Shown: one piece after another, positions 1 through 64,000 of the stretch
Position numbering within the stretch: position 1 is the stretch's first letter
Layout of the letters: each line of letters opens with the position of its first letter
From: Thermosipho melanesiensis BI429
Lineage (GTDB): Bacteria; Thermotogota; Thermotogae; Thermotogales; Fervidobacteriaceae
Length of the DNA stretch: 64,000 nucleotides
Direction of reading: 5' to 3'
Assembly (NCBI RefSeq): GCF_000016905.1
Contig: NC_009616.1
Location: forward strand, 1,674,001 to 1,738,000
Program-made: the position numbers and the translations under genes
The notes under the pieces: generated by a model
What the model was told of the DNA's origin: nothing
Database searches by the model: none
What the model saw: the letters and a program-made list of their open reading frames with translations, nothing else

Positions 1-148
1 TAAATTTGGTGAAAAAGAAGGAGAAGAAGTATTTAATCTATTATGGGAAATTTTTTCGGAATATACAACTATTTCAGCTAGCGAAGAAAATAAGTTTATA
101 GACAAAGCTATAAAATTAATTGATGACTATTTTGAAAACGGGAGATGA
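1..148 (+). CDS. C-terminal end of an unrecognised protein (partial)
   Basis: An open frame enters from the left edge in frame 2 and gives 48 residues before TGA at 146-148. The segment is acidic and probably helical, ending in FIDKAIKLIDDYFENGR. It shows no recognisable motif. The stop overlaps the ATG at 145 of the following ATPase frame, so the two genes were probably translationally coupled and part of the same accessory operon. The family cannot be named from this fragment. Confidence 0.55.
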   Translation, partial: KFGEKEGEEVFNLLWEIFSEYTTISASEENKFIDKAIKLIDDYFENGR

Positions 149-153
149 TAATC

Positions 154-1705
154 TTGAGAATAGAGAAAGTAAAATTGAACAATTTTAAACAATATAAAAA
201 TTTTGAGATTGAATTTTCTAAAAATGATAATCAAGACAATGATTTTCATGTTATTGTTGCAATACAGGGCGTTGGGAAAAGTAATTTACTTGAATCAATT
301 AATTGGTGTTTATATGGAAAAGAAATATTTGGAAAAATCACAAAACCTACTGATCAAAATGTTTTAAATGATAATTGTAAAAATGAAGACAACATTTATA
401 CTGTAAAAGTAGCATTAAACTTATCAGATGAAAATAAAAATTATTTAATAATAAGAGACTCAAAATTTAAAGTAGCAGAGAAAAAATCTTATTCTTTAAA
501 TGAAAGTCAACTTTCATTTAGTGAAAAAACTGGATTTATTTTAAAAAATCTTGACGCCAAAAAAGAAATTAATAATCTCCTTCCAGAAGACTTAAGAGAC
601 CACTTTTTCTTTAATGGTGAAAGGTTACAAAATTATTTTGATAAAACTCAGGGTGAAAAAATTTCTTTAGTTATTAAAAAAATGTCTGGACTTGATATAT
701 TAGAAAGTTTTAATGACATTTTAGAAAAAATTGAAAACAAATATAGAAAAATGATAAAAGTAAATGATAAAAATATAAACCTAAAAAAAGAATTAGAAGA
801 AGAATTGGAACTTATAAAAACGCAAAAGAAAGAAAAAGAAAATTTGCTTGAAAAATTTTATCTTAATAGAGATAAAGCGAAAAAAGATTTAAATGAAGTA
901 AATCTGAAATTAGACAAATTAAGAGAATATGAACATATAAAAAATCAAATAGATACTTTGAAAGGAAGACTAAAAGAATTGAATAACATGAAAGGTAATA
1001 TTTTAAAAGAAAAAATTCAAAATGTTATTGAGATGGGGACATTAATATTTGGATGGGCAGCAGTTGAAAGAGTTTACCATGAAAATTCTAACATAGATAA
1101 TAATTACGATTATTTACCTCATGAGATAATTAAAACAGCATTAAAAGAAAATAAGTGTCCAGTATGTGAGAAGGAATTAGATGAAAACCACAAAAATATT
1201 TTAGAAAAATACCTTTTATTGGATAAAGATTTTATAATTAGTGCTAAAGATTATCAGGAATTAACTAATCAAGTTAAAGAATCAGAGACAAAGAGAAAAC
1301 GCTTAAATAACCAATTAGGTGAAATTGAAATTAAAATTAATGGTATTAAAGAAGAACTTAAGAGTATAGAAAAAAATATTTCACAAATCCAAACAAATGA
1401 ATTAAATAAATTATATGATCAAAAAAAAAGAACTTGATACTCAAATTGAACAAATAAACCAAAATATAGGAAGTTTTAAAAATCAAATCGAATTTTTTGA
1501 AAAAAAGGAAAAAGAGATAGAAAATAAAATTAAAGAATTAGCTACTCAAGATTCAAAAAAATTTATTAAGAAAATAGATTTTGTCAAAGATTTACGACAA
1601 ATAATATTAAATACAGTTATTAATAGGAAAGAAGAAATTAAAAATGAAATTGTGAATTACATAAAAGAATATTTAGATAAACTGAGGAAACCAATAATAT
1701 GTTAG
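154..1705 (+). pseudogene. Rad50/DndD-like SMC-type ATPase, frameshifted and lacking its C-terminal lobe
   Basis: The N-terminus resembles SMC-like DNA-processing ATPases: a β-strand/NFKQY start, a P-loop ending GVGKSN (about residues 39-44) and the DHFFFNGERLQNYF element typical of DndD-like and AAA_23 proteins. A long coiled coil follows, with a Rad50-type zinc-hook motif CPVC at about residues 335-338. The frame breaks in a run of nine A at 1421-1429, and the return coiled coil continues in another frame from about 1415. It stops at 1705 with no ABC signature or Walker B segment, so the C-terminal ATPase lobe is missing. The P-loop has Ala where the first Gly is usual. TTG at 154 is preferred over ATG at 145 because GGGAG lies at a proper distance from it. 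It is probably a dead gene; a slippage-rescued product would still lack the catalytic lobe. Confidence 0.75.
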
Positions 1706-2106
1706 ATGAGATAATAGATAAATTAAAAGAAAATGGAATCACAAATATAGCAAAAGCAAAGTTATATTTTTTTGCAGGAGCGTATGGATATTTTTATGGT
1801 GAAAGAGAAAAAATACAATCTAATCCTAAAGATGTAGCACGTGTGGAATTATTTGATAAATATGATTATAGAATCTCCAAGATAGTATTAAATAGTATTT
1901 ATCAAAGTCAAAAAAATAATTTAGATGAGAAAATGAATAAATATAGGCTCTTTGAAGAATATGCAAATGTTGGAGTAAAAAAATTGTATGAAATTTTTAA
2001 AAAATCAGAAGACATAGAAGAATTTATTGAAACCATAGAGTTAAAAATAAGCGAAACATTGGAAAAGTTAGGTATTTCTTTAAAGGAGGAAGAAGAAAAT
2101 GAATAG
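1699..2106 (+). CDS. Small helical protein of unknown function in the type III RM operon
   Basis: This 135-residue protein is lysine- and glutamate-rich and mostly helical by composition, with an aromatic patch FFAGAYGYFYG near residue 30. It has no signal peptide or membrane segment. It overlaps the broken ATPase frame by 7 bp and mod by 8 bp, so it sits inside the operon. A specificity, coupling or ATPase-partner role is possible from context, but no family is recognised and none should be assumed. It could also include a fusion boundary left by the deletion that removed the end of the ATPase. Confidence 0.65.
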   Translation: MLDEIIDKLKENGITNIAKAKLYFFAGAYGYFYGEREKIQSNPKDVARVELFDKYDYRISKIVLNSIYQSQKNNLDEKMNKYRLFEEYANVGVKKLYEIFKKSEDIEEFIETIELKISETLEKLGISLKEEEENE

Positions 2107-4639
2107 ATATGAAAAAGAGTTTTATGATGCCTTAAAAGATTTGTTTATTGGAGAAGAAATAGAAGGGAAATCAGGGTATGTAAATTTAATGAGAATAAAA
2201 AGTGCGTATTATACAAAAACAGTTCAAACAGAATTGAAAGAATTGATTGAAGATGAACTAGTAAACAACAACATAGAAGATTTTAGAGAAGAATTATTTG
2301 AAAAGCTATATACTTTTTTTAAAAGATATTTTTCAGATACCGGGTCAATATATTATACATATACACCATGGAGTGAGAGAATATATGAAAGAGTATACGA
2401 CCCAGAAAAAGATGTGATTTTATTTTGGAAAACACACATGTTGTATTATGTAAAAACCGAAAAAAACTATAAAAGTGTTGAAATAAAAATAAAAGGGGCA
2501 AATGGAAAAGAAATAAAATTTTATTTTGATGTATCAGATTTAGAACATCAAAAAGCAAATGAGAAAAAAGAAATAATGTTTGAATTTAAAGAATTTGATA
2601 CCAATAATAGAATAGTATTAAGATGTATATATTCAGAAAGAGGTAGAAAAACAAAGATTGATGAAATCGTAAAACAAGCAAAGGAGTTATATAAGGAAAT
2701 TACTACAGAAGATGTAGAAAAAGCAATAAGGATATTTAATAAACAAAGTGAAGTGGATTATTTTATCAACAAAGATGCAGAAGGATTTTTAAAAGAACAA
2801 CTTGATATGTATGTATATCAATACATGTTTGATTCAGAAAACATTTGGAGTGTAAAAAGAGTAAAAGAAATACAGGTATTTAAAAAAATAGCAAGTAAAA
2901 TAATAGAATTTATTGCCCAATTTGAAAATGAACTTGTAAAGATATGGAACAAACCAAAGTTTGTATTTAACAGTAATTATGTAATAACAATAGATAGAAT
3001 AGTAGAAAAAGAATGTGGGGGCAAAGTGTTAGAAAAAATACTAAATCATGAAAATATAGATAAACAAATAGAAGAATGGAAGGGATTAGGAATAGTTGAT
3101 GATGAATTTAAAATAGAGGAAATATACAAGCAAGAAAGAAATGACTTATTTAGTGAAAAAGGAAAAATAAATGAAAAATACAAATATTTACCAATTGACA
3201 CAAAATATTTCAAAGATATAGAAATAGATATATTAGAATTATTTGATAATTTAGACGAAACACTTGATGGATGGTTAATAAAAAGTGAAAATTATCAGGC
3301 TTTAAATACAATATTACCTAAATTTAGAGAAAAAGTGCAGACGATTTATATTGATCCACCATTTAACAAAGAGCAAGAAGCTGATTATTTATACAAGGTA
3401 GGGTATAAAGATGCTACATGGATAACAATGCTTGAAAATAGAGTAAAGCTTGGAAGAGAAATATTGAACGAAAAAGGAAGTATTTTTGTAAGATGTGATT
3501 ACAATGGAAATATGTATGTAAGAATGATCTTGAATAAGATTTTTGGAGGAGATAATTTTAGGAATGAGATAAATGTTAGCAGAATAAGTAAGCAAGATCG
3601 AAAAGTGAAAAAATTTAATACCGCTACGGATTCACTATATTTTTATTCAAGTTCAGATAATTTTTTCTTTAGATTGCTTTTTAAGAAATTGTTTAAAACT
3701 AAAGGTGAAAGATGGCATGCTATGGACTCTCAGGGTAACGGAAATGCACTCTATATTTTTGGGGTTTTACTTGAACCTCCTAAGGGCCGTCACTGGACTT
3801 ATGGTCAAGAAAATATTAAAAAGATGGAAAAAGAAAAAAGAATTAGAATAAAATGCAAAAAATGCGGTTATAATCATATTGAAGGCGTATGGAAAGGTTG
3901 TCCACAATGCGGAAATAAAAATGATGTAAAGGTAGAGTATTTATTACCTCCAACAAGCGAAAAACAAATCGATTCTAATTGGACAGATATTTCTGGTTAT
4001 ACATCAAACTGGAATTTTTCCACCGAAAACTCTGAAATTCTTTTGAAGCGTGTTATAGAGTCAACCTCCAACGAAGGAGACTTAATTCTAGATTTCTTCC
4101 TAGGTTCAGGCACAACAACAGCAGTAGCACATAAATTAAAAAGAAAATGGATTGGTGTTGAGATGGGAGAACATTTTTGGACGGTGGTTTTACCAAGGAT
4201 GAAAAAGGTTTTATTTTATGATAAATCAGGAATAAGTAAAGAAAAAGATGTTAAAGAAAAATATAATGAAAAAAGCGCTGGAGGTTTCTTTAAGTACTAC
4301 GAACTTGAACAATACGAAAATGTATTGAAAAATGCAAAATATGAACATGGTGATTTAACATTACAACCATCATCAAATAAAGATGTATTTAATGAATATA
4401 TATTTATGAGATCGCCGAAGTTTGTTGAAACGGTTTTAAGAAGGGAAGGAAATGATTACAAAGTTGATTTGTCAAAACTATATCCTGAAAAGGAAATTGA
4501 TATAGTTGAAACTCTATCTAATGTATTAGGAAAGAAGATAAAGAAGATAAGAAAGGAAAGCTTTGAGTTAGAAGATATAGGCGAGATAAGATACGATAAT
4601 ATACCTGTAGAGTATATAAAACCTCTAATTTGGTGGTGA
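2099..4639 (+). CDS. mod: Type III restriction-modification DNA methyltransferase (Mod)
   Basis: This 846-residue DNA methyltransferase has the β-class order: the catalytic motif DPPF lies near residue 418 (context TIYIDPPFN) and the AdoMet motif DFFLGSGTT near residue 665. Enzymes of this type methylate adenine in an asymmetric site and supply specificity to Res. The N-terminal part before DPPF is long (about 415 residues). Between the motifs, where target recognition is expected, are two cysteine pairs, CKKCGY and CPQCGN (about residues 586-604), forming a likely zinc ribbon. AAGGAGG precedes the ATG. The gene overlaps the upstream small gene and lies 4 bp before res. It appears intact. Confidence 0.92.
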   Translation: MNRYEKEFYDALKDLFIGEEIEGKSGYVNLMRIKSAYYTKTVQTELKELIEDELVNNNIEDFREELFEKLYTFFKRYFSDTGSIYYTYTPWSERIYERVYDPEKDVILFWKTHMLYYVKTEKNYKSVEIKIKGANGKEIKFYFDVSDLEHQKANEKKEIMFEFKEFDTNNRIVLRCIYSERGRKTKIDEIVKQAKELYKEITTEDVEKAIRIFNKQSEVDYFINKDAEGFLKEQLDMYVYQYMFDSENIWSVKRVKEIQVFKKIASKIIEFIAQFENELVKIWNKPKFVFNSNYVITIDRIVEKECGGKVLEKILNHENIDKQIEEWKGLGIVDDEFKIEEIYKQERNDLFSEKGKINEKYKYLPIDTKYFKDIEIDILELFDNLDETLDGWLIKSENYQALNTILPKFREKVQTIYIDPPFNKEQEADYLYKVGYKDATWITMLENRVKLGREILNEKGSIFVRCDYNGNMYVRMILNKIFGGDNFRNEINVSRISKQDRKVKKFNTATDSLYFYSSSDNFFFRLLFKKLFKTKGERWHAMDSQGNGNALYIFGVLLEPPKGRHWTYGQENIKKMEKEKRIRIKCKKCGYNHIEGVWKGCPQCGNKNDVKVEYLLPPTSEKQIDSNWTDISGYTSNWNFSTENSEILLKRVIESTSNEGDLILDFFLGSGTTTAVAHKLKRKWIGVEMGEHFWTVVLPRMKKVLFYDKSGISKEKDVKEKYNEKSAGGFFKYYELEQYENVLKNAKYEHGDLTLQPSSNKDVFNEYIFMRSPKFVETVLRREGNDYKVDLSKLYPEKEIDIVETLSNVLGKKIKKIRKESFELEDIGEIRYDNIPVEYIKPLIWW

Positions 4640-4643
4640 AAAG

Positions 4644-7568
4644 ATGGCAAGTAAAACTAAAAGTTTAAGTACAAATATTTACCCACTTTTAATGTCATTT
4701 ATAGATGAAAAGGTACCGATTTTTGAAGAGTTGCCATATGATTGGAGGGAAGTAGATTTAGAGTCATTTTCTGATGCAAAAAGATTATGGGATTTTCAAC
4801 TAGAAGCTTTAAAATATGCAATAAGAGCTTTATACTATTATTATGAAGTTTTAGAAGCAGATAAACAAAAGCTTTGGAATGAACTGGAAGAATATTCTTT
4901 TGATTTAGATATATCATCTATTATGGATATTAAAAAATCAGAAGATGAGATTTGGAAAATCTTGAATAGATATTTTTATGGTGAAAGAGATAAAATACCA
5001 TATAGCAATTTTATAAACAGAATGGGATTTTGGATGGCTACTGGAAGCGGAAAAACGCTGGTTATTGTAAAACTAATTGATATTTTAATAACTTATATGG
5101 AAAGAAATCTTATACCTAAAAGACATATTCTTTTTTTAACATATAGAGACGATCTGATTGAACAATTTAAATTACATTTTAAAGAGTTTAATAAATCCCA
5201 AAGTGGAAAGATTTTAAAATTGTATGAATTAAAAAATTTTAACAATGTTCTTAATTATAAAAGTTTTTTTGAATTTCCGATATTTTATTATCGCTCTGAT
5301 AATATTTCTGATATTCAAAAAGAAAAAATAATCAATTATGAAAATTACGATAATGGTGGAAATTGGTATGTTATTTTGGATGAGGCTCATAAAGGAAGTA
5401 AGGAATCTAGTAAATCACAACAGTATTTTTCAATTTTATCGAGAAATGGATTTTTATTCAATTTCTCTGCAACATTTACAGATGAGAGAGATATTTTAAC
5501 GACAATTTATGAGTTTAACCTTTCTACCTTTATCGAAAATGGTTATGGAAAAGAGATTAGAATTTTTGATGAAAACGTGAAAATAAAAGATAAAAATAAA
5601 GATGATTTTAATGAAAATAAAAAATATATGATTCTTTTAAAAACCTTAATTTTATTAACATATTTGAAAAAGAAGTCAAAGGATTTAAGAAGAAAGCAAG
5701 AACTAAATTTGGAATACCATTCTCCTCTTTCAGTATTTTTAGTAAATTCAGTTAATACCAAAGATTCTGATTTAAAATTACTATTTAAAATAATAAAAGA
5801 AATTACTTCTATAGAAAGTTATGAAAAAATACTAAATTCTGAAATTTTTAAAATGGCAAGAGATAGTGTTATTGAAAACAAACCTATTAATCCCTTTGAT
5901 GAAAATGAAAATTTTTCTGGTTCAAATATTGAGACAAATTATCTATTAGATATAACTCCATTAGATGTATTAAAAGAGGTTTTTAATTCTGAAACTCCTG
6001 GAGAAATAGAAATAGTTAAATCTAAATCCGAAAAAGAATTTGCATTAAAACTTATGACTAGTGATAAACCATTTGCTTTAATAAAGGTAGGAGATGCAAA
6101 AAAATTATTTGATGCTTTGGTTAATGAATTTGAATTAAGAGTTCAAGAAACTTTTGTAGATGAAGATTATTTTTCAAATTTAGATGAAAAGGAATATATA
6201 AATATATTATTAGGTTCAAGAGCGTTCTATGAAGGATGGGATTCAAATAGGCCTAATATAATAGTTTTTATTAACATTGGAACTGGCAACGAAGCAAAAA
6301 AATTTGTTTTACAGTCAGTAGGAAGGGGCTTAAGAGTTCAACCTATTAAAAATGGTGATAGAAAAAGATTAGGAATATCAGCAACATATAGCAAATACAG
6401 AAATTTTATATTGCCTATTGAAACTTTATACGTTTGGGGAACTAAAACAAAAGTAATCAAACAAATTATAGAAAGTACAAAAGAAATAATTAAAAATTCT
6501 GGTATAAAAATAGAACTAAAGAAAAATATTGATAGAATTGATGGACATAAATTATTTGTACCTGCATATAAAAAAGTTAAAAGAGTTGTAGATATTGAAA
6601 AATTGAAAAATGAAGACATTCAGAAATACAATATTAACTGCTCAGATTTCCAGGATACAAAAAATGTACTTGAAAACATTTCTGATGAATTATTGTATTT
6701 CTTTTATTTTTCAAATGAAGATGAACCATTAGAAAAGATAAAACTTTTAAGAGGAATGTTTAAAAAAGAAAATGAAGAAAAGTTTTTCGATAAAAGCGAA
6801 AATAAAAAAAGGTTGGGTTGGCACGATTGTATTAAAGATATAATCAGATTTATAAATAACTATGTAATATTTGAAACAATTCCAGATGTTAAAGAGAATG
6901 AAGAGCCTATAATTCACTACAAAGGAATAAAAATAAGAATACCTAAGGAAGAGGAAATTAATAGAGTTAAAGAAACTATAGAAAAGGTATATAGTGAACA
7001 TTACGAAGAAAAAGTTAGTATAACAGGTAAAGATAGAGATGAGATTGAATTAGATTTTATTAAGGAACATTACTTTATTCCAGTAATAAAAGCCTTAGAT
7101 AGAGAAGTGGTGAAAAGCTTATTAGCTAATATACTTAATGAAAATAGTGAAATACAATTTGTAAATGAATTAAAGAAAAAATCTAATTATTTTGAACAAT
7201 TTGATTGGTGGCTATTTAGTAAAATAGTTCAAAGAATTGATGGTATTTACATTCTATTTACAAATAAGAATGGTATTGAACAAAAATTTTATCCTGATTT
7301 TGTTTTTTGGTTTAAAAAAGAAAATAAGTATCTTATTGCTTTTGTAGACCCAAAATCAACTGAATTTGCAGATGGATATAGAAAAATTGATGGATTTATT
7401 AAATTATTTTACGAAAATAATAAGCCAAAGATTTTTGAAAAAAATGAGTTTAAGATAATTTTTAATTTATATTTGTTCAATAGAAATTTTGGTAGTCCAG
7501 AAAGATATCAAGATTTTTGGGTAAAAAGTATTGATGAATTTGTTAATAAAATAAATAACATTATTTGA
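4644..7568 (+). CDS. res: Type III restriction enzyme Res subunit (helicase-nuclease)
   Basis: This 974-residue protein is an SF2 helicase with a C-terminal nuclease. Visible helicase motifs are ATGSGKT (about residue 131), the DEAH box in VILDEAHKG (about 245), FSATF, and the motif V/VI region RAFYEGWDSNRPNI followed by QSVGRGLRV. Near residue 882 is YPDFVFWF followed by LIAFVDPKS, which fits the PD-(D/E)XK nuclease of Res subunits with Asp in the last catalytic position. It needs Mod for site recognition and cuts after ATP-driven movement. It follows mod directly and forms the intact part of this island. Confidence 0.92.
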   Translation: MASKTKSLSTNIYPLLMSFIDEKVPIFEELPYDWREVDLESFSDAKRLWDFQLEALKYAIRALYYYYEVLEADKQKLWNELEEYSFDLDISSIMDIKKSEDEIWKILNRYFYGERDKIPYSNFINRMGFWMATGSGKTLVIVKLIDILITYMERNLIPKRHILFLTYRDDLIEQFKLHFKEFNKSQSGKILKLYELKNFNNVLNYKSFFEFPIFYYRSDNISDIQKEKIINYENYDNGGNWYVILDEAHKGSKESSKSQQYFSILSRNGFLFNFSATFTDERDILTTIYEFNLSTFIENGYGKEIRIFDENVKIKDKNKDDFNENKKYMILLKTLILLTYLKKKSKDLRRKQELNLEYHSPLSVFLVNSVNTKDSDLKLLFKIIKEITSIESYEKILNSEIFKMARDSVIENKPINPFDENENFSGSNIETNYLLDITPLDVLKEVFNSETPGEIEIVKSKSEKEFALKLMTSDKPFALIKVGDAKKLFDALVNEFELRVQETFVDEDYFSNLDEKEYINILLGSRAFYEGWDSNRPNIIVFINIGTGNEAKKFVLQSVGRGLRVQPIKNGDRKRLGISATYSKYRNFILPIETLYVWGTKTKVIKQIIESTKEIIKNSGIKIELKKNIDRIDGHKLFVPAYKKVKRVVDIEKLKNEDIQKYNINCSDFQDTKNVLENISDELLYFFYFSNEDEPLEKIKLLRGMFKKENEEKFFDKSENKKRLGWHDCIKDIIRFINNYVIFETIPDVKENEEPIIHYKGIKIRIPKEEEINRVKETIEKVYSEHYEEKVSITGKDRDEIELDFIKEHYFIPVIKALDREVVKSLLANILNENSEIQFVNELKKKSNYFEQFDWWLFSKIVQRIDGIYILFTNKNGIEQKFYPDFVFWFKKENKYLIAFVDPKSTEFADGYRKIDGFIKLFYENNKPKIFEKNEFKIIFNLYLFNRNFGSPERYQDFWVKSIDEFVNKINNII

Positions 7569-7595
7569 TAACAATTTTAGTACGAAAGGTTGATT

Positions 7596-8032
7596 ATGTT
7601 CTTTAGACATAATGGTAGAAACAAGGTACTTATTGAGGTTAATAAAAACAATAAAGATTTGGAAAAACACCAGGAACAACTTCTAAATTATTCTTTTTAA
7701 GAAGGAGTAAAATTTGCAATTCTGACCAATGGGATTAGTTGGTGGTTTTATTTACCCTTGCGTGAAAGAAGTTGGAGACAGAGGAAATTTTACACTATTG
7801 AAATATAGGAGTAGATAAAAACAATATTTGATAAAAGAGACACTTCCAAAAGCGTGGAAAAAATAATAACAGAACCAGATGAGCTTTTAGTTGAACTATT
7901 GGCTGATACTACAGAGAAGTTAAGCGGTATGAACCAGACAACGAAGTGGTGGAACAATTTTTGATAAAAATCAATCAAAGAACGGTAACACAGCCTAAAA
8001 AAGAATACAACCACACAAAGGAGGTTGTTTGA
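7596..8032 (+). pseudogene. Remnant of a type I restriction HsdR_N-like nuclease gene
   Basis: Conceptual translation across three frames gives VLIEVNKNNKDLEKHQEQL, a stop, EGVKFAILTNGISWWFYL, then DELLVELLADTTEKLSG and YEPDNEVVEQFL. The IE-x-K, TNG and W-x-FY pattern is typical of the HSDR_N nuclease domain found in type I R subunits and stand-alone relatives. There are an in-frame TAA after NYSF and at least two frameshifts. The last frame ends at TGA 8030-8032, one base before the ATG of mntA. It is a dead gene, and no HsdM or HsdS is visible. Confidence 0.7.
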
Positions 8033-8326
8033 ATGAAAACTTTGAATGAAATTATTAGCATAATAAAGGATTTGAAAAAGGAAATTGAACAGAAATACAA
8101 AGTAGAAATATTGGGAATATTCGGTTCTTTCGCAAGAGGAGAACAGAAAGAAACAAGTGATGTAGATATTCTCGTTAAATTTCATAAAAATGCAACTCTT
8201 TTTGATTTCATAGGACTTTCCATTTTTTTGCAGGAAAAACTCGGTATTGACGTGGATATTGTCCCTCAGGATGCAGTAAGGAAAGAATTGAGAGAAAAAA
8301 TAAACCAAGAGGTGGTTAACATATGA
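8033..8326 (+). CDS. mntA: MntA-family nucleotidyltransferase antitoxin
   Basis: This 97-residue minimal nucleotidyltransferase has the GS motif at residues 31-32 and the metal-binding pair at D43 and D45 (GSFARGE, then SDVDILV), with a third acidic site at DVD near residues 73-75. In the MNT-HEPN family such proteins neutralise HepT by adding AMP groups to a tyrosine. The start follows GGAGG. The stop overlaps the hepT ATG (ATGA), indicating coupled translation. All catalytic residues are present, so the antitoxin looks functional. Confidence 0.88.
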   Translation: MKTLNEIISIIKDLKKEIEQKYKVEILGIFGSFARGEQKETSDVDILVKFHKNATLFDFIGLSIFLQEKLGIDVDIVPQDAVRKELREKINQEVVNI

Positions 8327-8670
8327 GAAGAGACATTAAATTGTATGTCAATGATATCCTCGATGCAATACTTGCAATTGAAAAATTTGTGGAAGGGATG
8401 AATTTTGAGAAGTTTAAGAGAGACGATAAGACCTCAAGTGCTGTAATAAGAAAGTTTGAAATAATTGGAGAAGCAACAAAACATATCCCAGATGAAATAA
8501 GACAAAAGTATCCTAATATACCCTGGAAGGAAATGGCAGGTTTTAGGGACAAGCTCATACATTTTTACTTTGGCATAAAATACGAGCTTGTGTGGAATAC
8601 CATAAAAATCGAACTTCCAGAACTGAAGAACAAAATAGAAAAAGTATTAAAAGAACTTGGTGGGGAATAA
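8323..8670 (+). CDS. hepT: HepT-family HEPN ribonuclease toxin
   Basis: This 115-residue all-helical HEPN protein (DUF86 type) carries the RX4HXY signature RDKLIHFY, with R75, H80 and Y82. R and H form the RNase site of HEPN toxins, and the Tyr is the known AMPylation target of MntA partners. It overlaps mntA by 4 bp. The last 100 bp and the sequence beyond are repeated in decayed form near 31,000, so this module has existed at least twice in the genome. Confidence 0.88.
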   Translation: MRRDIKLYVNDILDAILAIEKFVEGMNFEKFKRDDKTSSAVIRKFEIIGEATKHIPDEIRQKYPNIPWKEMAGFRDKLIHFYFGIKYELVWNTIKIELPELKNKIEKVLKELGGE

Positions 8671-8906
8671 AAATAAGGCATTTACCCAGATAGCAATTTC
8701 ACATTAATTCAAATAAATAGATTTAGTATTGGTGATGTTGAAAAATGACTTACTTATAATTCTTTGGTAACCTTATCGACTGCATTTTATTTAATGAATA
8801 AACATTTAGATTCCAGAAAGATAAGTGCTTGGTACTGGACATGCTGTTTTTGCAGAAAGGTATTCAGGTTCAACTTGGATAAACAATACTAAAAACTTAC
8901 CTAAAG
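8561..8906 (+). repeat. hepT 3' end plus downstream non-coding tract, copy 1 of a duplicated segment
   Basis: From CATTTTTACTTTGGC inside hepT to about AAAACTTACC, this segment matches 30,990-31,216 in the same orientation, with deletions in the second copy. The part after the hepT stop contains a short broken frame reading GHAVFAERYSGSTWINN, present in degenerate form in the other copy. No function is recognised for that frame. Bases 8671-9000 otherwise hold no intact gene. Confidence 0.7.
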
Positions 8907-9000
8907 TTGTTGGACAATTTTTAAATCGACTTTCTAACAATGCTTTTACATTATTTAATGTTAAAAAAAGGTGGAAATTCAAAATATAGAGGTAATTAAT

Positions 9001-9360
9001 ATGAAAATTAAACTTACATTTTATGGACCGTATAAATTGTATGGCAAAAACGAAGAACTTTTATTTGACTCAGATATATCAAAAGACTATGGTATTTATC
9101 TTTGGACAGTAAAATATGAAAATGGGTATCTAGTTGACTATATTGGTGAAACAGGAAGAACATTTTGGCAACGTATGAAAGAACATTTGATAGAAACCTT
9201 CGGCGGAAACTATAGAATATGTGATCCAGAATTACTTTCCAAAGGAAAAGAAAAAATAATCTGGAATGGTCTTTGGCGAAAAGAAACGAGAAATAAAATA
9301 ATTGAATTTATAGATAAAGTTGAATTTCTTGTGCCTTTAATTAAAGAGTACATCAATTAG
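9001..9360 (+). CDS. GIY-YIG nuclease-like protein, probably truncated
   Basis: The 119-residue product carries YGIYLWTVKYENG, then YIGETGRTFWQRMKEHL. This fits the GIY and YIG strands and the catalytic Arg helix of the GIY-YIG nuclease fold. The start at 9001 is chosen because AGAGG lies 7-8 bp upstream; an earlier ATG at 8971 has no such site. After the stop at 9360, another frame continues with RFTKPRNIPDEKIIVEIKSS to about 9470. That suggests a frameshift near the end of a longer protein. The activity is uncertain. Confidence 0.55.
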   Translation: MKIKLTFYGPYKLYGKNEELLFDSDISKDYGIYLWTVKYENGYLVDYIGETGRTFWQRMKEHLIETFGGNYRICDPELLSKGKEKIIWNGLWRKETRNKIIEFIDKVEFLVPLIKEYIN

Positions 9361-9496
9361 ATATCAGATTTACAAAGCCCAGAAACATTCCTGATGAAAA
9401 GATTATAGTTGAAATAAAATCTTCTGAAACAATCCATGGATTAAAAGAAAGGTTGATAATAAACGGGTAATTTCATGATGACTTTATCAATACTCT

Positions 9497-9553
9497 TTTT
9501 TCCTTCTGATAAGGATAATTTTCGGATATATTTCCTTTTTAAAAGGAAAGATT
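9497..9553. repeat. Bipartite CCTT/AAGG repeat, left copy
   Basis: Two short inverted repeats lie in a row: TCCTTctgatAAGGA (9501-9515) and an ATTTCCTT/AAGGAAA pair centred near 9540. The same two-part arrangement, in the same order and orientation and with the shared bases AAGGATAATT between, recurs at 9847-9904. The two copies bracket the ATPase remnant at 9552-9858. Confidence 0.65.
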
Positions 9554-9858
9554 ATAATGGAAGCCATTTTCAAACAGGAATTATTTTTATTTTTGTATCA
9601 TTTATTTCTATTGAGTCTTCTTGGTCATATGTAAGTATAAATAGGTTCTCTATATTTAATTGCTTAGATGCAGATAATATCCCCTCAATTTCTCTATTTT
9701 TATTTTTTCATTTAATGTCCATGTTACCTGATAAGTATTTAAAAGATTATCAACTTTTGCTATAAGATCGCATTTATTTTTTTCATTAAAGTAAAAAATT
9801 TCATAATCTCCAAAATCATGATATTCACCTCCAAAAAATATGCCATATTTTCCTTATA
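9552..9858 (-). pseudogene. Remnant of a DUF4143/AAA_14-type ATPase (C-terminal part)
   Basis: Reading the - strand gives KYGIFFGGEYHDFGDYEI, a frameshift, then IEGILSASKQLNIENLFILT, IKIIPV, a TGA, and KWLPL with TAA at 9552-9554. The C-terminal pattern LTYD...EI...KIKIIPVWKWL is characteristic of archaeal and bacterial ATPases of the AAA_14/DUF4143 group. The Trp expected before KWL is the TGA. The ATPase core is gone. The remnant lies exactly between two copies of a bipartite repeat. Confidence 0.6.
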
Positions 9859-9904
9859 AAAAGGATAATTATATCATTTTATTTCCTTGTTAAAAGGAAA
9901 TATT
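9847..9904. repeat. Bipartite CCTT/AAGG repeat, right copy
   Basis: TCCTTataaaAAGGA (9851-9865) is followed by ATTTCCTTgttaaAAGGAAAT (9881-9901), an 8-bp perfect inverted repeat with a 5-bp centre. Order, spacing and the linking AAGGATAATT match the left copy at 9497-9553. It may be an end of a mobile unit or an operator pair of the lost ATPase gene. Confidence 0.65.
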
Positions 9905-9912
9905 TTTTTAGG

Positions 9913-10380
9913 GTGTGTTCGCAATATAATATCTTATATGCTTCAACTATTGCAGGTATATCTTTTGATAATGGACTCCTTCATTTTACCCACGCTTTAG
10001 AGCATCCATTAAGCGCCATAAAACCAGATCTGGCACATGGATTAGGTTTAGCAATATTGTTACCTGCTGTAGTAAAGCATATCTATCCAGCTCAATCAGA
10101 GGTATTGGCAGAAATTTATAAACCAATAGTACCTGATCTTAGAGGGATTCCAGGTGAAGCAGAGAAAATAGCAGCTGGTATAGAGAAATGGTTATTCACA
10201 TTGGGAATAACAGAGAAGTTAGAAGATATAGGTTTCAAGGAAAGTGATATTCCACGCTTAGTTGACCTTGCGCTGAATACGCCTTCGCTTGGATTGCTTC
10301 TTAGTATGGCACCAATAAAAGCTACAAAAGAAGTGATTACTCAAATATACAGAGATTCTCTTACATCCATTTCAAAATAG
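9913..10380 (+). pseudogene. C-terminal fragment of an iron-containing alcohol dehydrogenase
   Basis: The frame encodes the C-terminal all-helical domain of a group III Fe-dependent alcohol dehydrogenase. It carries two of the iron-ligand histidines in THALEHPLSA and DLAHGLGLAIL. It has no N-terminal Rossmann part. That part lies on the opposite strand at 19,391-20,155 and ends at the residue before this fragment begins. The first real codons are ILYASTIAG; the few before them come from the rearrangement junction, which contains GCAATATAAT. It is not expected to fold as a working enzyme. Confidence 0.88.
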
Positions 10381-10397
10381 AAAAATTTAAAAAGTCT

Positions 10398-10430
10398 AAA
10401 ACAAACCACCCAGTAATGGGTGGTTTGTTT
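10398..10430. terminator. Bidirectional hairpin terminator
   Basis: A 13-bp perfect stem (AAACAAACCACCC, 10398-10411 region) with loop AGTAAT lies between two converging genes. A/T-rich flanks on both sides make it suitable for both strands. Confidence 0.75.
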
Positions 10431-10448
10431 ATAAATAATATAGTTTGT

Positions 10449-11714
10449 TTAAATAAATATATTGTAAATAAAGCCTATTACAAGAGAAATCAATACAGGT
10501 GTAATCATCCACCTTACAAATTCAATAAAACCAAACTTTCGGTGTATTTGCTTTTCTAGCATATTGACAGCCACTATATTCTGGACTGCACCAAGTGGTG
10601 TTAAATTGGTTACAAAGTTGGCCCCGATAGCAAAGGTCCACCAGAGACTTTGTGAAAAACCACTGGCTACAAGGATTTTTATTACAGGAGCAATTATAAG
10701 AGCCGCCGGAACATTATTTAAAATTGGAACAGTTAAGATAGCCAATCCGTAAATTATCATCATACTCAAAATAGGCATAGACTTTAATGGTAATAAAGTG
10801 TTAGCAATCATTTGAGTTACACCTATTTCTTCAAGTGCATACGACATTATATATAACCCTGCAAAGAAAAACAACATGTCCCAATCGATATGTTCTGCCA
10901 CACTTTCGTAACCATCACTAAAAACAATTATTAAGAATGTTCCTCCAAGTAAGGCAATAACTCCTAATTCTACATTTAAGATGCTGTGTAACATGAATAA
11001 AACGACTGTAATTAAAAATACTACAACAGAAGTGACCATCATCTTTGAATCAGTAATAGCTTTTTTTTCATCAATCTCTTTTAACTTTTCAATATGCTCT
11101 AAAAGTTTCTGATTGACTTTTATACGTCTTTTATAATACATTAAAACTCCGACAAAAGCGAAAATAGCCACAGGTCCCATTTTAACAATAAAATCATTAA
11201 ATGAATATCCACTTATAGAACCTATAACAAGATTCAATGGACTTCCAATAAGCGTTCCTGCTCCTCCAATGTTATCCATAGCCAGAGTCAACATTACAAG
11301 CGGTATTGGACTAAGCTGAAGTATATCAGATATAAGAAAAATCATAGGTGTCATAACAAGTATAGTTACAACATTATCTAAAAACGCAGATGTTAAAGCT
11401 ACGATTATCATTAAAAAACTAAGCGTAAGATAAAATCTTTTTCCACCAATTTTTACCACTCTAATAGAAAAAAATTCAAAAAAACCAGATTTACTAAGAA
11501 AAGCTACAATTATCATCATTCCAGTTAATAAACTCAATGTATCAAAATCAACAATACGGCTTATATTTTCAAATTCTATACCTCTTACAAACTTAAAAGC
11601 AGCAATTACAAGAGCCAAACCAAAAGTAATTGCTGCTTTGTTTTTCCTTCCAAAGATTATAAATCCATACGCTATCGCAACAATCAAGAGTGTAAATACA
11701 CTATCAAGCTGCAT
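10449..11714 (-). CDS. ArsB/NhaD-type ion transporter permease
   Basis: This 421-residue integral membrane protein has about 11-12 hydrophobic segments. It carries the ion-transporter superfamily pattern TSAFLDNVVTILVMTP in the first half and ILNNVPAALIIAP in the second, the paired N-rich hairpins of ArsB/NhaD/SLC13-like carriers. It exports or exchanges an anion or Na+/H+; the substrate cannot be told from sequence. The start at 11714 (MQLDSVF) is chosen because GGGAG lies 8 bp upstream; the longer open frame to 11801 adds an unlikely leader. It is monocistronic and lies inside the inferred inverted segment. Confidence 0.82.
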   Translation of the reverse strand: MQLDSVFTLLIVAIAYGFIIFGRKNKAAITFGLALVIAAFKFVRGIEFENISRIVDFDTLSLLTGMMIIVAFLSKSGFFEFFSIRVVKIGGKRFYLTLSFLMIIVALTSAFLDNVVTILVMTPMIFLISDILQLSPIPLVMLTLAMDNIGGAGTLIGSPLNLVIGSISGYSFNDFIVKMGPVAIFAFVGVLMYYKRRIKVNQKLLEHIEKLKEIDEKKAITDSKMMVTSVVVFLITVVLFMLHSILNVELGVIALLGGTFLIIVFSDGYESVAEHIDWDMLFFFAGLYIMSYALEEIGVTQMIANTLLPLKSMPILSMMIIYGLAILTVPILNNVPAALIIAPVIKILVASGFSQSLWWTFAIGANFVTNLTPLGAVQNIVAVNMLEKQIHRKFGFIEFVRWMITPVLISLVIGFIYNIFI

Positions 11715-11963
11715 TACATCATCTCCCAATTGTAATGTATTCGGTTGTTTTTCTCTAATTAAGTGTGTGCTATATACTATATAATACCACTTTTGATACA
11801 ACTAAAATATTTCTTGTGTAACATTTACAAAACATATACCAAAATTTCTCAAAAATAGACAAACAAACAAATCTTTACAAATTTTCAACACGTAATTATA
11901 TTCAATCTGTTAAAATGGATATAATATGTCAACATTAGAAAAAATATTTCAGGAGGTGTTCTC

Positions 11964-12233
11964 ATGAAAATACTGTATTTTAAAAACGATACTTGCTCTG
12001 TTTGCAAAGCCATCTTTCCAAAAATCGGAAATATTGCAAAACAATATGATGTAAATTTGGAGGTTATTGACGTTGTCAAGAACCCAGAAGTTGCAGGACA
12101 AAAATTAATATTTACAGTACCAACTATAGTTTTCCTTGAAAAAGGCATTGAACTGAAAAGATTCTCAAGAAATTTCAGTATTCTAGAAGTACAAGATTTT
12201 ATTGAAAGATATAACAAAATTATGTCGAAATAA
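11964..12233 (+). CDS. Thioredoxin-like small redox protein
   Basis: This 89-residue thioredoxin-fold protein has the active-site motif CSVC near residues 12-15 and the cis-Pro region TVPTIVF. It is cytoplasmic, with no leader. It probably acts as a thiol-disulfide oxidoreductase on unknown partners. The start follows AGGAGGTG with ideal spacing. A possible TATAAT box lies at about 11,923 upstream. It ends just before a GC-rich hairpin terminator. Confidence 0.8.
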   Translation: MKILYFKNDTCSVCKAIFPKIGNIAKQYDVNLEVIDVVKNPEVAGQKLIFTVPTIVFLEKGIELKRFSRNFSILEVQDFIERYNKIMSK

Positions 12234-12242
12234 AAAATAGTA

Positions 12243-12258
12243 GGGGGCACTTGCCCCC
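12243..12258. terminator. GC hairpin terminator between converging genes
   Basis: GGGGGC, loop ACTT, GCCCCC. T-rich sequence follows on the - strand (CTACTATTTTTTATTT) and on the + strand further down. It can end both the thioredoxin-like gene (+) and the copy A transporter operon (-). Confidence 0.7.
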
Positions 12259-12310
12259 AAGAGTTACTCTTATTCTATTTTATTTTTTAGTTGCTTATCT
12301 TAGTTGTTTA

Positions 12311-13606
12311 TCAAAGAATATTTTTAATAATTTTTTCCAGGCTTTCAAGACTGTAATACTTTTTCCCTATCTCAAAATTTTTATTTACTGTATATTCATA
12401 AGATTCTTTGTCAAATAATATTTTGAAAAGTTTATCTGCTGCTTTTTCTATAATATCTTCTTCTACCTTTACAATATTTTCTAACAATTTATAACTGTTT
12501 CCAAGACTTACATATTCAATACCAGATGGCTTTATATCTTTTTCAAAAACTTCGTATTCGAAAAGTACTATAGGTTTTTTTGCTACAATAGCCTCTAAGA
12601 GCTGATTACCCCATCCTTCAAGAATAGATGGATAGGTTATCGCGTCTGCAATGCTGTAAAGATCCCAAAAGCTCCATACCTTATTTTCTACATTTGGATA
12701 TAAATCTATGGTTCTAATTCCATATTTAAAAGCTTTATCTAAAAGTTTATATTTGTACATATCATCTTCACACATTCCAGAAAAAGCAAGAACTATTTCT
12801 CCTGTAAATTTTTCACCGTTATAAAGTAACTTCCCAACATAATTCTTTGCCTTTTTTTGCATGTTTGATATGAGATCTATAGCTAATTCTATAGCTTTTC
12901 TTTCAGTAATTCTTGTAGCTTGTAATAGTACAATAGCTCCCGTTGAAATATTATAACTTTCCCTTATTTTTAAATTAGTTTCCTTTTTGACAAAAGCCGG
13001 GGCTTCAAAATCCATGACATTTGGAACAACTACAGAATCAACCTTTTTCCTTGAAAATAGCGCATGTTTTGCAAAAGTGTTTATAACAAGATGTTTTATA
13101 TTTTCAGCTGTTGGAGGACAATATTCTTTAAGGAGTTCTATAATCTTTGAAGTAGTAGCATTTAAAAAATATTTCCTTTCCCACCAAAAATCATGATGAT
13201 GTCCTATAAAAACTTTATTTGCGTTGTTTTTTGCATACTTAGTAAAGGCTATAGCAGACGGTAAAAACGCTCCAATTGACCAAATATTATTTGGGATTAT
13301 CACATCGTATTTTTCAAAGATTGGTTCAATGTCAATGTATATTTTTTCGCTCTCTTTAAATATTTCATTAATTAATTCGTCTGGTGTAAAATTTTCAAGT
13401 TTTTCAAACGCATTTCTATTGATAATCTCATACTTTGGATTTTCGAAACCTATAGATTGAATCTGTATATCTACTCCTTTTTCATTGTTCCCGGCCACTA
13501 TATCAACATTGTGTCCGAGTTTGTTTAATACTTTTTTCCATTTTTCCATCTCAAGTGAAACACCATCCATTAGCCCTGCTCGATAATGCACAAGTGCAAT
13601 GTTCAT
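12311..13606 (-). CDS. GT4-family glycosyltransferase, copy A
   Basis: This 431-residue retaining glycosyltransferase has a GT-B fold. The N-terminal domain contains HYRAGLMDG near the start and the unusual stretch GHHHDFWWERKYF. The C-terminal donor-sugar domain has YPSILEGWGNQLLEA, the E-x7-E region of GT4 enzymes. It is cytoplasmic and presumably transfers a sugar onto an acceptor linked to the substrate of the adjacent transporter; donor and acceptor are unknown. The ATG overlaps the ATPase stop. The close paralogue is at 28,886-30,187. Confidence 0.85.
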   Translation of the reverse strand: MNIALVHYRAGLMDGVSLEMEKWKKVLNKLGHNVDIVAGNNEKGVDIQIQSIGFENPKYEIINRNAFEKLENFTPDELINEIFKESEKIYIDIEPIFEKYDVIIPNNIWSIGAFLPSAIAFTKYAKNNANKVFIGHHHDFWWERKYFLNATTSKIIELLKEYCPPTAENIKHLVINTFAKHALFSRKKVDSVVVPNVMDFEAPAFVKKETNLKIRESYNISTGAIVLLQATRITERKAIELAIDLISNMQKKAKNYVGKLLYNGEKFTGEIVLAFSGMCEDDMYKYKLLDKAFKYGIRTIDLYPNVENKVWSFWDLYSIADAITYPSILEGWGNQLLEAIVAKKPIVLFEYEVFEKDIKPSGIEYVSLGNSYKLLENIVKVEEDIIEKAADKLFKILFDKESYEYTVNKNFEIGKKYYSLESLEKIIKNIL

Positions 13607-14703
13607 AAGCTCATCTCCAATCTTTTTTTAGTATCAATATCAAATAACATTATACGTTCATAATCGAGTGTTACGTGAATTACTTCATCAGCATTATATT
13701 TTGGAAAAGCAGGCGATACAATTTTTACAATTTGCTCACCAAGTTCAATAGCTATTATCTGGTGAGAACCTTGTGGTTCAACAACTAATATTTTTTCTGT
13801 GAAAATTGCTTCAGACTTATTATCTGTGATCTTTAAATTCTCTGGTCTTATTCCAACAATCAAATGAGACTTACCATATTTTTCAATAATCTTGTTTAAT
13901 TTTTCAATAACAGGTATTGAAATGTACCGATTTTCTAAATATAATTTTTGATTTTTTTGAACTACCTCCATTTCAAAAAAGTTAGTTGGTGGTGTTCCGA
14001 TAAAACCAGCAACAAAAACATTCGCACTATTGAAATAAACATCATCTGGTGTTCCTACTTGTTCAATGTGACCATCTTTCATAACAACAATTCTATCTGC
14101 CATAGACATTGCTTCAGATTGATCATGCGTAACAAATATTGTAGTAGCACCTGTTTTATGATGAATAGCCTTAAGTTCTGTCCGCATTTTTACTCTCAAT
14201 TTCGCATCAAGATTAGACAAAGGTTCGTCCATAAGAAAGATTTTAGGTTTTACAGCAAGCGCTCTTGCAAGAGCAACTCTTTGTCTTTGCCCTCCAGAAA
14301 GTTGAGATGGATACCTACTTAAATATTCTTCTATTTTAACCATTTGTGAGACTTCGTGAACAGTTTCATCAATCTCATTTTCAGGCAATTTTCTGAGTTT
14401 CAAAGGAAATGCTATATTTTCATAAACCGTCATATGCGGCCACACAGCATAACTTTGAAACACCATACTAACTTCCCTTTTTCGCGGTTCTAAATAAGTT
14501 ACATCCTGGTTGTCAATCAAAATCCTTCCTTCTGTTACTTCTTCCAACCCTGCAATCATCCTTAACGTTGTTGTTTTTCCACATCCAGAAGGGCCTAAAA
14601 GAACTATAAACTCTCCATCGTTAACTTTCAAATTAACATCTTTTGCTCCCCATACTTTTTTACCGTATCTTTTTGAAAGATTTATAAGCTCAAGTGTCGC
14701 CAT
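13603..14703 (-). CDS. Sugar ABC transporter ATPase (MalK/UgpC type), copy A
   Basis: This 366-residue ATPase has Walker A GPSGCGKT (residues 37-44), Q-loop MVFQSYAVWP, signature LSGGQRQRVALARAL, Walker B FLMDEPLSNLD and the switch His in VTHDQSEAM. A C-terminal TOBE/MalK regulatory domain follows, including VGIRPENL. It energises uptake through the two permeases encoded upstream. It is complete and near-identical in its core to copy B at 27,789-28,886. It overlaps the glycosyltransferase gene by 4 bp. Confidence 0.93.
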   Translation of the reverse strand: MATLELINLSKRYGKKVWGAKDVNLKVNDGEFIVLLGPSGCGKTTTLRMIAGLEEVTEGRILIDNQDVTYLEPRKREVSMVFQSYAVWPHMTVYENIAFPLKLRKLPENEIDETVHEVSQMVKIEEYLSRYPSQLSGGQRQRVALARALAVKPKIFLMDEPLSNLDAKLRVKMRTELKAIHHKTGATTIFVTHDQSEAMSMADRIVVMKDGHIEQVGTPDDVYFNSANVFVAGFIGTPPTNFFEMEVVQKNQKLYLENRYISIPVIEKLNKIIEKYGKSHLIVGIRPENLKITDNKSEAIFTEKILVVEPQGSHQIIAIELGEQIVKIVSPAFPKYNADEVIHVTLDYERIMLFDIDTKKRLEMSL

Positions 14704-14747
14704 ATTTCACCGCTCCTTTTATCATTATTTTTTAACATTATTTGAGA

Positions 14748-16028
14748 TTAAACACGTACTCCGCCCCACATTTGAAGAATATATTTTCTTATTATCATAG
14801 TAAATACTACAGCAGGTAACGCTAACGCCACACCACCTGCAGCTGTAAGGTTAATTAAACCTTTTGCACCAACAAGCGTTTGATATACCACAACTGGAAA
14901 CGTTGGGTTAAATTGTGTCAAAACTATTGCCTGGGCAGTTTCAGCCCAACTTCCAATGAAAGCATACATTGCACTTGCAGCAAGTCCAGGTAATGCAAGA
15001 GGCAATGTTACCTTAAAAAACGCGCCACGTCTTGTAGTTCCAAATATCATAGCTGCTTCCTCTAATTCTACAGGAATTCCCATAAATATGCTTGCAGTTA
15101 TCCAGACTGTCATACCAATTTGGCCAACAGAATACACCAAAGATAATCCTATTGGTTTATCGTAAAATCCCATATTTATAAGTATTATAACCATAGGCAT
15201 TGCTATTGAAATTCCTGGAAACATTCTTACAAAAAGAACACTTAATTTCAATAAATTTTTCCCTCTGAAAGAATATCTCGCAAATGCATAACCTGCCATT
15301 CCTCCTATACTAAGCGAAATAACAACAGTTAAAATTGCAACCTCTATACTTCTAATTAAAGCAGGTAAAGCATCACTTGTAACTCTGAAAAAATTTATAT
15401 AATTATCAAAAATATTTTTGGCTACATTAAAATGAACAGCTCCAATTTCATCTAACTCTTTTATTACCTTTTCTAAATCTTTTTCAAACTCACTTTTTTT
15501 CTGTTCATTACTTTCTATCTGTTTTTTAATCATATCTATAAATTCTTGCATATTAGCTTTTTCAGCTATTTCCAACTGACTTTTAAGTCTCACCGTTTCA
15601 ACAGTTAATCTATTAATTTGCCTTTTTATTTTGTCCCTTTCGCTTCTTAATAATTCAATTTTATCTTTGTTTTCCAAAATTAATTGTTTTAACTTTTTTA
15701 CTTGAGCCTCAAATAACTCCTTTTTTATTGTTGAATTAGTTTTGTTACGTACAAATTTTTGGATATCTTCAAAACTCGAAGACTGTTTTATAGTAACATA
15801 ACTTTTTTTTGCAGCACTGTACACACTTATTAAAAATTCGTTGTCTATCATTTCCAACTTAAACTTATTAAAAAAGCTCGGAATCATTTGAGTAGGCCAG
15901 TCATATGCTTCTTGATCAGACATAAAGGAGATAGTTACAAGAAAATAAATTGGCGTAAGAATCACCAACACAATACTAGCAACAACTATATAAAAAAGTG
16001 TTTGCTTTATTATCTTTGCAACTTTCAT
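14748..16028 (-). CDS. ABC sugar permease, MalG type, with a coiled-coil insertion, copy A
   Basis: This 426-residue inner-membrane permease has a first membrane helix at about residues 12-35 and a cluster of five helices from about residue 225. The EAA loop ELEEAAMIFGTTRRGAFFKV contacts the ATPase. Between the first two helices lies an insertion of about 150 residues, Lys/Glu-rich with heptad-like spacing (about 60-215). It is expected to project outside the membrane. MalG proteins are usually about 280 residues. The insertion has diverged far more from copy B than the membrane part. It overlaps the MalF-type gene by 1 bp. Confidence 0.9.
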   Translation of the reverse strand: MKVAKIIKQTLFYIVVASIVLVILTPIYFLVTISFMSDQEAYDWPTQMIPSFFNKFKLEMIDNEFLISVYSAAKKSYVTIKQSSSFEDIQKFVRNKTNSTIKKELFEAQVKKLKQLILENKDKIELLRSERDKIKRQINRLTVETVRLKSQLEIAEKANMQEFIDMIKKQIESNEQKKSEFEKDLEKVIKELDEIGAVHFNVAKNIFDNYINFFRVTSDALPALIRSIEVAILTVVISLSIGGMAGYAFARYSFRGKNLLKLSVLFVRMFPGISIAMPMVIILINMGFYDKPIGLSLVYSVGQIGMTVWITASIFMGIPVELEEAAMIFGTTRRGAFFKVTLPLALPGLAASAMYAFIGSWAETAQAIVLTQFNPTFPVVVYQTLVGAKGLINLTAAGGVALALPAVVFTMIIRKYILQMWGGVRV

Positions 16029-16897
16029 TATTGTTCCCCCTTCTCAAATGCACCAGACACTTTTAAATAAATCACAGAAACAATAGATACAATTATCGAA
16101 ACTATAACAGAGTAAGCTAACGCCACTCGATAAAATCCTAATAATTGCTCTTCATAAAATACTACCTCTTCAAGAAGAACAGGAATTCTTCTATAACCAA
16201 ATATCATAACTATTATTAACCAAACCTGAATAGCTGAAATAATTCTTAATATCAGTGCTGTTTGAATACTCGGCTTGAGCATAGGCAAGGTTATTTTTCT
16301 AAGTACTGTAAATTTTGTTCCACCGAATATATATCCAGCTTCAATTGCTTCTTTCGAAAGACCTTGAAGTCCAGCAAGAAGAATAACCATCATAAAAGGA
16401 ATAACTTGCCACGCATCAATAAGAATTATAAGCATCAACGACTGAAAATCACTTCCTGCAAGAAAAACTATTTTATTATCAGCAGATATAAGCCCTAAAT
16501 GATAAAGCAGACTATTTACCCAACCATACGTTGCAAAACCACTTGACCACATAGCACCTACGGCGACTGCAGGAAGCGCCATAGGAATTAACGCAATTGA
16601 CAATAACAACTGAGCACCTTTAAATTTTTTGTTTATAATCAGCGCAAGACCCAGCGCCACCAAAAATTCAAGTGTAACTGAAATGACAACAAAAATCGCT
16701 GTATTTATAACAGCTTTTTTAAAGTTAGGATCTCTAAATATAGTTAAATAATTATTCAAAGTAAATATATTACTTTCATCAAAAAAACTGTAAACTACTG
16801 CTGAAATAACAGGCCTAAGCCAGAAGATTATATAATAAATGATAGTTGGAGCAATCAAAATGTAAGGTATCCATTTTTTAGTTTCCGCATTATTCAA
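16028..16897 (-). CDS. ABC sugar permease, MalF type, copy A
   Basis: This 289-residue permease has six predicted membrane helices and the EAA motif EAGYIFGGTKFTVLRKITLP, which couples to the ATPase. The start codon is TTG at 16897, with AGGTGG upstream; copy B also starts with TTG, supporting the choice. It forms the transmembrane channel with the MalG-type partner. It follows the binding-protein gene after a GC hairpin. Confidence 0.92.
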   Translation of the reverse strand: MNNAETKKWIPYILIAPTIIYYIIFWLRPVISAVVYSFFDESNIFTLNNYLTIFRDPNFKKAVINTAIFVVISVTLEFLVALGLALIINKKFKGAQLLLSIALIPMALPAVAVGAMWSSGFATYGWVNSLLYHLGLISADNKIVFLAGSDFQSLMLIILIDAWQVIPFMMVILLAGLQGLSKEAIEAGYIFGGTKFTVLRKITLPMLKPSIQTALILRIISAIQVWLIIVMIFGYRRIPVLLEEVVFYEEQLLGFYRVALAYSVIVSIIVSIVSVIYLKVSGAFEKGEQ

Positions 16898-16946
16898 AGG
16901 CAGTCACCACCTCTATTTATAATTGCTCTTCTCTTTTTAAAATAAA

Positions 16947-16961
16947 GGGGGCAACGCCCCC
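16947..16961 (-). terminator. Intercistronic GC hairpin after the binding-protein gene, copy A
   Basis: GGGGGC, loop AAC, GCCCCC, followed on the - strand by TTTATTTT. Copy B has an equivalent hairpin in the same place. Such hairpins often act as a partial terminator or 3' stabiliser that raises binding-protein mRNA over permease mRNA. Confidence 0.65.
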
Positions 16962-16971
16962 TTAAAATTTA

Positions 16972-18180
16972 TTATTTTTTGAGGCTGTTAATTTTTATCT
17001 GGTAGAATTCAAGAAGATCAGGCTCGAATCTTTTATCTTGAAGAATCATTTTCTTGAATATTTCATCATAAACAAGTTTCACCTGTCCCCAATCTTTCCA
17101 TGTAGGTGCGATATAAGACAAGACACCTTCTTTTAATACTTTAATAGCATTCTTTACAACTTGATCTTCTATATCATCACCAAGATAGTTAATTGCTTCA
17201 TCAACAGGTGGGATAAATCCTCCAGTACCCTTGTGTGATTTCAAAATTATATCTGGTCTTGTCATGTATTCAAGGAACTTAAGAGCAAGGTCAAAGTGTT
17301 TTGTACCTTTGACAATGGCAAGTCCACTTGTTCCGGCAACTGAACCTCTTCCAGCTGGTCCTTTTGGTGCAGGAGCAATGATAAACTGTGTTGGATTGCT
17401 CTTGTACACTTCTCCCACACGAGCAGAATGAGCAACTGTCATCCATGTTTCTTCTCTTTTCATAGGTGGTCTTGTATCATCATATGTTTGAACCGCTGGA
17501 GCAAATGCATCTTTCATCTTATAAACAAGATACCATGCTGCAACAGCTCCAGGATTATCAAGATTTGGCCAGTTGCCCCCATAAGATAATGTTATTGCAC
17601 CAATTTGGTAAATAAGAGATTTCATCGGAACACCTGTAACAGCGAATTTACCTTCGCCCTCACCTTGAGCTACAAGATTTGCCCACTCAGCTAACTGCTC
17701 CCATGTAATATTTTCTATGTCTACATCTTCTGGTTTATATTGTAAAGCTTTTTTGTTGATTAATGTTAAATAAACATCTGCGCCAACTGGTAAGAAATAC
17801 CTCTTTCCATCAAATACTGTCATTGTGTCAAAACCTTTTGAGAAAGTTCTATCTGTTCATTTAGAAACATATGGAGTAAGATCGACTACATAACCTTTTT
17901 CAACCCATTCTGGCATTTTTGAAGCATAAACTATTACAACATCTGTTGTAATTTTTCCTGTCTGCTCCTGAACAGCTACTTGTTTTAAAATAGACTCATC
18001 ATCCATTGTCTGGAATACAACTTTTACGTTGTACATTTCCTCAAATGGTTTAATGATCTCGTTGATAATAAACTCCTTTTCTGTTGGCGGTGTCCAAAGC
18101 CTTGAAGTAACAACCAACGTTTCTACACTAAAAGCAAAAACAATCGTTAAAATAAACAATGCAATAAGTACCTTACGCAT
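16972..18180 (-). pseudogene. Sugar ABC solute-binding protein, copy A, interrupted by a nonsense codon
   Basis: The full frame would encode a 402-residue family 1 binding protein with a signal peptide (MRKVLIALFILTIVFAFS). It matches copy B (24,350-25,558) along its length. At 17,857-17,859 an in-frame TGA replaces the TGG of copy B, in the context TPYVSK-stop-TDR versus TPYVSKWTDR. Both flanking parts are otherwise open and highly conserved, so this is a single-base lesion or a sequencing error. The first 107 residues alone cannot bind ligand. Confidence 0.85.
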
Positions 18181-18253
18181 AACCCCACCTCCTTTTTAGA
18201 ATAAAACTCAGAATGCCAGAAAAATAATCGTCCGTGGTAATATTATCATAAAA

Positions 18254-18267
18254 TGTAAGCGTTTACA
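18254..18267. promoter_or_regulatory. LacI-family (cre-like) operator, copy A
   Basis: TGTAAGCGTTTACA fits the TGNAANCGNNNNCA type of operator used by LacI/CcpA-like repressors, with a central CG. It lies between the divergent binding-protein gene and the 2H gene. Copy B carries a different but related operator in the corresponding place. No regulator gene is present in the window. Confidence 0.65.
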
Positions 18268-18347
18268 AAATTAGATTAATTTAAAATATTTCGAATTATA
18301 TGTTATTATTTTTTATGAATAAAAAAAACTTACCAGGAGGTGATATA

Positions 18348-19040
18348 ATGAATTTATCAAAATATATAAACAATTTAAAAGAATATCGCGAAGAAAGCTT
18401 TAGATTGCTTGAAAAAGAGTGGAACCCAAAAAAAGAATTGTTTGAAAAAGTAGACGAAAATGGGAACTATAAAAAATTTGAAGGAGACACAATAGTATTT
18501 ACACTTGATAAAAGTGATATTGAAAAAGTAAGTAATGTTCAAAAAGCTCTTTATTCAAAACTTCACAATCTTTTAGCACGTCCACTGAGCATGCAATATT
18601 TTCACATGACACTTCATGATCTTTGCAATTTCACCACTACAAATGATATACAAGGTTGTATAGAAAAAAATAAAAAGATAATACCATCTATATTTAAAAA
18701 ACTCCCAAAACACGACGTCATAAAAATGAAAAGCATAGGACTGTATAATGGTGGCTCTGCTATTGGAATTATGTTTGCACCAGTTGATGAAAAAATAAAC
18801 ACACTATTCAACATAAGAAAACTGTTTGATAGCATAATAGAACAAAAAGAAATGTATATTCCACATGTAACTTTAGGTTACTATTTGCCACATGAATATT
18901 CTGACCTCGAACGCAAAAAACTTCTTTCTGTTTTAGTAAATACAAAAGTCCAAATAGAAATTTCTTTAAAGCTCTCTAAATTAACTTATCAAATATTTTA
19001 TGACATGGATCATTATGAAAACGTTTACAACAATCAATAA
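18348..19040 (+). CDS. 2H phosphoesterase superfamily protein, copy A
   Basis: This 230-residue protein carries two HxT motifs, HMTLHD at H86 and HVTLGYY at H173. That is the pair defining 2H phosphodiesterases such as 2',5' RNA ligases and cyclic-nucleotide phosphodiesterases. It acts on 2',3'- or cyclic phosphodiester bonds, substrate unknown. The start at 18348 is set by AGGAGGTG and gives the same length as copy B; the open frame to 18300 is not used. It is divergent from the transporter operon in both copies. Confidence 0.8.
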   Translation: MNLSKYINNLKEYREESFRLLEKEWNPKKELFEKVDENGNYKKFEGDTIVFTLDKSDIEKVSNVQKALYSKLHNLLARPLSMQYFHMTLHDLCNFTTTNDIQGCIEKNKKIIPSIFKKLPKHDVIKMKSIGLYNGGSAIGIMFAPVDEKINTLFNIRKLFDSIIEQKEMYIPHVTLGYYLPHEYSDLERKKLLSVLVNTKVQIEISLKLSKLTYQIFYDMDHYENVYNNQ

Positions 19041-19181
19041 ATAACTTTGTGCTATTTCTTTTCTAAAAAATTTATTTGTAAGTTTTTGGAATCGATTCCG
19101 AAATATGGTTCCAAACATTAAATCCCAACAAATTCCTGCTTAATTATTTAAAAAATCCAAAAAACACCAGTAAAAATAGTA

Positions 19182-19386
19182 CGTAAAACGAAATACGCTT
19201 TAAAATCGATTATAAACCCCTTCAAGAATGACAGTATATATTATTAAGCACAAAGAGGGAACAAAAAGCTTCAAAAAGGCATTTAAAACGCCAAGTGTCA
19301 GAAAAGCTGATAAAATAAAGTTTTTTTAAAAGCTCAAAATGCTCTTTTTCAAGATTTTTTCTCTGAAATTTTTATATGCAATATAA
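19182..19386. repeat. Intergenic tract with repeat-like ends next to the split dehydrogenase
   Basis: Bases 19,041-19,390 carry no gene. The tract from CGTAAAACGAA (19,182) to TGCAATATAA (19,377-19,386) has, on the - strand, the same terminal motifs as the 300-bp repeats at 22,846-23,145 and 34,983-35,280. It is shorter and its interior is only weakly similar. The TGCAATATAA end abuts the broken end of the dehydrogenase fragment. Confidence 0.4.
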
Positions 19387-19390
19387 TTAG

Positions 19391-20155
19391 TTAATATCTG
19401 GCAAAAAGGTCATCAGGATGCGCAAGTGCCTGAGGAAGATATTTAGTTATAAGTCTTATTGTTTCTTTTGCAAGGAGAATCGAATATGGACTTGCAACTA
19501 AAGTTGTTGCAGCTTCAGTTACATGATTGATTGCATCTATAGAAGTAAATTTTGTTTGATTATATGGCAATGTTTTCATCAACTGAGGATCGTCAATTGC
19601 GAACATGGGATAAATACAATCATATGCAATAGCTGGTTTATAATGTTTGTCTAATATTGAAGCTACAGCAAATCTATCAACTTCTGTACCAGTTCCGTGA
19701 GTTGTGTTGATTGCAATTATGGGAACTGCTTTTTCTGGTATAAATTTTTGTTCATAAAGTTCTGTAGCATTTTTATCTTTATATTCAATAAGTATTGCTA
19801 CGCTTTTTGCTACATCTATTGGACTTCCTCCTCCAATGCCAATCACTGCAGTGGCTCCAAATTCTTTACCTATTTTGGTTGCTTCATCTATTTGTTCAAC
19901 AGTTGGATTTGGAGTAACTTTTGTATAAATAATATAGTCAATTCCCTTTTCCACAAATACAGGTTCAATAGCTTCCCAGGCACCTGTAACTTTGTAAGCA
20001 ATTTCGTCAGTAATAACAATAACTTTGTTAATTCCTAACCCTTTCAATGCATCTGAAATTTCTTTGATTTTGTTAATGGCTCCAACACCAAAGTAACACG
20101 TAGTTTTACTTCTAAGTTCAAAAACATTATAAATATCTATTTTGTTTTCTATCAT
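19391..20155 (-). pseudogene. N-terminal fragment of the iron-containing alcohol dehydrogenase
   Basis: The fragment encodes the NAD(P)-binding half, with GGGSPID at residues 108-114 and INTTHGTGTEVDRFAV. It then runs into the first iron-ligand region SIDAINHVTEA. It stops after HPDDLFARY, where the intact protein would continue with the sequence found at 9,913-10,380 on the other strand. The start at 20155 is chosen because AGGAGG lies 8 bp upstream. About 255 of roughly 400 residues remain, so the enzyme is disrupted. Confidence 0.9.
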
Positions 20156-20347
20156 GATGCTCACCTCCTGTTATAATGTGAATTTCTTCACATATAATAT
20201 AACATGATTTCTGCATACAATGGTTTCTTAGAAGTTAATATCAGGAAACATAATGTGTATTTTTTCACAAATATAAAATACATAAACATCTTAATATATC
20301 CAATTCCAATATATCTATGATGTATGATTATATGTTAAGTCAGAACG

Positions 20348-20680
20348 TTAGAATGTCAACACCTTATAATTATTTTGAAGATAATGTGTCACCGGTTGCC
20401 CAACATAAATTACTTCTGCAATTTCAGTCAAATTACTACTTATTTTATGATTATCTGCGCACCATTTACAGGCCAAAATTTTTACTCCTGTATTTTTTAA
20501 GTTTTGAAGTTTGGCTTTTATTGAATCATCATTAGCAACAAGGATTTCTGAAGGTCCCCAAATGACAAGAATAACCTCATCCCACCAATTTTGCTTTCTG
20601 CTATTGTACGCATATGGAAATATCAATTCATCGAATATACCTTTTTCAGCTGTTGCCCATATTATTGCCAATTTATTCAT
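20348..20680 (-). CDS. DsrE-like small protein
   Basis: The 110-residue product begins MNKLAIIWATAEKG and contains WWDEVILVIWGPSEILVA, then GVKILACKWCAD. This layout resembles DsrE/DsrF-like proteins, with a β-strand, a helix and a late Cys. Members bind or pass sulfur or have unknown roles. The ATG overlaps the stop of the AlkD-like gene, so the two form a transcriptional pair. Function is inferred only at family level. Confidence 0.6.
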   Translation of the reverse strand: MNKLAIIWATAEKGIFDELIFPYAYNSRKQNWWDEVILVIWGPSEILVANDDSIKAKLQNLKNTGVKILACKWCADNHKISSNLTEIAEVIYVGQPVTHYLQNNYKVLTF

Positions 20681-21393
20681 TTTTGAACCCCCTTTTCTTG
20701 AAAAACTCCTTTTAAAAGATTTTTTCGCTCTTCTTCGGGAAATTTTTCAATAGCATATCGCAACATTGTTCTTGGCATAACTTTGTGATGTTTCTTTAAA
20801 AATTGTAGCTCTAATTCTTTGTTTTTGTCTCCAATTTTTCTTAATGTCCAGCCAACCGCTTTGTGTATTAGATCGTGTTTATGATTAACCAAAATTTCTG
20901 CAATATTAATAGCATCATTGAAATCATTTTGTTTAATAAAATAATGAGTAGATATAATTGCTATTCTTTGTTTCCAAAGGTTCTTTGATTTTGCAAATTC
21001 ATATAAAATGTTTCTGTCTTTGTTTTCTAAGTATTGTCCTAAAATATGTGGAGCTGATGAATCAACTAAGTCCCAGTTGTTTATTTTATCAATATTTCGA
21101 AGGTATATCTCGACAACTTTTTCAGGGTTTTCTTTGAATTTATGTATGAGAATGAAGATCGCAGTTAGACGATGCTCGTGGTATTCTGAGTGTAAAAGTT
21201 TTTCAACTTCTTCAAATGTAAGATCTCGAAACTTTTTTGCTACTTTTCTTTGGTTAGGAACTTGAATACCTAAAAAACGATCACCCTCACCATAACCCCC
21301 AGGGTAAGCTTGAAAAAATTTAGGAAGAAATTTAGCTTTTTCATTATTAATATATTTTTCTAATTCCTTTTTCAACTGCTCAAGTTTTTTCAT
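20677..21393 (-). CDS. AlkD-like DNA alkylation repair protein (HEAT-like repeats)
   Basis: This 238-residue helical protein has the family start GDRFLGIQVPNQRKVAKKF. Repeated helical units follow, including the conserved NNWDLVDSSAPHILG and the C-terminal KHHKVMPRTMLRYAIEKF. AlkD-type enzymes remove bulky or positively charged alkylated purines by wrapping DNA with HEAT-like repeats. It is cytoplasmic. It is followed, with a 4-bp overlap, by the DsrE-like gene. Confidence 0.85.
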   Translation of the reverse strand: MKKLEQLKKELEKYINNEKAKFLPKFFQAYPGGYGEGDRFLGIQVPNQRKVAKKFRDLTFEEVEKLLHSEYHEHRLTAIFILIHKFKENPEKVVEIYLRNIDKINNWDLVDSSAPHILGQYLENKDRNILYEFAKSKNLWKQRIAIISTHYFIKQNDFNDAINIAEILVNHKHDLIHKAVGWTLRKIGDKNKELELQFLKKHHKVMPRTMLRYAIEKFPEEERKNLLKGVFQEKGVQK

Positions 21394-21679
21394 GTGTTTA
21401 CATAATCCACCTTTGAAATCTTATTTGGTATTAACATGATAAATTATATCATAGAAAAAATAAACCATTTCAGGCTTGAATTTAAATAGTTCGCATAGCA
21501 AATTACGTTTTAAAATCGAATATAAGGCCTGTTAAATACAATGTGATATATAATTTGTTATGTGATAATTTCAAACGCATGTGTAAAGGATTTTAAGAGA
21601 AATTTTTAATAGAGGTATCATATTTTTACACAATTAAGTTATTAAAGTTATTAAAACATTGAGAGGTTCTTCACTACAA

Positions 21680-22744
21680 CTATTGTTTTATTAATATCAT
21701 GCTTATATCATCTTTTTGGTAAACATCAACATTGTTTTTCATGGCTTGTTCATATACTTTTCTTAAATCCTGTGTTTTTTCAAATAGCCTTGCAAGTCCA
21801 TTTGATGCAAGCATCTCATTTTTAGAAATTTTTAATTCAGTTATTCCATCTGAATAAAACAAAATTTTGTTATTAACAAGGTCTAACACAGTGGGTTTAA
21901 CTTTGGAATCTAAAAATCCCATACCTATTGGGAATGTACGAGCCACATCGATAATTTTGGCGTTGTTGCCATCAAAAATTATTGGATTTGGATGCCCACA
22001 ACTTACTACTTTTATTTTATTACTTTCGAGTTTTCCTATTATAGCTGTAAAGTAATTCTGGTCGCATATGCGAATAGCTTCTTTTTCTAAAATCACTGGA
22101 AGTTCATCAAGTGTAATGTCATTATTTTCAAGAATTGAATCTATCATAAGCTTGATTGAAGTGGAGAGTAATGCTGCTGCAAGTCCATGACCACTAATGT
22201 CTATTAACATAATCCATGACTTTTTGTAGTATATTAAGTCTCCTCCCAAAACATTTGATGGATAATAAACAAAATCAACTACTTCGTCTTTTTTTGGCAG
22301 AAGTGCTTGTTGAATTTCAAAAGCTCTGGTGAGTTCTTCGTCTGAAATTGTTGCATCCTCAAACATTTCAATTGCACCAATAACTTTTCCAAAATCATCT
22401 TTTATTGGAATTGCATATACACTTACTGGTATTCTGTCTCCTTTTTTAGTTAAAGAATATACAGCAAATGGAACTCTAAAATATTTTTCATTTTTCATAG
22501 ACATGCTAAGTGGACACAAATCCGTGTGACACACAACTATTTCATTTCTATCAATGTGTTTTAAAACATTATCAGCACATGATTTTCCAATTACTTCTTC
22601 AGGACTATATCCTATAAGTTTTTCCGCTGATTTGTTCCAAAATTTTATGATTCTATTCCTATCAACGATATATGCAGGAATATCTAATGTTTTAAGTAAA
22701 TCGATAACTTTATATTTATTTAGAAACTCTTCAAAATATTCCAT
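21680..22744 (-). CDS. PAS-domain SpoIIE/PP2C-type serine phosphatase
   Basis: The 354-residue protein starts at 22744, where GGAGG precedes ATG. A PAS sensor domain covers about residues 10-130 (FWNKSAEKLIGYSPEEVIGK). A PP2C-like SpoIIE domain follows with LGGDLIYY, LIDISGHGLAAALL and FYSDGITEL, which carry the metal-binding Asp residues. Cys residues CHTDLC lie in the PAS region and could bind a metal or cofactor. Such proteins dephosphorylate anti-sigma antagonists; no partner is encoded nearby. Confidence 0.85.
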   Translation of the reverse strand: MEYFEEFLNKYKVIDLLKTLDIPAYIVDRNRIIKFWNKSAEKLIGYSPEEVIGKSCADNVLKHIDRNEIVVCHTDLCPLSMSMKNEKYFRVPFAVYSLTKKGDRIPVSVYAIPIKDDFGKVIGAIEMFEDATISDEELTRAFEIQQALLPKKDEVVDFVYYPSNVLGGDLIYYKKSWIMLIDISGHGLAAALLSTSIKLMIDSILENNDITLDELPVILEKEAIRICDQNYFTAIIGKLESNKIKVVSCGHPNPIIFDGNNAKIIDVARTFPIGMGFLDSKVKPTVLDLVNNKILFYSDGITELKISKNEMLASNGLARLFEKTQDLRKVYEQAMKNNVDVYQKDDISMILIKQ

Positions 22745-22829
22745 ATTTTTCCTCCTTTCAAAAACAATTATAAGCTTTTTGATGCTAAATTCAAAGCTAT
22801 TTATTCTTAAAATATTCATTTTTACTAAT

Positions 22830-23145
22830 TGCAATATAAGGTACATTATATTGCATTATATAAAAAGGAATTTTTTTAAACAAAAAATACTAATTTTCAA
22901 AAATTTATCGAAAATTTGATTAACTCAAAAATTTTATCTTTTTTAATAAAACATGTATTTTTTAAGTAAAAATAGCCAAAATTCTCTTTCTTGCAAAAAC
23001 AAATCTCCATAAACTTTTTATTTATGCAACTTCAAAGGTGTTCTTTTTATTTTAGATTTTAAGAGCTTGTTCTTTTTTATGCTATATATCTTATATATTT
23101 TTATATTTTAAAATAGTCTTATTTTTGAAAATAAAAAGTGGTTCG
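22830..23145. repeat. 300-bp intergenic repeat with terminal palindrome, copy 1
   Basis: The left end is a palindrome of arms TGCAATATAA (22,830-22,839) and TTATATTGCA (22,846-22,855) around 6 bp. From the second arm to GTGGTTCG at 23,138-23,145 is 300 bp. The segment matches 34,983-35,280 in reverse complement: about 65 bp next to the palindrome are almost identical, and patches such as TTTTAAGAGC and AAAATAGCCAAAATTC follow in order. There is no open frame. Bases 23,146-23,384 hold nothing recognised. Confidence 0.75.
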
Positions 23146-23384
23146 TTTTACGAAAAATAATAGAATATATTTTGACTTGTACGCCATTTTAAATATTGAT
23201 TATTTCATTTGCAACTAGATTTTTAATAAATAGTTTTTCGCAAACATCGTAAACTAGCACATATCACACTATGCCAAGAAAATGCGACTTCTTATTTCTA
23301 TCTACAACGACTTGTAGAACTACTTACAAAGTCCCACTACCAATACTTAACGGGTATAAATTAGGATAGTCTTTGAAATATCAG

Positions 23385-23474
23385 TTATTTATTAATGACA
23401 TACTTTGCAATTTTTATAAAAGCCTTGATATCTCTATCATGAACGGTTTCACATTTAGTAACATCAGGTTTCAT
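23385..23474 (-). CDS. Possible 29-residue ORF after the 2H gene
   Basis: An ATG overlaps the TGA of the upstream 2H gene (ATGA) and opens a frame of 29 codons beginning MKPDVTKCETVHDRDIKAF. The overlap could allow coupled translation. There is no counterpart after copy A. It may be a fragment of a lost gene; no family is recognised. Confidence 0.25.
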   Translation of the reverse strand: MKPDVTKCETVHDRDIKAFIKIAKYVINK

Positions 23475-24163
23475 ACTGGAAAAATTGGTATATAATTATC
23501 CATATCAGTGAATAAAGTGTATTTTAAATTCTCAAATGTAAATTCTATTAAAAATTCTATCTTTTCATTTTCTAAAAAGTTAAATATCTCATTTCTTTCC
23601 GAATAATTATAATCTTTTGTCAAGTAATATCCTAGAGTAATGTGTGGGATGTAAAAATCTTCTCGTTTAATTAGCTCATCAAAAACTTTTCTTAAATTCA
23701 TAAGTTTTATGAAATCCTTCTTAGTACGTGGTTTTAACATTGTACCAATTGCAGATCCACCATTATAAAGCCCTATTGTTTCAAGAGTAATTTTTTGAAA
23801 ATCTTTAATTTTATTAAAAACTTCCCTTATCTTCTCCTCGTTTTTTTCTATACATTCTTTGATTGTTTTAGTTACATTTAAATTACATAAATCATGCAAA
23901 GTAACATGAAAATATTTTTCACTTAATTTTCTAGCAAACATATTACCTAATTGCTTATACAAATGGTTTTGGATATCCGAAATATATTTTATCTCTTCTT
24001 TGTTTATAAAAAAAACAATAGTATCTCCAACAAACTCTTTATAATTTCCGCTTTTATCAACTTTGTAAAATAACTCTCCTTTTGGGCTCCAACTTCTTAA
24101 TAAATTTTTGTTATAATTTTTTCTTAAATTTTCTAATTCTCGGACATAATTTTCAAAATTCAT
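23471..24163 (-). CDS. 2H phosphoesterase superfamily protein, copy B
   Basis: This 230-residue paralogue of the gene at 18,348 has both HxT motifs conserved (HVTLHD and HITLGYY) and equal length. It is divergent from the copy B transporter operon across a 190-bp regulatory region. Retention of both catalytic motifs in both copies suggests the enzyme is under selection. The substrate may relate to the sugar phosphate or nucleotide handled by the linked transporter and glycosyltransferase; this is inference only. Confidence 0.8.
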   Translation of the reverse strand: MNFENYVRELENLRKNYNKNLLRSWSPKGELFYKVDKSGNYKEFVGDTIVFFINKEEIKYISDIQNHLYKQLGNMFARKLSEKYFHVTLHDLCNLNVTKTIKECIEKNEEKIREVFNKIKDFQKITLETIGLYNGGSAIGTMLKPRTKKDFIKLMNLRKVFDELIKREDFYIPHITLGYYLTKDYNYSERNEIFNFLENEKIEFLIEFTFENLKYTLFTDMDNYIPIFPV

Positions 24164-24286
24164 ATTTTAGCCTCCTATCTTGAAATTTAATCTTTTTTGA
24201 TAATAATTACTTATAATTAAAAATATTTAACAAAATTCATATTTAAATTTCGAATTGTTATTATGTTATTATTTTGTTGTGATTAT

Positions 24287-24300
24287 TGAAAGCGCTTTCA
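24287..24300. promoter_or_regulatory. LacI-family (cre-like) operator, copy B
   Basis: TGAAAGCGCTTTCA is a perfect 14-bp palindrome with the central CG of LacI/CcpA-family sites. It lies 50 bp before the binding-protein start and downstream of the 2H gene's start on the other strand, so it could control both. It differs from the copy A operator in the outer bases. Confidence 0.7.
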
Positions 24301-24349
24301 GTTCTTAAACAAAAAACCATTTTAATTATACCAAAAAGGAGGTGTGGTT

Positions 24350-25558
24350 ATGAAGAAATTTCTTGTTGGGTTGTTAACACTTATTTTCATTGTATCTTTA
24401 GGTGAAACTACACTTGTTGTCAGTTCTAGGCTGTGGACACCACCTACAGAAAAGGAGTTCATAATCAATGAAATAATTAAACCATTTGAAGAAATGTACG
24501 GTGTGAAAGTTGTTTTTCAGACAATGGATGATGAAACTATGCTAAAACAGGTAAAAATTCAAAGTGAAACTGGTAAAGTTACTACTGATGTAATAATTGC
24601 ATATGCAACGAAAATGCCAGAGTGGGTAAAGAATAATTTGGTTTTAGATTTGACCCCATATGTAAGCAAATGGACAGATAGGCACTTCTCAAAAGGTTTT
24701 GATTCTATGACAGTGTTTGATGGAAAAAGATACTTTTTACCAATTGGTGCAGATGTATATTTAACGTTAATTAATAAAAAGGCTTTAAAGTACAAACCTG
24801 AAAATGTTGATATTGAAAATCTTACCTGGGAGCAACTCGCAGAATGGGCAAATTTAGTTGCACAAGGTGAGGGAGAAGGAAAATTTGCAGTTACAGGTGT
24901 CCCAATGAAATCGTTGATTTATCAAGTAGGTGCAATTGCTTTATCATACGGCGCTCATTGGCCAGATTTAGATAATCCAGGTGCAGTTGCCGCTTGGTAT
25001 TTGGTATATAAAATGAAAGATGCATTTTCTCCTGCTGTAAAGACATATGATGATACAAGGCCACCAATGAAAAGGGAAGAAACTTGGATGACAGTTGCTC
25101 ATTGTGCTCGTGTTGGTGAAGTTTACAAAAGCAATCCGACTCAATTTATAATTGCGCCAGCGCCAAAAGGTCCTGCGGGTATTGGCTCAGTAGCAGGAAC
25201 AAGTGGACTTGCAATTGTAAAAGGAACAAAGAATTTTGATCTTGCGCTTAAATTTGTTGAATATATGACAAGACCCGATATAATGGTTAAATCTCATAAA
25301 GGAACTGGAGGTTTTATACCACCTGTTGATGAAGCGGTTAAATATCTCGGTAACGAAGATCAAGATTTGGTTATTAAAAACGCAATTAAAGTTATGAATC
25401 AAGGAGTACTTTCATATATCGCACCTATTTGGAAAGATTGGGGTCAAGTAAAATTAGTATATGATGAATTGTTTGATAAGATGATACTTGTAAAAGAAAC
25501 TTTAGATATTGACATGCTTGAACTATATCAAATGCAAATTGATGCTCAAAGAAAATAA
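24350..25558 (+). CDS. Sugar ABC solute-binding protein, copy B (intact)
   Basis: This 402-residue family 1 solute-binding protein has an N-terminal signal peptide (MKKFLVGLLTLIFIVSLG). The mature part has the usual two-lobe features, including YLTLINKKAL and GTSGLAIVKGTKNFD. It captures the substrate outside the membrane for the MalF/MalG-type permeases. The start at 24350 follows AAAGGAGG; a GTG two codons earlier is not needed. Comparison with copy A shows strong conservation, except for the nonsense codon there. The ligand is not predictable from sequence. Confidence 0.92.
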   Translation: MKKFLVGLLTLIFIVSLGETTLVVSSRLWTPPTEKEFIINEIIKPFEEMYGVKVVFQTMDDETMLKQVKIQSETGKVTTDVIIAYATKMPEWVKNNLVLDLTPYVSKWTDRHFSKGFDSMTVFDGKRYFLPIGADVYLTLINKKALKYKPENVDIENLTWEQLAEWANLVAQGEGEGKFAVTGVPMKSLIYQVGAIALSYGAHWPDLDNPGAVAAWYLVYKMKDAFSPAVKTYDDTRPPMKREETWMTVAHCARVGEVYKSNPTQFIIAPAPKGPAGIGSVAGTSGLAIVKGTKNFDLALKFVEYMTRPDIMVKSHKGTGGFIPPVDEAVKYLGNEDQDLVIKNAIKVMNQGVLSYIAPIWKDWGQVKLVYDELFDKMILVKETLDIDMLELYQMQIDAQRK

Positions 25559-25564
25559 ATTATG

Positions 25565-25583
25565 GGGGGCATAGTTTGCCCCC
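25565..25583 (+). terminator. Intercistronic GC hairpin after the binding-protein gene, copy B
   Basis: GGGGGC, loop ATAGTTT, GCCCCC, then TTACTATT. It sits in the 50-bp gap before the MalF-type gene, at the same place as the copy A hairpin. It is likely a partial terminator or RNA stabiliser. Confidence 0.65.
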
Positions 25584-25608
25584 TTACTATTAAGAGAGGT
25601 GATATAAT

Positions 25609-26478
25609 TTGCAAAAAATTTTATCTAAGAAGATGATTCCATATATTTTAATCACTCCAACTTTGATTTATTATTTAATATTTTGGTTAAGACCTGTGAT
25701 CTCAGCAATCTATTACAGTTTTTTTGATGAAAATAATGTATTTACTTTAAATAACTATGCAATGATTTTTAAAGATCCATATTTTAAAGAAGCATTGATT
25801 AACACAGCTATATTTGTATTGGTTTCCGTTACGCTGGAGTTTGTAATTGCTCTTGGTCTTGCATTAATTATAAACAAAAAATTTAAAGGTGCACAGATAC
25901 TATTATCAATAGCTCTAATTCCAATGGCTTTACCAGCAGTTGCAGTTGGAGCAATGTGGTCAAGTGGTTTTGCAACGTATGGCTGGGTTAACAGCCTTTT
26001 GTATCATTTGGGAATTATTACAGAGAATGGAAAAATTGCATTTCTTGCGGGAAGTGATTTTCAATCATTAATGCTTATTATTTTAATAGACGCGTGGCAA
26101 GTTATACCATTTATGATGGTAATACTCCTTGCAGGACTTCAAGGACTTTCGAAAGATTCTATTGAAGCAGGGTATATATTTGGAGGCACTAAATTTACTG
26201 TTCTAAGAAAAATTACTCTTCCAATGTTAAAACCTAGTATCCAAACTGCTTTAATTTTAAGGATAATTTCTGCTATTCAAGTATGGTTAATAATAGTTAT
26301 GATTTATGGATATAGAAGAATTCCAGTTCTTTTAGAAGAAGTTGTATTTTATGAAGAGCAACTGTTGGGATTCTATAGAGTTGCCCTTGCATATTCTGTC
26401 ATTGTAGCAGCTATTGTTTCAATTGTATCAATAATTTATTTGAAAGTTTCTGGTGCGTTTGAAAAGGGGGAACAATAA
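25609..26478 (+). CDS. ABC sugar permease, MalF type, copy B
   Basis: This 289-residue permease has six hydrophobic helices and the EAA loop EAGYIFGGTKFTVLRKITLP, identical to copy A in this region. It starts at TTG (25609) after GAGAGGTGA. It forms the substrate channel with the following gene, which it overlaps by one base. Confidence 0.92.
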   Translation: MQKILSKKMIPYILITPTLIYYLIFWLRPVISAIYYSFFDENNVFTLNNYAMIFKDPYFKEALINTAIFVLVSVTLEFVIALGLALIINKKFKGAQILLSIALIPMALPAVAVGAMWSSGFATYGWVNSLLYHLGIITENGKIAFLAGSDFQSLMLIILIDAWQVIPFMMVILLAGLQGLSKDSIEAGYIFGGTKFTVLRKITLPMLKPSIQTALILRIISAIQVWLIIVMIYGYRRIPVLLEEVVFYEEQLLGFYRVALAYSVIVAAIVSIVSIIYLKVSGAFEKGEQ

Positions 26479-27758
26479 TGAGAACAAATAAAATATTAAA
26501 ACAAACATTATTTTATTTAGTGGTTGCTGGTATTATCTTAGTTATTATAACACCTATATATTTTTTAGTTGTTATTTCACTAATGTCGGATCAGGAGGCA
26601 TATGATTGGCCAACACAAATTGTTCCATCTTTTTTTAATAAATTTAAATTAGAAATAGTTAACGAAAAATACTTAATGTCTGTCTATAGTAATTCAAAGA
26701 AAAAGTTTATAACTCTAATTGAAACAGAAAACTTTGAAGAATTACAAAAGTTTGTAAGAAACAAAACAAATTCTTATATTAAAATGAAACTTTTTGACAC
26801 TCAGGTCAAAAAATTACAAAAATTAATTGAAAAAAATGCCAAAAAAATAAATGATTTGCGAAATGAAATCGCAACTATTGAGATGAAATTGAATAAAACA
26901 ACTGTTAACTTAGTAAAATACAAAACAAAATTAGAAAAAGCAAAAAAGTTAAATATAGAGTCACTTATACAACCACTTGAAAAAAACATACAAGATTTGG
27001 AAAATAAGAAAAAAAGTTATGAAGCAAAACTCAATAACTTAAAAGATGTACTTGAAAAAATTGGTTCAGTAAAATTTTCAGTAGCAAAAAATTTACTTGA
27101 CAACTATATAAACTTTTTCAAAGTATCTAGTAACGCTTGGCCTGCACTAATGAGGAGTATTCAAGTTGCATTGCTGACAGTTGCAATTTCACTTACCATT
27201 GGAGGAATGGCCGGCTACGCATTTGCAAGATATAATTTCAAAGGTAAAAACTTTTTAAAATTAAGTGTACTTTTTGTAAGGATGTTCCCTGGTATTTCAA
27301 TTGCAATGCCAATGGTTATAATATTAATTAACATGGGGTTTTATGATAAACCCATAGGATTATCTCTCGTCTATTCAGTTGGACAAATCGGTATGACTAT
27401 TTGGATTACGGCAAGTATATTCATGGGAATTTCAACAGAACTTGAAGAGGCTGCGATGATTTTTGGAACAACAAGGATTGGAGCATTTTTCAAAGTCACA
27501 TTACCACTTGCATTTCCAGGCCTTGCTGCAAGTGCAATGTACGCATTTATAGGTAGTTGGTCTGAAACTGCACAAGCTATTGTTTTGACCCAATTTAATC
27601 CGACTTTCCCTGTGGTTGTGTATCAAACACTTGTGGGCGCAAAAGGATTAATCAATTTAACTGCAGCCGGTGGAGTTTCGCTAGCTCTTCCAGCGGTAAT
27701 TTTTACCTTAATAATAAGAAAATACATATTACAAATGTGGGGTGGAGTAAAAGTATAA
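26478..27758 (+). CDS. ABC sugar permease, MalG type, with a coiled-coil insertion, copy B
   Basis: This 426-residue permease has the same architecture as copy A: one membrane helix, an insertion of about 150 Lys/Glu-rich residues, then five helices with the EAA loop ELEEAAMIFGTTRIGAFFKV. The insertion (about residues 60-215) keeps its length in both copies but has a very different sequence, whereas the membrane half is almost the same. It might contact the binding protein, the envelope, or its twin in a dimer. Confidence 0.9.
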   Translation: MRTNKILKQTLFYLVVAGIILVIITPIYFLVVISLMSDQEAYDWPTQIVPSFFNKFKLEIVNEKYLMSVYSNSKKKFITLIETENFEELQKFVRNKTNSYIKMKLFDTQVKKLQKLIEKNAKKINDLRNEIATIEMKLNKTTVNLVKYKTKLEKAKKLNIESLIQPLEKNIQDLENKKKSYEAKLNNLKDVLEKIGSVKFSVAKNLLDNYINFFKVSSNAWPALMRSIQVALLTVAISLTIGGMAGYAFARYNFKGKNFLKLSVLFVRMFPGISIAMPMVIILINMGFYDKPIGLSLVYSVGQIGMTIWITASIFMGISTELEEAAMIFGTTRIGAFFKVTLPLAFPGLAASAMYAFIGSWSETAQAIVLTQFNPTFPVVVYQTLVGAKGLINLTAAGGVSLALPAVIFTLIIRKYILQMWGGVKV

Positions 27759-27788
27759 AAAAAATAAATTTTAAAGGAGAGATGATAT

Positions 27789-28886
27789 ATGGCAACATTA
27801 GAGCTTGTTAATTTATCAAAAAGATATGGAAAAAAGGTTTGGGGTGCAAAAGATGTAAATTTGAAGGTAAATGATGGTGAATTTGTAGTCTTCCTTGGAC
27901 CTTCTGGTTGTGGTAAAACTACAACTTTAAGAATGATAGCAGGTCTTGAAGAGGTAACAGAAGGAAAGGTTATTATTGATGGAAAAGATGTAACATATCT
28001 TGAACCTAGAAAACGTGAAGTTAGTATGGTTTTCCAAAGTTACGCTGTCTGGCCTCACATGACAGTGTATGAAAATATAGCATTTCCATTAAAACTTAAA
28101 AAATTTCCTTCCGAAGAAATAGATAAAATAGTAAGGGAAGTAGCGGAAATGGTTAAAATAGAAGAACTTTTGAAAAGATTTCCATCTCAGCTTTCTGGTG
28201 GTCAAAGACAGCGTGTAGCTTTGGCAAGAGCCCTTGCAGTAAAACCAAAAATATTTTTAATGGATGAACCACTATCTAATCTTGATGCAAAATTGAGAGT
28301 AAAAATGAGAACAGAATTGAAAGCAATTCATCATAAAACTGGTGCTACAACAATATTTGTAACACACGATCAATCAGAAGCTATGTCAATGGCAGATCGC
28401 ATTATCATAATGAAAAATGGGCGGATTGAACAAGTTGGTACACCTGATGATGTCTATTTTAATAGTGCAAATGTGTTTGTCGCTGGTTTTATTGGTACTC
28501 CTCCAACGAATTTCTTTGAAATGGAAGTTGTAAGACAAAGTGGGCGTATTCACTTGAAAAATGAGCATATTGATATACCATTAAATGGTAAAAATGAAAA
28601 AATTGTTGAAAGTTATTCAAAAAATAAAATAATTGTTGGTATAAGGCCGGAAAATTTATTGATTACTAATAATAAGGATAAAGCTATTTTTACAGAAAAA
28701 ATATTAGTTGTAGAACCACAAGGTTCACATCAGATTATAGCCGTTGATCTAGGTGAACAGATAGTAAAAATTGTTGTTCCAGCGTTTCCAAAATATAACC
28801 CTGATGAAATGATAAATGTTACATTTGATAGTGAAAGAATAATGCTGTTTGATATTGAGACTAAAAGCAGGTTGGAGGAATATTAA
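27789..28886 (+). CDS. Sugar ABC transporter ATPase (MalK/UgpC type), copy B
   Basis: This 365-residue ATPase has GPSGCGKT, LSGGQRQRVALARAL, FLMDEPLSNLD and VTHDQSEAM, plus a C-terminal TOBE region with VGIRPENL. It is complete and drives import through the copy B permeases. AAAGGAGAGATG precedes the start. Its stop TAA shares a base with the ATG of the glycosyltransferase gene. The two ATPase copies could probably substitute for each other. Confidence 0.93.
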   Translation: MATLELVNLSKRYGKKVWGAKDVNLKVNDGEFVVFLGPSGCGKTTTLRMIAGLEEVTEGKVIIDGKDVTYLEPRKREVSMVFQSYAVWPHMTVYENIAFPLKLKKFPSEEIDKIVREVAEMVKIEELLKRFPSQLSGGQRQRVALARALAVKPKIFLMDEPLSNLDAKLRVKMRTELKAIHHKTGATTIFVTHDQSEAMSMADRIIIMKNGRIEQVGTPDDVYFNSANVFVAGFIGTPPTNFFEMEVVRQSGRIHLKNEHIDIPLNGKNEKIVESYSKNKIIVGIRPENLLITNNKDKAIFTEKILVVEPQGSHQIIAVDLGEQIVKIVVPAFPKYNPDEMINVTFDSERIMLFDIETKSRLEEY

Positions 28887-30187
28887 TGAAAATAGCACTT
28901 ATACATTATAGAGCAGGATTAATGGATGGCGTTTCACTTGAAATGGAAAAGTGGAAAAAAACTTTACAAAGAATGGGATACGAAGTTGATATAGTTGCTG
29001 GTAATAAAAATGATGTTGTTGATGTTTTAATAACCTCAATTGGTTTTGAAAATCCAAAATTTCGTTTAATAAACAAGAATGCTTTTGAAAAGTTAGAAGA
29101 TTTTTCAATAGATGAATTGGTATCTATAATATATGAAGAAGCTGATCAAATTTATAACGATTTAGAAGATTCTTTAAAAAATTATGATATAATAATCCCT
29201 AACAATATTTGGTCATTGGGTGCATACTTGCCAAACGCTATTGCTCTAACAAGATTTGCTGAAAAACATAAAAATAAGTTATTTATTGGTCATCACCATG
29301 ATTTTTGGTGGGAAAGAAAATATTTCCTGAACTACCAAGATGAAAGAATAAAAAACATATTGGATTATTATTGCCCTCCTTCTTTGGATAATATTAAGCA
29401 TGTGGTAATAAATTCACTTGCCGAGGAAGCTTTATATGCAAAAAAAAGACTAGAAGCAGTCGTTATACCAAATGTTATGGATTTTGAAAATCCTCCGTTT
29501 ATAAGTGATGATATAAATTTAAAGATAAGAGATATGTACAATATTTCTGAAAATTCCATTGTTTTGCTCCAAGCAACTCGAATTACCAAACGAAAAGCTA
29601 TTGAACTTGCAATAGATCTGGTTAATTTTATGTCTAAACTTTCAAAAAATTACAAAAGTAAGGAAATGTATAATGGAAGAATTTTTGATGGAAATATAGT
29701 ATTAGCGTTTTCAGGAATGTGTGAAAGTGAAAGTTACAAGTATAAATTACTGGACAAAGCATTTAATTATGGAATTAGAACCGTTAATCTATATCCAAAT
29801 ATTGAAAAAGGTATTTGGAGTTTTTGGAATCTATATAGTATTGCAGATGCTATAACCTATCCTTCAATTCTAGAAGGATGGGGAAATCAATTGCTTGAGG
29901 CAATAATTGTAAAAAAACCCGTTATTTTGTTTGAATATGAGGTATTTGAAAAGGACATTAAAAACTCCGGTTTGAATTTTATAAGCTTAGGAAATGATTA
30001 TGAAATAAAAGATGGGTTTGTTATAGTTAAAGAAGAAATAACAAAAAAAGCTGCAAAAAAACTACTTGAGATACTATTTAATAAAGAACTGTATAAAAAA
30101 ACAACTACGAGAAATTATGAAATAGGAAAAAAACTGTTTGGATTAGATACACTTTCTGAATTGATTAGAAAGTTAATAGGGCAATAA
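28886..30187 (+). CDS. GT4-family glycosyltransferase, copy B
   Basis: This 433-residue GT-B enzyme is paralogous to the gene at 12,311. Conserved segments are HYRAGLMDGVSLEMEKWKK, GHHHDFWWERKYF, LLQATRITKRKAI and YPSILEGWGNQLLEA. It is the last gene of the copy B operon, ended by a clear terminator. Coupling a sugar importer to a glycosyltransferase suggests conversion of the imported sugar into a glycoside such as a compatible solute or storage compound. That product is inference. Confidence 0.85.
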   Translation: MKIALIHYRAGLMDGVSLEMEKWKKTLQRMGYEVDIVAGNKNDVVDVLITSIGFENPKFRLINKNAFEKLEDFSIDELVSIIYEEADQIYNDLEDSLKNYDIIIPNNIWSLGAYLPNAIALTRFAEKHKNKLFIGHHHDFWWERKYFLNYQDERIKNILDYYCPPSLDNIKHVVINSLAEEALYAKKRLEAVVIPNVMDFENPPFISDDINLKIRDMYNISENSIVLLQATRITKRKAIELAIDLVNFMSKLSKNYKSKEMYNGRIFDGNIVLAFSGMCESESYKYKLLDKAFNYGIRTVNLYPNIEKGIWSFWNLYSIADAITYPSILEGWGNQLLEAIIVKKPVILFEYEVFEKDIKNSGLNFISLGNDYEIKDGFVIVKEEITKKAAKKLLEILFNKELYKKTTTRNYEIGKKLFGLDTLSELIRKLIGQ

Positions 30188-30204
30188 TTACTTTAACAAA
30201 AAAA

Positions 30205-30237
30205 TAGGACAAGTAACATAACTTGTCCTATTTTTTT
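30205..30237 (+). terminator. Rho-independent terminator of the copy B operon
   Basis: Stem TAGGACAAGT and ACTTGTCCTA around loop AACATA, followed by seven T. On the other strand an A-run gives T-rich sequence too, so it may also end the hypothetical gene at 30,236-30,870. Confidence 0.85.
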
Positions 30238-30870
30238 ACAGCATAAAATATGAAAGATTTAGTTTATTTAATTTTTTTGAAATAAAAATAACTTCAAGTA
30301 CTATATTTCCATTATCTGATGTGTCAAAGTATAAGATCATTAATATATTGTATAAGTTGTAATTTTCAGGTGAGTTATCTTCAAAAGACTGATTTATTAT
30401 CTCAAGTAAAGAATAATAAATTTCTAAAGCCTCATTTGATATTTTGCTATCTTCATTATACGAAACTTCATTGAAAGACTTAGCTATTACATTAAGTTCT
30501 TTGTCTAACAAAATAACACAATAAAGATAAATGTCTCCTTTTATTTCAAATTCTTGAATAAATTGTACGGTAACATATATTCGCCGTTTATTTCATTAAA
30601 TAGAAAGAGATCTAAAATTGTTAAAATGTGATTCTTAAATTTTTCATGGTAGTTTTGATATAGGTATTTATAGCTTTCTTTATTTATACCATAATCTGTT
30701 AGCGAAATTTCCGGATTTTTCTCTAATATAAATTTATACAGTTCATTTACCGTGCTAGTAGGAGTATCATACGGAATTATCATGTTGTAATCAATTTTAA
30801 TACTAAAAAAAGTTACTGATAGAAAATAGGTAGAACTACAAGTAATCTTTTCATGTTTTTCTCCTTTCAT
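30236..30870 (-). pseudogene. Frameshifted hypothetical gene with a possible signal peptide
   Basis: Two adjacent frames (30,541-30,870 and 30,236-30,511) read as one protein of about 200 residues if a shift near 30,570 is allowed: NEINGE, then YVTVQFIQEFEIKGDIYLY, then LLDKELNVIAKSFNEV. At the 5' end the good ribosome site AAAGGAG serves an ATG whose frame begins MKRLLVVLPIF, a leader-like start, and stops after 13 codons. A second shift is therefore likely. No family is recognised. It is probably a decaying gene for an exported protein. Confidence 0.5.
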
Positions 30871-30989
30871 TTAATTTATTAAATTATATCAAAAAGATAC
30901 AAAAAATCAAAAAGTATTGGGGATTTTTCAATTGTGTATAATATAGTTCAATGACAAATAGCAATCATTGCAATTCTATAATTCCAACA

Positions 30990-31216
30990 TTTTTACTTTG
31001 GCTTAAAATACAAACTTGTGTGGAATACTAAAAAACTTGGAAGGGAATAAAAATAAATCATTATAATTCATTGGTACCCTTATTGATTGGATTTTATTTA
31101 ATGAATAAATATTTAGATTTTAGAAAGATAGGTGCTTGGTACTGGAATGTGTTTTTGCAGAAAGGTATTCAGGTTCAATTTGGATAAGCAATAATAAGAA
31201 CTTACCTATTGTTTTT
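30990..31216 (+). repeat. Decayed copy 2 of the hepT-tail segment
   Basis: The segment begins with ATTTTTACTTTGGC, as inside hepT, and continues with CTTGTGTGGAATAC and GGGAATAAAAATAA. It then has TTTATTTAATGAATAAA, GTGCTTGGTACTGG and GCAGAAAGGTATTCAGGTTC, all in the order found at 8561-8906. Internal deletions remove the rest. No functional hepT or mntA remains here. Bases 30,871-31,311 otherwise contain no gene. Confidence 0.75.
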
Positions 31217-31224
31217 TGCAAAGA

Positions 31225-31260
31225 TGTCGAACATTGATAAACATGTCGGCGGTGTTGAAT
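31225..31260. repeat. GTCG motif cluster upstream of the AAA ATPase
   Basis: ATGTCGAACATTGA is followed within 15 bp by ATGTCGGCGG and GTTGAAT. Such GC-containing motifs stand out from the AT-rich surroundings. Similar motifs lie just after the same gene (32,442-32,498). They may be binding sites for its product or the ends of an element. Confidence 0.4.
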
Positions 31261-31311
31261 ATGTTATAATTTGATTAGTCAGTTGATAATTTTTTGAATG
31301 GAGGGGCTATT

Positions 31312-32437
31312 GTGAGACTTGCAGAAGTTATAAGTTACATAGTGGACAAGCCACTTGAACCTGTAAGTGAAAATTTGCTGGTCAACAGAACAACAGAAAT
31401 CAGAAATTTGAACAACATTATAAAGCACCATCCCATGGGAATTTTCGGAGTAGCTGGTGAAACTGGTATAGGAAAAACGACGGTACTCAATTTTATTGGA
31501 TGTGACAACGTTTTTTCAAGACGTATTACACTGACTTTCAGGGAATCTGTAGAAAGTATTTTGTACGATCTTCTGTACAACCTTTCCAAAAATTTGGAAA
31601 GCGATGAAAAGCTTTCGAAACAGGCGCAAAAGATAAAGGAATGGGTAGCCGAAGAGGTTTCAACAGTGAAAGGTTTTTCCCTTGGAATAAGCTTGTACGG
31701 TTCTGCAGGTGTTGGTACTCAAAAGGCACAAACACCAAGGTTTAACTTTTTTGTTGCCAAAGAAAAACTTATGGATTTGATTAAAGAAATTGTCACAGTA
31801 AAAGGAAAATTTGTTCTCTTTATTGATGAACTTGACAAAGAAAGTAAAGATGATGTACTTAAAATCGTTGACACTTTGAAAAACGAATTGGTATTTGAAA
31901 ATGTGATCCTAATAATGACACTGCCGTATTCTATATACAGAGAATACAAACAGGAAACCTGGAAAATGTCTTTAAGGACATAATATTTCTTGAGGAACTA
32001 ACTGATAGTGATATAAAAGAACTACTTTTGAGAAGAATACACAGATTCAGAGAAGTTATCCCGGTAGAGTTTCTCGAACCGGTGATAGAATTTGCAGATG
32101 GTAACCCACGAGATGCACTGTGGATCCTTTCCAAGGTCATATTTGAAAATATAGACAAAAATGTGCTGAAAAAGGAAGATGTGATACAGACTATAATGAA
32201 GATAGTAGGCGGGTACCTTGATGAATTAAGATTTACAGAACGTCAAAGGAAAGCGTTCAACTTGTTGAAAAATGTTACTGGTGCAAAAGAAGAACTGTTG
32301 AATATTTTGCAGGAAAATAGCATTAAACGCACAACAGCGTATTCCATACTCTAAATACATTCATGAAACGAAAAATACTTATATTGAGAGGAGCAAAATT
32401 AAGAATTTCTGGAAAATACAAATTTCTTAATCTGTAA
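31312..32437 (+). pseudogene. AAA+ ATPase with winged-helix C-terminus, frameshifted
   Basis: The GTG start at 31312 follows GGAGGGG. The product has Walker A GETGIGKTT (residues 49-57) and Walker B FVLFIDELDKE (about 167-177). A shift near 31,960 leads to the sensor/lid part NVFKDIIFLEELTDSDIKEL and NPRDALWIL. The tail resembles a winged helix (ELLNILQENSIKRTTAYS); a further shift near 32,350 leads on to LNTFMKRKILILRG and TAA at 32,437. It resembles Orc1/Cdc6-like or STAND-type ATPases of mobile elements. It is broken twice. Confidence 0.7.
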
Positions 32438-32441
32438 ACTT

Positions 32442-32498
32442 TGACAGATGGTTGTCGAACTTAGTCGAGTGTTGACGAATCTGTCGACAATGTCGAGG
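32442..32498. repeat. GTCGA motif cluster downstream of the AAA ATPase
   Basis: Within 57 bp are TGTCGAAC, AGTCGAGT, TTGACGAA, the palindrome TGTCGACA and TGTCGAGG. Five related motifs at short intervals are unusual here. They look like iterated protein-binding sites. Bases 32,500-32,612 show nothing else. Confidence 0.45.
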
Positions 32499-32612
32499 AT
32501 ATAGTTTGTAGTTTAGATGCTTTATTTTGAATTTACATCACCAAAATAGAAAAATTTTTAAAAGTAATAGCTAATGTACTAAATTTGTTGTTGAAAAAAG
32601 AAATTAAAGAAG

Positions 32613-32735
32613 ATGGCAATTACAACAGAAACATTCAGGTAAGTATTTTTTGATTTTGAAGAAGCTAGAAAAGAAAGTAAAATTAATACTGTAAGAGCAT
32701 TAAGAGTGTTAAAAAAATATGGTGAGGTGATTTAA
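32613..32735 (+). pseudogene. Short broken remnant before the TauE-type gene
   Basis: ATG at 32613 opens MAITTETFR, then a stop. The same frame continues with FDFEEARKESKINTVRALRV and ends at TAA 32,733-32,735, which overlaps the next ATG. It is a piece of an unknown small protein, probably helical. The function is not recognised. Confidence 0.35.
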
Positions 32736-33493
32736 TGGTAAATTTCACTATTTCAGATATGTTCATATTATTTCCTTTAATATTTTTTGCAGGATTTGTA
32801 GACTCAATAGCAGGAGGTGGAGGTTTAATTTCGCTTCCTGCTTATTTATTAATTGGTCTTCCTAGCCATAACGCTCTTGCTACAAATAAATTGTCATCGA
32901 GTATTGGCACGATGATTAGTACTTTTAAATACGGAAAAAGAAAATACATAGTTTTTGAAATTGCTATATTTTCTATTATATTTTCGTTTTTAGGTTCTTA
33001 TGTCGGGGCAAGTATTGCATTGATGATTTCAGAAAATAGGTTAAGATTAATTATTTCCATCTTAATAGTTATTGCCGGTATTTTTTTAACATTAAAAAAA
33101 ATAAAACTACATGATGGTATAAATTTAAGAATAAGTAAAAAAATAATAGCAAGTTTAATAGGTTTTTTTATTGGAATGTATGATGGCTTTCTAGGCCCTG
33201 GAACAGGAACATTTTTAATAATATTATATGTTAATGTTCTTTCGTTGGATTATATTAAGGCATCAGGAACTACTAAAATAGTAAATCTTGCATCTAATAC
33301 TAGTGCATTAGTTACTTTTTTGGTAAATGGAAAGGTTTTATTTTATATAGGATTTCCTGCAGCGCTTTTTAGCATTTTAGGTAATTGGATTGGAGCAAGT
33401 TTGGCTATAAAAAACAAAGAAAAGTTAATAAAACCTGTAATCCTTGGAGTTTTATTTCTTCTAGCAACAAAAGTTGTCCATGATATAGTTTAG
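32735..33493 (+). CDS. TauE/SafE-family membrane permease
   Basis: This 252-residue protein has about eight hydrophobic segments. It has the family repeat pattern: FVDSIAGGGGLISLPAYL near the N-terminus and MYDGFLGPGTGTFLI in the second half. Members export sulfite, sulfoacetate or other organosulfur anions; the substrate is not known here. GAGGTGA precedes the ATG. It lies 17 bp upstream of a dipeptidase gene on the same strand and probably shares its transcript. Confidence 0.85.
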   Translation: MVNFTISDMFILFPLIFFAGFVDSIAGGGGLISLPAYLLIGLPSHNALATNKLSSSIGTMISTFKYGKRKYIVFEIAIFSIIFSFLGSYVGASIALMISENRLRLIISILIVIAGIFLTLKKIKLHDGINLRISKKIIASLIGFFIGMYDGFLGPGTGTFLIILYVNVLSLDYIKASGTTKIVNLASNTSALVTFLVNGKVLFYIGFPAALFSILGNWIGASLAIKNKEKLIKPVILGVLFLLATKVVHDIV

Positions 33494-33510
33494 TTGAGAG
33501 GAGTGATATA

Positions 33511-34908
33511 ATGAGTTTTGATATTGAAAAGCAAATTGATTTAAAGGTAGAAAAATATTTTGATGAAATTTTGGATTCTTTATCGAAAATAATAAAAATA
33601 AGATCAGTTATGGAAAAACCAACAGAAGAATATCCCTTCGGTAAAGGACCAGCAAAAGCATTAATTGAAACGCTTAATTTATCTAAATCGTTGGGTTTTA
33701 AAGATGTAAAAAATGTTGACAATTACGCTGGACATGTAGAATATGGAAATAAAGGAAGATTGTATGGAATTTTGGGTCATTTAGATGTTGTACCTGAAGG
33801 AGATTTAGATAGGTGGGAATCAGATCCATATGAATTAACAATAAGAGAAGGTAAAATGTACGGTAGAGGGGTATCCGATGATAAAGGGCCTAGCATAGGT
33901 GCATTATATGCTTTGAAAATTGTTTCTGAATTGGTTAAAAATCCTAAAAATAGGGTTAGAATTATATTTGGTACCAACGAAGAAAATGGCTCAAAATGTT
34001 TGAAATATTACTTTAAAAAAGAACCATATCCAAAAGAGGCAGTAACCCCAGATGGCATGTTTCCACTTGTTTTTGCGGAAAAAGGAAACGCAACTTATAA
34101 AATAAGCACGTTATTGAATTCTAATTATCATACTAGGTTATTGTATTTGAAAGCAGGTACTGCTGTAAATGTTGTACCGGAAAAATGTGAAGCGGTTATT
34201 AAGACAGAAAAAGTTTCCGAAATAGTTTACTTTTTGGAAAATTATAAAACAGAGTGCAAATTAAAGTATGTGATAGATGAAAACATAATTAGATTACAAA
34301 CAATTGGAAAATCTGTACATGCTTCTACGCCGCATTTAGGAATAAATGCAATTTCATGTATGGTTGACATTTTGTCAAAAATTGACTTTGGAGTGTATAA
34401 TTGGATTTTTGATACTTTGTATAAAAAACTTGGAAGAGATTATAACGGTATTGGACTTGATATATATTCAGAAGATAACGCAAGTGGAAAGTTAACTTGT
34501 AATTTAGGAACAATTGAGTTAATTGATGGTAATTTAGAGTTAAAAATTAATATTAGGTATCCTATTTTTATGAGTAATGAAATGATAAGCATGCAGATAA
34601 AAAAAGCGTTAAAGGGGTTTGAAGTTGAAAGAATTTCACATAAAGGCCCATTGTACGTTTCAAAAGATAGTGAACTTGTTAAAACCTTATTATCAGTATA
34701 TAGAAGTGTTACAAATGACGAGAGCGAACCAATTGCTATAGGTGGAGGAACTTATGCAAGAACAGTTCCATATGGTGTAGCATTTGGCGCAACTTTTCCG
34801 GGAGAAGATACTGGAATGCATCAACCAAATGAGAGTTGGTCTCTTGAATCATTTAAGAAGTTTATAAAAATTTATGCAAGATTGATTTATAAATGGCTAA
34901 CTAGATAA
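33511..34908 (+). CDS. M20-family dipeptidase (PepV-like)
   Basis: This 465-residue zinc metallopeptidase has GHLDVVPEGD (zinc His and catalytic Asp), GRGVSDDKGPS (bridging Asp) and GTNEENGS (catalytic and zinc Glu), with TPDGMFP following. A C-terminal ligand His appears in GEDTGMHQPNES. The lid domain is in the middle. PepV-type enzymes hydrolyse dipeptides and related N-acyl amino acids in the cytoplasm. AGAGGAG precedes the ATG. A hairpin terminator follows at 34,969. Confidence 0.9.
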   Translation: MSFDIEKQIDLKVEKYFDEILDSLSKIIKIRSVMEKPTEEYPFGKGPAKALIETLNLSKSLGFKDVKNVDNYAGHVEYGNKGRLYGILGHLDVVPEGDLDRWESDPYELTIREGKMYGRGVSDDKGPSIGALYALKIVSELVKNPKNRVRIIFGTNEENGSKCLKYYFKKEPYPKEAVTPDGMFPLVFAEKGNATYKISTLLNSNYHTRLLYLKAGTAVNVVPEKCEAVIKTEKVSEIVYFLENYKTECKLKYVIDENIIRLQTIGKSVHASTPHLGINAISCMVDILSKIDFGVYNWIFDTLYKKLGRDYNGIGLDIYSEDNASGKLTCNLGTIELIDGNLELKINIRYPIFMSNEMISMQIKKALKGFEVERISHKGPLYVSKDSELVKTLLSVYRSVTNDESEPIAIGGGTYARTVPYGVAFGATFPGEDTGMHQPNESWSLESFKKFIKIYARLIYKWLTR

Positions 34909-34968
34909 GATTGATGAATTTAAATTTAATGAAATTATTTCAATTTAATAAAATATGGTAAAAAAATG

Positions 34969-35000
34969 GGTGGTTTGCGACACGAACCACCTTTTATTTT
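34969..35000 (+). terminator. Terminator after the dipeptidase gene
   Basis: GGTGGTT and AACCACC form the stem around nine bases, followed by TTTTATTTT. The right half overlaps the end of the 300-bp repeat, so the repeat may have supplied part of the stem. Confidence 0.75.
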
Positions 35001-35296
35001 CGAAAATAAAGGCATTCAGAAATATTAAGATGTATAAGAAATATATATCCTAAAATATACATTCTAAGAAGAACAGCTCTTAAAAACTGAAAATAAAAAA
35101 ATGGCTTTTAAGAGTTACTAATAAAGGGTTTATGTATGTTTTTTTGTACATAAATAAGGAATTTTAACTATTTTTATTTGGAAAATCCAAGCTTAATAAA
35201 AAACAGGAAAAATTTTGTTGATTTGTTAAAAATTAGTATTTTTTGTTTAAAAAAATTCCTTTTTATATAATGCAATATAATAATTCTTATATTGCA
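34983..35296. repeat. 300-bp intergenic repeat with terminal palindrome, copy 2
   Basis: This is the reverse complement of the segment at 22,830-23,145. It ends with TGCAATATAA (35,271-35,280), 6 bp, and TTATATTGCA (35,287-35,296); the other end is CGAACCAC at 34,983-34,990. Length from the inner arm to the far end is 298 bp, against 300 bp in copy 1. The 6-bp centre (TAATTC) differs from copy 1 (GGTACA). It lies between converging genes and has no open frame. Bases 35,297-35,479 hold nothing recognised. Confidence 0.75.
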
Positions 35297-35479
35297 TAAT
35301 TAAGAAGACATGAATTTTTTCAATTTTTCATTTTCGATTTTAGTGTTTTCAAGGAGATAGAACGGAAGGTATATTGGGCAAACTATTTACTAAAAACTAT
35401 TTTGCAAAAAGTTCTATAAATAGGATGTATAAAGTACTTTTGGTAATACATTAAAGATTTAATAGATTTTCGATTGTTT

Positions 35480-36688
35480 TTAATCTAATTTTATTTTGTT
35501 TAGAAATTTCGTGCTTGAAAATATTGCAATTGAAACAGAAATAAATATAATGTTAAATCCTACTAGTTTTATAACTGTACCAATAACTAAAGGGAGCAAT
35601 GCGGTAACAATATTTAAAGCTCCAGAAATTCCGACATAAAGTGCTCTGTTTTCGTGGCTACTTATTTCAATTAATATTCCCTCGAAAGATATCTGCCGTG
35701 CACTTAGTGTAAGCCCTGAAAGGAAAAAAATAATTGAAAATACTGAAGGTGAAAAATTACTTAATACAACGGCGAGAATTGGTAACATGCTTCCCAAAAC
35801 AACGCAGTATTTTAATACTTTTTTATAGCCTTGCTTATGTAGTAATTTTCCCCATAAAAAGCTAGATATAATTATTCCAAACATTTGTAAAAATAAAAAA
35901 TTACCAACAAGCTTGTTGTCTAGAGAAAATGAATTTTTTGCAAGTAATACATAGAAAGGAATAATAATTAGTCCAAATCCAGTAAGATTACTAAATATCA
36001 CATAATTTAGTAAATTTTTGTCTCTAAGAAGATATTTTGGAATGCTTTTTAAAACTTTTAAAAAAGATGGAAATTCGTTCGAAAGAGTAATTTTGTTTTC
36101 TTTGATTAACCAAAATCCAATTGAAGCTGTGAGTAACGAAAGGGATGCAATGTAAAACATAATAGAATAATTAATTGGATATTCAAATTCTTTCATTATA
36201 ATTCTTGCAGTAAAGGCCCCAACTAATGCAAAGATACTTTTCAATATTTGCCTCGAACTCATGAATTTTTTAAGATTTTCTTTTGAAATTGACTTACCTA
36301 ATAGATCAGTATAACTAACTCCAGCAAAAACTCCACTGAATGAAAAAATTGTAAGTCCCAAAATTGAGAAGAGCAAAATTAATTTATTTGAAAGATTTGA
36401 AGCAAGAACAAGCGCAATTAGAAATAGAGAAAAGATTCTAAGATAAATTCCTGTTAAAAGATAAGGCTTTTTTAAAGGTTTTGAGACCAATATGCTTGCA
36501 AATAAAAGCTGGGCTAAAAGTGGTATTCCAACAGTAATAGCTGTAACTAGTCCAATAATGATTTCACTACCACCAGCTTTTAAAACCAAAGAAGGAATTA
36601 CGGTGTTTATTTCAATAAAGGAACTTGCAAATGCAAGAAATATCGCATGCCATATAAATGCATAGAAGTTTCTTTTCTCGTTATTCAA
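35480..36688 (-). CDS. MFS-type transporter
   Basis: This 402-residue protein has about 12 membrane helices and a major-facilitator layout. The N-terminal half carries GGSEIIIGLVTAI, and a central cytoplasmic loop lies between helices 6 and 7. It probably effluxes or exchanges a small molecule; no substrate signature is seen. The TTG start at 36688 is supported by AGGAGTG upstream. The gene stands alone. Confidence 0.75.
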   Translation of the reverse strand: MNNEKRNFYAFIWHAIFLAFASSFIEINTVIPSLVLKAGGSEIIIGLVTAITVGIPLLAQLLFASILVSKPLKKPYLLTGIYLRIFSLFLIALVLASNLSNKLILLFSILGLTIFSFSGVFAGVSYTDLLGKSISKENLKKFMSSRQILKSIFALVGAFTARIIMKEFEYPINYSIMFYIASLSLLTASIGFWLIKENKITLSNEFPSFLKVLKSIPKYLLRDKNLLNYVIFSNLTGFGLIIIPFYVLLAKNSFSLDNKLVGNFLFLQMFGIIISSFLWGKLLHKQGYKKVLKYCVVLGSMLPILAVVLSNFSPSVFSIIFFLSGLTLSARQISFEGILIEISSHENRALYVGISGALNIVTALLPLVIGTVIKLVGFNIIFISVSIAIFSSTKFLNKIKLD

Positions 36689-36812
36689 CGCTATTCACTC
36701 CTAAAACTCATGTTGTAAAAATTATAACATATGTTAAGTGAATATATTCCAAGGATTTTTTAAGCATGAAAATGTTATAATGCGATTATAGGACAAAAAG
36801 GAGGTAGAAATT

Positions 36813-37422
36813 ATGTTAAAAAGATTGAAAATAATTATATCAATGTTTATTGGTTATGTCAACAAGTTTATTAGTATTTGGAGTAAATACTGCAGATATC
36901 GTAAATTTATTGCCATATGAAACGTTATCAGTAAGTGAAACTGAAAGCATTATGCAAATGAGAAAGGAAGAAAAGCTAGCAAGAGATGTGTATTTAGTTT
37001 TTTATGATTTGTGGGGAATAAGAGTATTTAGTAATATAGCTGGAGCAGAGCAACAACATATGGATGCAGTTTTAACATTGATCAAAAAATACGATTCGAA
37101 TGATCCAATAAAAGTAGATGAAAGAGGTATATTTGAAGATGAAAATTTACAGGCGCTATATAATCAATTAGTTGAACAAGGTAGTAAGTCACTAGAAGAT
37201 GCATTAATTGTAGGAGCAACAATAGAGGATTTGGACATATATGATTTAGAAGAATTCTTAAAAATCACTGATAATCAAGACATTGAGTTTGTATATAAAA
37301 ATTTAATAAAAGGTTCTGAAAATCATATGAGAGCATTTGTAAGCCAATTATCAAGATTTAGTAAGACGTATACTCCAAAATACATTTTCCTCGAAAAATT
37401 TAATGAAATTATTTCAAATTAG
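36813..37422 (+). pseudogene. DUF2202 ferritin-like exported protein with a frameshift in the signal peptide
   Basis: The body (from 36,850) is a DUF2202-type helical domain with EEKLARDVYLVFYDLWG, AEQQHMDAVLTLI and ENHMRAFVSQL. The spaced Glu and His residues resemble a ferritin-like diiron site. The only good ribosome site (AAAGGAGG) serves ATG 36813, whose frame starts MLKRLKIIISMFIG and then runs out of frame with the body. Joining the two at about 36,850 gives a normal signal peptide ending LLVFGVNTA. It is either a recent frameshift or a sequence error; the body is intact. Confidence 0.7.
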
Positions 37423-37459
37423 AATTAAAGAAATAATAGTAGTATGAAATAAAAAAACA

Positions 37460-37481
37460 GGTGGTTTGAAAACAAACCACC
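37460..37481. terminator. Hairpin terminator between DUF2202 gene and ftsI
   Basis: GGTGGTTTG, loop AAAA, CAAACCACC, then TTTTATTTT on + and a T-rich tract on -. It serves both converging genes and abuts the ftsI stop. Confidence 0.8.
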
Positions 37482-37483
37482 TT

Positions 37484-39208
37484 TTATTTTAAATAGATTG
37501 TAAATTTGTCTGATAGAATTCCCGGATTTGGGATTTGTTTTTCTGCATATAACCCTTTTCCAACAAATGTTATGTTAAAATATTTCTTTAGTTCAAGAAG
37601 TTGCCTTAAATTCCAACCTTTTACATTTGGTACAACCCCAGGAGTTACATATATAGAGTTTTCCTCTTTTTTTATGTATTCAATTACAGTTTTTATTAAC
37701 TCTCTAAAAATTGGAGCTGCGACTTCACTGGATAGATAATATCCTGTAGGATTTCTTACCCAAATCAAACCAGTATACATTAAATCATTAATTTTAAAAC
37801 TTCCCACAAAAGTCATTAAATATTTTCCTGAATTTGGTTTGATTTCACTAGTGCCTGTTTTTCCGAATATTTCTATTCCAGGTACCTTTGCGTGCTTTCC
37901 TGTACCATTTTCGACTACGTCTTTTAAGAAGTTTCTCATTAATTTTGAAGTTTTTATGGTAATAACCCTATACTTTTTTTGCGTAGAGTTTTCTACGATT
38001 GTAGGGGAAATATAAATACCGTCATTTATGATAGAATTAAAAGCGGAAATTAATTGTATAGGAGTAACACCAATAGAATATCCAATAGGTAAATATGCCC
38101 AATCTACTTTTGACCAATTTTCGGGCGATTTTAATATTCCTCCTATTTCTCCTGGTAATTCTATTCCTGTGGGTTCTCCGAAGTGGAAAGTTTTAAATAT
38201 ATTGTATAAAATTTCTTGGCCGTAATTTTCTACAAGTATTTTTGAAGTTTTAACAGCTGCAACATTACATGATTCAGATATTGCTTTTTTTAGATCTATT
38301 AACCCGTGGGGATGAATATCAGTTATTTTAATGTCTAGATCTGTTTCTGGATATATATAACCATTACAAATAAAAGTAGCATCTTTTGTTGTTACATTTA
38401 AGTCTAAAGCTGCTGCATAGAATATAGGTTTTAACGCTGATCCCGGTTCAATGTAACCCATTGTATAATCGGGCCATGTATTAGTTGTAACAAGTGATTT
38501 TATTTTAGCAGTCTTTGTTTCCATTAGTATAATTCCAACACTTTCAGCGTTATATTTTTCTTTCTCTTTAAAGGCTAGTTCATATAATTTTTTTTGTAAA
38601 AGAGAATCTATTGTTAATTTTAGATTGTTTCCATTTTTTGGCGGTATTATATTTGTAATATTACCTTTTTTAGATATGTTACCCGAAAATTTAAAAACAA
38701 TTTTTCCATCTGATTTTTCTTTAAGATATTCATTGAAAACTTTTTCAATTCCAGAGTAATTTTGATTATGGATATTTCCAATTATTAAGTCCATTCCAAA
38801 ATCGGATAACGAAATTCTTTTCTGTACTATAGAAATGTTTACAAACTTTCTTAAATTAGTTGGGATTCTATTCCTTATTTCATCAATATCATTTGCTTCG
38901 CCTATTTTAATAAAACGTTTTTCCCTATCAATTTTGATGTTAAATCTGCTTTCTAGAAGTTTTAGATCTATTTCCATGGAAGGGTTGTAGAACCTATTTA
39001 AAAAATCTACATCAAGATATGCAACATAGTGAGGAACACTTGTTGCAATTAGATTATCATTGCAATCATAAATACTTCCTCTTAATGAAGGAATTTTTAT
39101 TTCCAGAGTGTTGTCTGTTTCAGAACTATTAATTTTTAAGATGTTTATTGTTTCAATAAGTATTAGTAAAAGTAGTAGCGAATAAATAAAAATTACTCTA
39201 ATTTTCAT
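37484..39208 (-). CDS. ftsI: Septal peptidoglycan transpeptidase (FtsI/PBP2 class) with a PASTA-like tail
   Basis: This 574-residue class B penicillin-binding protein has an N-terminal membrane anchor and the dimerisation start PSLRGSIYD. Transpeptidase motifs are SALK (about residue 256), SCN (about 313) and KTGTS (about 450). A C-terminal PASTA-like segment, TPGVVPNVKGWNLRQLLELK, follows. It cross-links cell-wall peptides at division on the outer face of the inner membrane. The ATG overlaps the ftsL stop. The order rsmH-ftsL-ftsI is the usual start of the dcw cluster, but the cluster ends here at a terminator. Confidence 0.9.
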   Translation of the reverse strand: MKIRVIFIYSLLLLLILIETINILKINSSETDNTLEIKIPSLRGSIYDCNDNLIATSVPHYVAYLDVDFLNRFYNPSMEIDLKLLESRFNIKIDREKRFIKIGEANDIDEIRNRIPTNLRKFVNISIVQKRISLSDFGMDLIIGNIHNQNYSGIEKVFNEYLKEKSDGKIVFKFSGNISKKGNITNIIPPKNGNNLKLTIDSLLQKKLYELAFKEKEKYNAESVGIILMETKTAKIKSLVTTNTWPDYTMGYIEPGSALKPIFYAAALDLNVTTKDATFICNGYIYPETDLDIKITDIHPHGLIDLKKAISESCNVAAVKTSKILVENYGQEILYNIFKTFHFGEPTGIELPGEIGGILKSPENWSKVDWAYLPIGYSIGVTPIQLISAFNSIINDGIYISPTIVENSTQKKYRVITIKTSKLMRNFLKDVVENGTGKHAKVPGIEIFGKTGTSEIKPNSGKYLMTFVGSFKINDLMYTGLIWVRNPTGYYLSSEVAAPIFRELIKTVIEYIKKEENSIYVTPGVVPNVKGWNLRQLLELKKYFNITFVGKGLYAEKQIPNPGILSDKFTIYLK

Positions 39209-39468
39209 TTCAAAGTCTTAGAACCTATCATTAAGGATTCTATCATTTTGTCCAAATTGGAAATTTCTGTTTTTAGATTGTTTGTTTCGTTTAGGAAGGC
39301 ATCTCTTTGTATTTGAAATTCAAGACTTAATCTAGAATAGTGAACAGATAACGAAACAGTTAATATAGAGAGCACAACTGGAATGGTTATAAGAAGTACA
39401 ATTTTAAAGAACTTGGTTAATTTAGTTGTTTTTGTAATACTTCGCTTCGCTTGGACACTGACTGGCAT
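39205..39468 (-). CDS. ftsL: FtsL-like cell division protein
   Basis: This 87-residue bitopic protein has a short cytoplasmic N-terminus, a membrane helix at about residues 24-46 and an outer coiled coil. No conserved motif is expected; identification rests on size, topology and position between rsmH and ftsI. FtsL proteins link the divisome complex to FtsI. AAGGGGGG precedes the ATG, and the gene overlaps ftsI by 4 bp. Confidence 0.75.
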   Translation of the reverse strand: MPVSVQAKRSITKTTKLTKFFKIVLLITIPVVLSILTVSLSVHYSRLSLEFQIQRDAFLNETNNLKTEISNLDKMIESLMIGSKTLK

Positions 39469-39480
39469 GGTAATCCCCCC

Positions 39481-40356
39481 TTAAATACGCTCCGCTACTC
39501 TTAATTTAGCACTCCTTGCTCTTGGATTATTTTTTGTTTCTTCTTGAGTAGGTTTAATTGGTCCAGCTATGTGTTTTAAATTATTTGAGTTTTTTATAAA
39601 ATGTTTTACTATTCTATCTTCAAGCGAGTGAAATGAAATTATTGCTAATCTTCCTCCAATTTCCAAAAGTTCTTCGGCATTTTTTAGTAACTGTTCAATA
39701 TTTTTTAGTTCTTTATTGACTTCAATTCGAATTGCTTGAAATGTTTTTGTTGCAAAGTGCCTTTTTCTTTTTCTAATTTCCGATGGTGGAAGAGCTTTTT
39801 TTATTATTTCAACTAATTCCTTAGTAGTGTTTATAGGTCTATTTTTTACTATTTGTTTTGCAATACGCCTTGCAAATCTTTCTTCTCCATACTTGAAAAT
39901 AATTTTGGAGAGTTTTTCTTCAGAGTAAAAGTTTGTTATTTTGTGTGCACTGGTATCTTGCTGGATATCCATACGCATATCAAGTGGTTCATCTCTATTA
40001 AAACTAAATCCTCTCCCTTCTGCTTTTAGTTGATAAGTTGAAATTCCTAAATCAGCTAAAATACCAGACACTCTTTCAATTCCTAATGATTTAAGTACAA
40101 CAGGAAGGTCTACGTAGGAAGCTTTTAAAAGAATAACATTATGGAAAGCTTTAAGATTTTTTTGGGCAATTTCTAAAACTTCTAAATCAACATCAATGGC
40201 AATAACCCGAGAGTTGGGACACTTCTTAGCAATCAAAAAAGTATGTCCACCTTCTCCAGCGGTACAATCAACATATATTCCATTATCTTTCCACAAAAGA
40301 TACTCAACTACTTCATTGGGTAATACCGGAATATGTTTGTCATTATACTTCCTCAC
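39481..40356 (-). CDS. rsmH: 16S rRNA (cytosine-N4) methyltransferase RsmH
   Basis: This 291-residue enzyme has the AdoMet motif VDCTAGEGGHT (about residues 29-39) and the family segment GILADLGISTYQL. Also present are GFSFNRDEPLDMRMD and the C-terminal ISFHSLEDRIVKHF. It methylates N4 of C1402 in 16S rRNA. The GTG start at 40356 is preceded by GGAG. It heads the rsmH-ftsL-ftsI operon behind a strong promoter. Confidence 0.95.
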   Translation of the reverse strand: MRKYNDKHIPVLPNEVVEYLLWKDNGIYVDCTAGEGGHTFLIAKKCPNSRVIAIDVDLEVLEIAQKNLKAFHNVILLKASYVDLPVVLKSLGIERVSGILADLGISTYQLKAEGRGFSFNRDEPLDMRMDIQQDTSAHKITNFYSEEKLSKIIFKYGEERFARRIAKQIVKNRPINTTKELVEIIKKALPPSEIRKRKRHFATKTFQAIRIEVNKELKNIEQLLKNAEELLEIGGRLAIISFHSLEDRIVKHFIKNSNNLKHIAGPIKPTQEETKNNPRARSAKLRVAERI

Positions 40357-40385
40357 TTCATCACTCCGCTCCGCTAAACTGATAC

Positions 40386-40414
40386 ATTATATAGAATAAC
40401 ATATATAATGTAAA
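40386..40414 (-). promoter_or_regulatory. Sigma-70-type promoter of rsmH-ftsL-ftsI
   Basis: On the - strand TTTACA (40,409-40,414) is separated by 17 bp from TATAAT (40,386-40,391), about 30 bp before the start codon. Box quality and spacing are near-consensus. Confidence 0.75.
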
Positions 40415-40436
40415 TGACGAAATTAAAATAAAAAGA

Positions 40437-40463
40437 AACTAAGTGCCCATAAAGCACTTAGTT
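40437..40463 (-). terminator. Terminator of the purine operon
   Basis: AACTAAGTGC and GCACTTAGTT form a 10-bp perfect stem around seven bases. The - strand continues TTCTTTTTATTTT. It lies downstream of the amidohydrolase stop. Confidence 0.8.
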
Positions 40464-40530
40464 ATAATATTTTAAACAAGATTAATTTATAAAAACAATA
40501 GTATACATGATTATTACAAAAATATTTCTT

Positions 40531-41889
40531 TTAAGTTTTTATCGATTTTTTTATTAATCTTTCAGAAATTTTGTTATGTTTTTCAACAAATTCATAAATT
40601 TCAAAATTTAAAAAGTTTCCATCATAAATTTTTATTTTTCCATTAATTACAGACAGTTCTACATTTTTAGCATCACATAACAAAATAGCGTTAATTGGTT
40701 CATGGAGCGCACCTGCAAACTCAACTTTATCCAATTTAATACCAATAAAATCTGCGGCCTTGCCTTTAGAAATTGTACCTACATAATCATCAATTTGTAA
40801 AACACTTGCACCACCTAATGTTCCCATCTTTAAGACTTCTTCTACTGTAAGAGAATTTGCACCATATTTTACCCTTTGGAGTAATAAAGTATTTCTAAGT
40901 TCTAGTAACATGTTATTAGTATCATTACTAGCACTTCCGTCCACTGCTATACCAACTTTTATTTTATCTTTTAACTTGAAAACTGGAGCTATTCCAGAAC
41001 CTAATCTCATATTTGATGAAGGACAATGCGCCATTCCAACGTTATTTAATGAGAGTTTTTCTATATCTTTTTCATTTAAATATACTAAATGTGCAAACCA
41101 CACCCTATCATTTAACCAGCCCAGTTCTTCCATATAATCAACAGGTCTTTTTCCGAATTTTTCCATACAGTATATTTCTTCATCATAAGTTTCTGCAAGA
41201 TGTGTATGTAATAAAATGTTATATTTTTCTGAAAGTCTGAGTGTTTCAACCATTAAATTTTTAGTAACTGAAAAAGGAGAACAAGGTGCAAGTGCAATTC
41301 TTAACATGGAATATTTGGAGTCATCATGATATTTTTGAATTACTCGTTCAGATTCACTTAAAATTTCATCATCTTTTTGTACCACGGAATCTGGTGGAAG
41401 ACCTCCATCTTTTTTACTTAAAGACATACTACCTCTTGTTGGATAAAATCTGATACCTATTTCTCGTGCTGCTTTAATTTCTGCATCAATAAGGTTGTTT
41501 TTTCCATAAGGGTATAAATAAAGATGATCTGTGGTTGTTGTTACACCAGTCTTAATCATTTCGTATGATGCAATTATTGTGCTAACGTATATAGCCTCTT
41601 CATCAATAAATTTCCAAATTTCATACAAATATACAAGCCAATCGAATAATTTGCTATTTGCCGCAAGACCTCGTGTTAGTGTTTGATACATGTGATGATG
41701 AGTGTTTACAAATCCAGGTAATACAATATATCCATCCAAATCGATAATTTTATCTGCTATTACATTTTCCCAATTTGTTCCGATTTCTTTAATTATGTTG
41801 TCTTCAACAAGGATGTACGCATTTTCCAGGTTACCAATTGTTTCATCAAATGTATACAAAAAAAATATATTTTTAAACAAAGTTCTCAC
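40531..41889 (-). CDS. Metal-dependent amidohydrolase (SsnA / 8-oxoguanine deaminase-like)
   Basis: This 452-residue enzyme of the COG0402 group has the metal motif HHH in FVNTHHHMYQTLTRG, LHTHLAET (third His), WFAHLVYL and the catalytic Asp in AVDGSASNDTNN. Such enzymes deaminate guanine-like or oxidised purines and s-triazines, or act on related ring amides. Position as the last gene after adenine deaminase and a molybdenum hydroxylase supports a purine substrate. GTG is the start, after AGAGGTGA. Exact specificity is not visible. Confidence 0.8.
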   Translation of the reverse strand: MRTLFKNIFFLYTFDETIGNLENAYILVEDNIIKEIGTNWENVIADKIIDLDGYIVLPGFVNTHHHMYQTLTRGLAANSKLFDWLVYLYEIWKFIDEEAIYVSTIIASYEMIKTGVTTTTDHLYLYPYGKNNLIDAEIKAAREIGIRFYPTRGSMSLSKKDGGLPPDSVVQKDDEILSESERVIQKYHDDSKYSMLRIALAPCSPFSVTKNLMVETLRLSEKYNILLHTHLAETYDEEIYCMEKFGKRPVDYMEELGWLNDRVWFAHLVYLNEKDIEKLSLNNVGMAHCPSSNMRLGSGIAPVFKLKDKIKVGIAVDGSASNDTNNMLLELRNTLLLQRVKYGANSLTVEEVLKMGTLGGASVLQIDDYVGTISKGKAADFIGIKLDKVEFAGALHEPINAILLCDAKNVELSVINGKIKIYDGNFLNFEIYEFVEKHNKISERLIKKSIKT

Positions 41890-41899
41890 AATATCACCT

Positions 41900-43312
41900 C
41901 TAATCGGAAAAGAAAATATTTCTTAACTCATCTTCATGCTTTTTCCTGTAATCTAAAATTTTTTCATCCATTTCTTCTACTATTTTTTGCTGATTTAACC
42001 AGTAATCTTTTGACTTTTGGACATTTAGTTCATCTACACTTTTTCCTTGTTGTTCTACCCAAGTGTAGTATTTTAAGTTGTGCCATCTTTGTCTACTAAA
42101 TTCATCTCCTTCAAAAATCCATGAAGGTTCTTGATACAACAAAATCCTTTCTGTTCTTGATTTGGCTTCCGTTCTATCTAGAACTCCATATTTTTTTGTT
42201 AAGTCTTTCATAACAGATCTGTATCTGTCTATTGAATCAGTTGCCACAATAAAAATATTATCGTTATTATTAAAATTATAATACTTTGCAATTTTAATTG
42301 CTGCAATTAAATTTGCAACACCTGAAATTCCAAATTTATCGGATATAAAATCTATTTCATCTTTTGGTATAAATTCCTTTAAAAATTTAATTCCTTCAGG
42401 ATCTGTTAGAACTTGAAGCATTTTTTTTGCATCGAGATCATCAACCAAAACAATAGCATCATTATTTAAAACATTATGTATCCAGGTAACATGCTTATCG
42501 CCGATTCCTTGAATATCATGAGCACCATATCCATTTAAAGAAATGGTAGGGCATTGTAAAGGTTCTACTGCCACAACTTTAGCAGTTGGAAATTTCTGTT
42601 TTACCCTATCACCACTTGCAATGGTTCCAGCTGATCCCACTCCTAATACTACGGCAGATATTTTTTGATTTCCAATTTTTTCCTTCTTTACCAAGTCTAT
42701 CATAGTATTTCCTGTAACGTAGTAATGGAATCTATAATTTCCAAATTCTTCGAATTGGTTTAAAATTCTAACATATTCAGGATTCTTTTGGTATAATTCT
42801 TTTGCTTTATCATAAATTTCTTTTACATTAGATTCACAACCCGTGGTTGCAACTACTTCTGCACCATATTTTTTTATTATTTCAAATCTTTCCTTGCTCA
42901 TTTCTTCTGGAAGGATAACAATTGATTTATAATTCATCCTTGAGGATACCCAAGCACCACCTATACCATAATTACCAGTTGAAGGCCAAATAAGTGTATG
43001 TTTAAATGGATCAACTTCACCATTTACGGTTTTTTCTGCAAGAATTGAGTATGTTGCTCCTACTTTATGACTTCCTGAAGGGAAATCTTTGGCATACAAA
43101 ACTATAATATTAGCCTTTATGCCTGTTAACTCTTGTGGTATAACAAAGTAATAATATTCATTATTTTCGTTTTTCCAAGTTATATTATAGAGATTAATAG
43201 GATGTAATGGATCTTTTTTCTTCAATTGGATTGCTCTTTTTCTAATTTTTAGATCAATCGTTTCAGGATGTAGCATTTCCTCATAAGTTGGTCCAATAAC
43301 CGGTACTTTCAT
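41900..43312 (-). CDS. PLP-dependent enzyme of the tryptophan-synthase-β fold
   Basis: The 470-residue protein has the Schiff-base Lys in FPSGSHKVGAT (about residue 82), WPSTGNYGIGG as the substrate loop and the phosphate-binding glycine loop VLGVGSAGTIASG. This is a fold-type II PLP enzyme, like cysteine synthase or diaminopropionate ammonia-lyase. A related enzyme, YgeX, occurs in Escherichia coli beside SsnA and XdhD, which resembles this cluster. The reaction here is unknown. It lies 4 bp after the molybdenum-hydroxylase gene and is probably translated with it. Confidence 0.75.
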   Translation of the reverse strand: MKVPVIGPTYEEMLHPETIDLKIRKRAIQLKKKDPLHPINLYNITWKNENNEYYYFVIPQELTGIKANIIVLYAKDFPSGSHKVGATYSILAEKTVNGEVDPFKHTLIWPSTGNYGIGGAWVSSRMNYKSIVILPEEMSKERFEIIKKYGAEVVATTGCESNVKEIYDKAKELYQKNPEYVRILNQFEEFGNYRFHYYVTGNTMIDLVKKEKIGNQKISAVVLGVGSAGTIASGDRVKQKFPTAKVVAVEPLQCPTISLNGYGAHDIQGIGDKHVTWIHNVLNNDAIVLVDDLDAKKMLQVLTDPEGIKFLKEFIPKDEIDFISDKFGISGVANLIAAIKIAKYYNFNNNDNIFIVATDSIDRYRSVMKDLTKKYGVLDRTEAKSRTERILLYQEPSWIFEGDEFSRQRWHNLKYYTWVEQQGKSVDELNVQKSKDYWLNQQKIVEEMDEKILDYRKKHEDELRNIFFSD

Positions 43313-43316
43313 TTTA

Positions 43317-45581
43317 TCACTCCTTTTCTGTAATAATATCCTTAATTGAAATTGGGATTTTATTTAATGCTTTTTTTATAGCATTAGAAACAGCATTAAA
43401 AATAGAAGGTGGAGCACTCATTAATGAAGGTTCGCCTAACCCTTTTGCACCAAATGGTCCCTGTGAAAATTCATCTTCTACAAAATCTACATTAAACTCA
43501 TTTGGAATATCCTTTATTGTAGGAATTAAGTAATTGTTGAAGTTTTTGGTTAGAATTTTTCCATTTTTTTGTTTTATCTCTTCAAAAAGAACATATCCCA
43601 TTCCTTGAATTATTCCTCCATGTACTTGGCCAATTGCTCCTTCTAAATTTATTACTTTACCTATATCGTGACATACCCATACCTTTTTAAGCTCTATTTT
43701 GCCTGTTAATAAATCTACTTCCACCATTGAAAGTTGTGTAGCATAAGAATAGGTGATATATGCTTCTCCAATCCCGTTTTCATGATCAAAATTCAACTTT
43801 GGAGTTTTGTACCAACCTGTTTCAGACAACTTTACATTATTATCATTACAAAGTTTGGCTATTTCATCAAACGAAAATTTTTTGTTTTTAAAATATACAT
43901 AACCATCTTTGAATAAAATTTCCTCTTTTTGAACTTTCAAATAACTTGAGAGGAAAGAAATTATATTCTCTTTAAGTTTTTCAGCTGCAATTTTCACGGC
44001 ATTTCCACTAAAAACAGTAGTTCTTGACGCAACTGTCGGACCACTGTCTTGAATAAATAATGTTTGAGGTTGTAGAACTCTTATTTTGGATACGTCCTGA
44101 CCTAAAATTTCAGAGATAATTATCGCGATAGTAGTTTTAGCACCTTGTCCCATTTCCGTGTTACCGATCATTACTGTAATTGTGCCATCTGATTGTATAT
44201 TTACTACGGCAGTTGCGCCATCAAGAAACTGTCCGCCAGCTCCCAAACTTACACCGTAGAAAATATGAGCCCAACCTAATCCGCGTTTTTTATATAAATT
44301 TTTCTCGTTAAATTCTTGTATTTCTCTTTTAAGTTTTTCATAGTTTGAAGCTATATAAACTTTTTTCAGAGTTTTTTTAGCACCTACAGATTCCTTTAAC
44401 AAATGTCCGGTAGAAGTTTTTTTGCCTATTTCTAAAGCATTTTTTACTCTTATCTCGTAAGGATCTATGTTAAGTTTTTTCGCTGCCAAATCCATAATTG
44501 ATTCTATAGCTAACAAAACTTGAGGGGAACCGAATCCTCTAAAAGCTCCACATGGAACTTTATTAGTATATACTCCCAATACCTCTACATCCACATTATC
44601 AACACTATATGCCCCACATGCATGTACCATTGTTCTGTACATTACAATTGGAGAAAGTGTAGAATATGCTCCCATATCTAGATAAATTTTAGATTTAACG
44701 CCTAAAATTGTCCCATCCTTTTTAAATGCAACTTTATAATATGATTTACTTGGATGGCGTTTACTTGTTTCTAGTATATCCATCTCTCTAGAGTAAATAA
44801 GTTTTACAGGTCTTTTTGTAAGATATGATAACAATGCAGCTTTTGCGGTGATGTATGATGGAACATCTTCTTTTCCACCAAATCCCCCACCTGTTTCTGT
44901 TTGAATAACATTTATATCTTTTAAATCAAGGTTTAAGATCTTTGCAACGTCCTTTTGTACGTAAAAAGGACATTGTGCACTAACGTATAATTCTAAGTTA
45001 GTTGAGAAATTTGTGACAATACCTTGTGTTTCAAGATATGCATGTTCTTGATATCCTGTTTCAAATTGTTTTGAAATAGTTAGATCTGCATCGTTAAAAG
45101 CTTTTTCTAAATTTCCTCTTTTTATTTTTCTTTTAAAGCCGATATTGCTTTTATCATGAATTAATATTTTATCTTCTATTGCTTCTTCAATGCTAAAGAC
45201 ACCAGGGAGTTCTTTAACTTTGATTTTTATTAGCTTTTTTGCAATTTTTGCAATTTCAGGACTTTCTGCTGCAATTAATGCAATTGCATCACCTTCAAAT
45301 CTTACTTTTTCTCCAATTGGAACCAAAAATGGCATATCTTCCACTACATGTCCAAATTTGTTGATTCCAGGCACATCTTTATATGTGGCTATTTTTATAA
45401 CCCCTGGAATCTTTTCCGCTTCCTCTGTATCTATATCTTCAAGAATTCCATGTGAAATATTTGCATGAACAACTTCTGCATAAAGCATGTTGGGAAAATA
45501 ATAATCTGCTGCATACTTTGATACTCCATTTGCTTTTTCCTTTGCATCTATTCTTATTACCTTATTTCCAAATACATTCAT
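43317..45581 (-). CDS. Molybdenum hydroxylase large subunit (xanthine dehydrogenase family)
   Basis: This 754-residue protein carries only the molybdopterin-binding part. It starts IRIDAKEKANGVSKYAADY, with QTETGGGFGGKED, PCGAFRGFGSPQ, and the active-site Glu in GAKGLGEPSLM (about residue 715). No iron-sulfur or FAD domain is fused, and no gene for either lies next to it. It may oxidise hypoxanthine, xanthine or another purine and needs partner subunits encoded elsewhere. It follows ade by 3 bp. Confidence 0.88.
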   Translation of the reverse strand: MNVFGNKVIRIDAKEKANGVSKYAADYYFPNMLYAEVVHANISHGILEDIDTEEAEKIPGVIKIATYKDVPGINKFGHVVEDMPFLVPIGEKVRFEGDAIALIAAESPEIAKIAKKLIKIKVKELPGVFSIEEAIEDKILIHDKSNIGFKRKIKRGNLEKAFNDADLTISKQFETGYQEHAYLETQGIVTNFSTNLELYVSAQCPFYVQKDVAKILNLDLKDINVIQTETGGGFGGKEDVPSYITAKAALLSYLTKRPVKLIYSREMDILETSKRHPSKSYYKVAFKKDGTILGVKSKIYLDMGAYSTLSPIVMYRTMVHACGAYSVDNVDVEVLGVYTNKVPCGAFRGFGSPQVLLAIESIMDLAAKKLNIDPYEIRVKNALEIGKKTSTGHLLKESVGAKKTLKKVYIASNYEKLKREIQEFNEKNLYKKRGLGWAHIFYGVSLGAGGQFLDGATAVVNIQSDGTITVMIGNTEMGQGAKTTIAIIISEILGQDVSKIRVLQPQTLFIQDSGPTVASRTTVFSGNAVKIAAEKLKENIISFLSSYLKVQKEEILFKDGYVYFKNKKFSFDEIAKLCNDNNVKLSETGWYKTPKLNFDHENGIGEAYITYSYATQLSMVEVDLLTGKIELKKVWVCHDIGKVINLEGAIGQVHGGIIQGMGYVLFEEIKQKNGKILTKNFNNYLIPTIKDIPNEFNVDFVEDEFSQGPFGAKGLGEPSLMSAPPSIFNAVSNAIKKALNKIPISIKDIITEKE

Positions 45582-45584
45582 ACA

Positions 45585-47309
45585 TTACACCTCCACAAAT
45601 AAATCAACTATTTTTTGATTTTCAACATCTATTAAACCTTTGTCCGTTATTTTTAATTTTGGAATAACTGCAAGCTGTAAGAAATGGATATTCATTAGTA
45701 CATCGTTTTTTGTTCCTAGCTTTTCAATGCTTTTTTTCAAATGCTGAAGTTTTTTTATTACTGTATTGTAGGTTTCATCTGACATTAATCCGGCGATAGG
45801 AAGTGAAAGTTCAGAAATTACTTTTTTATCTTTAATGACAACAATCCCACCATTTATCTCTAAAATTCTTTTTATTGCAAGTTCCATATCTTTGTCATTT
45901 GTACCAAGTACCGCTAAATTATGAGAATCATGTCCAATGGTAGTTGCAATAGCACCATTTTTAATTCCAGTACCCTTAACAAATCCAATAGAAAAACCAC
46001 TTGCGTTGTGTCTGTCAAAAACCGCTATTTTTACTATATCATTTTCAACATCTGAAATAATTTCATTTTTGGAAACTTTTGGAGAAACAATGCTCTCTTC
46101 TGTAATAAGGGAAAATTTCTTTATTGAAATAATCCTGATTTTTTTATTTCTGTTTTTTACTTTAAGCGAGTAGTTTTTCGTTATGTTGATTTTTCCTATT
46201 GTAGTTGGAACATCTTTAAAAACGCTTTCGATTTTTAAATCAATTTTTCCATCTTTAACAACAAATTTTGAATCTTTGATAACATAGAGAATATTAAAAT
46301 CGTAAAGGTTATCAACCAATACAATATCTGATTTGTAACCTGGAGAAATGGCTCCCATACTTCTGAGGTTAAAATATTTGGCAGTATTTATTGTAGCCAT
46401 TCTAATGGCTATAACAGGATCAAGACCTTGGCCTATTGCCTCCTTAACGATTTGATTGATATGACCTCTTTTGTAAATGTCTTCTGGATCTCTATCATCA
46501 GTACAAAAAGAAAAAAAGAAGTGGTTTAAAATATTAACGGCAGGAATAAGTGATCTTAAATTCCTTGCAGCGGTACCTTCTCTAATGAATATATGCATAC
46601 CTTTAGAAAGTTTTTCAAGGGCTTCGCTTTTAGTTTCACATTCATGATCTGATCTTACAAATGCATCAATATATGCATTCAACTGTTTTCCAGATAATCC
46701 CGGGGCATGGCCATCAATTTTTTTGTATTTATGTCTTAAAATTTCAATTTTAGTAATTAGTTCTCTATCACAATTCAAGACTCCAGGATAGTTCATTACT
46801 TCTCCCAAAGCAATGAGCCTAAATGGGTATTTTTCTAAGAGACTAACCATGTCTTCAGCACCTAAAATTGCACCAGAGGTTTCAAGAAAAGTTGCAGGCA
46901 CTGCTGAAGGAATTGCAAAATAAACATTAAGAGGTATACCTTCAGTTGCCTTAATCATATAATTTATTCCTTCAACCCCCAAAACATTTGCTATTTCATG
47001 AGGATCGGCAATAATTGTTGTTGTTCCATTCGGTAAAATCATCTTTGCAAATTCAATTGGCGATAGCATAGAACTTTCAATATGAACATGCGCATCGATT
47101 AAACCTGGAATAGCATAAAGATTTTTCGCATTAAATATTTCTTTTCCAACGTTGTATTCATTTCCAATTCCAGCTATTCTCTTTTTTAAAATAGCAATAT
47201 TGGTTTTTTCTATATTTCCTGTATATACATTTAATAATTTTACATTTTTTATTAACAAATCAGGAGTTTTTTCTCCCAATGCAACTGGAATTATTTCTTT
47301 GATTTTCAT
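45585..47309 (-). CDS. ade: Adenine deaminase
   Basis: This 574-residue amidohydrolase converts adenine to hypoxanthine and ammonia. Motifs are DAHVHIESSM (metal ligands), IADPHEIANVLG, LGEVMNYPG and FCTDDRDPEDI. The C-terminal domain ends in the typical region DSHNLAVLGTNDKDM. Length fits the family. GAAAGGAGG precedes the ATG. It is the first gene of the purine-catabolism operon and would feed hypoxanthine to the molybdenum hydroxylase. Confidence 0.93.
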   Translation of the reverse strand: MKIKEIIPVALGEKTPDLLIKNVKLLNVYTGNIEKTNIAILKKRIAGIGNEYNVGKEIFNAKNLYAIPGLIDAHVHIESSMLSPIEFAKMILPNGTTTIIADPHEIANVLGVEGINYMIKATEGIPLNVYFAIPSAVPATFLETSGAILGAEDMVSLLEKYPFRLIALGEVMNYPGVLNCDRELITKIEILRHKYKKIDGHAPGLSGKQLNAYIDAFVRSDHECETKSEALEKLSKGMHIFIREGTAARNLRSLIPAVNILNHFFFSFCTDDRDPEDIYKRGHINQIVKEAIGQGLDPVIAIRMATINTAKYFNLRSMGAISPGYKSDIVLVDNLYDFNILYVIKDSKFVVKDGKIDLKIESVFKDVPTTIGKINITKNYSLKVKNRNKKIRIISIKKFSLITEESIVSPKVSKNEIISDVENDIVKIAVFDRHNASGFSIGFVKGTGIKNGAIATTIGHDSHNLAVLGTNDKDMELAIKRILEINGGIVVIKDKKVISELSLPIAGLMSDETYNTVIKKLQHLKKSIEKLGTKNDVLMNIHFLQLAVIPKLKITDKGLIDVENQKIVDLFVEV

Positions 47310-47489
47310 TTTATCCCTCCTTTCCTTGCATTATATATTAAAAGTGTTTATAGAGAAATATGTAAAATTTTATGATTTTCAAATGAATTTATTATTATTT
47401 GTTTTGTTATATTTTTGGGTATGATATTTTTCAGTGTTGAACAAACATATAAAACGAACATTAGTATATATACTCATCAAAAAAAAAAT

Positions 47490-47515
47490 AGCTGGCTTTT
47501 TAGCCAGCTTTTTTT
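47490..47515. terminator. Terminator of the oppBCDF operon
   Basis: AGCTGGCT, loop TTTT, AGCCAGCT. The - strand carries nine T after the stem. On the + strand a T-run also follows, so it can work both ways. Confidence 0.85.
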
Positions 47516-47544
47516 AAACTATTTAGTAACTCTACATTACATCC

Positions 47545-48684
47545 TTACAACGAACCAGGGAAGTGACAAGCTACAAAATGTCCCGGTCTTACCTCTGTAA
47601 GTTTAGGCTCTTCTTTAGAACAAATATCTTTTGCAACAGGACATCTTGGATGGAACCTACATCCTTTTGGTGGATTTACTGGACTTGGAACGTCACCCTT
47701 TAATATTATTCTATTCTTCTTAAATTCTGGATCTGGAACTGGAATTGCACTCATTAATGCTTTAGTATATGGATGTAATGGGTTATCAAACAATTCCTTT
47801 TTTGACGCATTTTCAACTATTTTTCCAAGATACATAACAATAACTCTATCAGATATATATTTGATAACTGAAAGATCGTGTGAAATGAAAATATATGTAA
47901 GATTATGTTTCTTTTGAAGATCAATCATAAGATTAATAACTTGAGATCTAATCGATACATCAAGCGCAGCAACTGCTTCATCTGCTACAATTAATTTTGG
48001 ATTCATCATAAGTGCTCTTGCAATTCCAATTCTTTGTCTTTGACCACCAGAAAATTGATGTGGAAATCTATACATATGATCGCCATGTATTCCAACTTCT
48101 TCCAATGCAGACTTTACTTTATCTATTACTTCAGATTTTTTAATTACCCCATGTAGCACTGGTCCTTCTGAAACTATTGTTTTTATCCTAATTCTTGGAT
48201 TTAAAGAACTATATGGGTCTTGGAAAACAATTTGCATTGTCTTCCTAAATTCCGACCTTTTTTCAGAAATATTTGAAAGTAATTTATTATAGAATTCATT
48301 TTCACCAAATTTTTTGTAAAGTTCGTAATATTTTTTATCAATTCCCGTTAATTTATTTGACTCAATGCTTTTAAACTTATCCACGTAAGTTTTCTTTAAA
48401 TACCTTCTTGCTTTAAATTTTGGCATAAAATAATATGTTGTATCTTCATCATCAACAATTATTCTACCAGAAGTTGGTTCGTACAATCGAAGTAACGTCA
48501 TACCTGCAGTTGTTTTACCACACCCTGATTCACCAACCAATCCTACAGTTTCACCTTCATAAACATCAAAAGTAATATCATCAACGGCTTTTACCCATGC
48601 TACTATCCTCTTAAAAACACCCGCTCTAATTGGAAAGTACTTTACCAAGTTTTCTACTCTAAGAAGTACTTTTTTTTCACTCAT
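47545..48684 (-). CDS. oppF: Oligopeptide ABC transporter ATPase OppF, with an internal insertion
   Basis: This 379-residue ATPase has Walker [11 protein letters not shown]-loop [13 protein letters not shown], signature [15 protein letters not shown] and Walker [13 protein letters not shown]. The C-terminal oligopeptide extension has [14 protein letters not shown], with cysteines typical of a 4Fe-4S or zinc site. Between Walker A and the Q-loop there are about 55 extra residues ([15 protein letters not shown] onward) not found in standard OppF. The ATG overlaps the oppD stop. Confidence 0.92.
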
Positions 48685-49697
48685 GCACTTTCACCAGCCT
48701 TTTTAAGTTTCTGTGCTTCTTCAACTTTTTGATGATAGAAACACCTTGAATAATGGTCTTCCCCCACTTTTTGTAATGGCGGAATTTCTTTTTTACATCT
48801 TTCATCAGCAAACTCACATCTTGTGTTAAATCTACATCCAGGTGGGAAATGCAATGGATCAGGCACAATACCCGGGATGTTATACAATCTATCTTGTTCA
48901 ATATCAAGCCTTGGTATTGAGTTTAATAATCCCCAAGTATATGGATGTTTCATTCTTTTAAATAATTCTTTAACTTCCGCAGTTTCCATTACCATTCCAC
49001 CATACATTACCACAACTCTATCAGCATTTTCGGCTATTACACCGACATCATGCGTAATAAATATTATTGCCATACCATATTCTTTTTGTAATTGTTTCAT
49101 TAAATCGAGTATTTGTGCTTGAATTGTGACATCTAAGGCTGTTGTAGGCTCATCTGCAATTAATAATTTTGGTCTACACGAAAGAGCCATAGCAATCATC
49201 GCACGTTGCCTCATTCCCCCTGAAAGTTCATGAGGGTATTCATCAACTCTTTTTTCAGGTTCTGGTATTCCTACTTTCCTAAGCATATCAATTGCCATTT
49301 CCCTTGCTTGGTTTTTATTTACATCTTGGTGAAGTAATATTGCTTCCATAATTTGCTCTCCAATTGTAAAAACTGGGTTTAACGCAACCATTGGCTCTTG
49401 GAAAATCATTGCTATGTCATTACCTCTAATTTTTCTCATTTCATCTTCAGAAAGCTCTAACAAATTTTTTCCATCGAATATTATCTCGCTACCATCTAAT
49501 ATTTCACCATTAGGGTCCAATAACCTTAAAATAGATAACGAGGTAACACTTTTACCACTTCCAGATTCACCCACAATTCCTAAAGTTTCGCCAGGATATA
49601 CTTCAAAATCAACACCATCAACAGCTTTTACGATTCCATCTTCTGTATGGAAATATGTTTTTAAATTTCTCACTTGCAATAATGGTTTCTTTTCCAA
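48681..49697 (-). CDS. oppD: Oligopeptide ABC transporter ATPase OppD
   Basis: This 338-residue ATPase has [20 protein letters not shown], signature [26 protein letters not shown] and FITHDVGVI. The C-terminal cysteine segment [14 protein letters not shown] is characteristic of Opp/Dpp ATPases. TTG at 49697 is preferred, because AAAGGAG lies 8 bp upstream and overlaps the earlier GTG. It pairs with OppF to power import. It follows oppC by 13 bp. Confidence 0.92.
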
Positions 49698-49710
49698 TTT
49701 TACCACTCCT

Positions 49711-50625
49711 TTATTTCAATTTCGGATCAAATACATCTCTCAAAGCATCGCCAACCAAATTCCATGCAAGAACGAACAAAACCATTGCCATGCCAGGATA
49801 AAAAATTGTGTACCAATAAGCAAAAGCTTGCCCACTTGCACCTAAAATATAATTTCTTGTGTAATTTAACATTGAACCCCAGTCCGCATATCCAATTGGT
49901 GCACCTAATCCTAAGAAAGATAATGCTGCTGCTGTGATAACAAGAGACCCCAATCTCATTGTTGCTTGAACAAGAACCGGGAAAATTGTATTGGGTAAAA
50001 CGTGTCTCAAAATAATAACATAATTTTTAATTCCAAGTGCTTTTGCTGCAAGAACAAATTGTTCTTCTTTTACTTGCAAAATGTTAGCCCTTATAAGCCT
50101 TGCAACGGCCATCCATCCAAAAATAGTCATTGCAATCATTACCTTGTCAAGACCACTTCCTAGTATAGTTGTTAATACCATTGCAGCTAGCAAAAACGGA
50201 ATGGAAAGAAAAATATCTGTTATTCTCATCAATATTTCATCAATCCAACCCCCAAAATATCCTGCAATTGAACCAATAATTAAACCTATAATAGTTGACA
50301 AAACAACAACCGTAAGACCTATTTTGAAAGCTGTTCTTGTTCCCCAAATAACACCATAGTAAATATCCCTACCTGCTATCATACCAAATGGATGATCTTT
50401 ACTCGGTGGTACTGGATCGGAACTCCAAGATAATATAGGCATAATATATGGATCATCCAATTTCATAGGATTACCATTTTCATCTGGAAACATTGGATTA
50501 ACAGGTGGTGCAAGTAATGGTGCAAAAATAGCAACTAAAGCAAAAAATATCAGTAAAGAAAAACCTAAAACTGCCGAGGGATTTCTAAAAAGTTTTTTTA
50601 ATGTTCTCTTAAATTCTGTGTTCAT
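49711..50625 (-). CDS. oppC: Oligopeptide ABC transporter permease OppC
   Basis: This 304-residue permease has about six membrane helices, the OppC_N start [19 protein letters not shown] and the EAA-like loop [20 protein letters not shown]. The conserved tail [16 protein letters not shown] follows. It forms the channel with OppB. The start at 50625 follows AGGAGG; the two codons before it in the open frame are ignored. Confidence 0.93.
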
Positions 50626-50639
50626 CAACAAGCACCTCC

Positions 50640-51677
50640 TTAACCGAGTCTAATCCTTGGATCTAGTATTGCATATAATATGTCAATGACAAGATTACCA
50701 ATTACTAACAAAGTGGAATAGAAAAGGGTACTTCCCAAAATTGCGGCATAATCCAACTGTGTTGCAGCTTGGGCAGTAAATCTTCCCATACCAATTCTGT
50801 TAAAAATAACTTCTACAATTACTGTACCTGCAAGTAAACCAATCACCATAGCACCTGCCACTGTAACAACTGGTATCATTGCATTTTTCTTTGCATGTTT
50901 ATGAATAACTTCTTTTTCTGGAACACCTTTCGCTCTAGCAGTTCTCACATACTCTTTTCCAAGAACTTCTAACATACTAGATCTTGTAATTCTTAACAAA
51001 TAAGCCCACCATAACCATGAAATTGTCAAAATTGGTCCAATTAAATGTCTTAATGCATCCCAAAAAATATCTAATCTGCCATTTATTAAAGCATCAATAG
51101 TTAATATTTTTGTAAATCTATGAAATTCTCCTGATTTTACAATTTCTTCAGCCCATCCACTTAATGTACCTGGTGGAAACCACCCCAACACAGAATAAAA
51201 AAACATTAAAACGATTAAACCGAATACAAAATCAGGCAACGACCATCCAATTATTGCAAATATTCTAATAAAATGATCTATAAACTTATCTCTATTTACT
51301 GCAGCTACAACTCCTAACCATATCCCTACTATTACTACAGGGATAAAAGCATACATAGCTAATTCTATAGTATAAGGAATTCTTTCTTTAATTGCATCAG
51401 CAACTGGTTGTTTAGCAGTAACCGACCAACCCAAATCACCCTTCAAAACTCCACCAATCCATTTAAAATATCTAGTCCACATTGGATCATTTAGCCCATA
51501 CTGCTCAATAAGTTTATCCAAATCTTCATTGGATAATTTATCAAACATGTTGGGATTTACATAAGCAGATAACATTTTTTCAGGACCTAATATCTCCGTA
51601 AAACTGAAAATTATAAGAGTTACTCCAAATAAAATCAGGGGTAACAACAAAAGCCTTCGGATAATATACGCCGTCAA
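50640..51677 (-). CDS. oppB: Oligopeptide ABC transporter permease OppB
   Basis: This 345-residue permease has the family features: RRLLLLPLILFGVTLIIF at the N-terminus and EYVRTARAKGVPEKEVIHKH as the EAA loop. The typical end is DILYAILDPRIRLG. TTG at 51677 is chosen because AGGAGG is 8 bp upstream and overlaps the alternative GTG at 51686. It is the first gene of oppBCDF. No binding-protein gene is present in the operon within this window. Confidence 0.92.
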   Translation of the reverse strand: MTAYIIRRLLLLPLILFGVTLIIFSFTEILGPEKMLSAYVNPNMFDKLSNEDLDKLIEQYGLNDPMWTRYFKWIGGVLKGDLGWSVTAKQPVADAIKERIPYTIELAMYAFIPVVIVGIWLGVVAAVNRDKFIDHFIRIFAIIGWSLPDFVFGLIVLMFFYSVLGWFPPGTLSGWAEEIVKSGEFHRFTKILTIDALINGRLDIFWDALRHLIGPILTISWLWWAYLLRITRSSMLEVLGKEYVRTARAKGVPEKEVIHKHAKKNAMIPVVTVAGAMVIGLLAGTVIVEVIFNRIGMGRFTAQAATQLDYAAILGSTLFYSTLLVIGNLVIDILYAILDPRIRLG

Positions 51678-51719
51678 GTGTAACACCTCCTATATAATCT
51701 TAATATTAACATCAACTTA

Positions 51720-51747
51720 ATTATATCAGTTGTAAAAAATGTTTCAA
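51720..51747 (-). promoter_or_regulatory. Promoter of the opp operon
   Basis: TTGAAA (51,742-51,747), 16 bp, TATAAT (51,720-51,725) on the - strand, about 45 bp before the oppB start. Confidence 0.65.
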
Positions 51748-51798
51748 GTCTGAATAGAGTTTAATATTAAAGTAAACCTCTTAATTTTTTTTATATAT

Positions 51799-53451
51799 TC
51801 ACAATTCTTCCTTAATTCTTAACGCTATTGTTTTTCCTACAATTTCTTCAAGTTCCTCTAATGATGCACTTTTAATGTTTTTGAGTGTTCCAAATTTCAT
51901 AAGTAACTGTTTTTTTCTTTTTGGCCCAATTCCTTTAATACTATCCAATTTACTAACTTTATACTCATTATTTTTTAACTTTCCACTAAAAGAATTTGCA
52001 ACTCTATGAGTTTCATCTCTTACAAAAATTAAAGTTCTTAACACAACATCAGTTGGATCAAGTTTAAAGCTCTTATTTTTAGTAACTATTACTTCTTCCT
52101 CCTTTGCAATTCCAACAACATCTATATCAATATTCATTTTATTAAATTCGCCAATTGCTGCATTAACTTGTCCCTTACCACCATCCACAAAAAATAAATC
52201 TGGTGGTCGGTGTTTTGTATATCTTTTTCTAATAAAAATTCTAATACTTTCAAAATCATCTAAAATGTCCCCAAGCTTATATCTTCTATATTCATCTTTT
52301 TTTGGATATCCATTTTCAAAAACAATCAGTGAAGCAACTGTAAATCTACCATTTCTATGTGAAATATCTGTCCCCTCAATCCTAAATGGAATTTTTTTTA
52401 AATTTAAAATCTCTTTCATCTTAATTAAAATATCTTTACTAAAATTAATTGATTTAATATGCTCAGTTAAATTCTCTAAAGCTATTTCTAAAAGATATTT
52501 ATCGTCTTCCTCTCTACACACAATTATTGGAACATCAAAATTCAAATTAATTTGTTTTGAGACAACTATTTTATTTGGCAAATCACTTTTCATACCATAA
52601 TAAAACTGATATATAAATTCTTCAAAAGTTAATGAAGCTTCATAAAGAAGTTTTGAAGTTAACACACCACTTCTAACCTTTAAGACTAAAAACATGTTAT
52701 CTTTAAAAACAATGTAGTCCACATTTCTTTTATCCCTTAAAACAATCCCCTGATTTATCATAATATTATTAAATGCTAGTAACACATCTCTATATTTTGC
52801 TGCATTCTCAAAATCTAGCATTTTCGCATGATGGTACATTTTTGCTTCAATAAAATTCCTAATATATTCATAATCACCACTTAAAACCTCTTCCAAACGT
52901 TTAATTATCTCACCATACATTTTAAAATTTTTGTTTTCATCTACACACGGCGCTACACACGTTTTTAAGTAATAATTCAAACATGGCTTTTTTATTTTCT
53001 CAATATTTTTTTTACACGTTCTAAAATTCAAAATCTTTTGCAAGACTTCTAAAAACAACCTTGTAAATTTTACATTTGTATACGGCCCGAAATATTTACC
53101 ATCTTTATCTCTATTTCTAGTTACTTCAACATAAGGAAAAACATCAGATGAAATTCTTATGTATGGATACGGTTCACTTTCTTTTAGCATAACATTATAC
53201 TTTGGTTTATATTTGTAAATTAATGTTGCTTCTAAAAGCAATGATTCTTTCTCATTTTTTACTATTATAGTCTCTAATTTATTTGATTCTTCAACTATAA
53301 GCCGACTTTTTTCTTCTTTAAAAGAAAAATGAGAATTAAGTCGCTTTTTTAAATTTTTCGACTTTCCAATATAAACATATTCTTTATCCCTTTTAAAAAT
53401 ATATACACCAGGTTTCTCAGGAATATTTTTTAATATTTCTCTATCTATCAA
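51799..53451 (-). CDS. uvrC: Excinuclease ABC subunit C
   Basis: This 550-residue nuclease of nucleotide excision repair has an N-terminal GIY-YIG domain (GVYIF, then YVYIGKSKNLKKRL), followed by a UvrB-interaction motif region (EAKMYHHAKMLDFENAAKY). The RNase H-like second nuclease domain includes EGTDISHRNG and FVDGGKGQVNAA. A C-terminal HhH pair reads LDSIKGIGPKRKKQLL. TTG at 53451 after GAGGTGA is used; the longer frame would run back through the terminator. Confidence 0.95.
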   Translation of the reverse strand: MIDREILKNIPEKPGVYIFKRDKEYVYIGKSKNLKKRLNSHFSFKEEKSRLIVEESNKLETIIVKNEKESLLLEATLIYKYKPKYNVMLKESEPYPYIRISSDVFPYVEVTRNRDKDGKYFGPYTNVKFTRLFLEVLQKILNFRTCKKNIEKIKKPCLNYYLKTCVAPCVDENKNFKMYGEIIKRLEEVLSGDYEYIRNFIEAKMYHHAKMLDFENAAKYRDVLLAFNNIMINQGIVLRDKRNVDYIVFKDNMFLVLKVRSGVLTSKLLYEASLTFEEFIYQFYYGMKSDLPNKIVVSKQINLNFDVPIIVCREEDDKYLLEIALENLTEHIKSINFSKDILIKMKEILNLKKIPFRIEGTDISHRNGRFTVASLIVFENGYPKKDEYRRYKLGDILDDFESIRIFIRKRYTKHRPPDLFFVDGGKGQVNAAIGEFNKMNIDIDVVGIAKEEEVIVTKNKSFKLDPTDVVLRTLIFVRDETHRVANSFSGKLKNNEYKVSKLDSIKGIGPKRKKQLLMKFGTLKNIKSASLEELEEIVGKTIALRIKEEL

Positions 53452-53469
53452 AAAATCACCTCTAAACAA

Positions 53470-53495
53470 AAATAGTGGGGGTACCCCCACTATTT
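53470..53495 (-). terminator. Terminator after the gcvH/membrane-protein pair
   Basis: A perfect palindrome with arms AAATAGTGGGGG and CCCCCACTATTT around TA (53,470-53,495). The - strand continues TTTGTTTAG. It sits just before uvrC, so uvrC probably has its own promoter or depends on readthrough. Confidence 0.75.
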
Positions 53496-53513
53496 TATAA
53501 TATTTTTATAAGG

Positions 53514-53954
53514 TTATTCAATGTTTCTATTTTTATACGCATAGATTAATGTTATAACATATGACCAACCAATGGATATCAATGAAATATTTACAGCGTT
53601 TTTAACCCAAAATACATCAATAATTAAAAATAGAATAAATATTAGTGAAAACATTATACCATTCCTCATTGCTTGTCTAATATTTAAGTTTGAAAGATTC
53701 TTTATCTGTAGCATTGAATAAATTGCCAAAACTAAATACAAAATTGGTGATAAAGACAAACCTAATTTTGCAAAAAATTCTGTAAAACCTCCAGATATAA
53801 AGAAAACTAAAGATATAACAAAAACAACCCACGCAATCACAGATGAAATTCCAAACGATGATTTGCCTTGTTGAATAATCCCAAGTGAAATTACTATACC
53901 TATTAATATATTTATGATGAATATCAATACAGTATATGCTGTAACACTTAACAT
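53514..53954 (-). CDS. Small four-helix membrane protein of unknown function
   Basis: The 146-residue protein has four or five hydrophobic segments (VLIFIINILIGIVISLGII, VIAWVVFVISLVFFISGGF, LYLVLAIYSML, MFSLIFILFLIIDVFW). It has no signal motif and no recognised family. The ATG at 53954 overlaps the gcvH stop TGA, so it is co-translated with gcvH. Nothing in the sequence shows a role in glycine cleavage. Confidence 0.7.
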   Translation of the reverse strand: MLSVTAYTVLIFIINILIGIVISLGIIQQGKSSFGISSVIAWVVFVISLVFFISGGFTEFFAKLGLSLSPILYLVLAIYSMLQIKNLSNLNIRQAMRNGIMFSLIFILFLIIDVFWVKNAVNISLISIGWSYVITLIYAYKNRNIE

Positions 53955-54322
53955 CAATTTCCACCCTCATTTTCCAAATATTTTTTATATTCTTCTTCAG
54001 TCATTAACTCATCTAGTTCACTTTCATCTGAAAAATCTATCTTTACTAACCAACCCTTTCCTTCCGCATCTTCGTTAATTAACTCGGGTTGGGAATCTAA
54101 TTCTTCGTTTACCTCTGCAATTTTTCCACTTACCGGTGAATAAACATCTGTTGCAGCTTTAACACTCTCAATAGAAAGTAGTATATCACCCTTTTTTACT
54201 TCACTACCAACTTTAGGAAGATCAACATAAACAATATCTCCAAGCTCTTCTTGTGCGTGATTGGTAATTCCAACATACCCACTCTCATCAACCCATTCAT
54301 GGGTTTTTGTATATTTTTTCAT
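53954..54322 (-). CDS. gcvH: Glycine cleavage system H protein
   Basis: This 122-residue lipoyl carrier protein has the lipoylation site Lys in SIESVKAATDVYSPVSG. The family start is YTKTHEWVDESGYVGITNHA and the tail KGWLVKIDFSDESELDELM. It shuttles the aminomethyl group between P-, T- and L-proteins, or serves in lipoate transfer. No other gcv genes are near. AGGAGGGG precedes the ATG. Confidence 0.95.
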   Translation of the reverse strand: MKKYTKTHEWVDESGYVGITNHAQEELGDIVYVDLPKVGSEVKKGDILLSIESVKAATDVYSPVSGKIAEVNEELDSQPELINEDAEGKGWLVKIDFSDESELDELMTEEEYKKYLENEGGN

Positions 54323-54425
54323 ACTACCCCTCCTTAATTTAGGTTTAGCTATTATAATTCTAACATATTAACAAAGTTATTCAAGATAAGAAAAAAACTA
54401 AAAATAAAAAATATTTACATGTATT

Positions 54426-56366
54426 TTAAAAAATAAATATTTTTCCAAAGAATACAATAATATATGAAAATAAATACGCTAAACTAAAGCTATACATAAT
54501 GGAAAATATCATCCATTTCCAGCTTCCAGTTTCAGATTTAATGGTTGCAAGGGTTGCAAAACAAGGAATATAAAGCAAAACAAATATGAGAAATGCATAT
54601 GCAGTTAAAGGATTCATAGAAGCTGCAAGTGCAGATTTAGCAGATAAAACATCCCCCTCTGAAAAGCCATATAACATAGAAAAGGTTGAAACAATTACTT
54701 CCTTTGCAACACCTCCAAAAAACAAAGCGGTTCCTACTTTCCAATCAAACCCAAGTGGCTTTAATACATATGCTAAACCTTTTCCCACATAAGATGCAAA
54801 GCTAGTTTCAACATTACCATTATTTGGAAAATATGTTAATGCCCATACAGCAATACTTGTAACCAAAATTATTGTTCCTGCCTTCTTTAAAAAATGACTT
54901 CCTTTATTCCACATATATATTAGAATATTCCTTACAGTTGGGATTCTATATCTTGGTAGTTCCATTATTAGTGGAACATTTTCGCCCTTGAAAAAAATCT
55001 TGTTTACAAAATACGCAGAAAAAGCAGTTAATAATATACTTATAAGATAAATACTAAAAAGAACTTCCGCTTTATACCCCTGGAAGAAAATACTAATTAT
55101 CATTATATATACAGGTAATCTTGCACTACAACTTATAAATGGAGACGAAATAATTGTTCCAATCCTTTCTTTCTCATCAGGTAATCCTCTTGCAGTCATT
55201 ATAGACGGAACATTACATCCAAAACCTAAAATTAATGACATAAAAGCCCTTCCAGATAATTTTAATTTATACATAATCCTATCCAATACAAAAGCTGCTC
55301 TCGGCAAATATCCTGATTCTTCTAAAATTCCAAGCATTAAAAATAATCCAAAAATATTTGGAACAAACACCAGAACACCACCCACACCTCCAATAATACC
55401 ATCCGCAATTAGAGCAAAAAACATGTTGTCACCAAATGATTTTATATATTCAGCAAAATTCGATAAAGCAATATCTAAAAAATCTGACAGTGGTTGAACT
55501 ATTTCGAAAGTAAATTTAAATACAAAATAGAAGATAAGAAGTAATATTGGAATACCAAAAAATTTATGTGTTAAAATATGGTCAATTTTATAACTTAAAT
55601 TTTTTACATTAGCAAGCTCTATACCACTATATGCCTCTTTTATTATATAACTTACATACTCATACCTTATTTTAGAAATTTCAGTAGCAAAATTATTAAA
55701 ATTATTAAAATTTACGTATTTATCTATTTTTTCTTTAAAAAATTCATCACCTTCTAAATATTTCAGTGCTGCATATCTTTTATTTTTAAAAACATTTTCA
55801 GGAATTTTATCCATAACCATACTTATTTGCTTTTCCAATTCACGATAATCAAATAAAACCTTTTTAGTATGCTTTCCATTTGCAACTTCAACAATTTTAT
55901 CTTTTAATTCATCAATACCTTCTCCGGTTTTTGCCGAAGTAAACACCACAGGCACACCAAAATGTTTCTCCAATTCAAACTTATCTATCTTTATCTTTTT
56001 ATTTTTAACTTCATCAATTGAATTCATAACTAATATAACATCATTTGTTATTTCTAATAACTCTATTAAAAGATAAAAACTTTGTTCAGGATTCAATGAA
56101 TCTGCTATTAACACAGTAACATTAGGTGGAGAAAAAAATAAATAGTCTCTAGCTACTTGTTCATCAATAGTTTTTGAAGTTAATGAATAAGTCCCAGGTA
56201 AATCAATTATATGTAAAGTATTACCGCGCCACTCAGTCGCCCCTTCAATTTTTGTTACAGTAACCCCCGGCCAATTTGCAACGTATTGTCTTGCACCAAC
56301 AAGTCTATTGAAAATACTAGTTTTACCAACATTTGGATTTCCAACCAATGCTACTGATATCACCAT
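54426..56366 (-). CDS. feoB: Ferrous iron transport GTPase/permease FeoB
   Basis: This 646-residue protein has an N-terminal G domain with GNPNVGKTS (G1), DLPGTYSL (G3) and NSID (G4). A helical spacer follows, then a membrane domain with two Gate motifs including GFGCNVPSIMTARG and PFISCSARLPVY. It imports Fe2+ across the inner membrane. AAGGAGG, located inside the end of feoA, positions the ATG at 56366, so feoA and feoB are coupled. It appears complete. Confidence 0.96.
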   Translation of the reverse strand: MVISVALVGNPNVGKTSIFNRLVGARQYVANWPGVTVTKIEGATEWRGNTLHIIDLPGTYSLTSKTIDEQVARDYLFFSPPNVTVLIADSLNPEQSFYLLIELLEITNDVILVMNSIDEVKNKKIKIDKFELEKHFGVPVVFTSAKTGEGIDELKDKIVEVANGKHTKKVLFDYRELEKQISMVMDKIPENVFKNKRYAALKYLEGDEFFKEKIDKYVNFNNFNNFATEISKIRYEYVSYIIKEAYSGIELANVKNLSYKIDHILTHKFFGIPILLLIFYFVFKFTFEIVQPLSDFLDIALSNFAEYIKSFGDNMFFALIADGIIGGVGGVLVFVPNIFGLFLMLGILEESGYLPRAAFVLDRIMYKLKLSGRAFMSLILGFGCNVPSIMTARGLPDEKERIGTIISSPFISCSARLPVYIMIISIFFQGYKAEVLFSIYLISILLTAFSAYFVNKIFFKGENVPLIMELPRYRIPTVRNILIYMWNKGSHFLKKAGTIILVTSIAVWALTYFPNNGNVETSFASYVGKGLAYVLKPLGFDWKVGTALFFGGVAKEVIVSTFSMLYGFSEGDVLSAKSALAASMNPLTAYAFLIFVLLYIPCFATLATIKSETGSWKWMIFSIMYSFSLAYLFSYIIVFFGKIFIF

Positions 56367-56367
56367 A

Positions 56368-56796
56368 TCATAACCTCCTTAAAATTATCTTTTTTTTCAT
56401 ACCATCCCCCATATTAATAACTTCATCGTTTAATTTAATATTTCCATTTATTACACTTATTTCTTTTCCTACATAAACACCTAAAAGCTCCATCTTTCTT
56501 CTAAACATTCTTCCTCCACATAATTCTACAACTTCATATTCACCATCAGATGCAAAAATTAATGGGATTGATTCATCAATTAAACTAACTTCTATTATTT
56601 TTGCCTCAGAATTTCTCAAAGAAACCATTTTATTAAACACTTTATACATTCTCGGATCTCCCAAAGGTGAGGTTCTAATTACCTCAACAATACAACCAGG
56701 AACTATTCCTAATCCTAAAATTCTATTTCTAATTATAGAATCCCTTATTGATAAAATTTTCACTTTCGTACATTCCGGTACCTGTTCTAATGTCAT
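56368..56796 (-). CDS. feoA: FeoA protein with two SH3-like domains
   Basis: The 142-residue protein is twice the usual FeoA length. The first unit, residues about 5-72, has the FeoA pattern NRILGLGIVPGCIVEVIRTSPLGDP. The second, about 75-142, has RRKMELLGVYVGKEISV and a closing strand. It probably regulates FeoB. The start at 56796 follows GGAGG. A consensus promoter and a Fur-like operator lie directly upstream. Confidence 0.88.
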   Translation of the reverse strand: MTLEQVPECTKVKILSIRDSIIRNRILGLGIVPGCIVEVIRTSPLGDPRMYKVFNKMVSLRNSEAKIIEVSLIDESIPLIFASDGEYEVVELCGGRMFRRKMELLGVYVGKEISVINGNIKLNDEVINMGDGMKKKIILRRL

Positions 56797-56813
56797 TTCC
56801 ACACCTCCAATTT

Positions 56814-56832
56814 ATTGAAACTCATTCTCAAT
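56814..56832. promoter_or_regulatory. Fur-like operator upstream of feoAB
   Basis: ATTGAAACTCATTCTCAAT is an imperfect palindrome of 19 bp. Its central 15 bp, read on the - strand as TGAGAATGAGTTTCA, match 12 of 15 positions of the 7-1-7 Fur site TGATAATNATTATCA. It covers the expected transcription start. Iron-dependent repression of feoAB is the natural reading; the regulator is not in the window. Confidence 0.6.
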
Positions 56833-56836
56833 AGTA

Positions 56837-56865
56837 ATTCTACCAAATTATACTTCTAATGTCAA
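56837..56865 (-). promoter_or_regulatory. Promoter of feoAB
   Basis: TTGACA (56,860-56,865), 17 bp, TAGAAT (56,837-56,842) on the - strand. The -35 is perfect, and the Fur-like palindrome begins 5 bp after the -10. Confidence 0.75.
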
Positions 56866-56902
56866 TAAATGATATAATATTTAACAGGAGTGAGGTGAGA
56901 TA

Positions 56903-57280
56903 TTGAAAAGAATATTGATACTTTCAACAATTATACTTTTGATTTTAAGTATGACTATTGTTGCTTTGTACGGAAAAGGGATAATAAAGTATACTTGGAT
57001 TTTAAAAATTCCAGGAAGAATCCCAGGCGGGCCTAGTGTTCCAAGTTTTGAAGTCCAATATACAAGATTATTTATTAGTTTTCTATTGAACATTATCGCT
57101 ATAATTTTTCTAATCGCATTGTTTTATAATAATTCATTTAAAATTACTCTAGGTGTTTTTATAACTTCAGTTATATTAATTTTTACTTCGATGCTGACTT
57201 ATTATAACCTTTTCCAACTAATTGCTTTAATTTCGATAATTAGTTTGGTAATGTTTCTAAATCAGTCTAAAGTTCAATAA
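56903..57280 (+). CDS. Small membrane protein of unknown function
   Basis: The 125-residue protein starts with TTG after GGAGTGAGGTGA and has about four hydrophobic segments. The first outer loop contains a Gly/Pro-rich stretch, KIPGRIPGGPSVPSFEV. The family is not recognised. It is the only + gene in this stretch and ends 14 bp inside the 3' end of comEA. A TATAAT at 56,873 could be its -10 box. It is read divergently from feoA. Confidence 0.6.
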   Translation: MKRILILSTIILLILSMTIVALYGKGIIKYTWILKIPGRIPGGPSVPSFEVQYTRLFISFLLNIIAIIFLIALFYNNSFKITLGVFITSVILIFTSMLTYYNLFQLIALISIISLVMFLNQSKVQ

Positions 57281-57821
57281 ATGGTTTTATTTTTTCTAAA
57301 GTTTTTTTGCCTATACCCTTTACTTTCAATAAATCTTCAAAAGATTGTACATTTCCAAACTTTTTCCTGAACTCTATTATTTCCTGAGCCTTAACCTTGC
57401 CAATACCTGGAAGTTTCATTAACTCTTCAACACTGGCATTATTAATATTTATTTTTACATCTTCACTTCCAGATGGACTATTTGTAATAACATTTGCAGT
57501 CTTGATTTTTATAAATGGTTTTATTTTTTTCAATGTAGACGGCCCGATGCCTGAAACATTTAATAAATCATCAATAGATAAAAATTCTCCTACCTTTTCT
57601 CTATAATTAATTATACTTTTTGCTTTGGTCGGACCTATACCCGGCAATGATACAAGTTGCTCAAAAGTTGCGGAATTTATATCTATTATCTGTTCCGCAT
57701 ATTTTCTGGTTTTCTCTCCGCTTTTTTGTATAATCTCTTTCTGCTGAAAAATTGCTGTAGTTAACACTAAAAAAACGATAAATATTACTACAAGGTGTTT
57801 TATGTCATTTTTCTTTACCAT
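57267..57821 (-). CDS. comEA: ComEA-like DNA-uptake protein with two HhH units
   Basis: The 184-residue protein has a membrane anchor at about residues 9-28. Two helix-hairpin-helix DNA-binding units follow, each with the series LPGIG...KAK.II..R...G.F...DLL.V.GIG..TL.KIKPFI (about residues 45-105 and 120-184). ComEA binds incoming DNA outside the inner membrane in transformation. Most ComEA proteins have one unit, so this has an internal duplication. Its ATG lies inside the end of the MEMO-family gene, downstream of the pilus genes. Confidence 0.85.
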   Translation of the reverse strand: MVKKNDIKHLVVIFIVFLVLTTAIFQQKEIIQKSGEKTRKYAEQIIDINSATFEQLVSLPGIGPTKAKSIINYREKVGEFLSIDDLLNVSGIGPSTLKKIKPFIKIKTANVITNSPSGSEDVKININNASVEELMKLPGIGKVKAQEIIEFRKKFGNVQSFEDLLKVKGIGKKTLEKIKPFIEL

Positions 57822-58603
57822 AACACAAAACCTGCATACCCAACTGTAAAATTATAATCATTCGAAAACTCAGCACTAGTTGTATGATATACAAGCTTTA
57901 CATTGCTAAAATAATTAAGCAAAACAGCAATTGGACCTGTTCCACATGCTGTTATCTTTTTACTAAGTTTAAATAATTCCTCAACATTTTGTTTTAAAAT
58001 ATTTTCAATAAAAATTTCGTCTTTTTTCATTGTTATATCGTGTGGATCATAGTGATTTAAATCAGATGAAGCAATAATTAAAGTACTTTTTAGTTCAAGT
58101 TTTTTTAATATCTCCACGATTCTCATCGTGTATAAATGACTTGGAAAATTATAAACAATTGGCACAAGTTTTATATCACCGTAATAATATTTTAAAAATG
58201 GCAGTATAACTTCTATAGAATGTTCCATTGTGTGTGCTGCATAATCAGAAACGAATATATCGAATTTCAGTAATTTTTCAGTTATTTTTTCATCAACTGC
58301 AATATTGCCAAAAGGAGTTTCCCATTCGCCTCTTTCCCACACAGAGCAAATTCCAATACCTGTTCCGGTATGATTTGTCCCCAAAATAATTACCCTTTCA
58401 GGTTTTCCAAAACGAAATGATTCTTTTAATGTTAGTAAAGCTGTTTTACCACTGTATACATAACCAGCATGTGGCAAAATCATTCCAAAATTGTTATTTG
58501 AAAATTCTAATTTTACCTTTTCAGCATAAACTTCAAAAAATTTCTTCAATTTTTCAGGGCTTTTTGGATAAAACTTATCCGCAAAAGTCATCGTTCTTTT
58601 CAT
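57815..58603 (-). CDS. MEMO1/AmmeMemoRadiSam B-family protein
   Basis: This 262-residue protein has ILPHAGYVYSGKTA, LGTNHTGTG, ETPFGNIAVDE, MEHSIEVILPFLKYY and SSDLNHYDPHD. The conserved His and Cys (ACGTGPIA) residues form the metal or dioxygenase-like site of MEMO proteins. The function is not established in bacteria; it often accompanies AMMECR1 and a radical SAM gene, which are not seen here. It shares one base with the secretin stop and leads into comEA. Confidence 0.85.
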   Translation of the reverse strand: MKRTMTFADKFYPKSPEKLKKFFEVYAEKVKLEFSNNNFGMILPHAGYVYSGKTALLTLKESFRFGKPERVIILGTNHTGTGIGICSVWERGEWETPFGNIAVDEKITEKLLKFDIFVSDYAAHTMEHSIEVILPFLKYYYGDIKLVPIVYNFPSHLYTMRIVEILKKLELKSTLIIASSDLNHYDPHDITMKKDEIFIENILKQNVEELFKLSKKITACGTGPIAVLLNYFSNVKLVYHTTSAEFSNDYNFTVGYAGFVLW

Positions 58604-61600
58604 TATTCCACAACCTTTGCTGAGATAAGTATAATTATATTTCTTTTTACTAGATCATTTTTTTCTGTTTTAAAGAATTTGCCGATTATAGGCAAATCAC
58701 CCAAAATCGGTACTTTACTCTCTGTTTTAGAATTTTCCTCACGAGTCAATCCGCCAATAATTAATGTTTCATTTTCTTTCAATGAAATTTTCGAATTAAA
58801 TTCTCTAGTTCTTTCTAATGGTAACGTTAAACCATAAACATTTTTTACATCCCAATCAAAACTACTTACCTTTATGTTTAATTCTAAATCAATAGTGTTA
58901 TCAGCATTAACAAAAGGTGTTATTTCTAAAGTTACACCAGACTCAATATACTTTATCTCTTGTGTATTTTCAGCAGTAGTTAAAACTATAGGAATTTTAT
59001 CTCCAATTAAAATACTTGCTTTTTCCCCACTTTTGGCAACAACATTGGGGCTTGCAAGTATTTTAGTATCTTTATCAGTAGCGTTGATCTTCCCATTTAA
59101 TTTTAATGTTAATTCATTCACCGTTCCAACTGAAAGCAATTTTTCAACTATCTTCTCTAAAGACATTTCACCCAAAGTTAATGTTATATCAAATCCATCT
59201 TTTGATAAATTCCCAATATTCGAAGTTAACTCGCCTAAAGTTAAATCAAGAGAATTAGTAAATTCTTCATCAACAACCCTAACTTCAATTAAAGCTAATT
59301 TTGAATTCAAATATTTTTCAATATAATTTCTGATTTCTCCTGCAATCTTCGCATCAATTCCCGTCGCAATAACCACGCCTGCAGCTGAATCAACAAACGA
59401 GTTCCCGCCGTAAAATTCTATCAATTTTTGGATTTTTTCAACATTTTTAGGAACTGAAAACGTAAAAGTATTTATTGTTTTTGTTCCTTCACTTGTCAAT
59501 AAATCAAAGACATAAATACCATCTTCTTTTTTTACCTCAATATTATAGTTGTTTAATATCTTTTCAAAACTATCAAAATTTAAATCATTGACATAAAGAT
59601 TTGCTAAAGTATTAATATCCTTTGAAATCACCGCAGAATAGCCATATCCTTTTACGACTTGTCTTATTACCTCTCTTAATGAAACATTTTCGGCATTAAT
59701 ATTAAATTTTCCATCTTTAAATTCCACAACATTATTTTTTTCCTCTACTTTCCCCTTGGGTTTTATATATACCAAACTTCCTTCTTTAGTTATATCAACC
59801 TTTTTTAACAATATATTTTCAAATTCTTTCAAAGTTGCATTATTCAATACAATATTTAAATCATCATCTACAGAGTCCACAATAACTGCATAACCAAATT
59901 TTGGATAAACATTTCTGGAAATTTCAACTATTGTTGCATTGGTAGCGTTAATTGTAATTAAGCCATTTTTCACCATAATTTTTTTTGTATTATCGTTGAA
60001 GTACATAATGTTTTCTTTTCTTCTTACATTGACACCTTGTTCATTTAAAAAATTAATAAAATCATCTAAAGTAATCTCTGCGACATTTAATGTAACATGT
60101 TTATTTATCTCTGACTCAAAGATAATATCTAGATTAAACTTTGAAAAAATTTTATCAATTAGATTTTTCAAATTATAATCTTTAACATTAATATTTATTT
60201 TTCCATTTTCTACACTAACAAAACTTTGTTCGAAACTCCTCAATTTTTCTTTTAGTACATTTAAATCATTCAAATTACCCTTTGCAAAGATTTTTCCATT
60301 TAATCTCAAAATCTCAATCTTATTTCCAAAGTTAAACTTCACAAATTCTTCTAAATTATCAATATCAGTATTTATTTCAACAATTGAATTATTCTGATTG
60401 ACATTCATTAATAAATCCTCAACTTCATCAAACATATTCTTATCACCAAATACTAACAATTTACCATTCAAATCATATACCTTAGAGTCTGGTATAACAC
60501 TCTCTATAATTACCTTTATATTTTCTGAAAAAGGCACATTAAATAACTTAACTTCTTTTTCCAAGTTATATTCACTCAAAAAATTCTTGGCCTGTTCTAC
60601 ATTATTTTTCTCACCTTTAAGAATTAACAGATTATTTAAAGGATAATACTTTGCGGTAACATTGTATAAGTCGTTGAATATTGATTTAATTTCATCAAAA
60701 TTTTCGATATCTACTTTTACTTCCTCAATATACATCGTTCCAATATTTTTTTCATAAAAATCTTTTGCCTCTTTAGCCCTATCTCCTTCAATGTAAACCT
60801 TGTCTTTTAATTCATATACATTTACATTAAATAAATCTTCTAAAATCTTTTTTGATTCTGGTTCTATTTTTCTAAGTTCAACTATTTGCTTTCCAAATTG
60901 ATCACGAATTTTCTCTATTTCAGAAATTGTTGAATCATCAACTCCCTCAAACACTATAGTATAATCAGATTGAAAGACTGGTGTTGCGTCTACCATGGAA
61001 ATTATTAAATCTTTTGGCGGATCAAACGGTGTTAATTTTACAACATATCTTCTTTCCTTCTTAGAAATTTTCATTAGTTCTTCAATTACCTTTTCTTTCC
61101 CTTCAACTAATACACTTCCATCATCAAATTTTTTCATAATCCTAACATTTTTCAGTTTATCATCACTAACTTTTACCTTTGCAGTTTTAGTTCCTGAAAT
61201 TTCGACAAATTGATTGAACCTCCTGTAAATTTCCTCAGTTACAAATAAAGTAACAAAAACTTTTCCATTTGATTCGATAACCTTACCATTATTTTCACTT
61301 ATCCCTAAATAATCCATCGCATTTTTAACAGTTTTTAAACTTATATCTTCAAATACCATTCTGTATGGATTTCCTATACTTCTATCATTGTTTAGTCTTT
61401 CCACAATTTCCTTGTAAAAACTTGGAACTTTTATTATTCCTCCAAATACTTTATACGGTATGTTTAAAGATTCAAGAACTTGAACAATTCTTTCTGGATA
61501 TTTTACTTTAACATCAATCATTCCATCATAATCTAGTGCATTCACATCCTTCAAAGTTGAAACAAGATAGCCAACGGTATTGGCAACCTCAGAATTTGCA

Positions 61601-62511
61601 TAAATTGCTACTTGTTTTAAAGAAGCAAGTACAACATACTTAAAATCATATATTGTAGAAATATTATTTAAAAAATTTTCAACAATATTCGCATCTACCG
61701 TATATGAATAGTAATACCATGATTTAGTTGGTCTTACAGAGATTGCATCAGAAACTAACCTATGTTCTCTAATGCCTCCATATACAAATACTTTACTTTT
61801 ATCCTTTAAAAAATTCATGAAAGTTCCAGAACTTAAAAGAGCTTTTATCCTTTCTGCACTAATTTCACCATCATAAATTTGCCAATACATTGCAAAATTA
61901 TTCTTTATTTCATCTTCTAGGCCTAAATACAAAGTACCATCAGGTCCATATGCATAGCAAACGTTAGGATTGTTTAAAAACAACAACCTTAAAGCTTTTT
62001 CTATCTCAACATTCTTTACATCTAAATTAACTTCCGTATCTCTAACTCCTTCATATAATGAAATATTAATACCTAATGCACGGGAAAATTCTCTAATTAC
62101 CACATCTAACGGTGCATTTAAAAAAGAAAAGCTAAATTTTTGATTCACAACGCTGTGCGGAAAATTAACTACAATTTTGTTACCAACAACATACCAGTCT
62201 GCTTTTACTGGAACTATTGTAAAAAAGAATATTGCTACTGTATTTCTTGTAGGTGTCAACTGAATACCTTCTAATGGACCTTTAGAAACAGGTAAAAATG
62301 CACTTTGAAGATTTTCATTTTCAATTTCAACATAATAAACCGTTCTTGAATCATTCCAATTAAATCTTACCTCTGATGGTGAGATTTCCCTATCAAATTC
62401 TACTACTACTTGTAGTTTGTTCTCCAATGAATAATAATCAACATTTACTATATTTGGATATAAATAACCAATGATAGAAATCAATAATCCCAAAATAACA
62501 ATTTTTTTCAT
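58603..62511 (-). CDS. pilQ: Giant type IV pilus / competence secretin (PilQ-like)
   Basis: The 1302-residue secretin has a signal peptide (MKKIVILGLLISIIGYLYPN). An AMIN-like β-domain follows, then an N0/STN domain with APLDVVIREFSRALGINI. A long middle part of repeated N1-like units leads to three more STN-like units (NLKNLIDKIFSKFNLDI; ATIVEISRNVYPKFGYAV; SLREVIRQVVKGYGYSAV). The C-terminal secretin domain has KILASPNVVAKSGEKASI, a VPILGDLPIIGKFFK lip and LIIGGLTREE. It forms the outer-envelope pore. Typical PilQ is near 700 residues. The start ATG overlaps the upstream stop. Confidence 0.92.
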   Translation of the reverse strand: MKKIVILGLLISIIGYLYPNIVNVDYYSLENKLQVVVEFDREISPSEVRFNWNDSRTVYYVEIENENLQSAFLPVSKGPLEGIQLTPTRNTVAIFFFTIVPVKADWYVVGNKIVVNFPHSVVNQKFSFSFLNAPLDVVIREFSRALGINISLYEGVRDTEVNLDVKNVEIEKALRLLFLNNPNVCYAYGPDGTLYLGLEDEIKNNFAMYWQIYDGEISAERIKALLSSGTFMNFLKDKSKVFVYGGIREHRLVSDAISVRPTKSWYYYSYTVDANIVENFLNNISTIYDFKYVVLASLKQVAIYANSEVANTVGYLVSTLKDVNALDYDGMIDVKVKYPERIVQVLESLNIPYKVFGGIIKVPSFYKEIVERLNNDRSIGNPYRMVFEDISLKTVKNAMDYLGISENNGKVIESNGKVFVTLFVTEEIYRRFNQFVEISGTKTAKVKVSDDKLKNVRIMKKFDDGSVLVEGKEKVIEELMKISKKERRYVVKLTPFDPPKDLIISMVDATPVFQSDYTIVFEGVDDSTISEIEKIRDQFGKQIVELRKIEPESKKILEDLFNVNVYELKDKVYIEGDRAKEAKDFYEKNIGTMYIEEVKVDIENFDEIKSIFNDLYNVTAKYYPLNNLLILKGEKNNVEQAKNFLSEYNLEKEVKLFNVPFSENIKVIIESVIPDSKVYDLNGKLLVFGDKNMFDEVEDLLMNVNQNNSIVEINTDIDNLEEFVKFNFGNKIEILRLNGKIFAKGNLNDLNVLKEKLRSFEQSFVSVENGKININVKDYNLKNLIDKIFSKFNLDIIFESEINKHVTLNVAEITLDDFINFLNEQGVNVRRKENIMYFNDNTKKIMVKNGLITINATNATIVEISRNVYPKFGYAVIVDSVDDDLNIVLNNATLKEFENILLKKVDITKEGSLVYIKPKGKVEEKNNVVEFKDGKFNINAENVSLREVIRQVVKGYGYSAVISKDINTLANLYVNDLNFDSFEKILNNYNIEVKKEDGIYVFDLLTSEGTKTINTFTFSVPKNVEKIQKLIEFYGGNSFVDSAAGVVIATGIDAKIAGEIRNYIEKYLNSKLALIEVRVVDEEFTNSLDLTLGELTSNIGNLSKDGFDITLTLGEMSLEKIVEKLLSVGTVNELTLKLNGKINATDKDTKILASPNVVAKSGEKASILIGDKIPIVLTTAENTQEIKYIESGVTLEITPFVNADNTIDLELNIKVSSFDWDVKNVYGLTLPLERTREFNSKISLKENETLIIGGLTREENSKTESKVPILGDLPIIGKFFKTEKNDLVKRNIIILISAKVVE

Positions 62512-62957
62512 CAATAAGTCCCCCCTATCTTTTCTGGAACAATTAATTTAATACTACCATCGTTGATATCTAAAACTATTAAACTTTTATTACTAACATT
62601 TAAGGTATAGTACCTATCCAAAAAAACATTTTCTTTGGGATCAACTTTAATAATTCCATTTGAATTTTTTAAGTAAATAAATTCCTTTTCATCTTCCTTA
62701 TAATAACCAACGTAATACAAATCATTGACTATTGAATAATTCTTCAAATGTTCTGCATCCATAGTAACTTTAAAATAAAACGGAACAAAACAACTAACGC
62801 TTTTGACCATTTTGAAATTAGTATAGTCATTTTTTGCTTTAATAATATATTGCTTTGTCTGAACTTCACTAGAATAATCCTTTCTAAATAGAAAAAAGAA
62901 AATTAATATTAAAACTACAAATGCTCCTATTATAATTAAAATAGATTTTTTATTCAA
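62511..62957 (-). CDS. PilP-position protein of the pilus operon
   Basis: The 148-residue protein has one N-terminal membrane helix (about residues 5-23) and a β-rich outer part, ending INDGSIKLIVPEKIGGTY. No lipobox is present, so it is not a classical PilP lipoprotein, but its place between pilO-like and pilQ genes suggests the same linking role. It overlaps both neighbours. Confidence 0.6.
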   Translation of the reverse strand: MNKKSILIIIGAFVVLILIFFFLFRKDYSSEVQTKQYIIKAKNDYTNFKMVKSVSCFVPFYFKVTMDAEHLKNYSIVNDLYYVGYYKEDEKEFIYLKNSNGIIKVDPKENVFLDRYYTLNVSNKSLIVLDINDGSIKLIVPEKIGGTY

Positions 62958-63375
62958 TTATATCACCAACTTTCATATGAAAATACACGTCAAGTTTCGC
63001 ATCTTTTTTAAAAATAATTGGAAAATCTGTCTTTACATCTACATTCAAAACTTCAATTGGAATACTTTTTGAATTCAATAATTTATGCATAAATTCTTCG
63101 AATTTATGTACTTCCATATACATTGAAAAATATTTTTCATTGGAAAATGTATACAAAAAATCTTTAGAATCATTTTTAATAATATTTTCAAGTTGCTTAA
63201 AGTTAATATCAAAATTATTATAAAGCTGAATTTTTGAATTCAAAAGCTCTGTTTGAAATTTGAATTTTCTAATAAAATTCATTTTTACCACAAAAATATT
63301 GAATAATAAAACAAATAATAAAACAAAAAACATTCCCCAAAAAAATAACATGGCATATTTTTGTTTTATTGTCAT
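62950..63375 (-). CDS. pilO: PilO-like type IV pilus assembly protein
   Basis: The 141-residue bitopic protein has a membrane helix at about residues 8-31. A coiled segment follows, then a ferredoxin-like fold region with FEEFMHKLLNSKSIPIEVLNV. This matches the size and layout of PilO. It would form the inner-membrane alignment complex with PilN and PilM. Assignment depends on topology and order. Confidence 0.65.
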   Translation of the reverse strand: MTIKQKYAMLFFWGMFFVLLFVLLFNIFVVKMNFIRKFKFQTELLNSKIQLYNNFDINFKQLENIIKNDSKDFLYTFSNEKYFSMYMEVHKFEEFMHKLLNSKSIPIEVLNVDVKTDFPIIFKKDAKLDVYFHMKVGDIIE

Positions 63376-63929
63376 AACTCTCCCTCCATTATAAATTCAA
63401 ACATTTTAAAATCGCTATACAAAACCTTGGTATCGTTAAGCTTTATGCTTATATTCTTGTAAAATTTACTGAGATTTTTGATAACACTTTCAAAATCTTC
63501 AGGAACATTTGAATATTCATAAAACAAAATGCTAAACTTTTTTCCATCGAATTTTATACTTTTTATAAAAAAGTCTTCTTTTTTCGTATTAAAGAAATCA
63601 AATAACATTTGCAAAAAATATTTCGAATAAAAAACATTATTCAAGTAATTTTTATAATAAGTAATTTTATTAACAATAATGTTTAATTTTGAATCGTATT
63701 CATTAATTTTATTTTCAATAATATTTGGAATCTCTAAAGGATCTAAAAATGTAATATTGTTAAAAACTAATGGATATTTTTCAATTGTATTTGAGATACT
63801 TAAATATAACCAAAATTGCGCAAGAAAAAAAGTTGAAAAAAAAGGTACGAGAATAATAAAAATATAAAATAAAAATCTTTTCAAAGACATATACCTTTCT
63901 TTTTGATTATACAAGTTCAACCTTTCCAA
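63372..63929 (-). CDS. pilN: PilN-like type IV pilus assembly protein
   Basis: The 185-residue protein has a short cytoplasmic N-terminus, MERLNLYNQKE. It resembles the PilN segment INLLPWRE that binds PilM. A membrane helix (about residues 17-42) and an outer coiled/ferredoxin-like part follow. The TTG start at 63929 is supported by GGGGGG upstream and by that motif. It overlaps both pilM and pilO. Confidence 0.68.
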   Translation of the reverse strand: MERLNLYNQKERYMSLKRFLFYIFIILVPFFSTFFLAQFWLYLSISNTIEKYPLVFNNITFLDPLEIPNIIENKINEYDSKLNIIVNKITYYKNYLNNVFYSKYFLQMLFDFFNTKKEDFFIKSIKFDGKKFSILFYEYSNVPEDFESVIKNLSKFYKNISIKLNDTKVLYSDFKMFEFIMEGEL

Positions 63930-64000
63930 AATTTATCCCCCCTCTTTTTAAAAGCCCCAAAACCCCAAGATACCTATAATTTCTTAATATTTTACTTAAA
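63907..64000 (-). CDS. pilM: C-terminal end of PilM-like protein (partial)
   Basis: An open frame enters from the right edge and gives the last 30 residues, including NYRYLGVLGLLKRGGINFGK, before TAA at 63,907-63,909. The pattern YLGVLGLLKRG fits the end of actin-like PilM proteins (usually YLVALGLALRG-like). It overlaps pilN by 23 bp, as expected for this operon. Confidence 0.55.
   Translation of the reverse strand, partial: LSKILRNYRYLGVLGLLKRGGINFGKVELV

Follow-up and report, generated by a model that had tools for sequence, protein, structure and literature searches.

A probable decayed copy of a six-gene cassette joining pbeABCD to a type III restriction–modification enzyme in Thermosipho melanesiensis

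In Thermosipho melanesiensis BI429, genes for a zinc-hook ATPase and a 135-residue protein directly precede the mod and res genes of a type III restriction–modification (RM) enzyme. What are these two genes, and do they form a defence system with the enzyme that follows them? We examined this question in a window of 64,000 nucleotides (bases 1674001–1738000 of a single-contig genome of 1,915,238 bases) and in the upstream DNA covered by locus L002, for which the L002 position minus 12000 equals the window position. A preliminary description of the window proposed that intact relatives of these genes make up a four-gene defence system. The reading that best explains the locus as a whole, coupling between its parts included, is instead that it represents a decayed copy of a six-gene cassette, pbeA-pbeB-pbeC-pbeD-mod-res, and we assign this reading a probability of roughly 0.65.

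Organization of the operon

All six genes are on the plus strand. The first, pbeA (698 amino acids, L002:9833–11929), was recognized by a match to the PADLOC PbeA model and lies wholly outside the window, upstream. It is followed after 15 bases by the pbeB open reading frame (ORF), whose start lies 55 bases before the window and whose 3′ part occupies positions 1–148. Both are co-directional with pbeC, a pseudogene at 145–1705 that the ORF list divides into two reading frames (frame 1 at 145–1437 and frame 2 at 1415–1705) and whose start overlaps the pbeB ORF by 4 bases. Translation of pbeC most likely begins at the ATG at position 145 rather than at 154, because the resulting MIILRIE agrees in alignments with the N-terminus of intact homologues. 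Next come pbeD (1699–2106), which encodes the 135-residue protein, mod (2099–4639, 846 amino acids) and res (4644–7568, 974 amino acids). The ORFs bear out the order of ATPase, 135-residue protein, mod and res given in the preliminary description, as well as its statement that overlapping ends tie the first genes to mod: the 135-amino-acid ORF overlaps mod by 8 bp, and a 4-bp gap separates mod from res.

Relationship to the pbeABCD defence module

The genes upstream of mod have the same order as the four genes of PbeABCD, the CxC ABC-ATPase-DndE system (Xiong 2019, PMC6459918; Rakesh 2024, PMC10853773), which consists of a PLD-Res-helicase, a 66-amino-acid protein, an SMC-like protein and a 152-amino-acid protein (PMC6459918). 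The shared features are an HKD-SF2 helicase, a protein of 60–70 amino acids, a zinc-hook ABC ATPase and a partner of about 150 amino acids. Specifically, the first frame of pbeC matches the PADLOC PbeC model with an E value of 6e-152 over model positions 1–424 of 610, and the second frame matches with an E value of 2e-24 over positions 423–510. PbeA matches its PADLOC model with an E value of 9e-225, contains ResIII and Helicase_C domains, and carries an HxK...D motif at residue 149, and so combines an HKD motif with an SF2 helicase; its match to NCBIfam TIGR04095 (‘DNA phosphorothioation system restriction enzyme’, E 2.4e-115) lies under the curated cut-off. The 67-amino-acid PbeB, which is 71–80% identical to three relatives, is assigned by alignment and by its position between pbeA and pbeC, without a family model.

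The small protein, which had been described as being of unknown kind, instead belongs to a known family and is truncated in the window. It is encoded right after pbeC, as is the partner of about 150 amino acids in PbeABCD, and matches NCBIfam TIGR04062 (‘DNA phosphorothioation-associated protein 4’) with an E value of 1.1e-6, under the curated cut-off. A profile of its family also matches eight proteins encoded at the place of pbeD in haloarchaea, in Lactiplantibacillus and in other bacteria (hhalign probability 95.9, E 5e-9). PbeD has been placed in the DndE family, as a DndE cognate with two RHH domains (Rakesh 2024, PMC10853773); our profile comparison with four DndE sequences gave no significant match, and structure models of PbeD are of low confidence (mean pLDDT 57 and 46). 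Judging from the family matches and gene order, we consider it nearly certain that the two genes ahead of mod encode PbeC (the zinc-hook ATPase) and PbeD (the 135-residue protein) of pbeABCD, a known defence module that acts against viruses according to a DNA mark.

A zinc-hook, SMC-like ATPase is also a feature of Lamassu, in the form of LmuB. However, the LmuB model matches with an E value of 1e-18, well below the score of the PbeC model, and the ATPase gene has pbe genes as its neighbours. These scores rule out membership in Lamassu. The locus also differs from the published PbeABCD module (PMC6459918): here a complete type III RM enzyme is part of the operon, in a genome without dndC; three of the seven loci described below have a PbeA without the HKD nuclease domain; and both pbeC and pbeD are broken in the window.

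Decay of the window copy

The zinc hook and both ATPase lobes are complete in the PbeC of five relatives, whereas the match of the window copy to the model stops at position 510 of 610. Comparison with an intact reference locus of this genus, L013, whose ATPase is 65% identical, reveals two lesions. The first is one extra base in a run of A residues, which numbers nine in the window (1421–1429) and eight in the reference; otherwise the frame is kept up to the end of pbeC. The second is a deletion of about 430 bp that fuses codon ~513 of pbeC to codon ~12 of pbeD, with its junction at 1679–1692. Lost with it are two motifs that all intact copies keep, LSGGERS of the ABC signature and IDRPL of the Walker B region. 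Indeed, intact homologues have 646–663 amino acids and run on into these motifs beyond the end of the window copy. The preliminary description was correct that the ATPase is frameshifted, that its C-terminal lobe is missing and that intact relatives continue past this point. Because the deletion also removed the start of pbeD, the 135-residue protein is a truncated PbeD, from which about 12–20 residues, including the ILRL-type region, are gone according to the alignment.

The frame change falls exactly within a homopolymer run, as would be expected if the run served as a slippage switch and a shortened PbeC were still produced and functional. We find this scarcely credible, given that the ABC signature, the Walker B lobe and the pbeD start have been deleted. 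Restoring the frame would yield an incomplete ATPase because the C-terminal lobe is gone, which rules out a programmed frameshift that rescues PbeC.

With the catalytic lobe of PbeC and the N-terminus of PbeD lost, the Pbe arm is dead in T. melanesiensis BI429, and the window holds simply a degraded example of the cassette. Mod and Res retain their catalytic motifs. The earlier suggestion that only the RM part may still work stands as a prediction: the RM genes look intact beside a broken ATPase, and the type III enzyme alone is expected to function in this strain.

The type III enzyme

The window Mod carries DPPFN at residue 419 and DFFLGSG at residue 665 with a variable region in between, an arrangement that marks it as a beta-class methyltransferase with the TRD between motif IV and motif I. 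It matches the Mod of EcoP15I and other Mods in the PDB. Res is an SF2 helicase with a PD-(D/E)XK nuclease motif that matches Pfam ResIII (E 5.6e-16), and GSGKT/S, DEAH and PD..VDPK are present in all seven copies. A genome of 1,948,941 bases that we take to be F. nodosum encodes a Mod that is 84% identical to the window Mod (77% in the TRD). Another genome (G112), presumably that of Desulfurobacterium thermolithotrophum and taken as the host of DthLIII, carries mod–res without pbe genes.

Among published enzymes, TmeBIV of T. melanesiensis BI429 is a predicted m4C type III system with the site CGCC (Murray 2021, PMC8259958, Table 4), and the mod and res of the window are probably TmeBIV. FnoB1III of F. 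nodosum Rt17-B1, which most probably is the homologue of the window genes, also produces m4C in CGCC, and its Mod is active in E. coli only when Res is expressed alongside it (PMC8259958). DthLIII likewise requires Res. Because the G112 mod–res stands without pbe, the dependence on Res appears to be a trait of the Mod/Res clade rather than of Pbe. FnoB1III was treated as an ordinary two-gene system, with the upstream pbe genes unmentioned (PMC8259958), although it appears to sit in a six-gene operon. Within the 64-kb window there is no avoidance of CGCC (42 sites compared with 28 expected).

Conservation of six genes in Thermotogota

The PbeC ATPase was matched in 7 of 103 Thermotogota genomes. 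Matches to the 135-amino-acid protein occur in the identical seven, along with three weak matches (best E 2e-4) that are without cassette neighbours. Every one of the seven loci has pbeA, pbeB, pbeC, pbeD, mod and res in this order in one tight operon, five of them intact, and the gene junctions measured in four intact loci range from 30-base gaps to 44-base overlaps. At three loci (L015–L017), the slot of pbeB is occupied by an ORF of 71–90 amino acids and the HKD part is missing from PbeA, such that the HKD nuclease domain is present in four of seven PbeA copies.

These loci bear on the four-gene system, in which the ATPase would load or sense DNA for the type III enzyme. The ATPase, small protein, mod and res are indeed adjacent at all seven loci, and the proposal holds to the extent that loci with all of these genes are conserved. 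However, the system is not new and the conserved unit has six genes: in every case pbeA and a pbeB-type ORF immediately precede the four genes in the operon, and pbeABCD is already established elsewhere as a four-gene unit (PMC6459918). We therefore regard this reading as quite improbable, and a system of just these four genes is ruled out by the constant upstream pbeA and pbeB.

The six-gene cassette has moved as one block, because flanking genes are nearly never common between loci; they are shared only by L015 and L017, which come from different species of a single genus, and in the case of one isolated gene by L012 and L013. Pairwise identities of PbeA, PbeC, PbeD and Res co-vary (r 0.97–0.99), as do those of the first 400 residues of Mod with these four proteins (r 0.94–0.97), where the correlations derive from 21 non-independent pairs and are evidence of common descent rather than function. 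The PbeC alignment, used to scan genome contigs, returned just two loci, one of which, in the metagenome-assembled genome (MAG) GBS-1, has a pbeA′ (92%) and a pbeC (86%) that is fused by a deletion to the end of res. This locus is a further decayed copy of the cassette. Because all linked cases come from one bacterial family and this MAG fragment, the linkage perhaps reflects a single ancient event.

Location of sequence specificity

The TRD of Mod, taken as residues 480–640 of the window protein, differs in type across the seven loci, and its pairwise identities show no correlation with those of PbeD (r 0.02) or PbeC (r 0.08). For example, L016 and L017 have a common TRD type (70%), whereas their PbeC and PbeD are only about 30% identical. 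Conversely, L015 and L017 share 61% identity in PbeD and 43% in the TRD. All three of these loci have an intact pbeC. Since TRD types are exchanged without regard to PbeC and PbeD, it is Mod that determines which site is methylated, and we infer from these comparisons that PbeD does not read this site.

A more drastic exchange is found in L014. Compared with L013, its Mod core is 10–45% alike while PbeA, PbeC, PbeD and Res are 90–94% alike, and the core has been replaced by one that resembles structurally characterized m6A-type Mods far more closely (6k0w, E 8e-61, compared with 3e-13 for the window Mod). We dropped this swap as proof that Pbe ignores the site, because it is confounded by a frameshift in the L014 pbeC; the conclusion on specificity consequently rests on L015, L016 and L017.

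Coupling between the two modules

Each module is also found without the other. Related mod–res pairs without pbe genes in the ~9 kb examined occur at about 20 loci, including Athalassotoga, a Rhodothermus plasmid, two other Thermotogota and sixteen further genomes. The pbe A-B-C-D order is also found in other phyla and in archaea. The preliminary description had named, as evidence against its proposal, homologues of the ATPase or small protein that occur only away from type III genes. In Thermotogota, pairs of the ATPase and a PbeD-type protein do stand with type III genes, but plasmids of haloarchaea and of Lactiplantibacillus, as well as KSB1 and further genomes, carry pbe loci that have no type III genes. 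Some of these loci adjoin dnd genes, and in two of them other N6/N4-type methylases come after the pbe genes.

A DndC profile matched none of the seven cassette genomes and was positive in both control genomes, which rules out a canonical Dnd system. Because dndC was not found, dnd-type phosphorothioate is an unlikely mark in these genomes, and with phosphorothioation unavailable the linked Mod is the sole candidate for making a self mark. Partners of the dndCDEA kind are not strictly required for PbeABCD, since many pbeAC loci are solitary (PMC6459918).

On the basis of these gene associations, we give somewhat better than even odds that the Pbe and type III modules are functionally coupled in intact relatives. 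If so, Mod and Res would mark the host genome by methylation on one strand (N4-methylcytosine in CGCC for the F. nodosum homologue), and unmarked DNA would be open to cutting by Mod–Res, as with other type III enzymes. A complex of PbeC and PbeD, that is, a coiled-coil ABC ATPase with its small partner, may scan or clamp DNA and, together with the SF2 motor of PbeA, may block or attack DNA that does not carry the Mod mark. The methyl mark would then substitute for the phosphorothioate of the studied PbeABCD system. Because specificity lies in the TRD of Mod and not in PbeD, Pbe would sense the mark indirectly, by way of Mod or Res, or would read no fixed sequence. A fuller version of this model is more tentative, at slightly less than even odds: the six-gene cassette would be one machine in which PbeABCD uses type III N4-cytosine (or N6-adenine) methylation as its self mark, the site is set wholly by the swappable TRD, and Pbe acts as a general effector on the type III enzyme.

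The strongest rival, which we consider a real though lesser possibility, is that a solitary pbeABCD and an ordinary m4C type III RM system travel together in one operon without cooperating. This would agree with the separate occurrence of each module and with the methylation of E. coli DNA by F. nodosum mod and res when no pbe genes are present (PMC8259958). It would also agree with the decay of pbeC on two occasions, in the window and in L014, next to an intact mod–res, from which we conclude that Pbe is dispensable for RM. However, independence does not readily account for the linkage to the same Mod clade at all seven loci, the overlapping genes, the movement as a block or the parallel divergence. 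Moreover, it would leave a solitary Pbe without a known mark in genomes that have no phosphorothioation genes.

Relation to previous reports

A base-modifying enzyme lies within 10 kb of 155 of 320 solitary PbeAC loci, and a pairing with methylation was suggested by Xiong et al. (PMC6459918); cytosine methylases were noted with Pbe by Rakesh et al. (PMC10853773). More than half of the known PbeAC pairs have no nearby phosphorothioation genes, and whether these are functional, and on what basis they recognize self, are open questions (PMC6459918). The six-gene pairing suggests which DNA mark such a ‘solitary’ pbe set may use for self-recognition. This can be tested with existing clones, because both the site (CGCC) and the mark (m4C) of the type III partner's homologue have been published, as has its requirement for Res in methylation, which is as yet unexplained.

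Both pbeABCD and m4C type III enzymes were already known, and what is new is pbeABCD joined to type III mod–res. Our literature search for Pbe together with type III systems found no description of this combination; the supplementary tables of PMC6459918, which lay outside the search, may list the locus.

The three-gene type III systems BspHIV and Eco86II (PMC8259958) resemble the cassette in having an extra gene for a helicase-like ATPase 5′ of mod–res. An E. coli plasmid probably carries one such system, with an SNF2-related gene preceding a related mod–res; PbeC and PbeD are not annotated there, and the SNF2-related protein matches PbeA weakly (E 0.002).

Genomic surroundings of the pbe cassette

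The pbe locus is situated in a defence-rich region, given that two open reading frames matching Cas6 models lie upstream of the window (L002:1229-2555, in the coordinates of the locus that include the DNA 5′ of the window). A restriction-type gene encoding a GmrSD_N (DUF262)-DUF4268 protein is positioned upstream of pbeA, 4.5 to 2.3 kb before the window start (L002:7485-9743), and is split by an in-frame TGA. No such gene was found beside the cassette in the relatives.

Two decayed partial copies of this DUF262 gene reside within the window, one at 8701-9010 (76% DNA identity over 351 aligned positions) and one at 31062-31213, where the likeness is evident only at the protein level. These degraded copies suggest past recombination around the pbe locus.

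Just downstream of res is a toxin-antitoxin pair composed of an MntA-like nucleotidyltransferase and a HepT-like RNase (window 8033-8670). On visual inspection, a 129-residue open reading frame at 8971-9360 resembles GIY-YIG nucleases (YGIYLW...YIGETGRTFWQRMKEHL), but it has no Pfam match.

Core replacement and a duplicated cluster

In L014, a related cassette, the catalytic and target-recognition core of Mod (residues ~420-720; mod at G079:C5, 6102-8684, minus strand) has been naturally swapped, and the remaining cassette is ~90% identical. The pbeC gene of this genome carries a single-base frameshift.

Within the window, a four-gene ABC transporter and glycosyltransferase cluster is present twice (12360-17883 and 24647-30132), forming a 5.5-kb inverted repeat with ~7 kb between the copies, which share 73.5% DNA identity and 64-89% protein identity.

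Follow-up and report, generated by a model that had tools for sequence, protein, structure and literature searches.

The split alcohol dehydrogenase gene and its inverted neighborhood

The stretch of DNA analyzed here (the window) covers 64,000 bases, 1674001 to 1738000, of the 1,915,238-base, single-contig genome of Thermosipho melanesiensis BI429 (G000). It holds two open reading frames that each encode part of an iron-containing alcohol dehydrogenase (ADH). These were originally called at 9913-10380 (+) for the C-terminal half and 19391-20155 (-) for the N-terminal half. The features that matter to the argument are listed below; the names of the mal-like genes are those that we presume from sequence similarity.

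9920..9929, +: left arm of dif3, CGCAATATAA, at junction 1; its left flank matches the flank of a TAACTA site in the relative G002
9930..19393, no strand: inverted segment, 9464 bp, from minus-strand alignment to the relative G007
9930..10380, +: C-terminal part of the split ADH; begins with the ADH spacer remnant TATCT, coding match from ~9934
10449..11801, -: CitMHS-type transporter gene inside the inverted segment; its orthologue adjoins the intact ADH in G007
12311..18180, -: first of two sugar transport operons of the malE-F-G-K-treT-like type; an in-frame stop breaks malE
18300..19040, +: ligase-like gene without a Pfam hit, the marker for the end of the segment at dif3
19378..19393, +: right arm of dif3 (GCAATATAA on the plus strand), one additional T and the spacer TAGTTA (reverse complement TAACTA), at junction 2
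19394..20155, -: N-terminal part of the split ADH, from the open reading frame, a profile match and the G007 alignment
22831..22854, +: dif1-class palindrome, spacer GGTACA, intact
24344..30187, +: the other sugar transport operon, which lies between dif1 and dif2
35272..35295, +: dif2-class palindrome, spacer TAATTC (reverse complement GAATTA), intact

In a profile search, the N-terminal half matches the Pfam Fe-ADH family, and the ADH_Fe_C profile is shared out between the halves without overlap, positions 4-53 falling in the first and 55-193 in the second. The N-terminal half thus ends where the C-terminal half begins, just as a sequence-only reading of this DNA had proposed. Both domains expected of such an enzyme (PF00465/PF25137) are encoded without frameshift or internal stop, but they are divided over two opposed reading frames ~9 kb apart; in G007, a genome of the same bacterial family, they lie in one protein. 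The metal ligands are presumably divided two per half, the Asp and His of SIDAINH in the N-terminal part and two His in the C-terminal part. The GTG start of the C-terminal half and the TAA stop of the N-terminal half are by-products of the junctions. When the halves are rejoined at the crossover, where the Tyr-Leu codons of relatives were used to impute the six bases in the middle, an open frame results that reads ...PDDLFARYYLLYASTIAG..., to be compared with ...DLTARYYLLYA... in intact relatives.

Elsewhere in the genome, at C1:148574-149785, there is a paralogue of the ADH that is intact (77-78% identity). Lineage-specific amino acid changes number 17 in the N-terminal half against 11 in G007, and 5 against 7 in the C-terminal half. 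This comparison with G007 gives no clear sign of relaxed selection on the halves, and the split therefore looks either recent or partly constrained.

The genome of G007 preserves, on one contig, the ancestral order: a palindrome, the ligase-like gene, malEFGK-treT, the transporter, an intact ADH and a DNA-alkylation-repair gene. Its ADH has 407 amino acids and is 85-86% identical to both halves. In the alignment of the window to G007, positions 9920-12206 and 12313-19041 run on the minus strand; to the right, 19388-20274 and 20691-21399 run on the plus strand. Re-inverting the segment reproduces the G007 order. Even the distances are similar, with breakpoint 2 lying ~340 bp past the ligase-like gene and the G007 palindrome ~290 bp past it. 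The other relatives that were examined have the ADH in different gene neighborhoods, and no relative was found to carry both fragments beside separate full-length genes.

The 9,464-bp inversion is, then, almost certainly real, and the earlier proposal that it cut a single iron ADH gene is borne out. That proposal was also right that re-inversion restores one frame. It had placed the breakpoints at 9912/9913 and 19390/19391; these have to be moved, as the best crossover lies at 9929/9930 and 19393/19394.

Several other observations were made on the segment. The malE gene of the inverted operon (16972-18180, -) contains an in-frame stop and has no internal gap relative to the intact G007 gene; a 283-amino-acid part of it is 98.6% identical to that gene. 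The two mal operon copies stand in opposite orientation, share 71-80% DNA identity, and each adjoin a ligase-like gene and a dif-like site. GC skew at four-fold sites was tried as an independent mark of the flip and proved uninformative, gene strand and segment being confounded.

Dif-like palindromes and the two junctions

Both breakpoints carry GCAATATAAT on the plus strand, at 9921 and 19378, as the sequence-only reading had noted. It had also taken this motif for the end of 300-bp repeats in the window. The motif does occur at repeat ends near 22831 and 35272, but the flanks of the breakpoints are not copies of the repeat, and the repeat is accordingly rejected as a mobile element acting there. 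As a 10-mer, GCAATATAAT is unremarkable (12 matches at one mismatch or fewer, where ~14 are expected). It is, rather than the end of a mobile repeat, one arm of a 24-bp dif-like palindrome, GCAATATAA-N6-TTATATTGC.

Of 45 genomes of the order, 27 contain this palindrome, and control matches were zero in every genome searched. It has the architecture of a dif site, which is intergenic and ~28 bp long, with two 11-bp inverted arms around a 6-bp spacer; most sites read ATGCAATATAA-N6-TTATATTGCAT. A chromosome is expected to have one dif site, of course, and one per genome is what the matched genomes of family f2 and of the Fervidobacterium-like genera g2 and g3 have. The Thermosipho-like genera g1, g4 and g5, in contrast, mostly have two or three, which is why the extra sites are here called dif-like only. 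In the genomes of family f3, no palindrome appears at one mismatch or fewer; a dif site in f3, if any, must therefore have different arms. Judged by sequence, these palindromes would be working dif sites.

The spacers fall into three classes, a grouping made in this analysis. The dif1 class is GGTACA-like and shared with f2, dif2 has GAATTA or GAATGA, and dif3 has TAACTA; dif1 is likely the original site. Each of three relatives of the same genus has three intact sites, while G000 has two together with a broken dif3. The TAACTA site is intact in G001, G002 and G003, and present with one arm mismatch in G006, G010, G012 and G034. At the place in G007 that matches the left breakpoint stands a perfect palindrome, ATGCAATATAA-GAATTA-TTATATTGCAT. 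Just inside dif1 and dif2 lies an inverted pair of ~340-bp repeats, 72% identical (22809-23146, +, and ~34988-35330, -); no further full copy was found in the genome.

The composition of the region suggests a replication terminus. In the stretches sampled, GC skew lies mostly above zero between 0.95 and 1.68 Mb and mostly below it from 1.71 Mb, past the contig end, to 0.29 Mb. Across the window it passes from about +0.3 to -0.3, a change to which gene strand contributes, and it reverses sign near all three sites. The switch at the site is clear in G000 and G007. Skew is higher to the left of the site than to the right in 9 of 10 relatives, weakly so in many of the single-site genomes and with G011 opposite; a one-sided sign test gives ~0.01, for relatives that are not phylogenetically independent. 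These data support, but do not prove, the view that the switch in the window marks the terminus.

What remains of dif3 is divided between the junctions. To the left of 9920, the sequence agrees with that beside the intact dif3 in G002 (85 bp, 83.5%), and breakpoint 2 retains all six bases of the TAACTA spacer. Measured against two intact 6-bp spacers, junction 1 lacks two bases and junction 2 gains one; the exchange is conservative to within 1-2 bases. Relative to the flank common to G002 and G000, the G002 spacer has the opposite orientation. The termini of G001 and G002 (L126 and L129) likewise carry the TAACTA spacer in opposite orientations beside the same right flank. This spacer comes close to being a palindrome, and the site might for that reason be promiscuous as to direction.

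The other partner lies within the ADH gene. The breakpoint there is the best match to the dif3 24-mer in the whole rejoined gene, ranking first of 2384 positions on both strands; the match is only 16 of 24 positions, its outer arms are weak, and its six central bases are imputed in G000. The same position ranks first in the ADHs of G007, G001, G002 and G003, which are intact and needed no imputation; it comes second in G006 and no lower than third in the paralogue of G000 itself. A breakpoint placed at random would have an equally good match within 2 bases at 5 of 1192 positions. In G007, the ADH site is among 5 of 26,534 positions with at least 16 matches, in inverted orientation. The orientation of the ADH look-alike relative to dif3 is the one that yields inversion.

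A probable XerA exchange and its alternatives

A single tyrosine recombinase is found in G000, as the only match to PF00589; its gene, at C1:~181388-182236, adjoins an excinuclease-like reading frame. The protein passes the NCBIfam model for XerA (NF040815) with 249.5 bits against a cut-off of 220, and scores below the cut-offs of the XerC and XerD models. Its closest solved chain is XerA of P. abyssi, an enzyme that cuts at the borders of a 6-nt spacer (PMC3646895). The best-placed exchange in G000 coincides with such a border.

These sequence comparisons suggest that XerA was the agent, and that it probably recombined dif3 with a cryptic dif-like sequence in the ADH gene to produce the inversion. 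Here, the ancestor of the strain would have had three dif-like palindromes in its terminus region. XerA would have paired dif3 (GCAATATAA-TAACTA-TTATATTGC) with GCCAGATAT-TATCTN-TTATATGC, a stretch of the ADH gene that codes for Arg-Tyr-Tyr-Leu-Leu-Tyr-Ala, ~9.5 kb away and in opposite orientation. An exchange close to the left edge of the 6-bp spacer would then have turned the intervening DNA around. Each junction would have retained an arm of dif3, half of the ADH and the spacer of one parent, with the ADH gene cut and dif3 destroyed. The exchange is not perfect to the base (two short, one extra), and this reading therefore has to suppose some slippage afterward. Also counting against it are the modest, partly imputed match of the ADH site, the lower rank of that position in G006 and in the paralogue, the reversed spacer of G002 and the uneven skew of the relatives.

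Palindromes can extrude and break. One might imagine that two double-strand breaks, one in the palindrome (by cruciform cleavage, for example) and one in the ADH gene, were misjoined through short homologies with no recombinase at all. The imperfect junctions would suit this, as would the short stretches that the two sites have in common, such as TTATAT. Joining through TTATAT, the longest of these, predicts the ADH spacer at junction 2, however, and the dif3 spacer is found there. Only 1-2 bases were lost or gained, and the break in the ADH gene fell at its best dif look-alike, although microhomology also favors similar places. This reading is further weakened because no Ku gene was found in G000 or G007. 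End joining therefore seems unlikely, if still the most serious competitor to XerA.

Much less is to be said for recombination or transposition between repeats, whether the 300-bp repeats, the paralogous mal operons or insertion sequences. The window does contain inverted mal operons and the 340-bp inverted pair, but the breakpoints lie outside all of these repeats; homologous recombination between the mal operons is rejected for this reason. The junction flanks have no further copy in the genome except for a 42-bp partial match, and no transposase gene is seen at the junctions. The breakpoint positions have already largely refuted this route, which we regard as very improbable. An assembly error is just as improbable, because the same flanks are single-copy apart from that partial match. 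The mal operons, at their 71-80% identity, are too divergent to be confused, and rearranged parts of dif3 with small changes are not what misjoining is expected to leave.

Gene blocks between the sites and related Xer systems

The blocks between the dif-like sites (the sugar-transport operon with the ligase-like gene, an M20-peptidase block, a restriction block and a conserved right flank) vary in order, orientation and content among related genomes. Blocks bounded by Xer sites and differing in order or orientation, as in dif modules, are seen for the mal operon, the M20 peptidase and the restriction genes in G001, G002, G003, G006, G010 and G034. Flanks also change partners between spacer classes. 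One is found at dif1 in G003 and at dif3 in G006 (177 bp, 76%); a dif2 flank in G034 and G010 matches the one to the right of dif1 in G000. Because flanks reassort in this way, the pattern fits repeated recombination between dif-like sites.

The broader hypothesis, which we would give an even chance, is that the Thermosipho-like terminus is a cassette region driven by XerA. The inherited dif and one or two extra dif-like sites would bound blocks for sugar transport, restriction and peptidase functions. The only recombinase would shuffle, invert and exchange these, and would also hit look-alikes whose use breaks genes.

The split ADH would belong to known Xer/dif biology, rather than to a new kind of system. 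Archaeal XerA/dif (PMC2958812, Cortez 2010; PMC3646895, Serre 2013) likewise has a single XerA-type recombinase and an intergenic, near-perfect 11-6-11 palindrome; its place near the terminus is probably shared as well. Here, however, the host is bacterial (Thermotogales), and Thermosipho-like genomes carry not one site but two or three, whose spacers differ. In Acinetobacter (PMC13141974, PMC12907356), the dif modules found on plasmids and chromosomes are also Xer-site-bounded gene blocks rearranged between relatives, but they rely on two recombinases (XerC/D) and are mostly on plasmids; the present case has one recombinase, symmetric arms, a probable chromosomal terminus and no apparent tie to plasmids. 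It would be the one-recombinase, palindromic counterpart of those modules, with direction and compatibility left to the spacer alone. In Thermococcus, a plasmid integrase provides a tyrosine recombinase of a hyperthermophile that recombines at, and inverts chromosomal DNA between, non-canonical sites (PMC5495485). There, the homologous stretches are longer (~100 bp), whereas here the host XerA would have used a 24-bp look-alike.

In the literature searched, which left most subscription journals outside, no paper was found that links XerA with Thermotogae or that describes inversions in Thermosipho melanesiensis. Neither of two Xer papers contains "Thermotog-" in its main text, and "Thermo-" does not occur in the dif survey of Kono (2011). 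Since no such link was found, a candidate dif site for the Thermotogales would be useful in itself. The case suggests, moreover, that look-alike sites allow the recombinase responsible for sister chromosome separation to rearrange the terminus and to disrupt genes.

One further pair of repeats lies in the window. These are direct and 90% identical (8559-8911 and 30987-31216, ~22.3 kb apart), start in a HepT-like gene and extend beyond its end.
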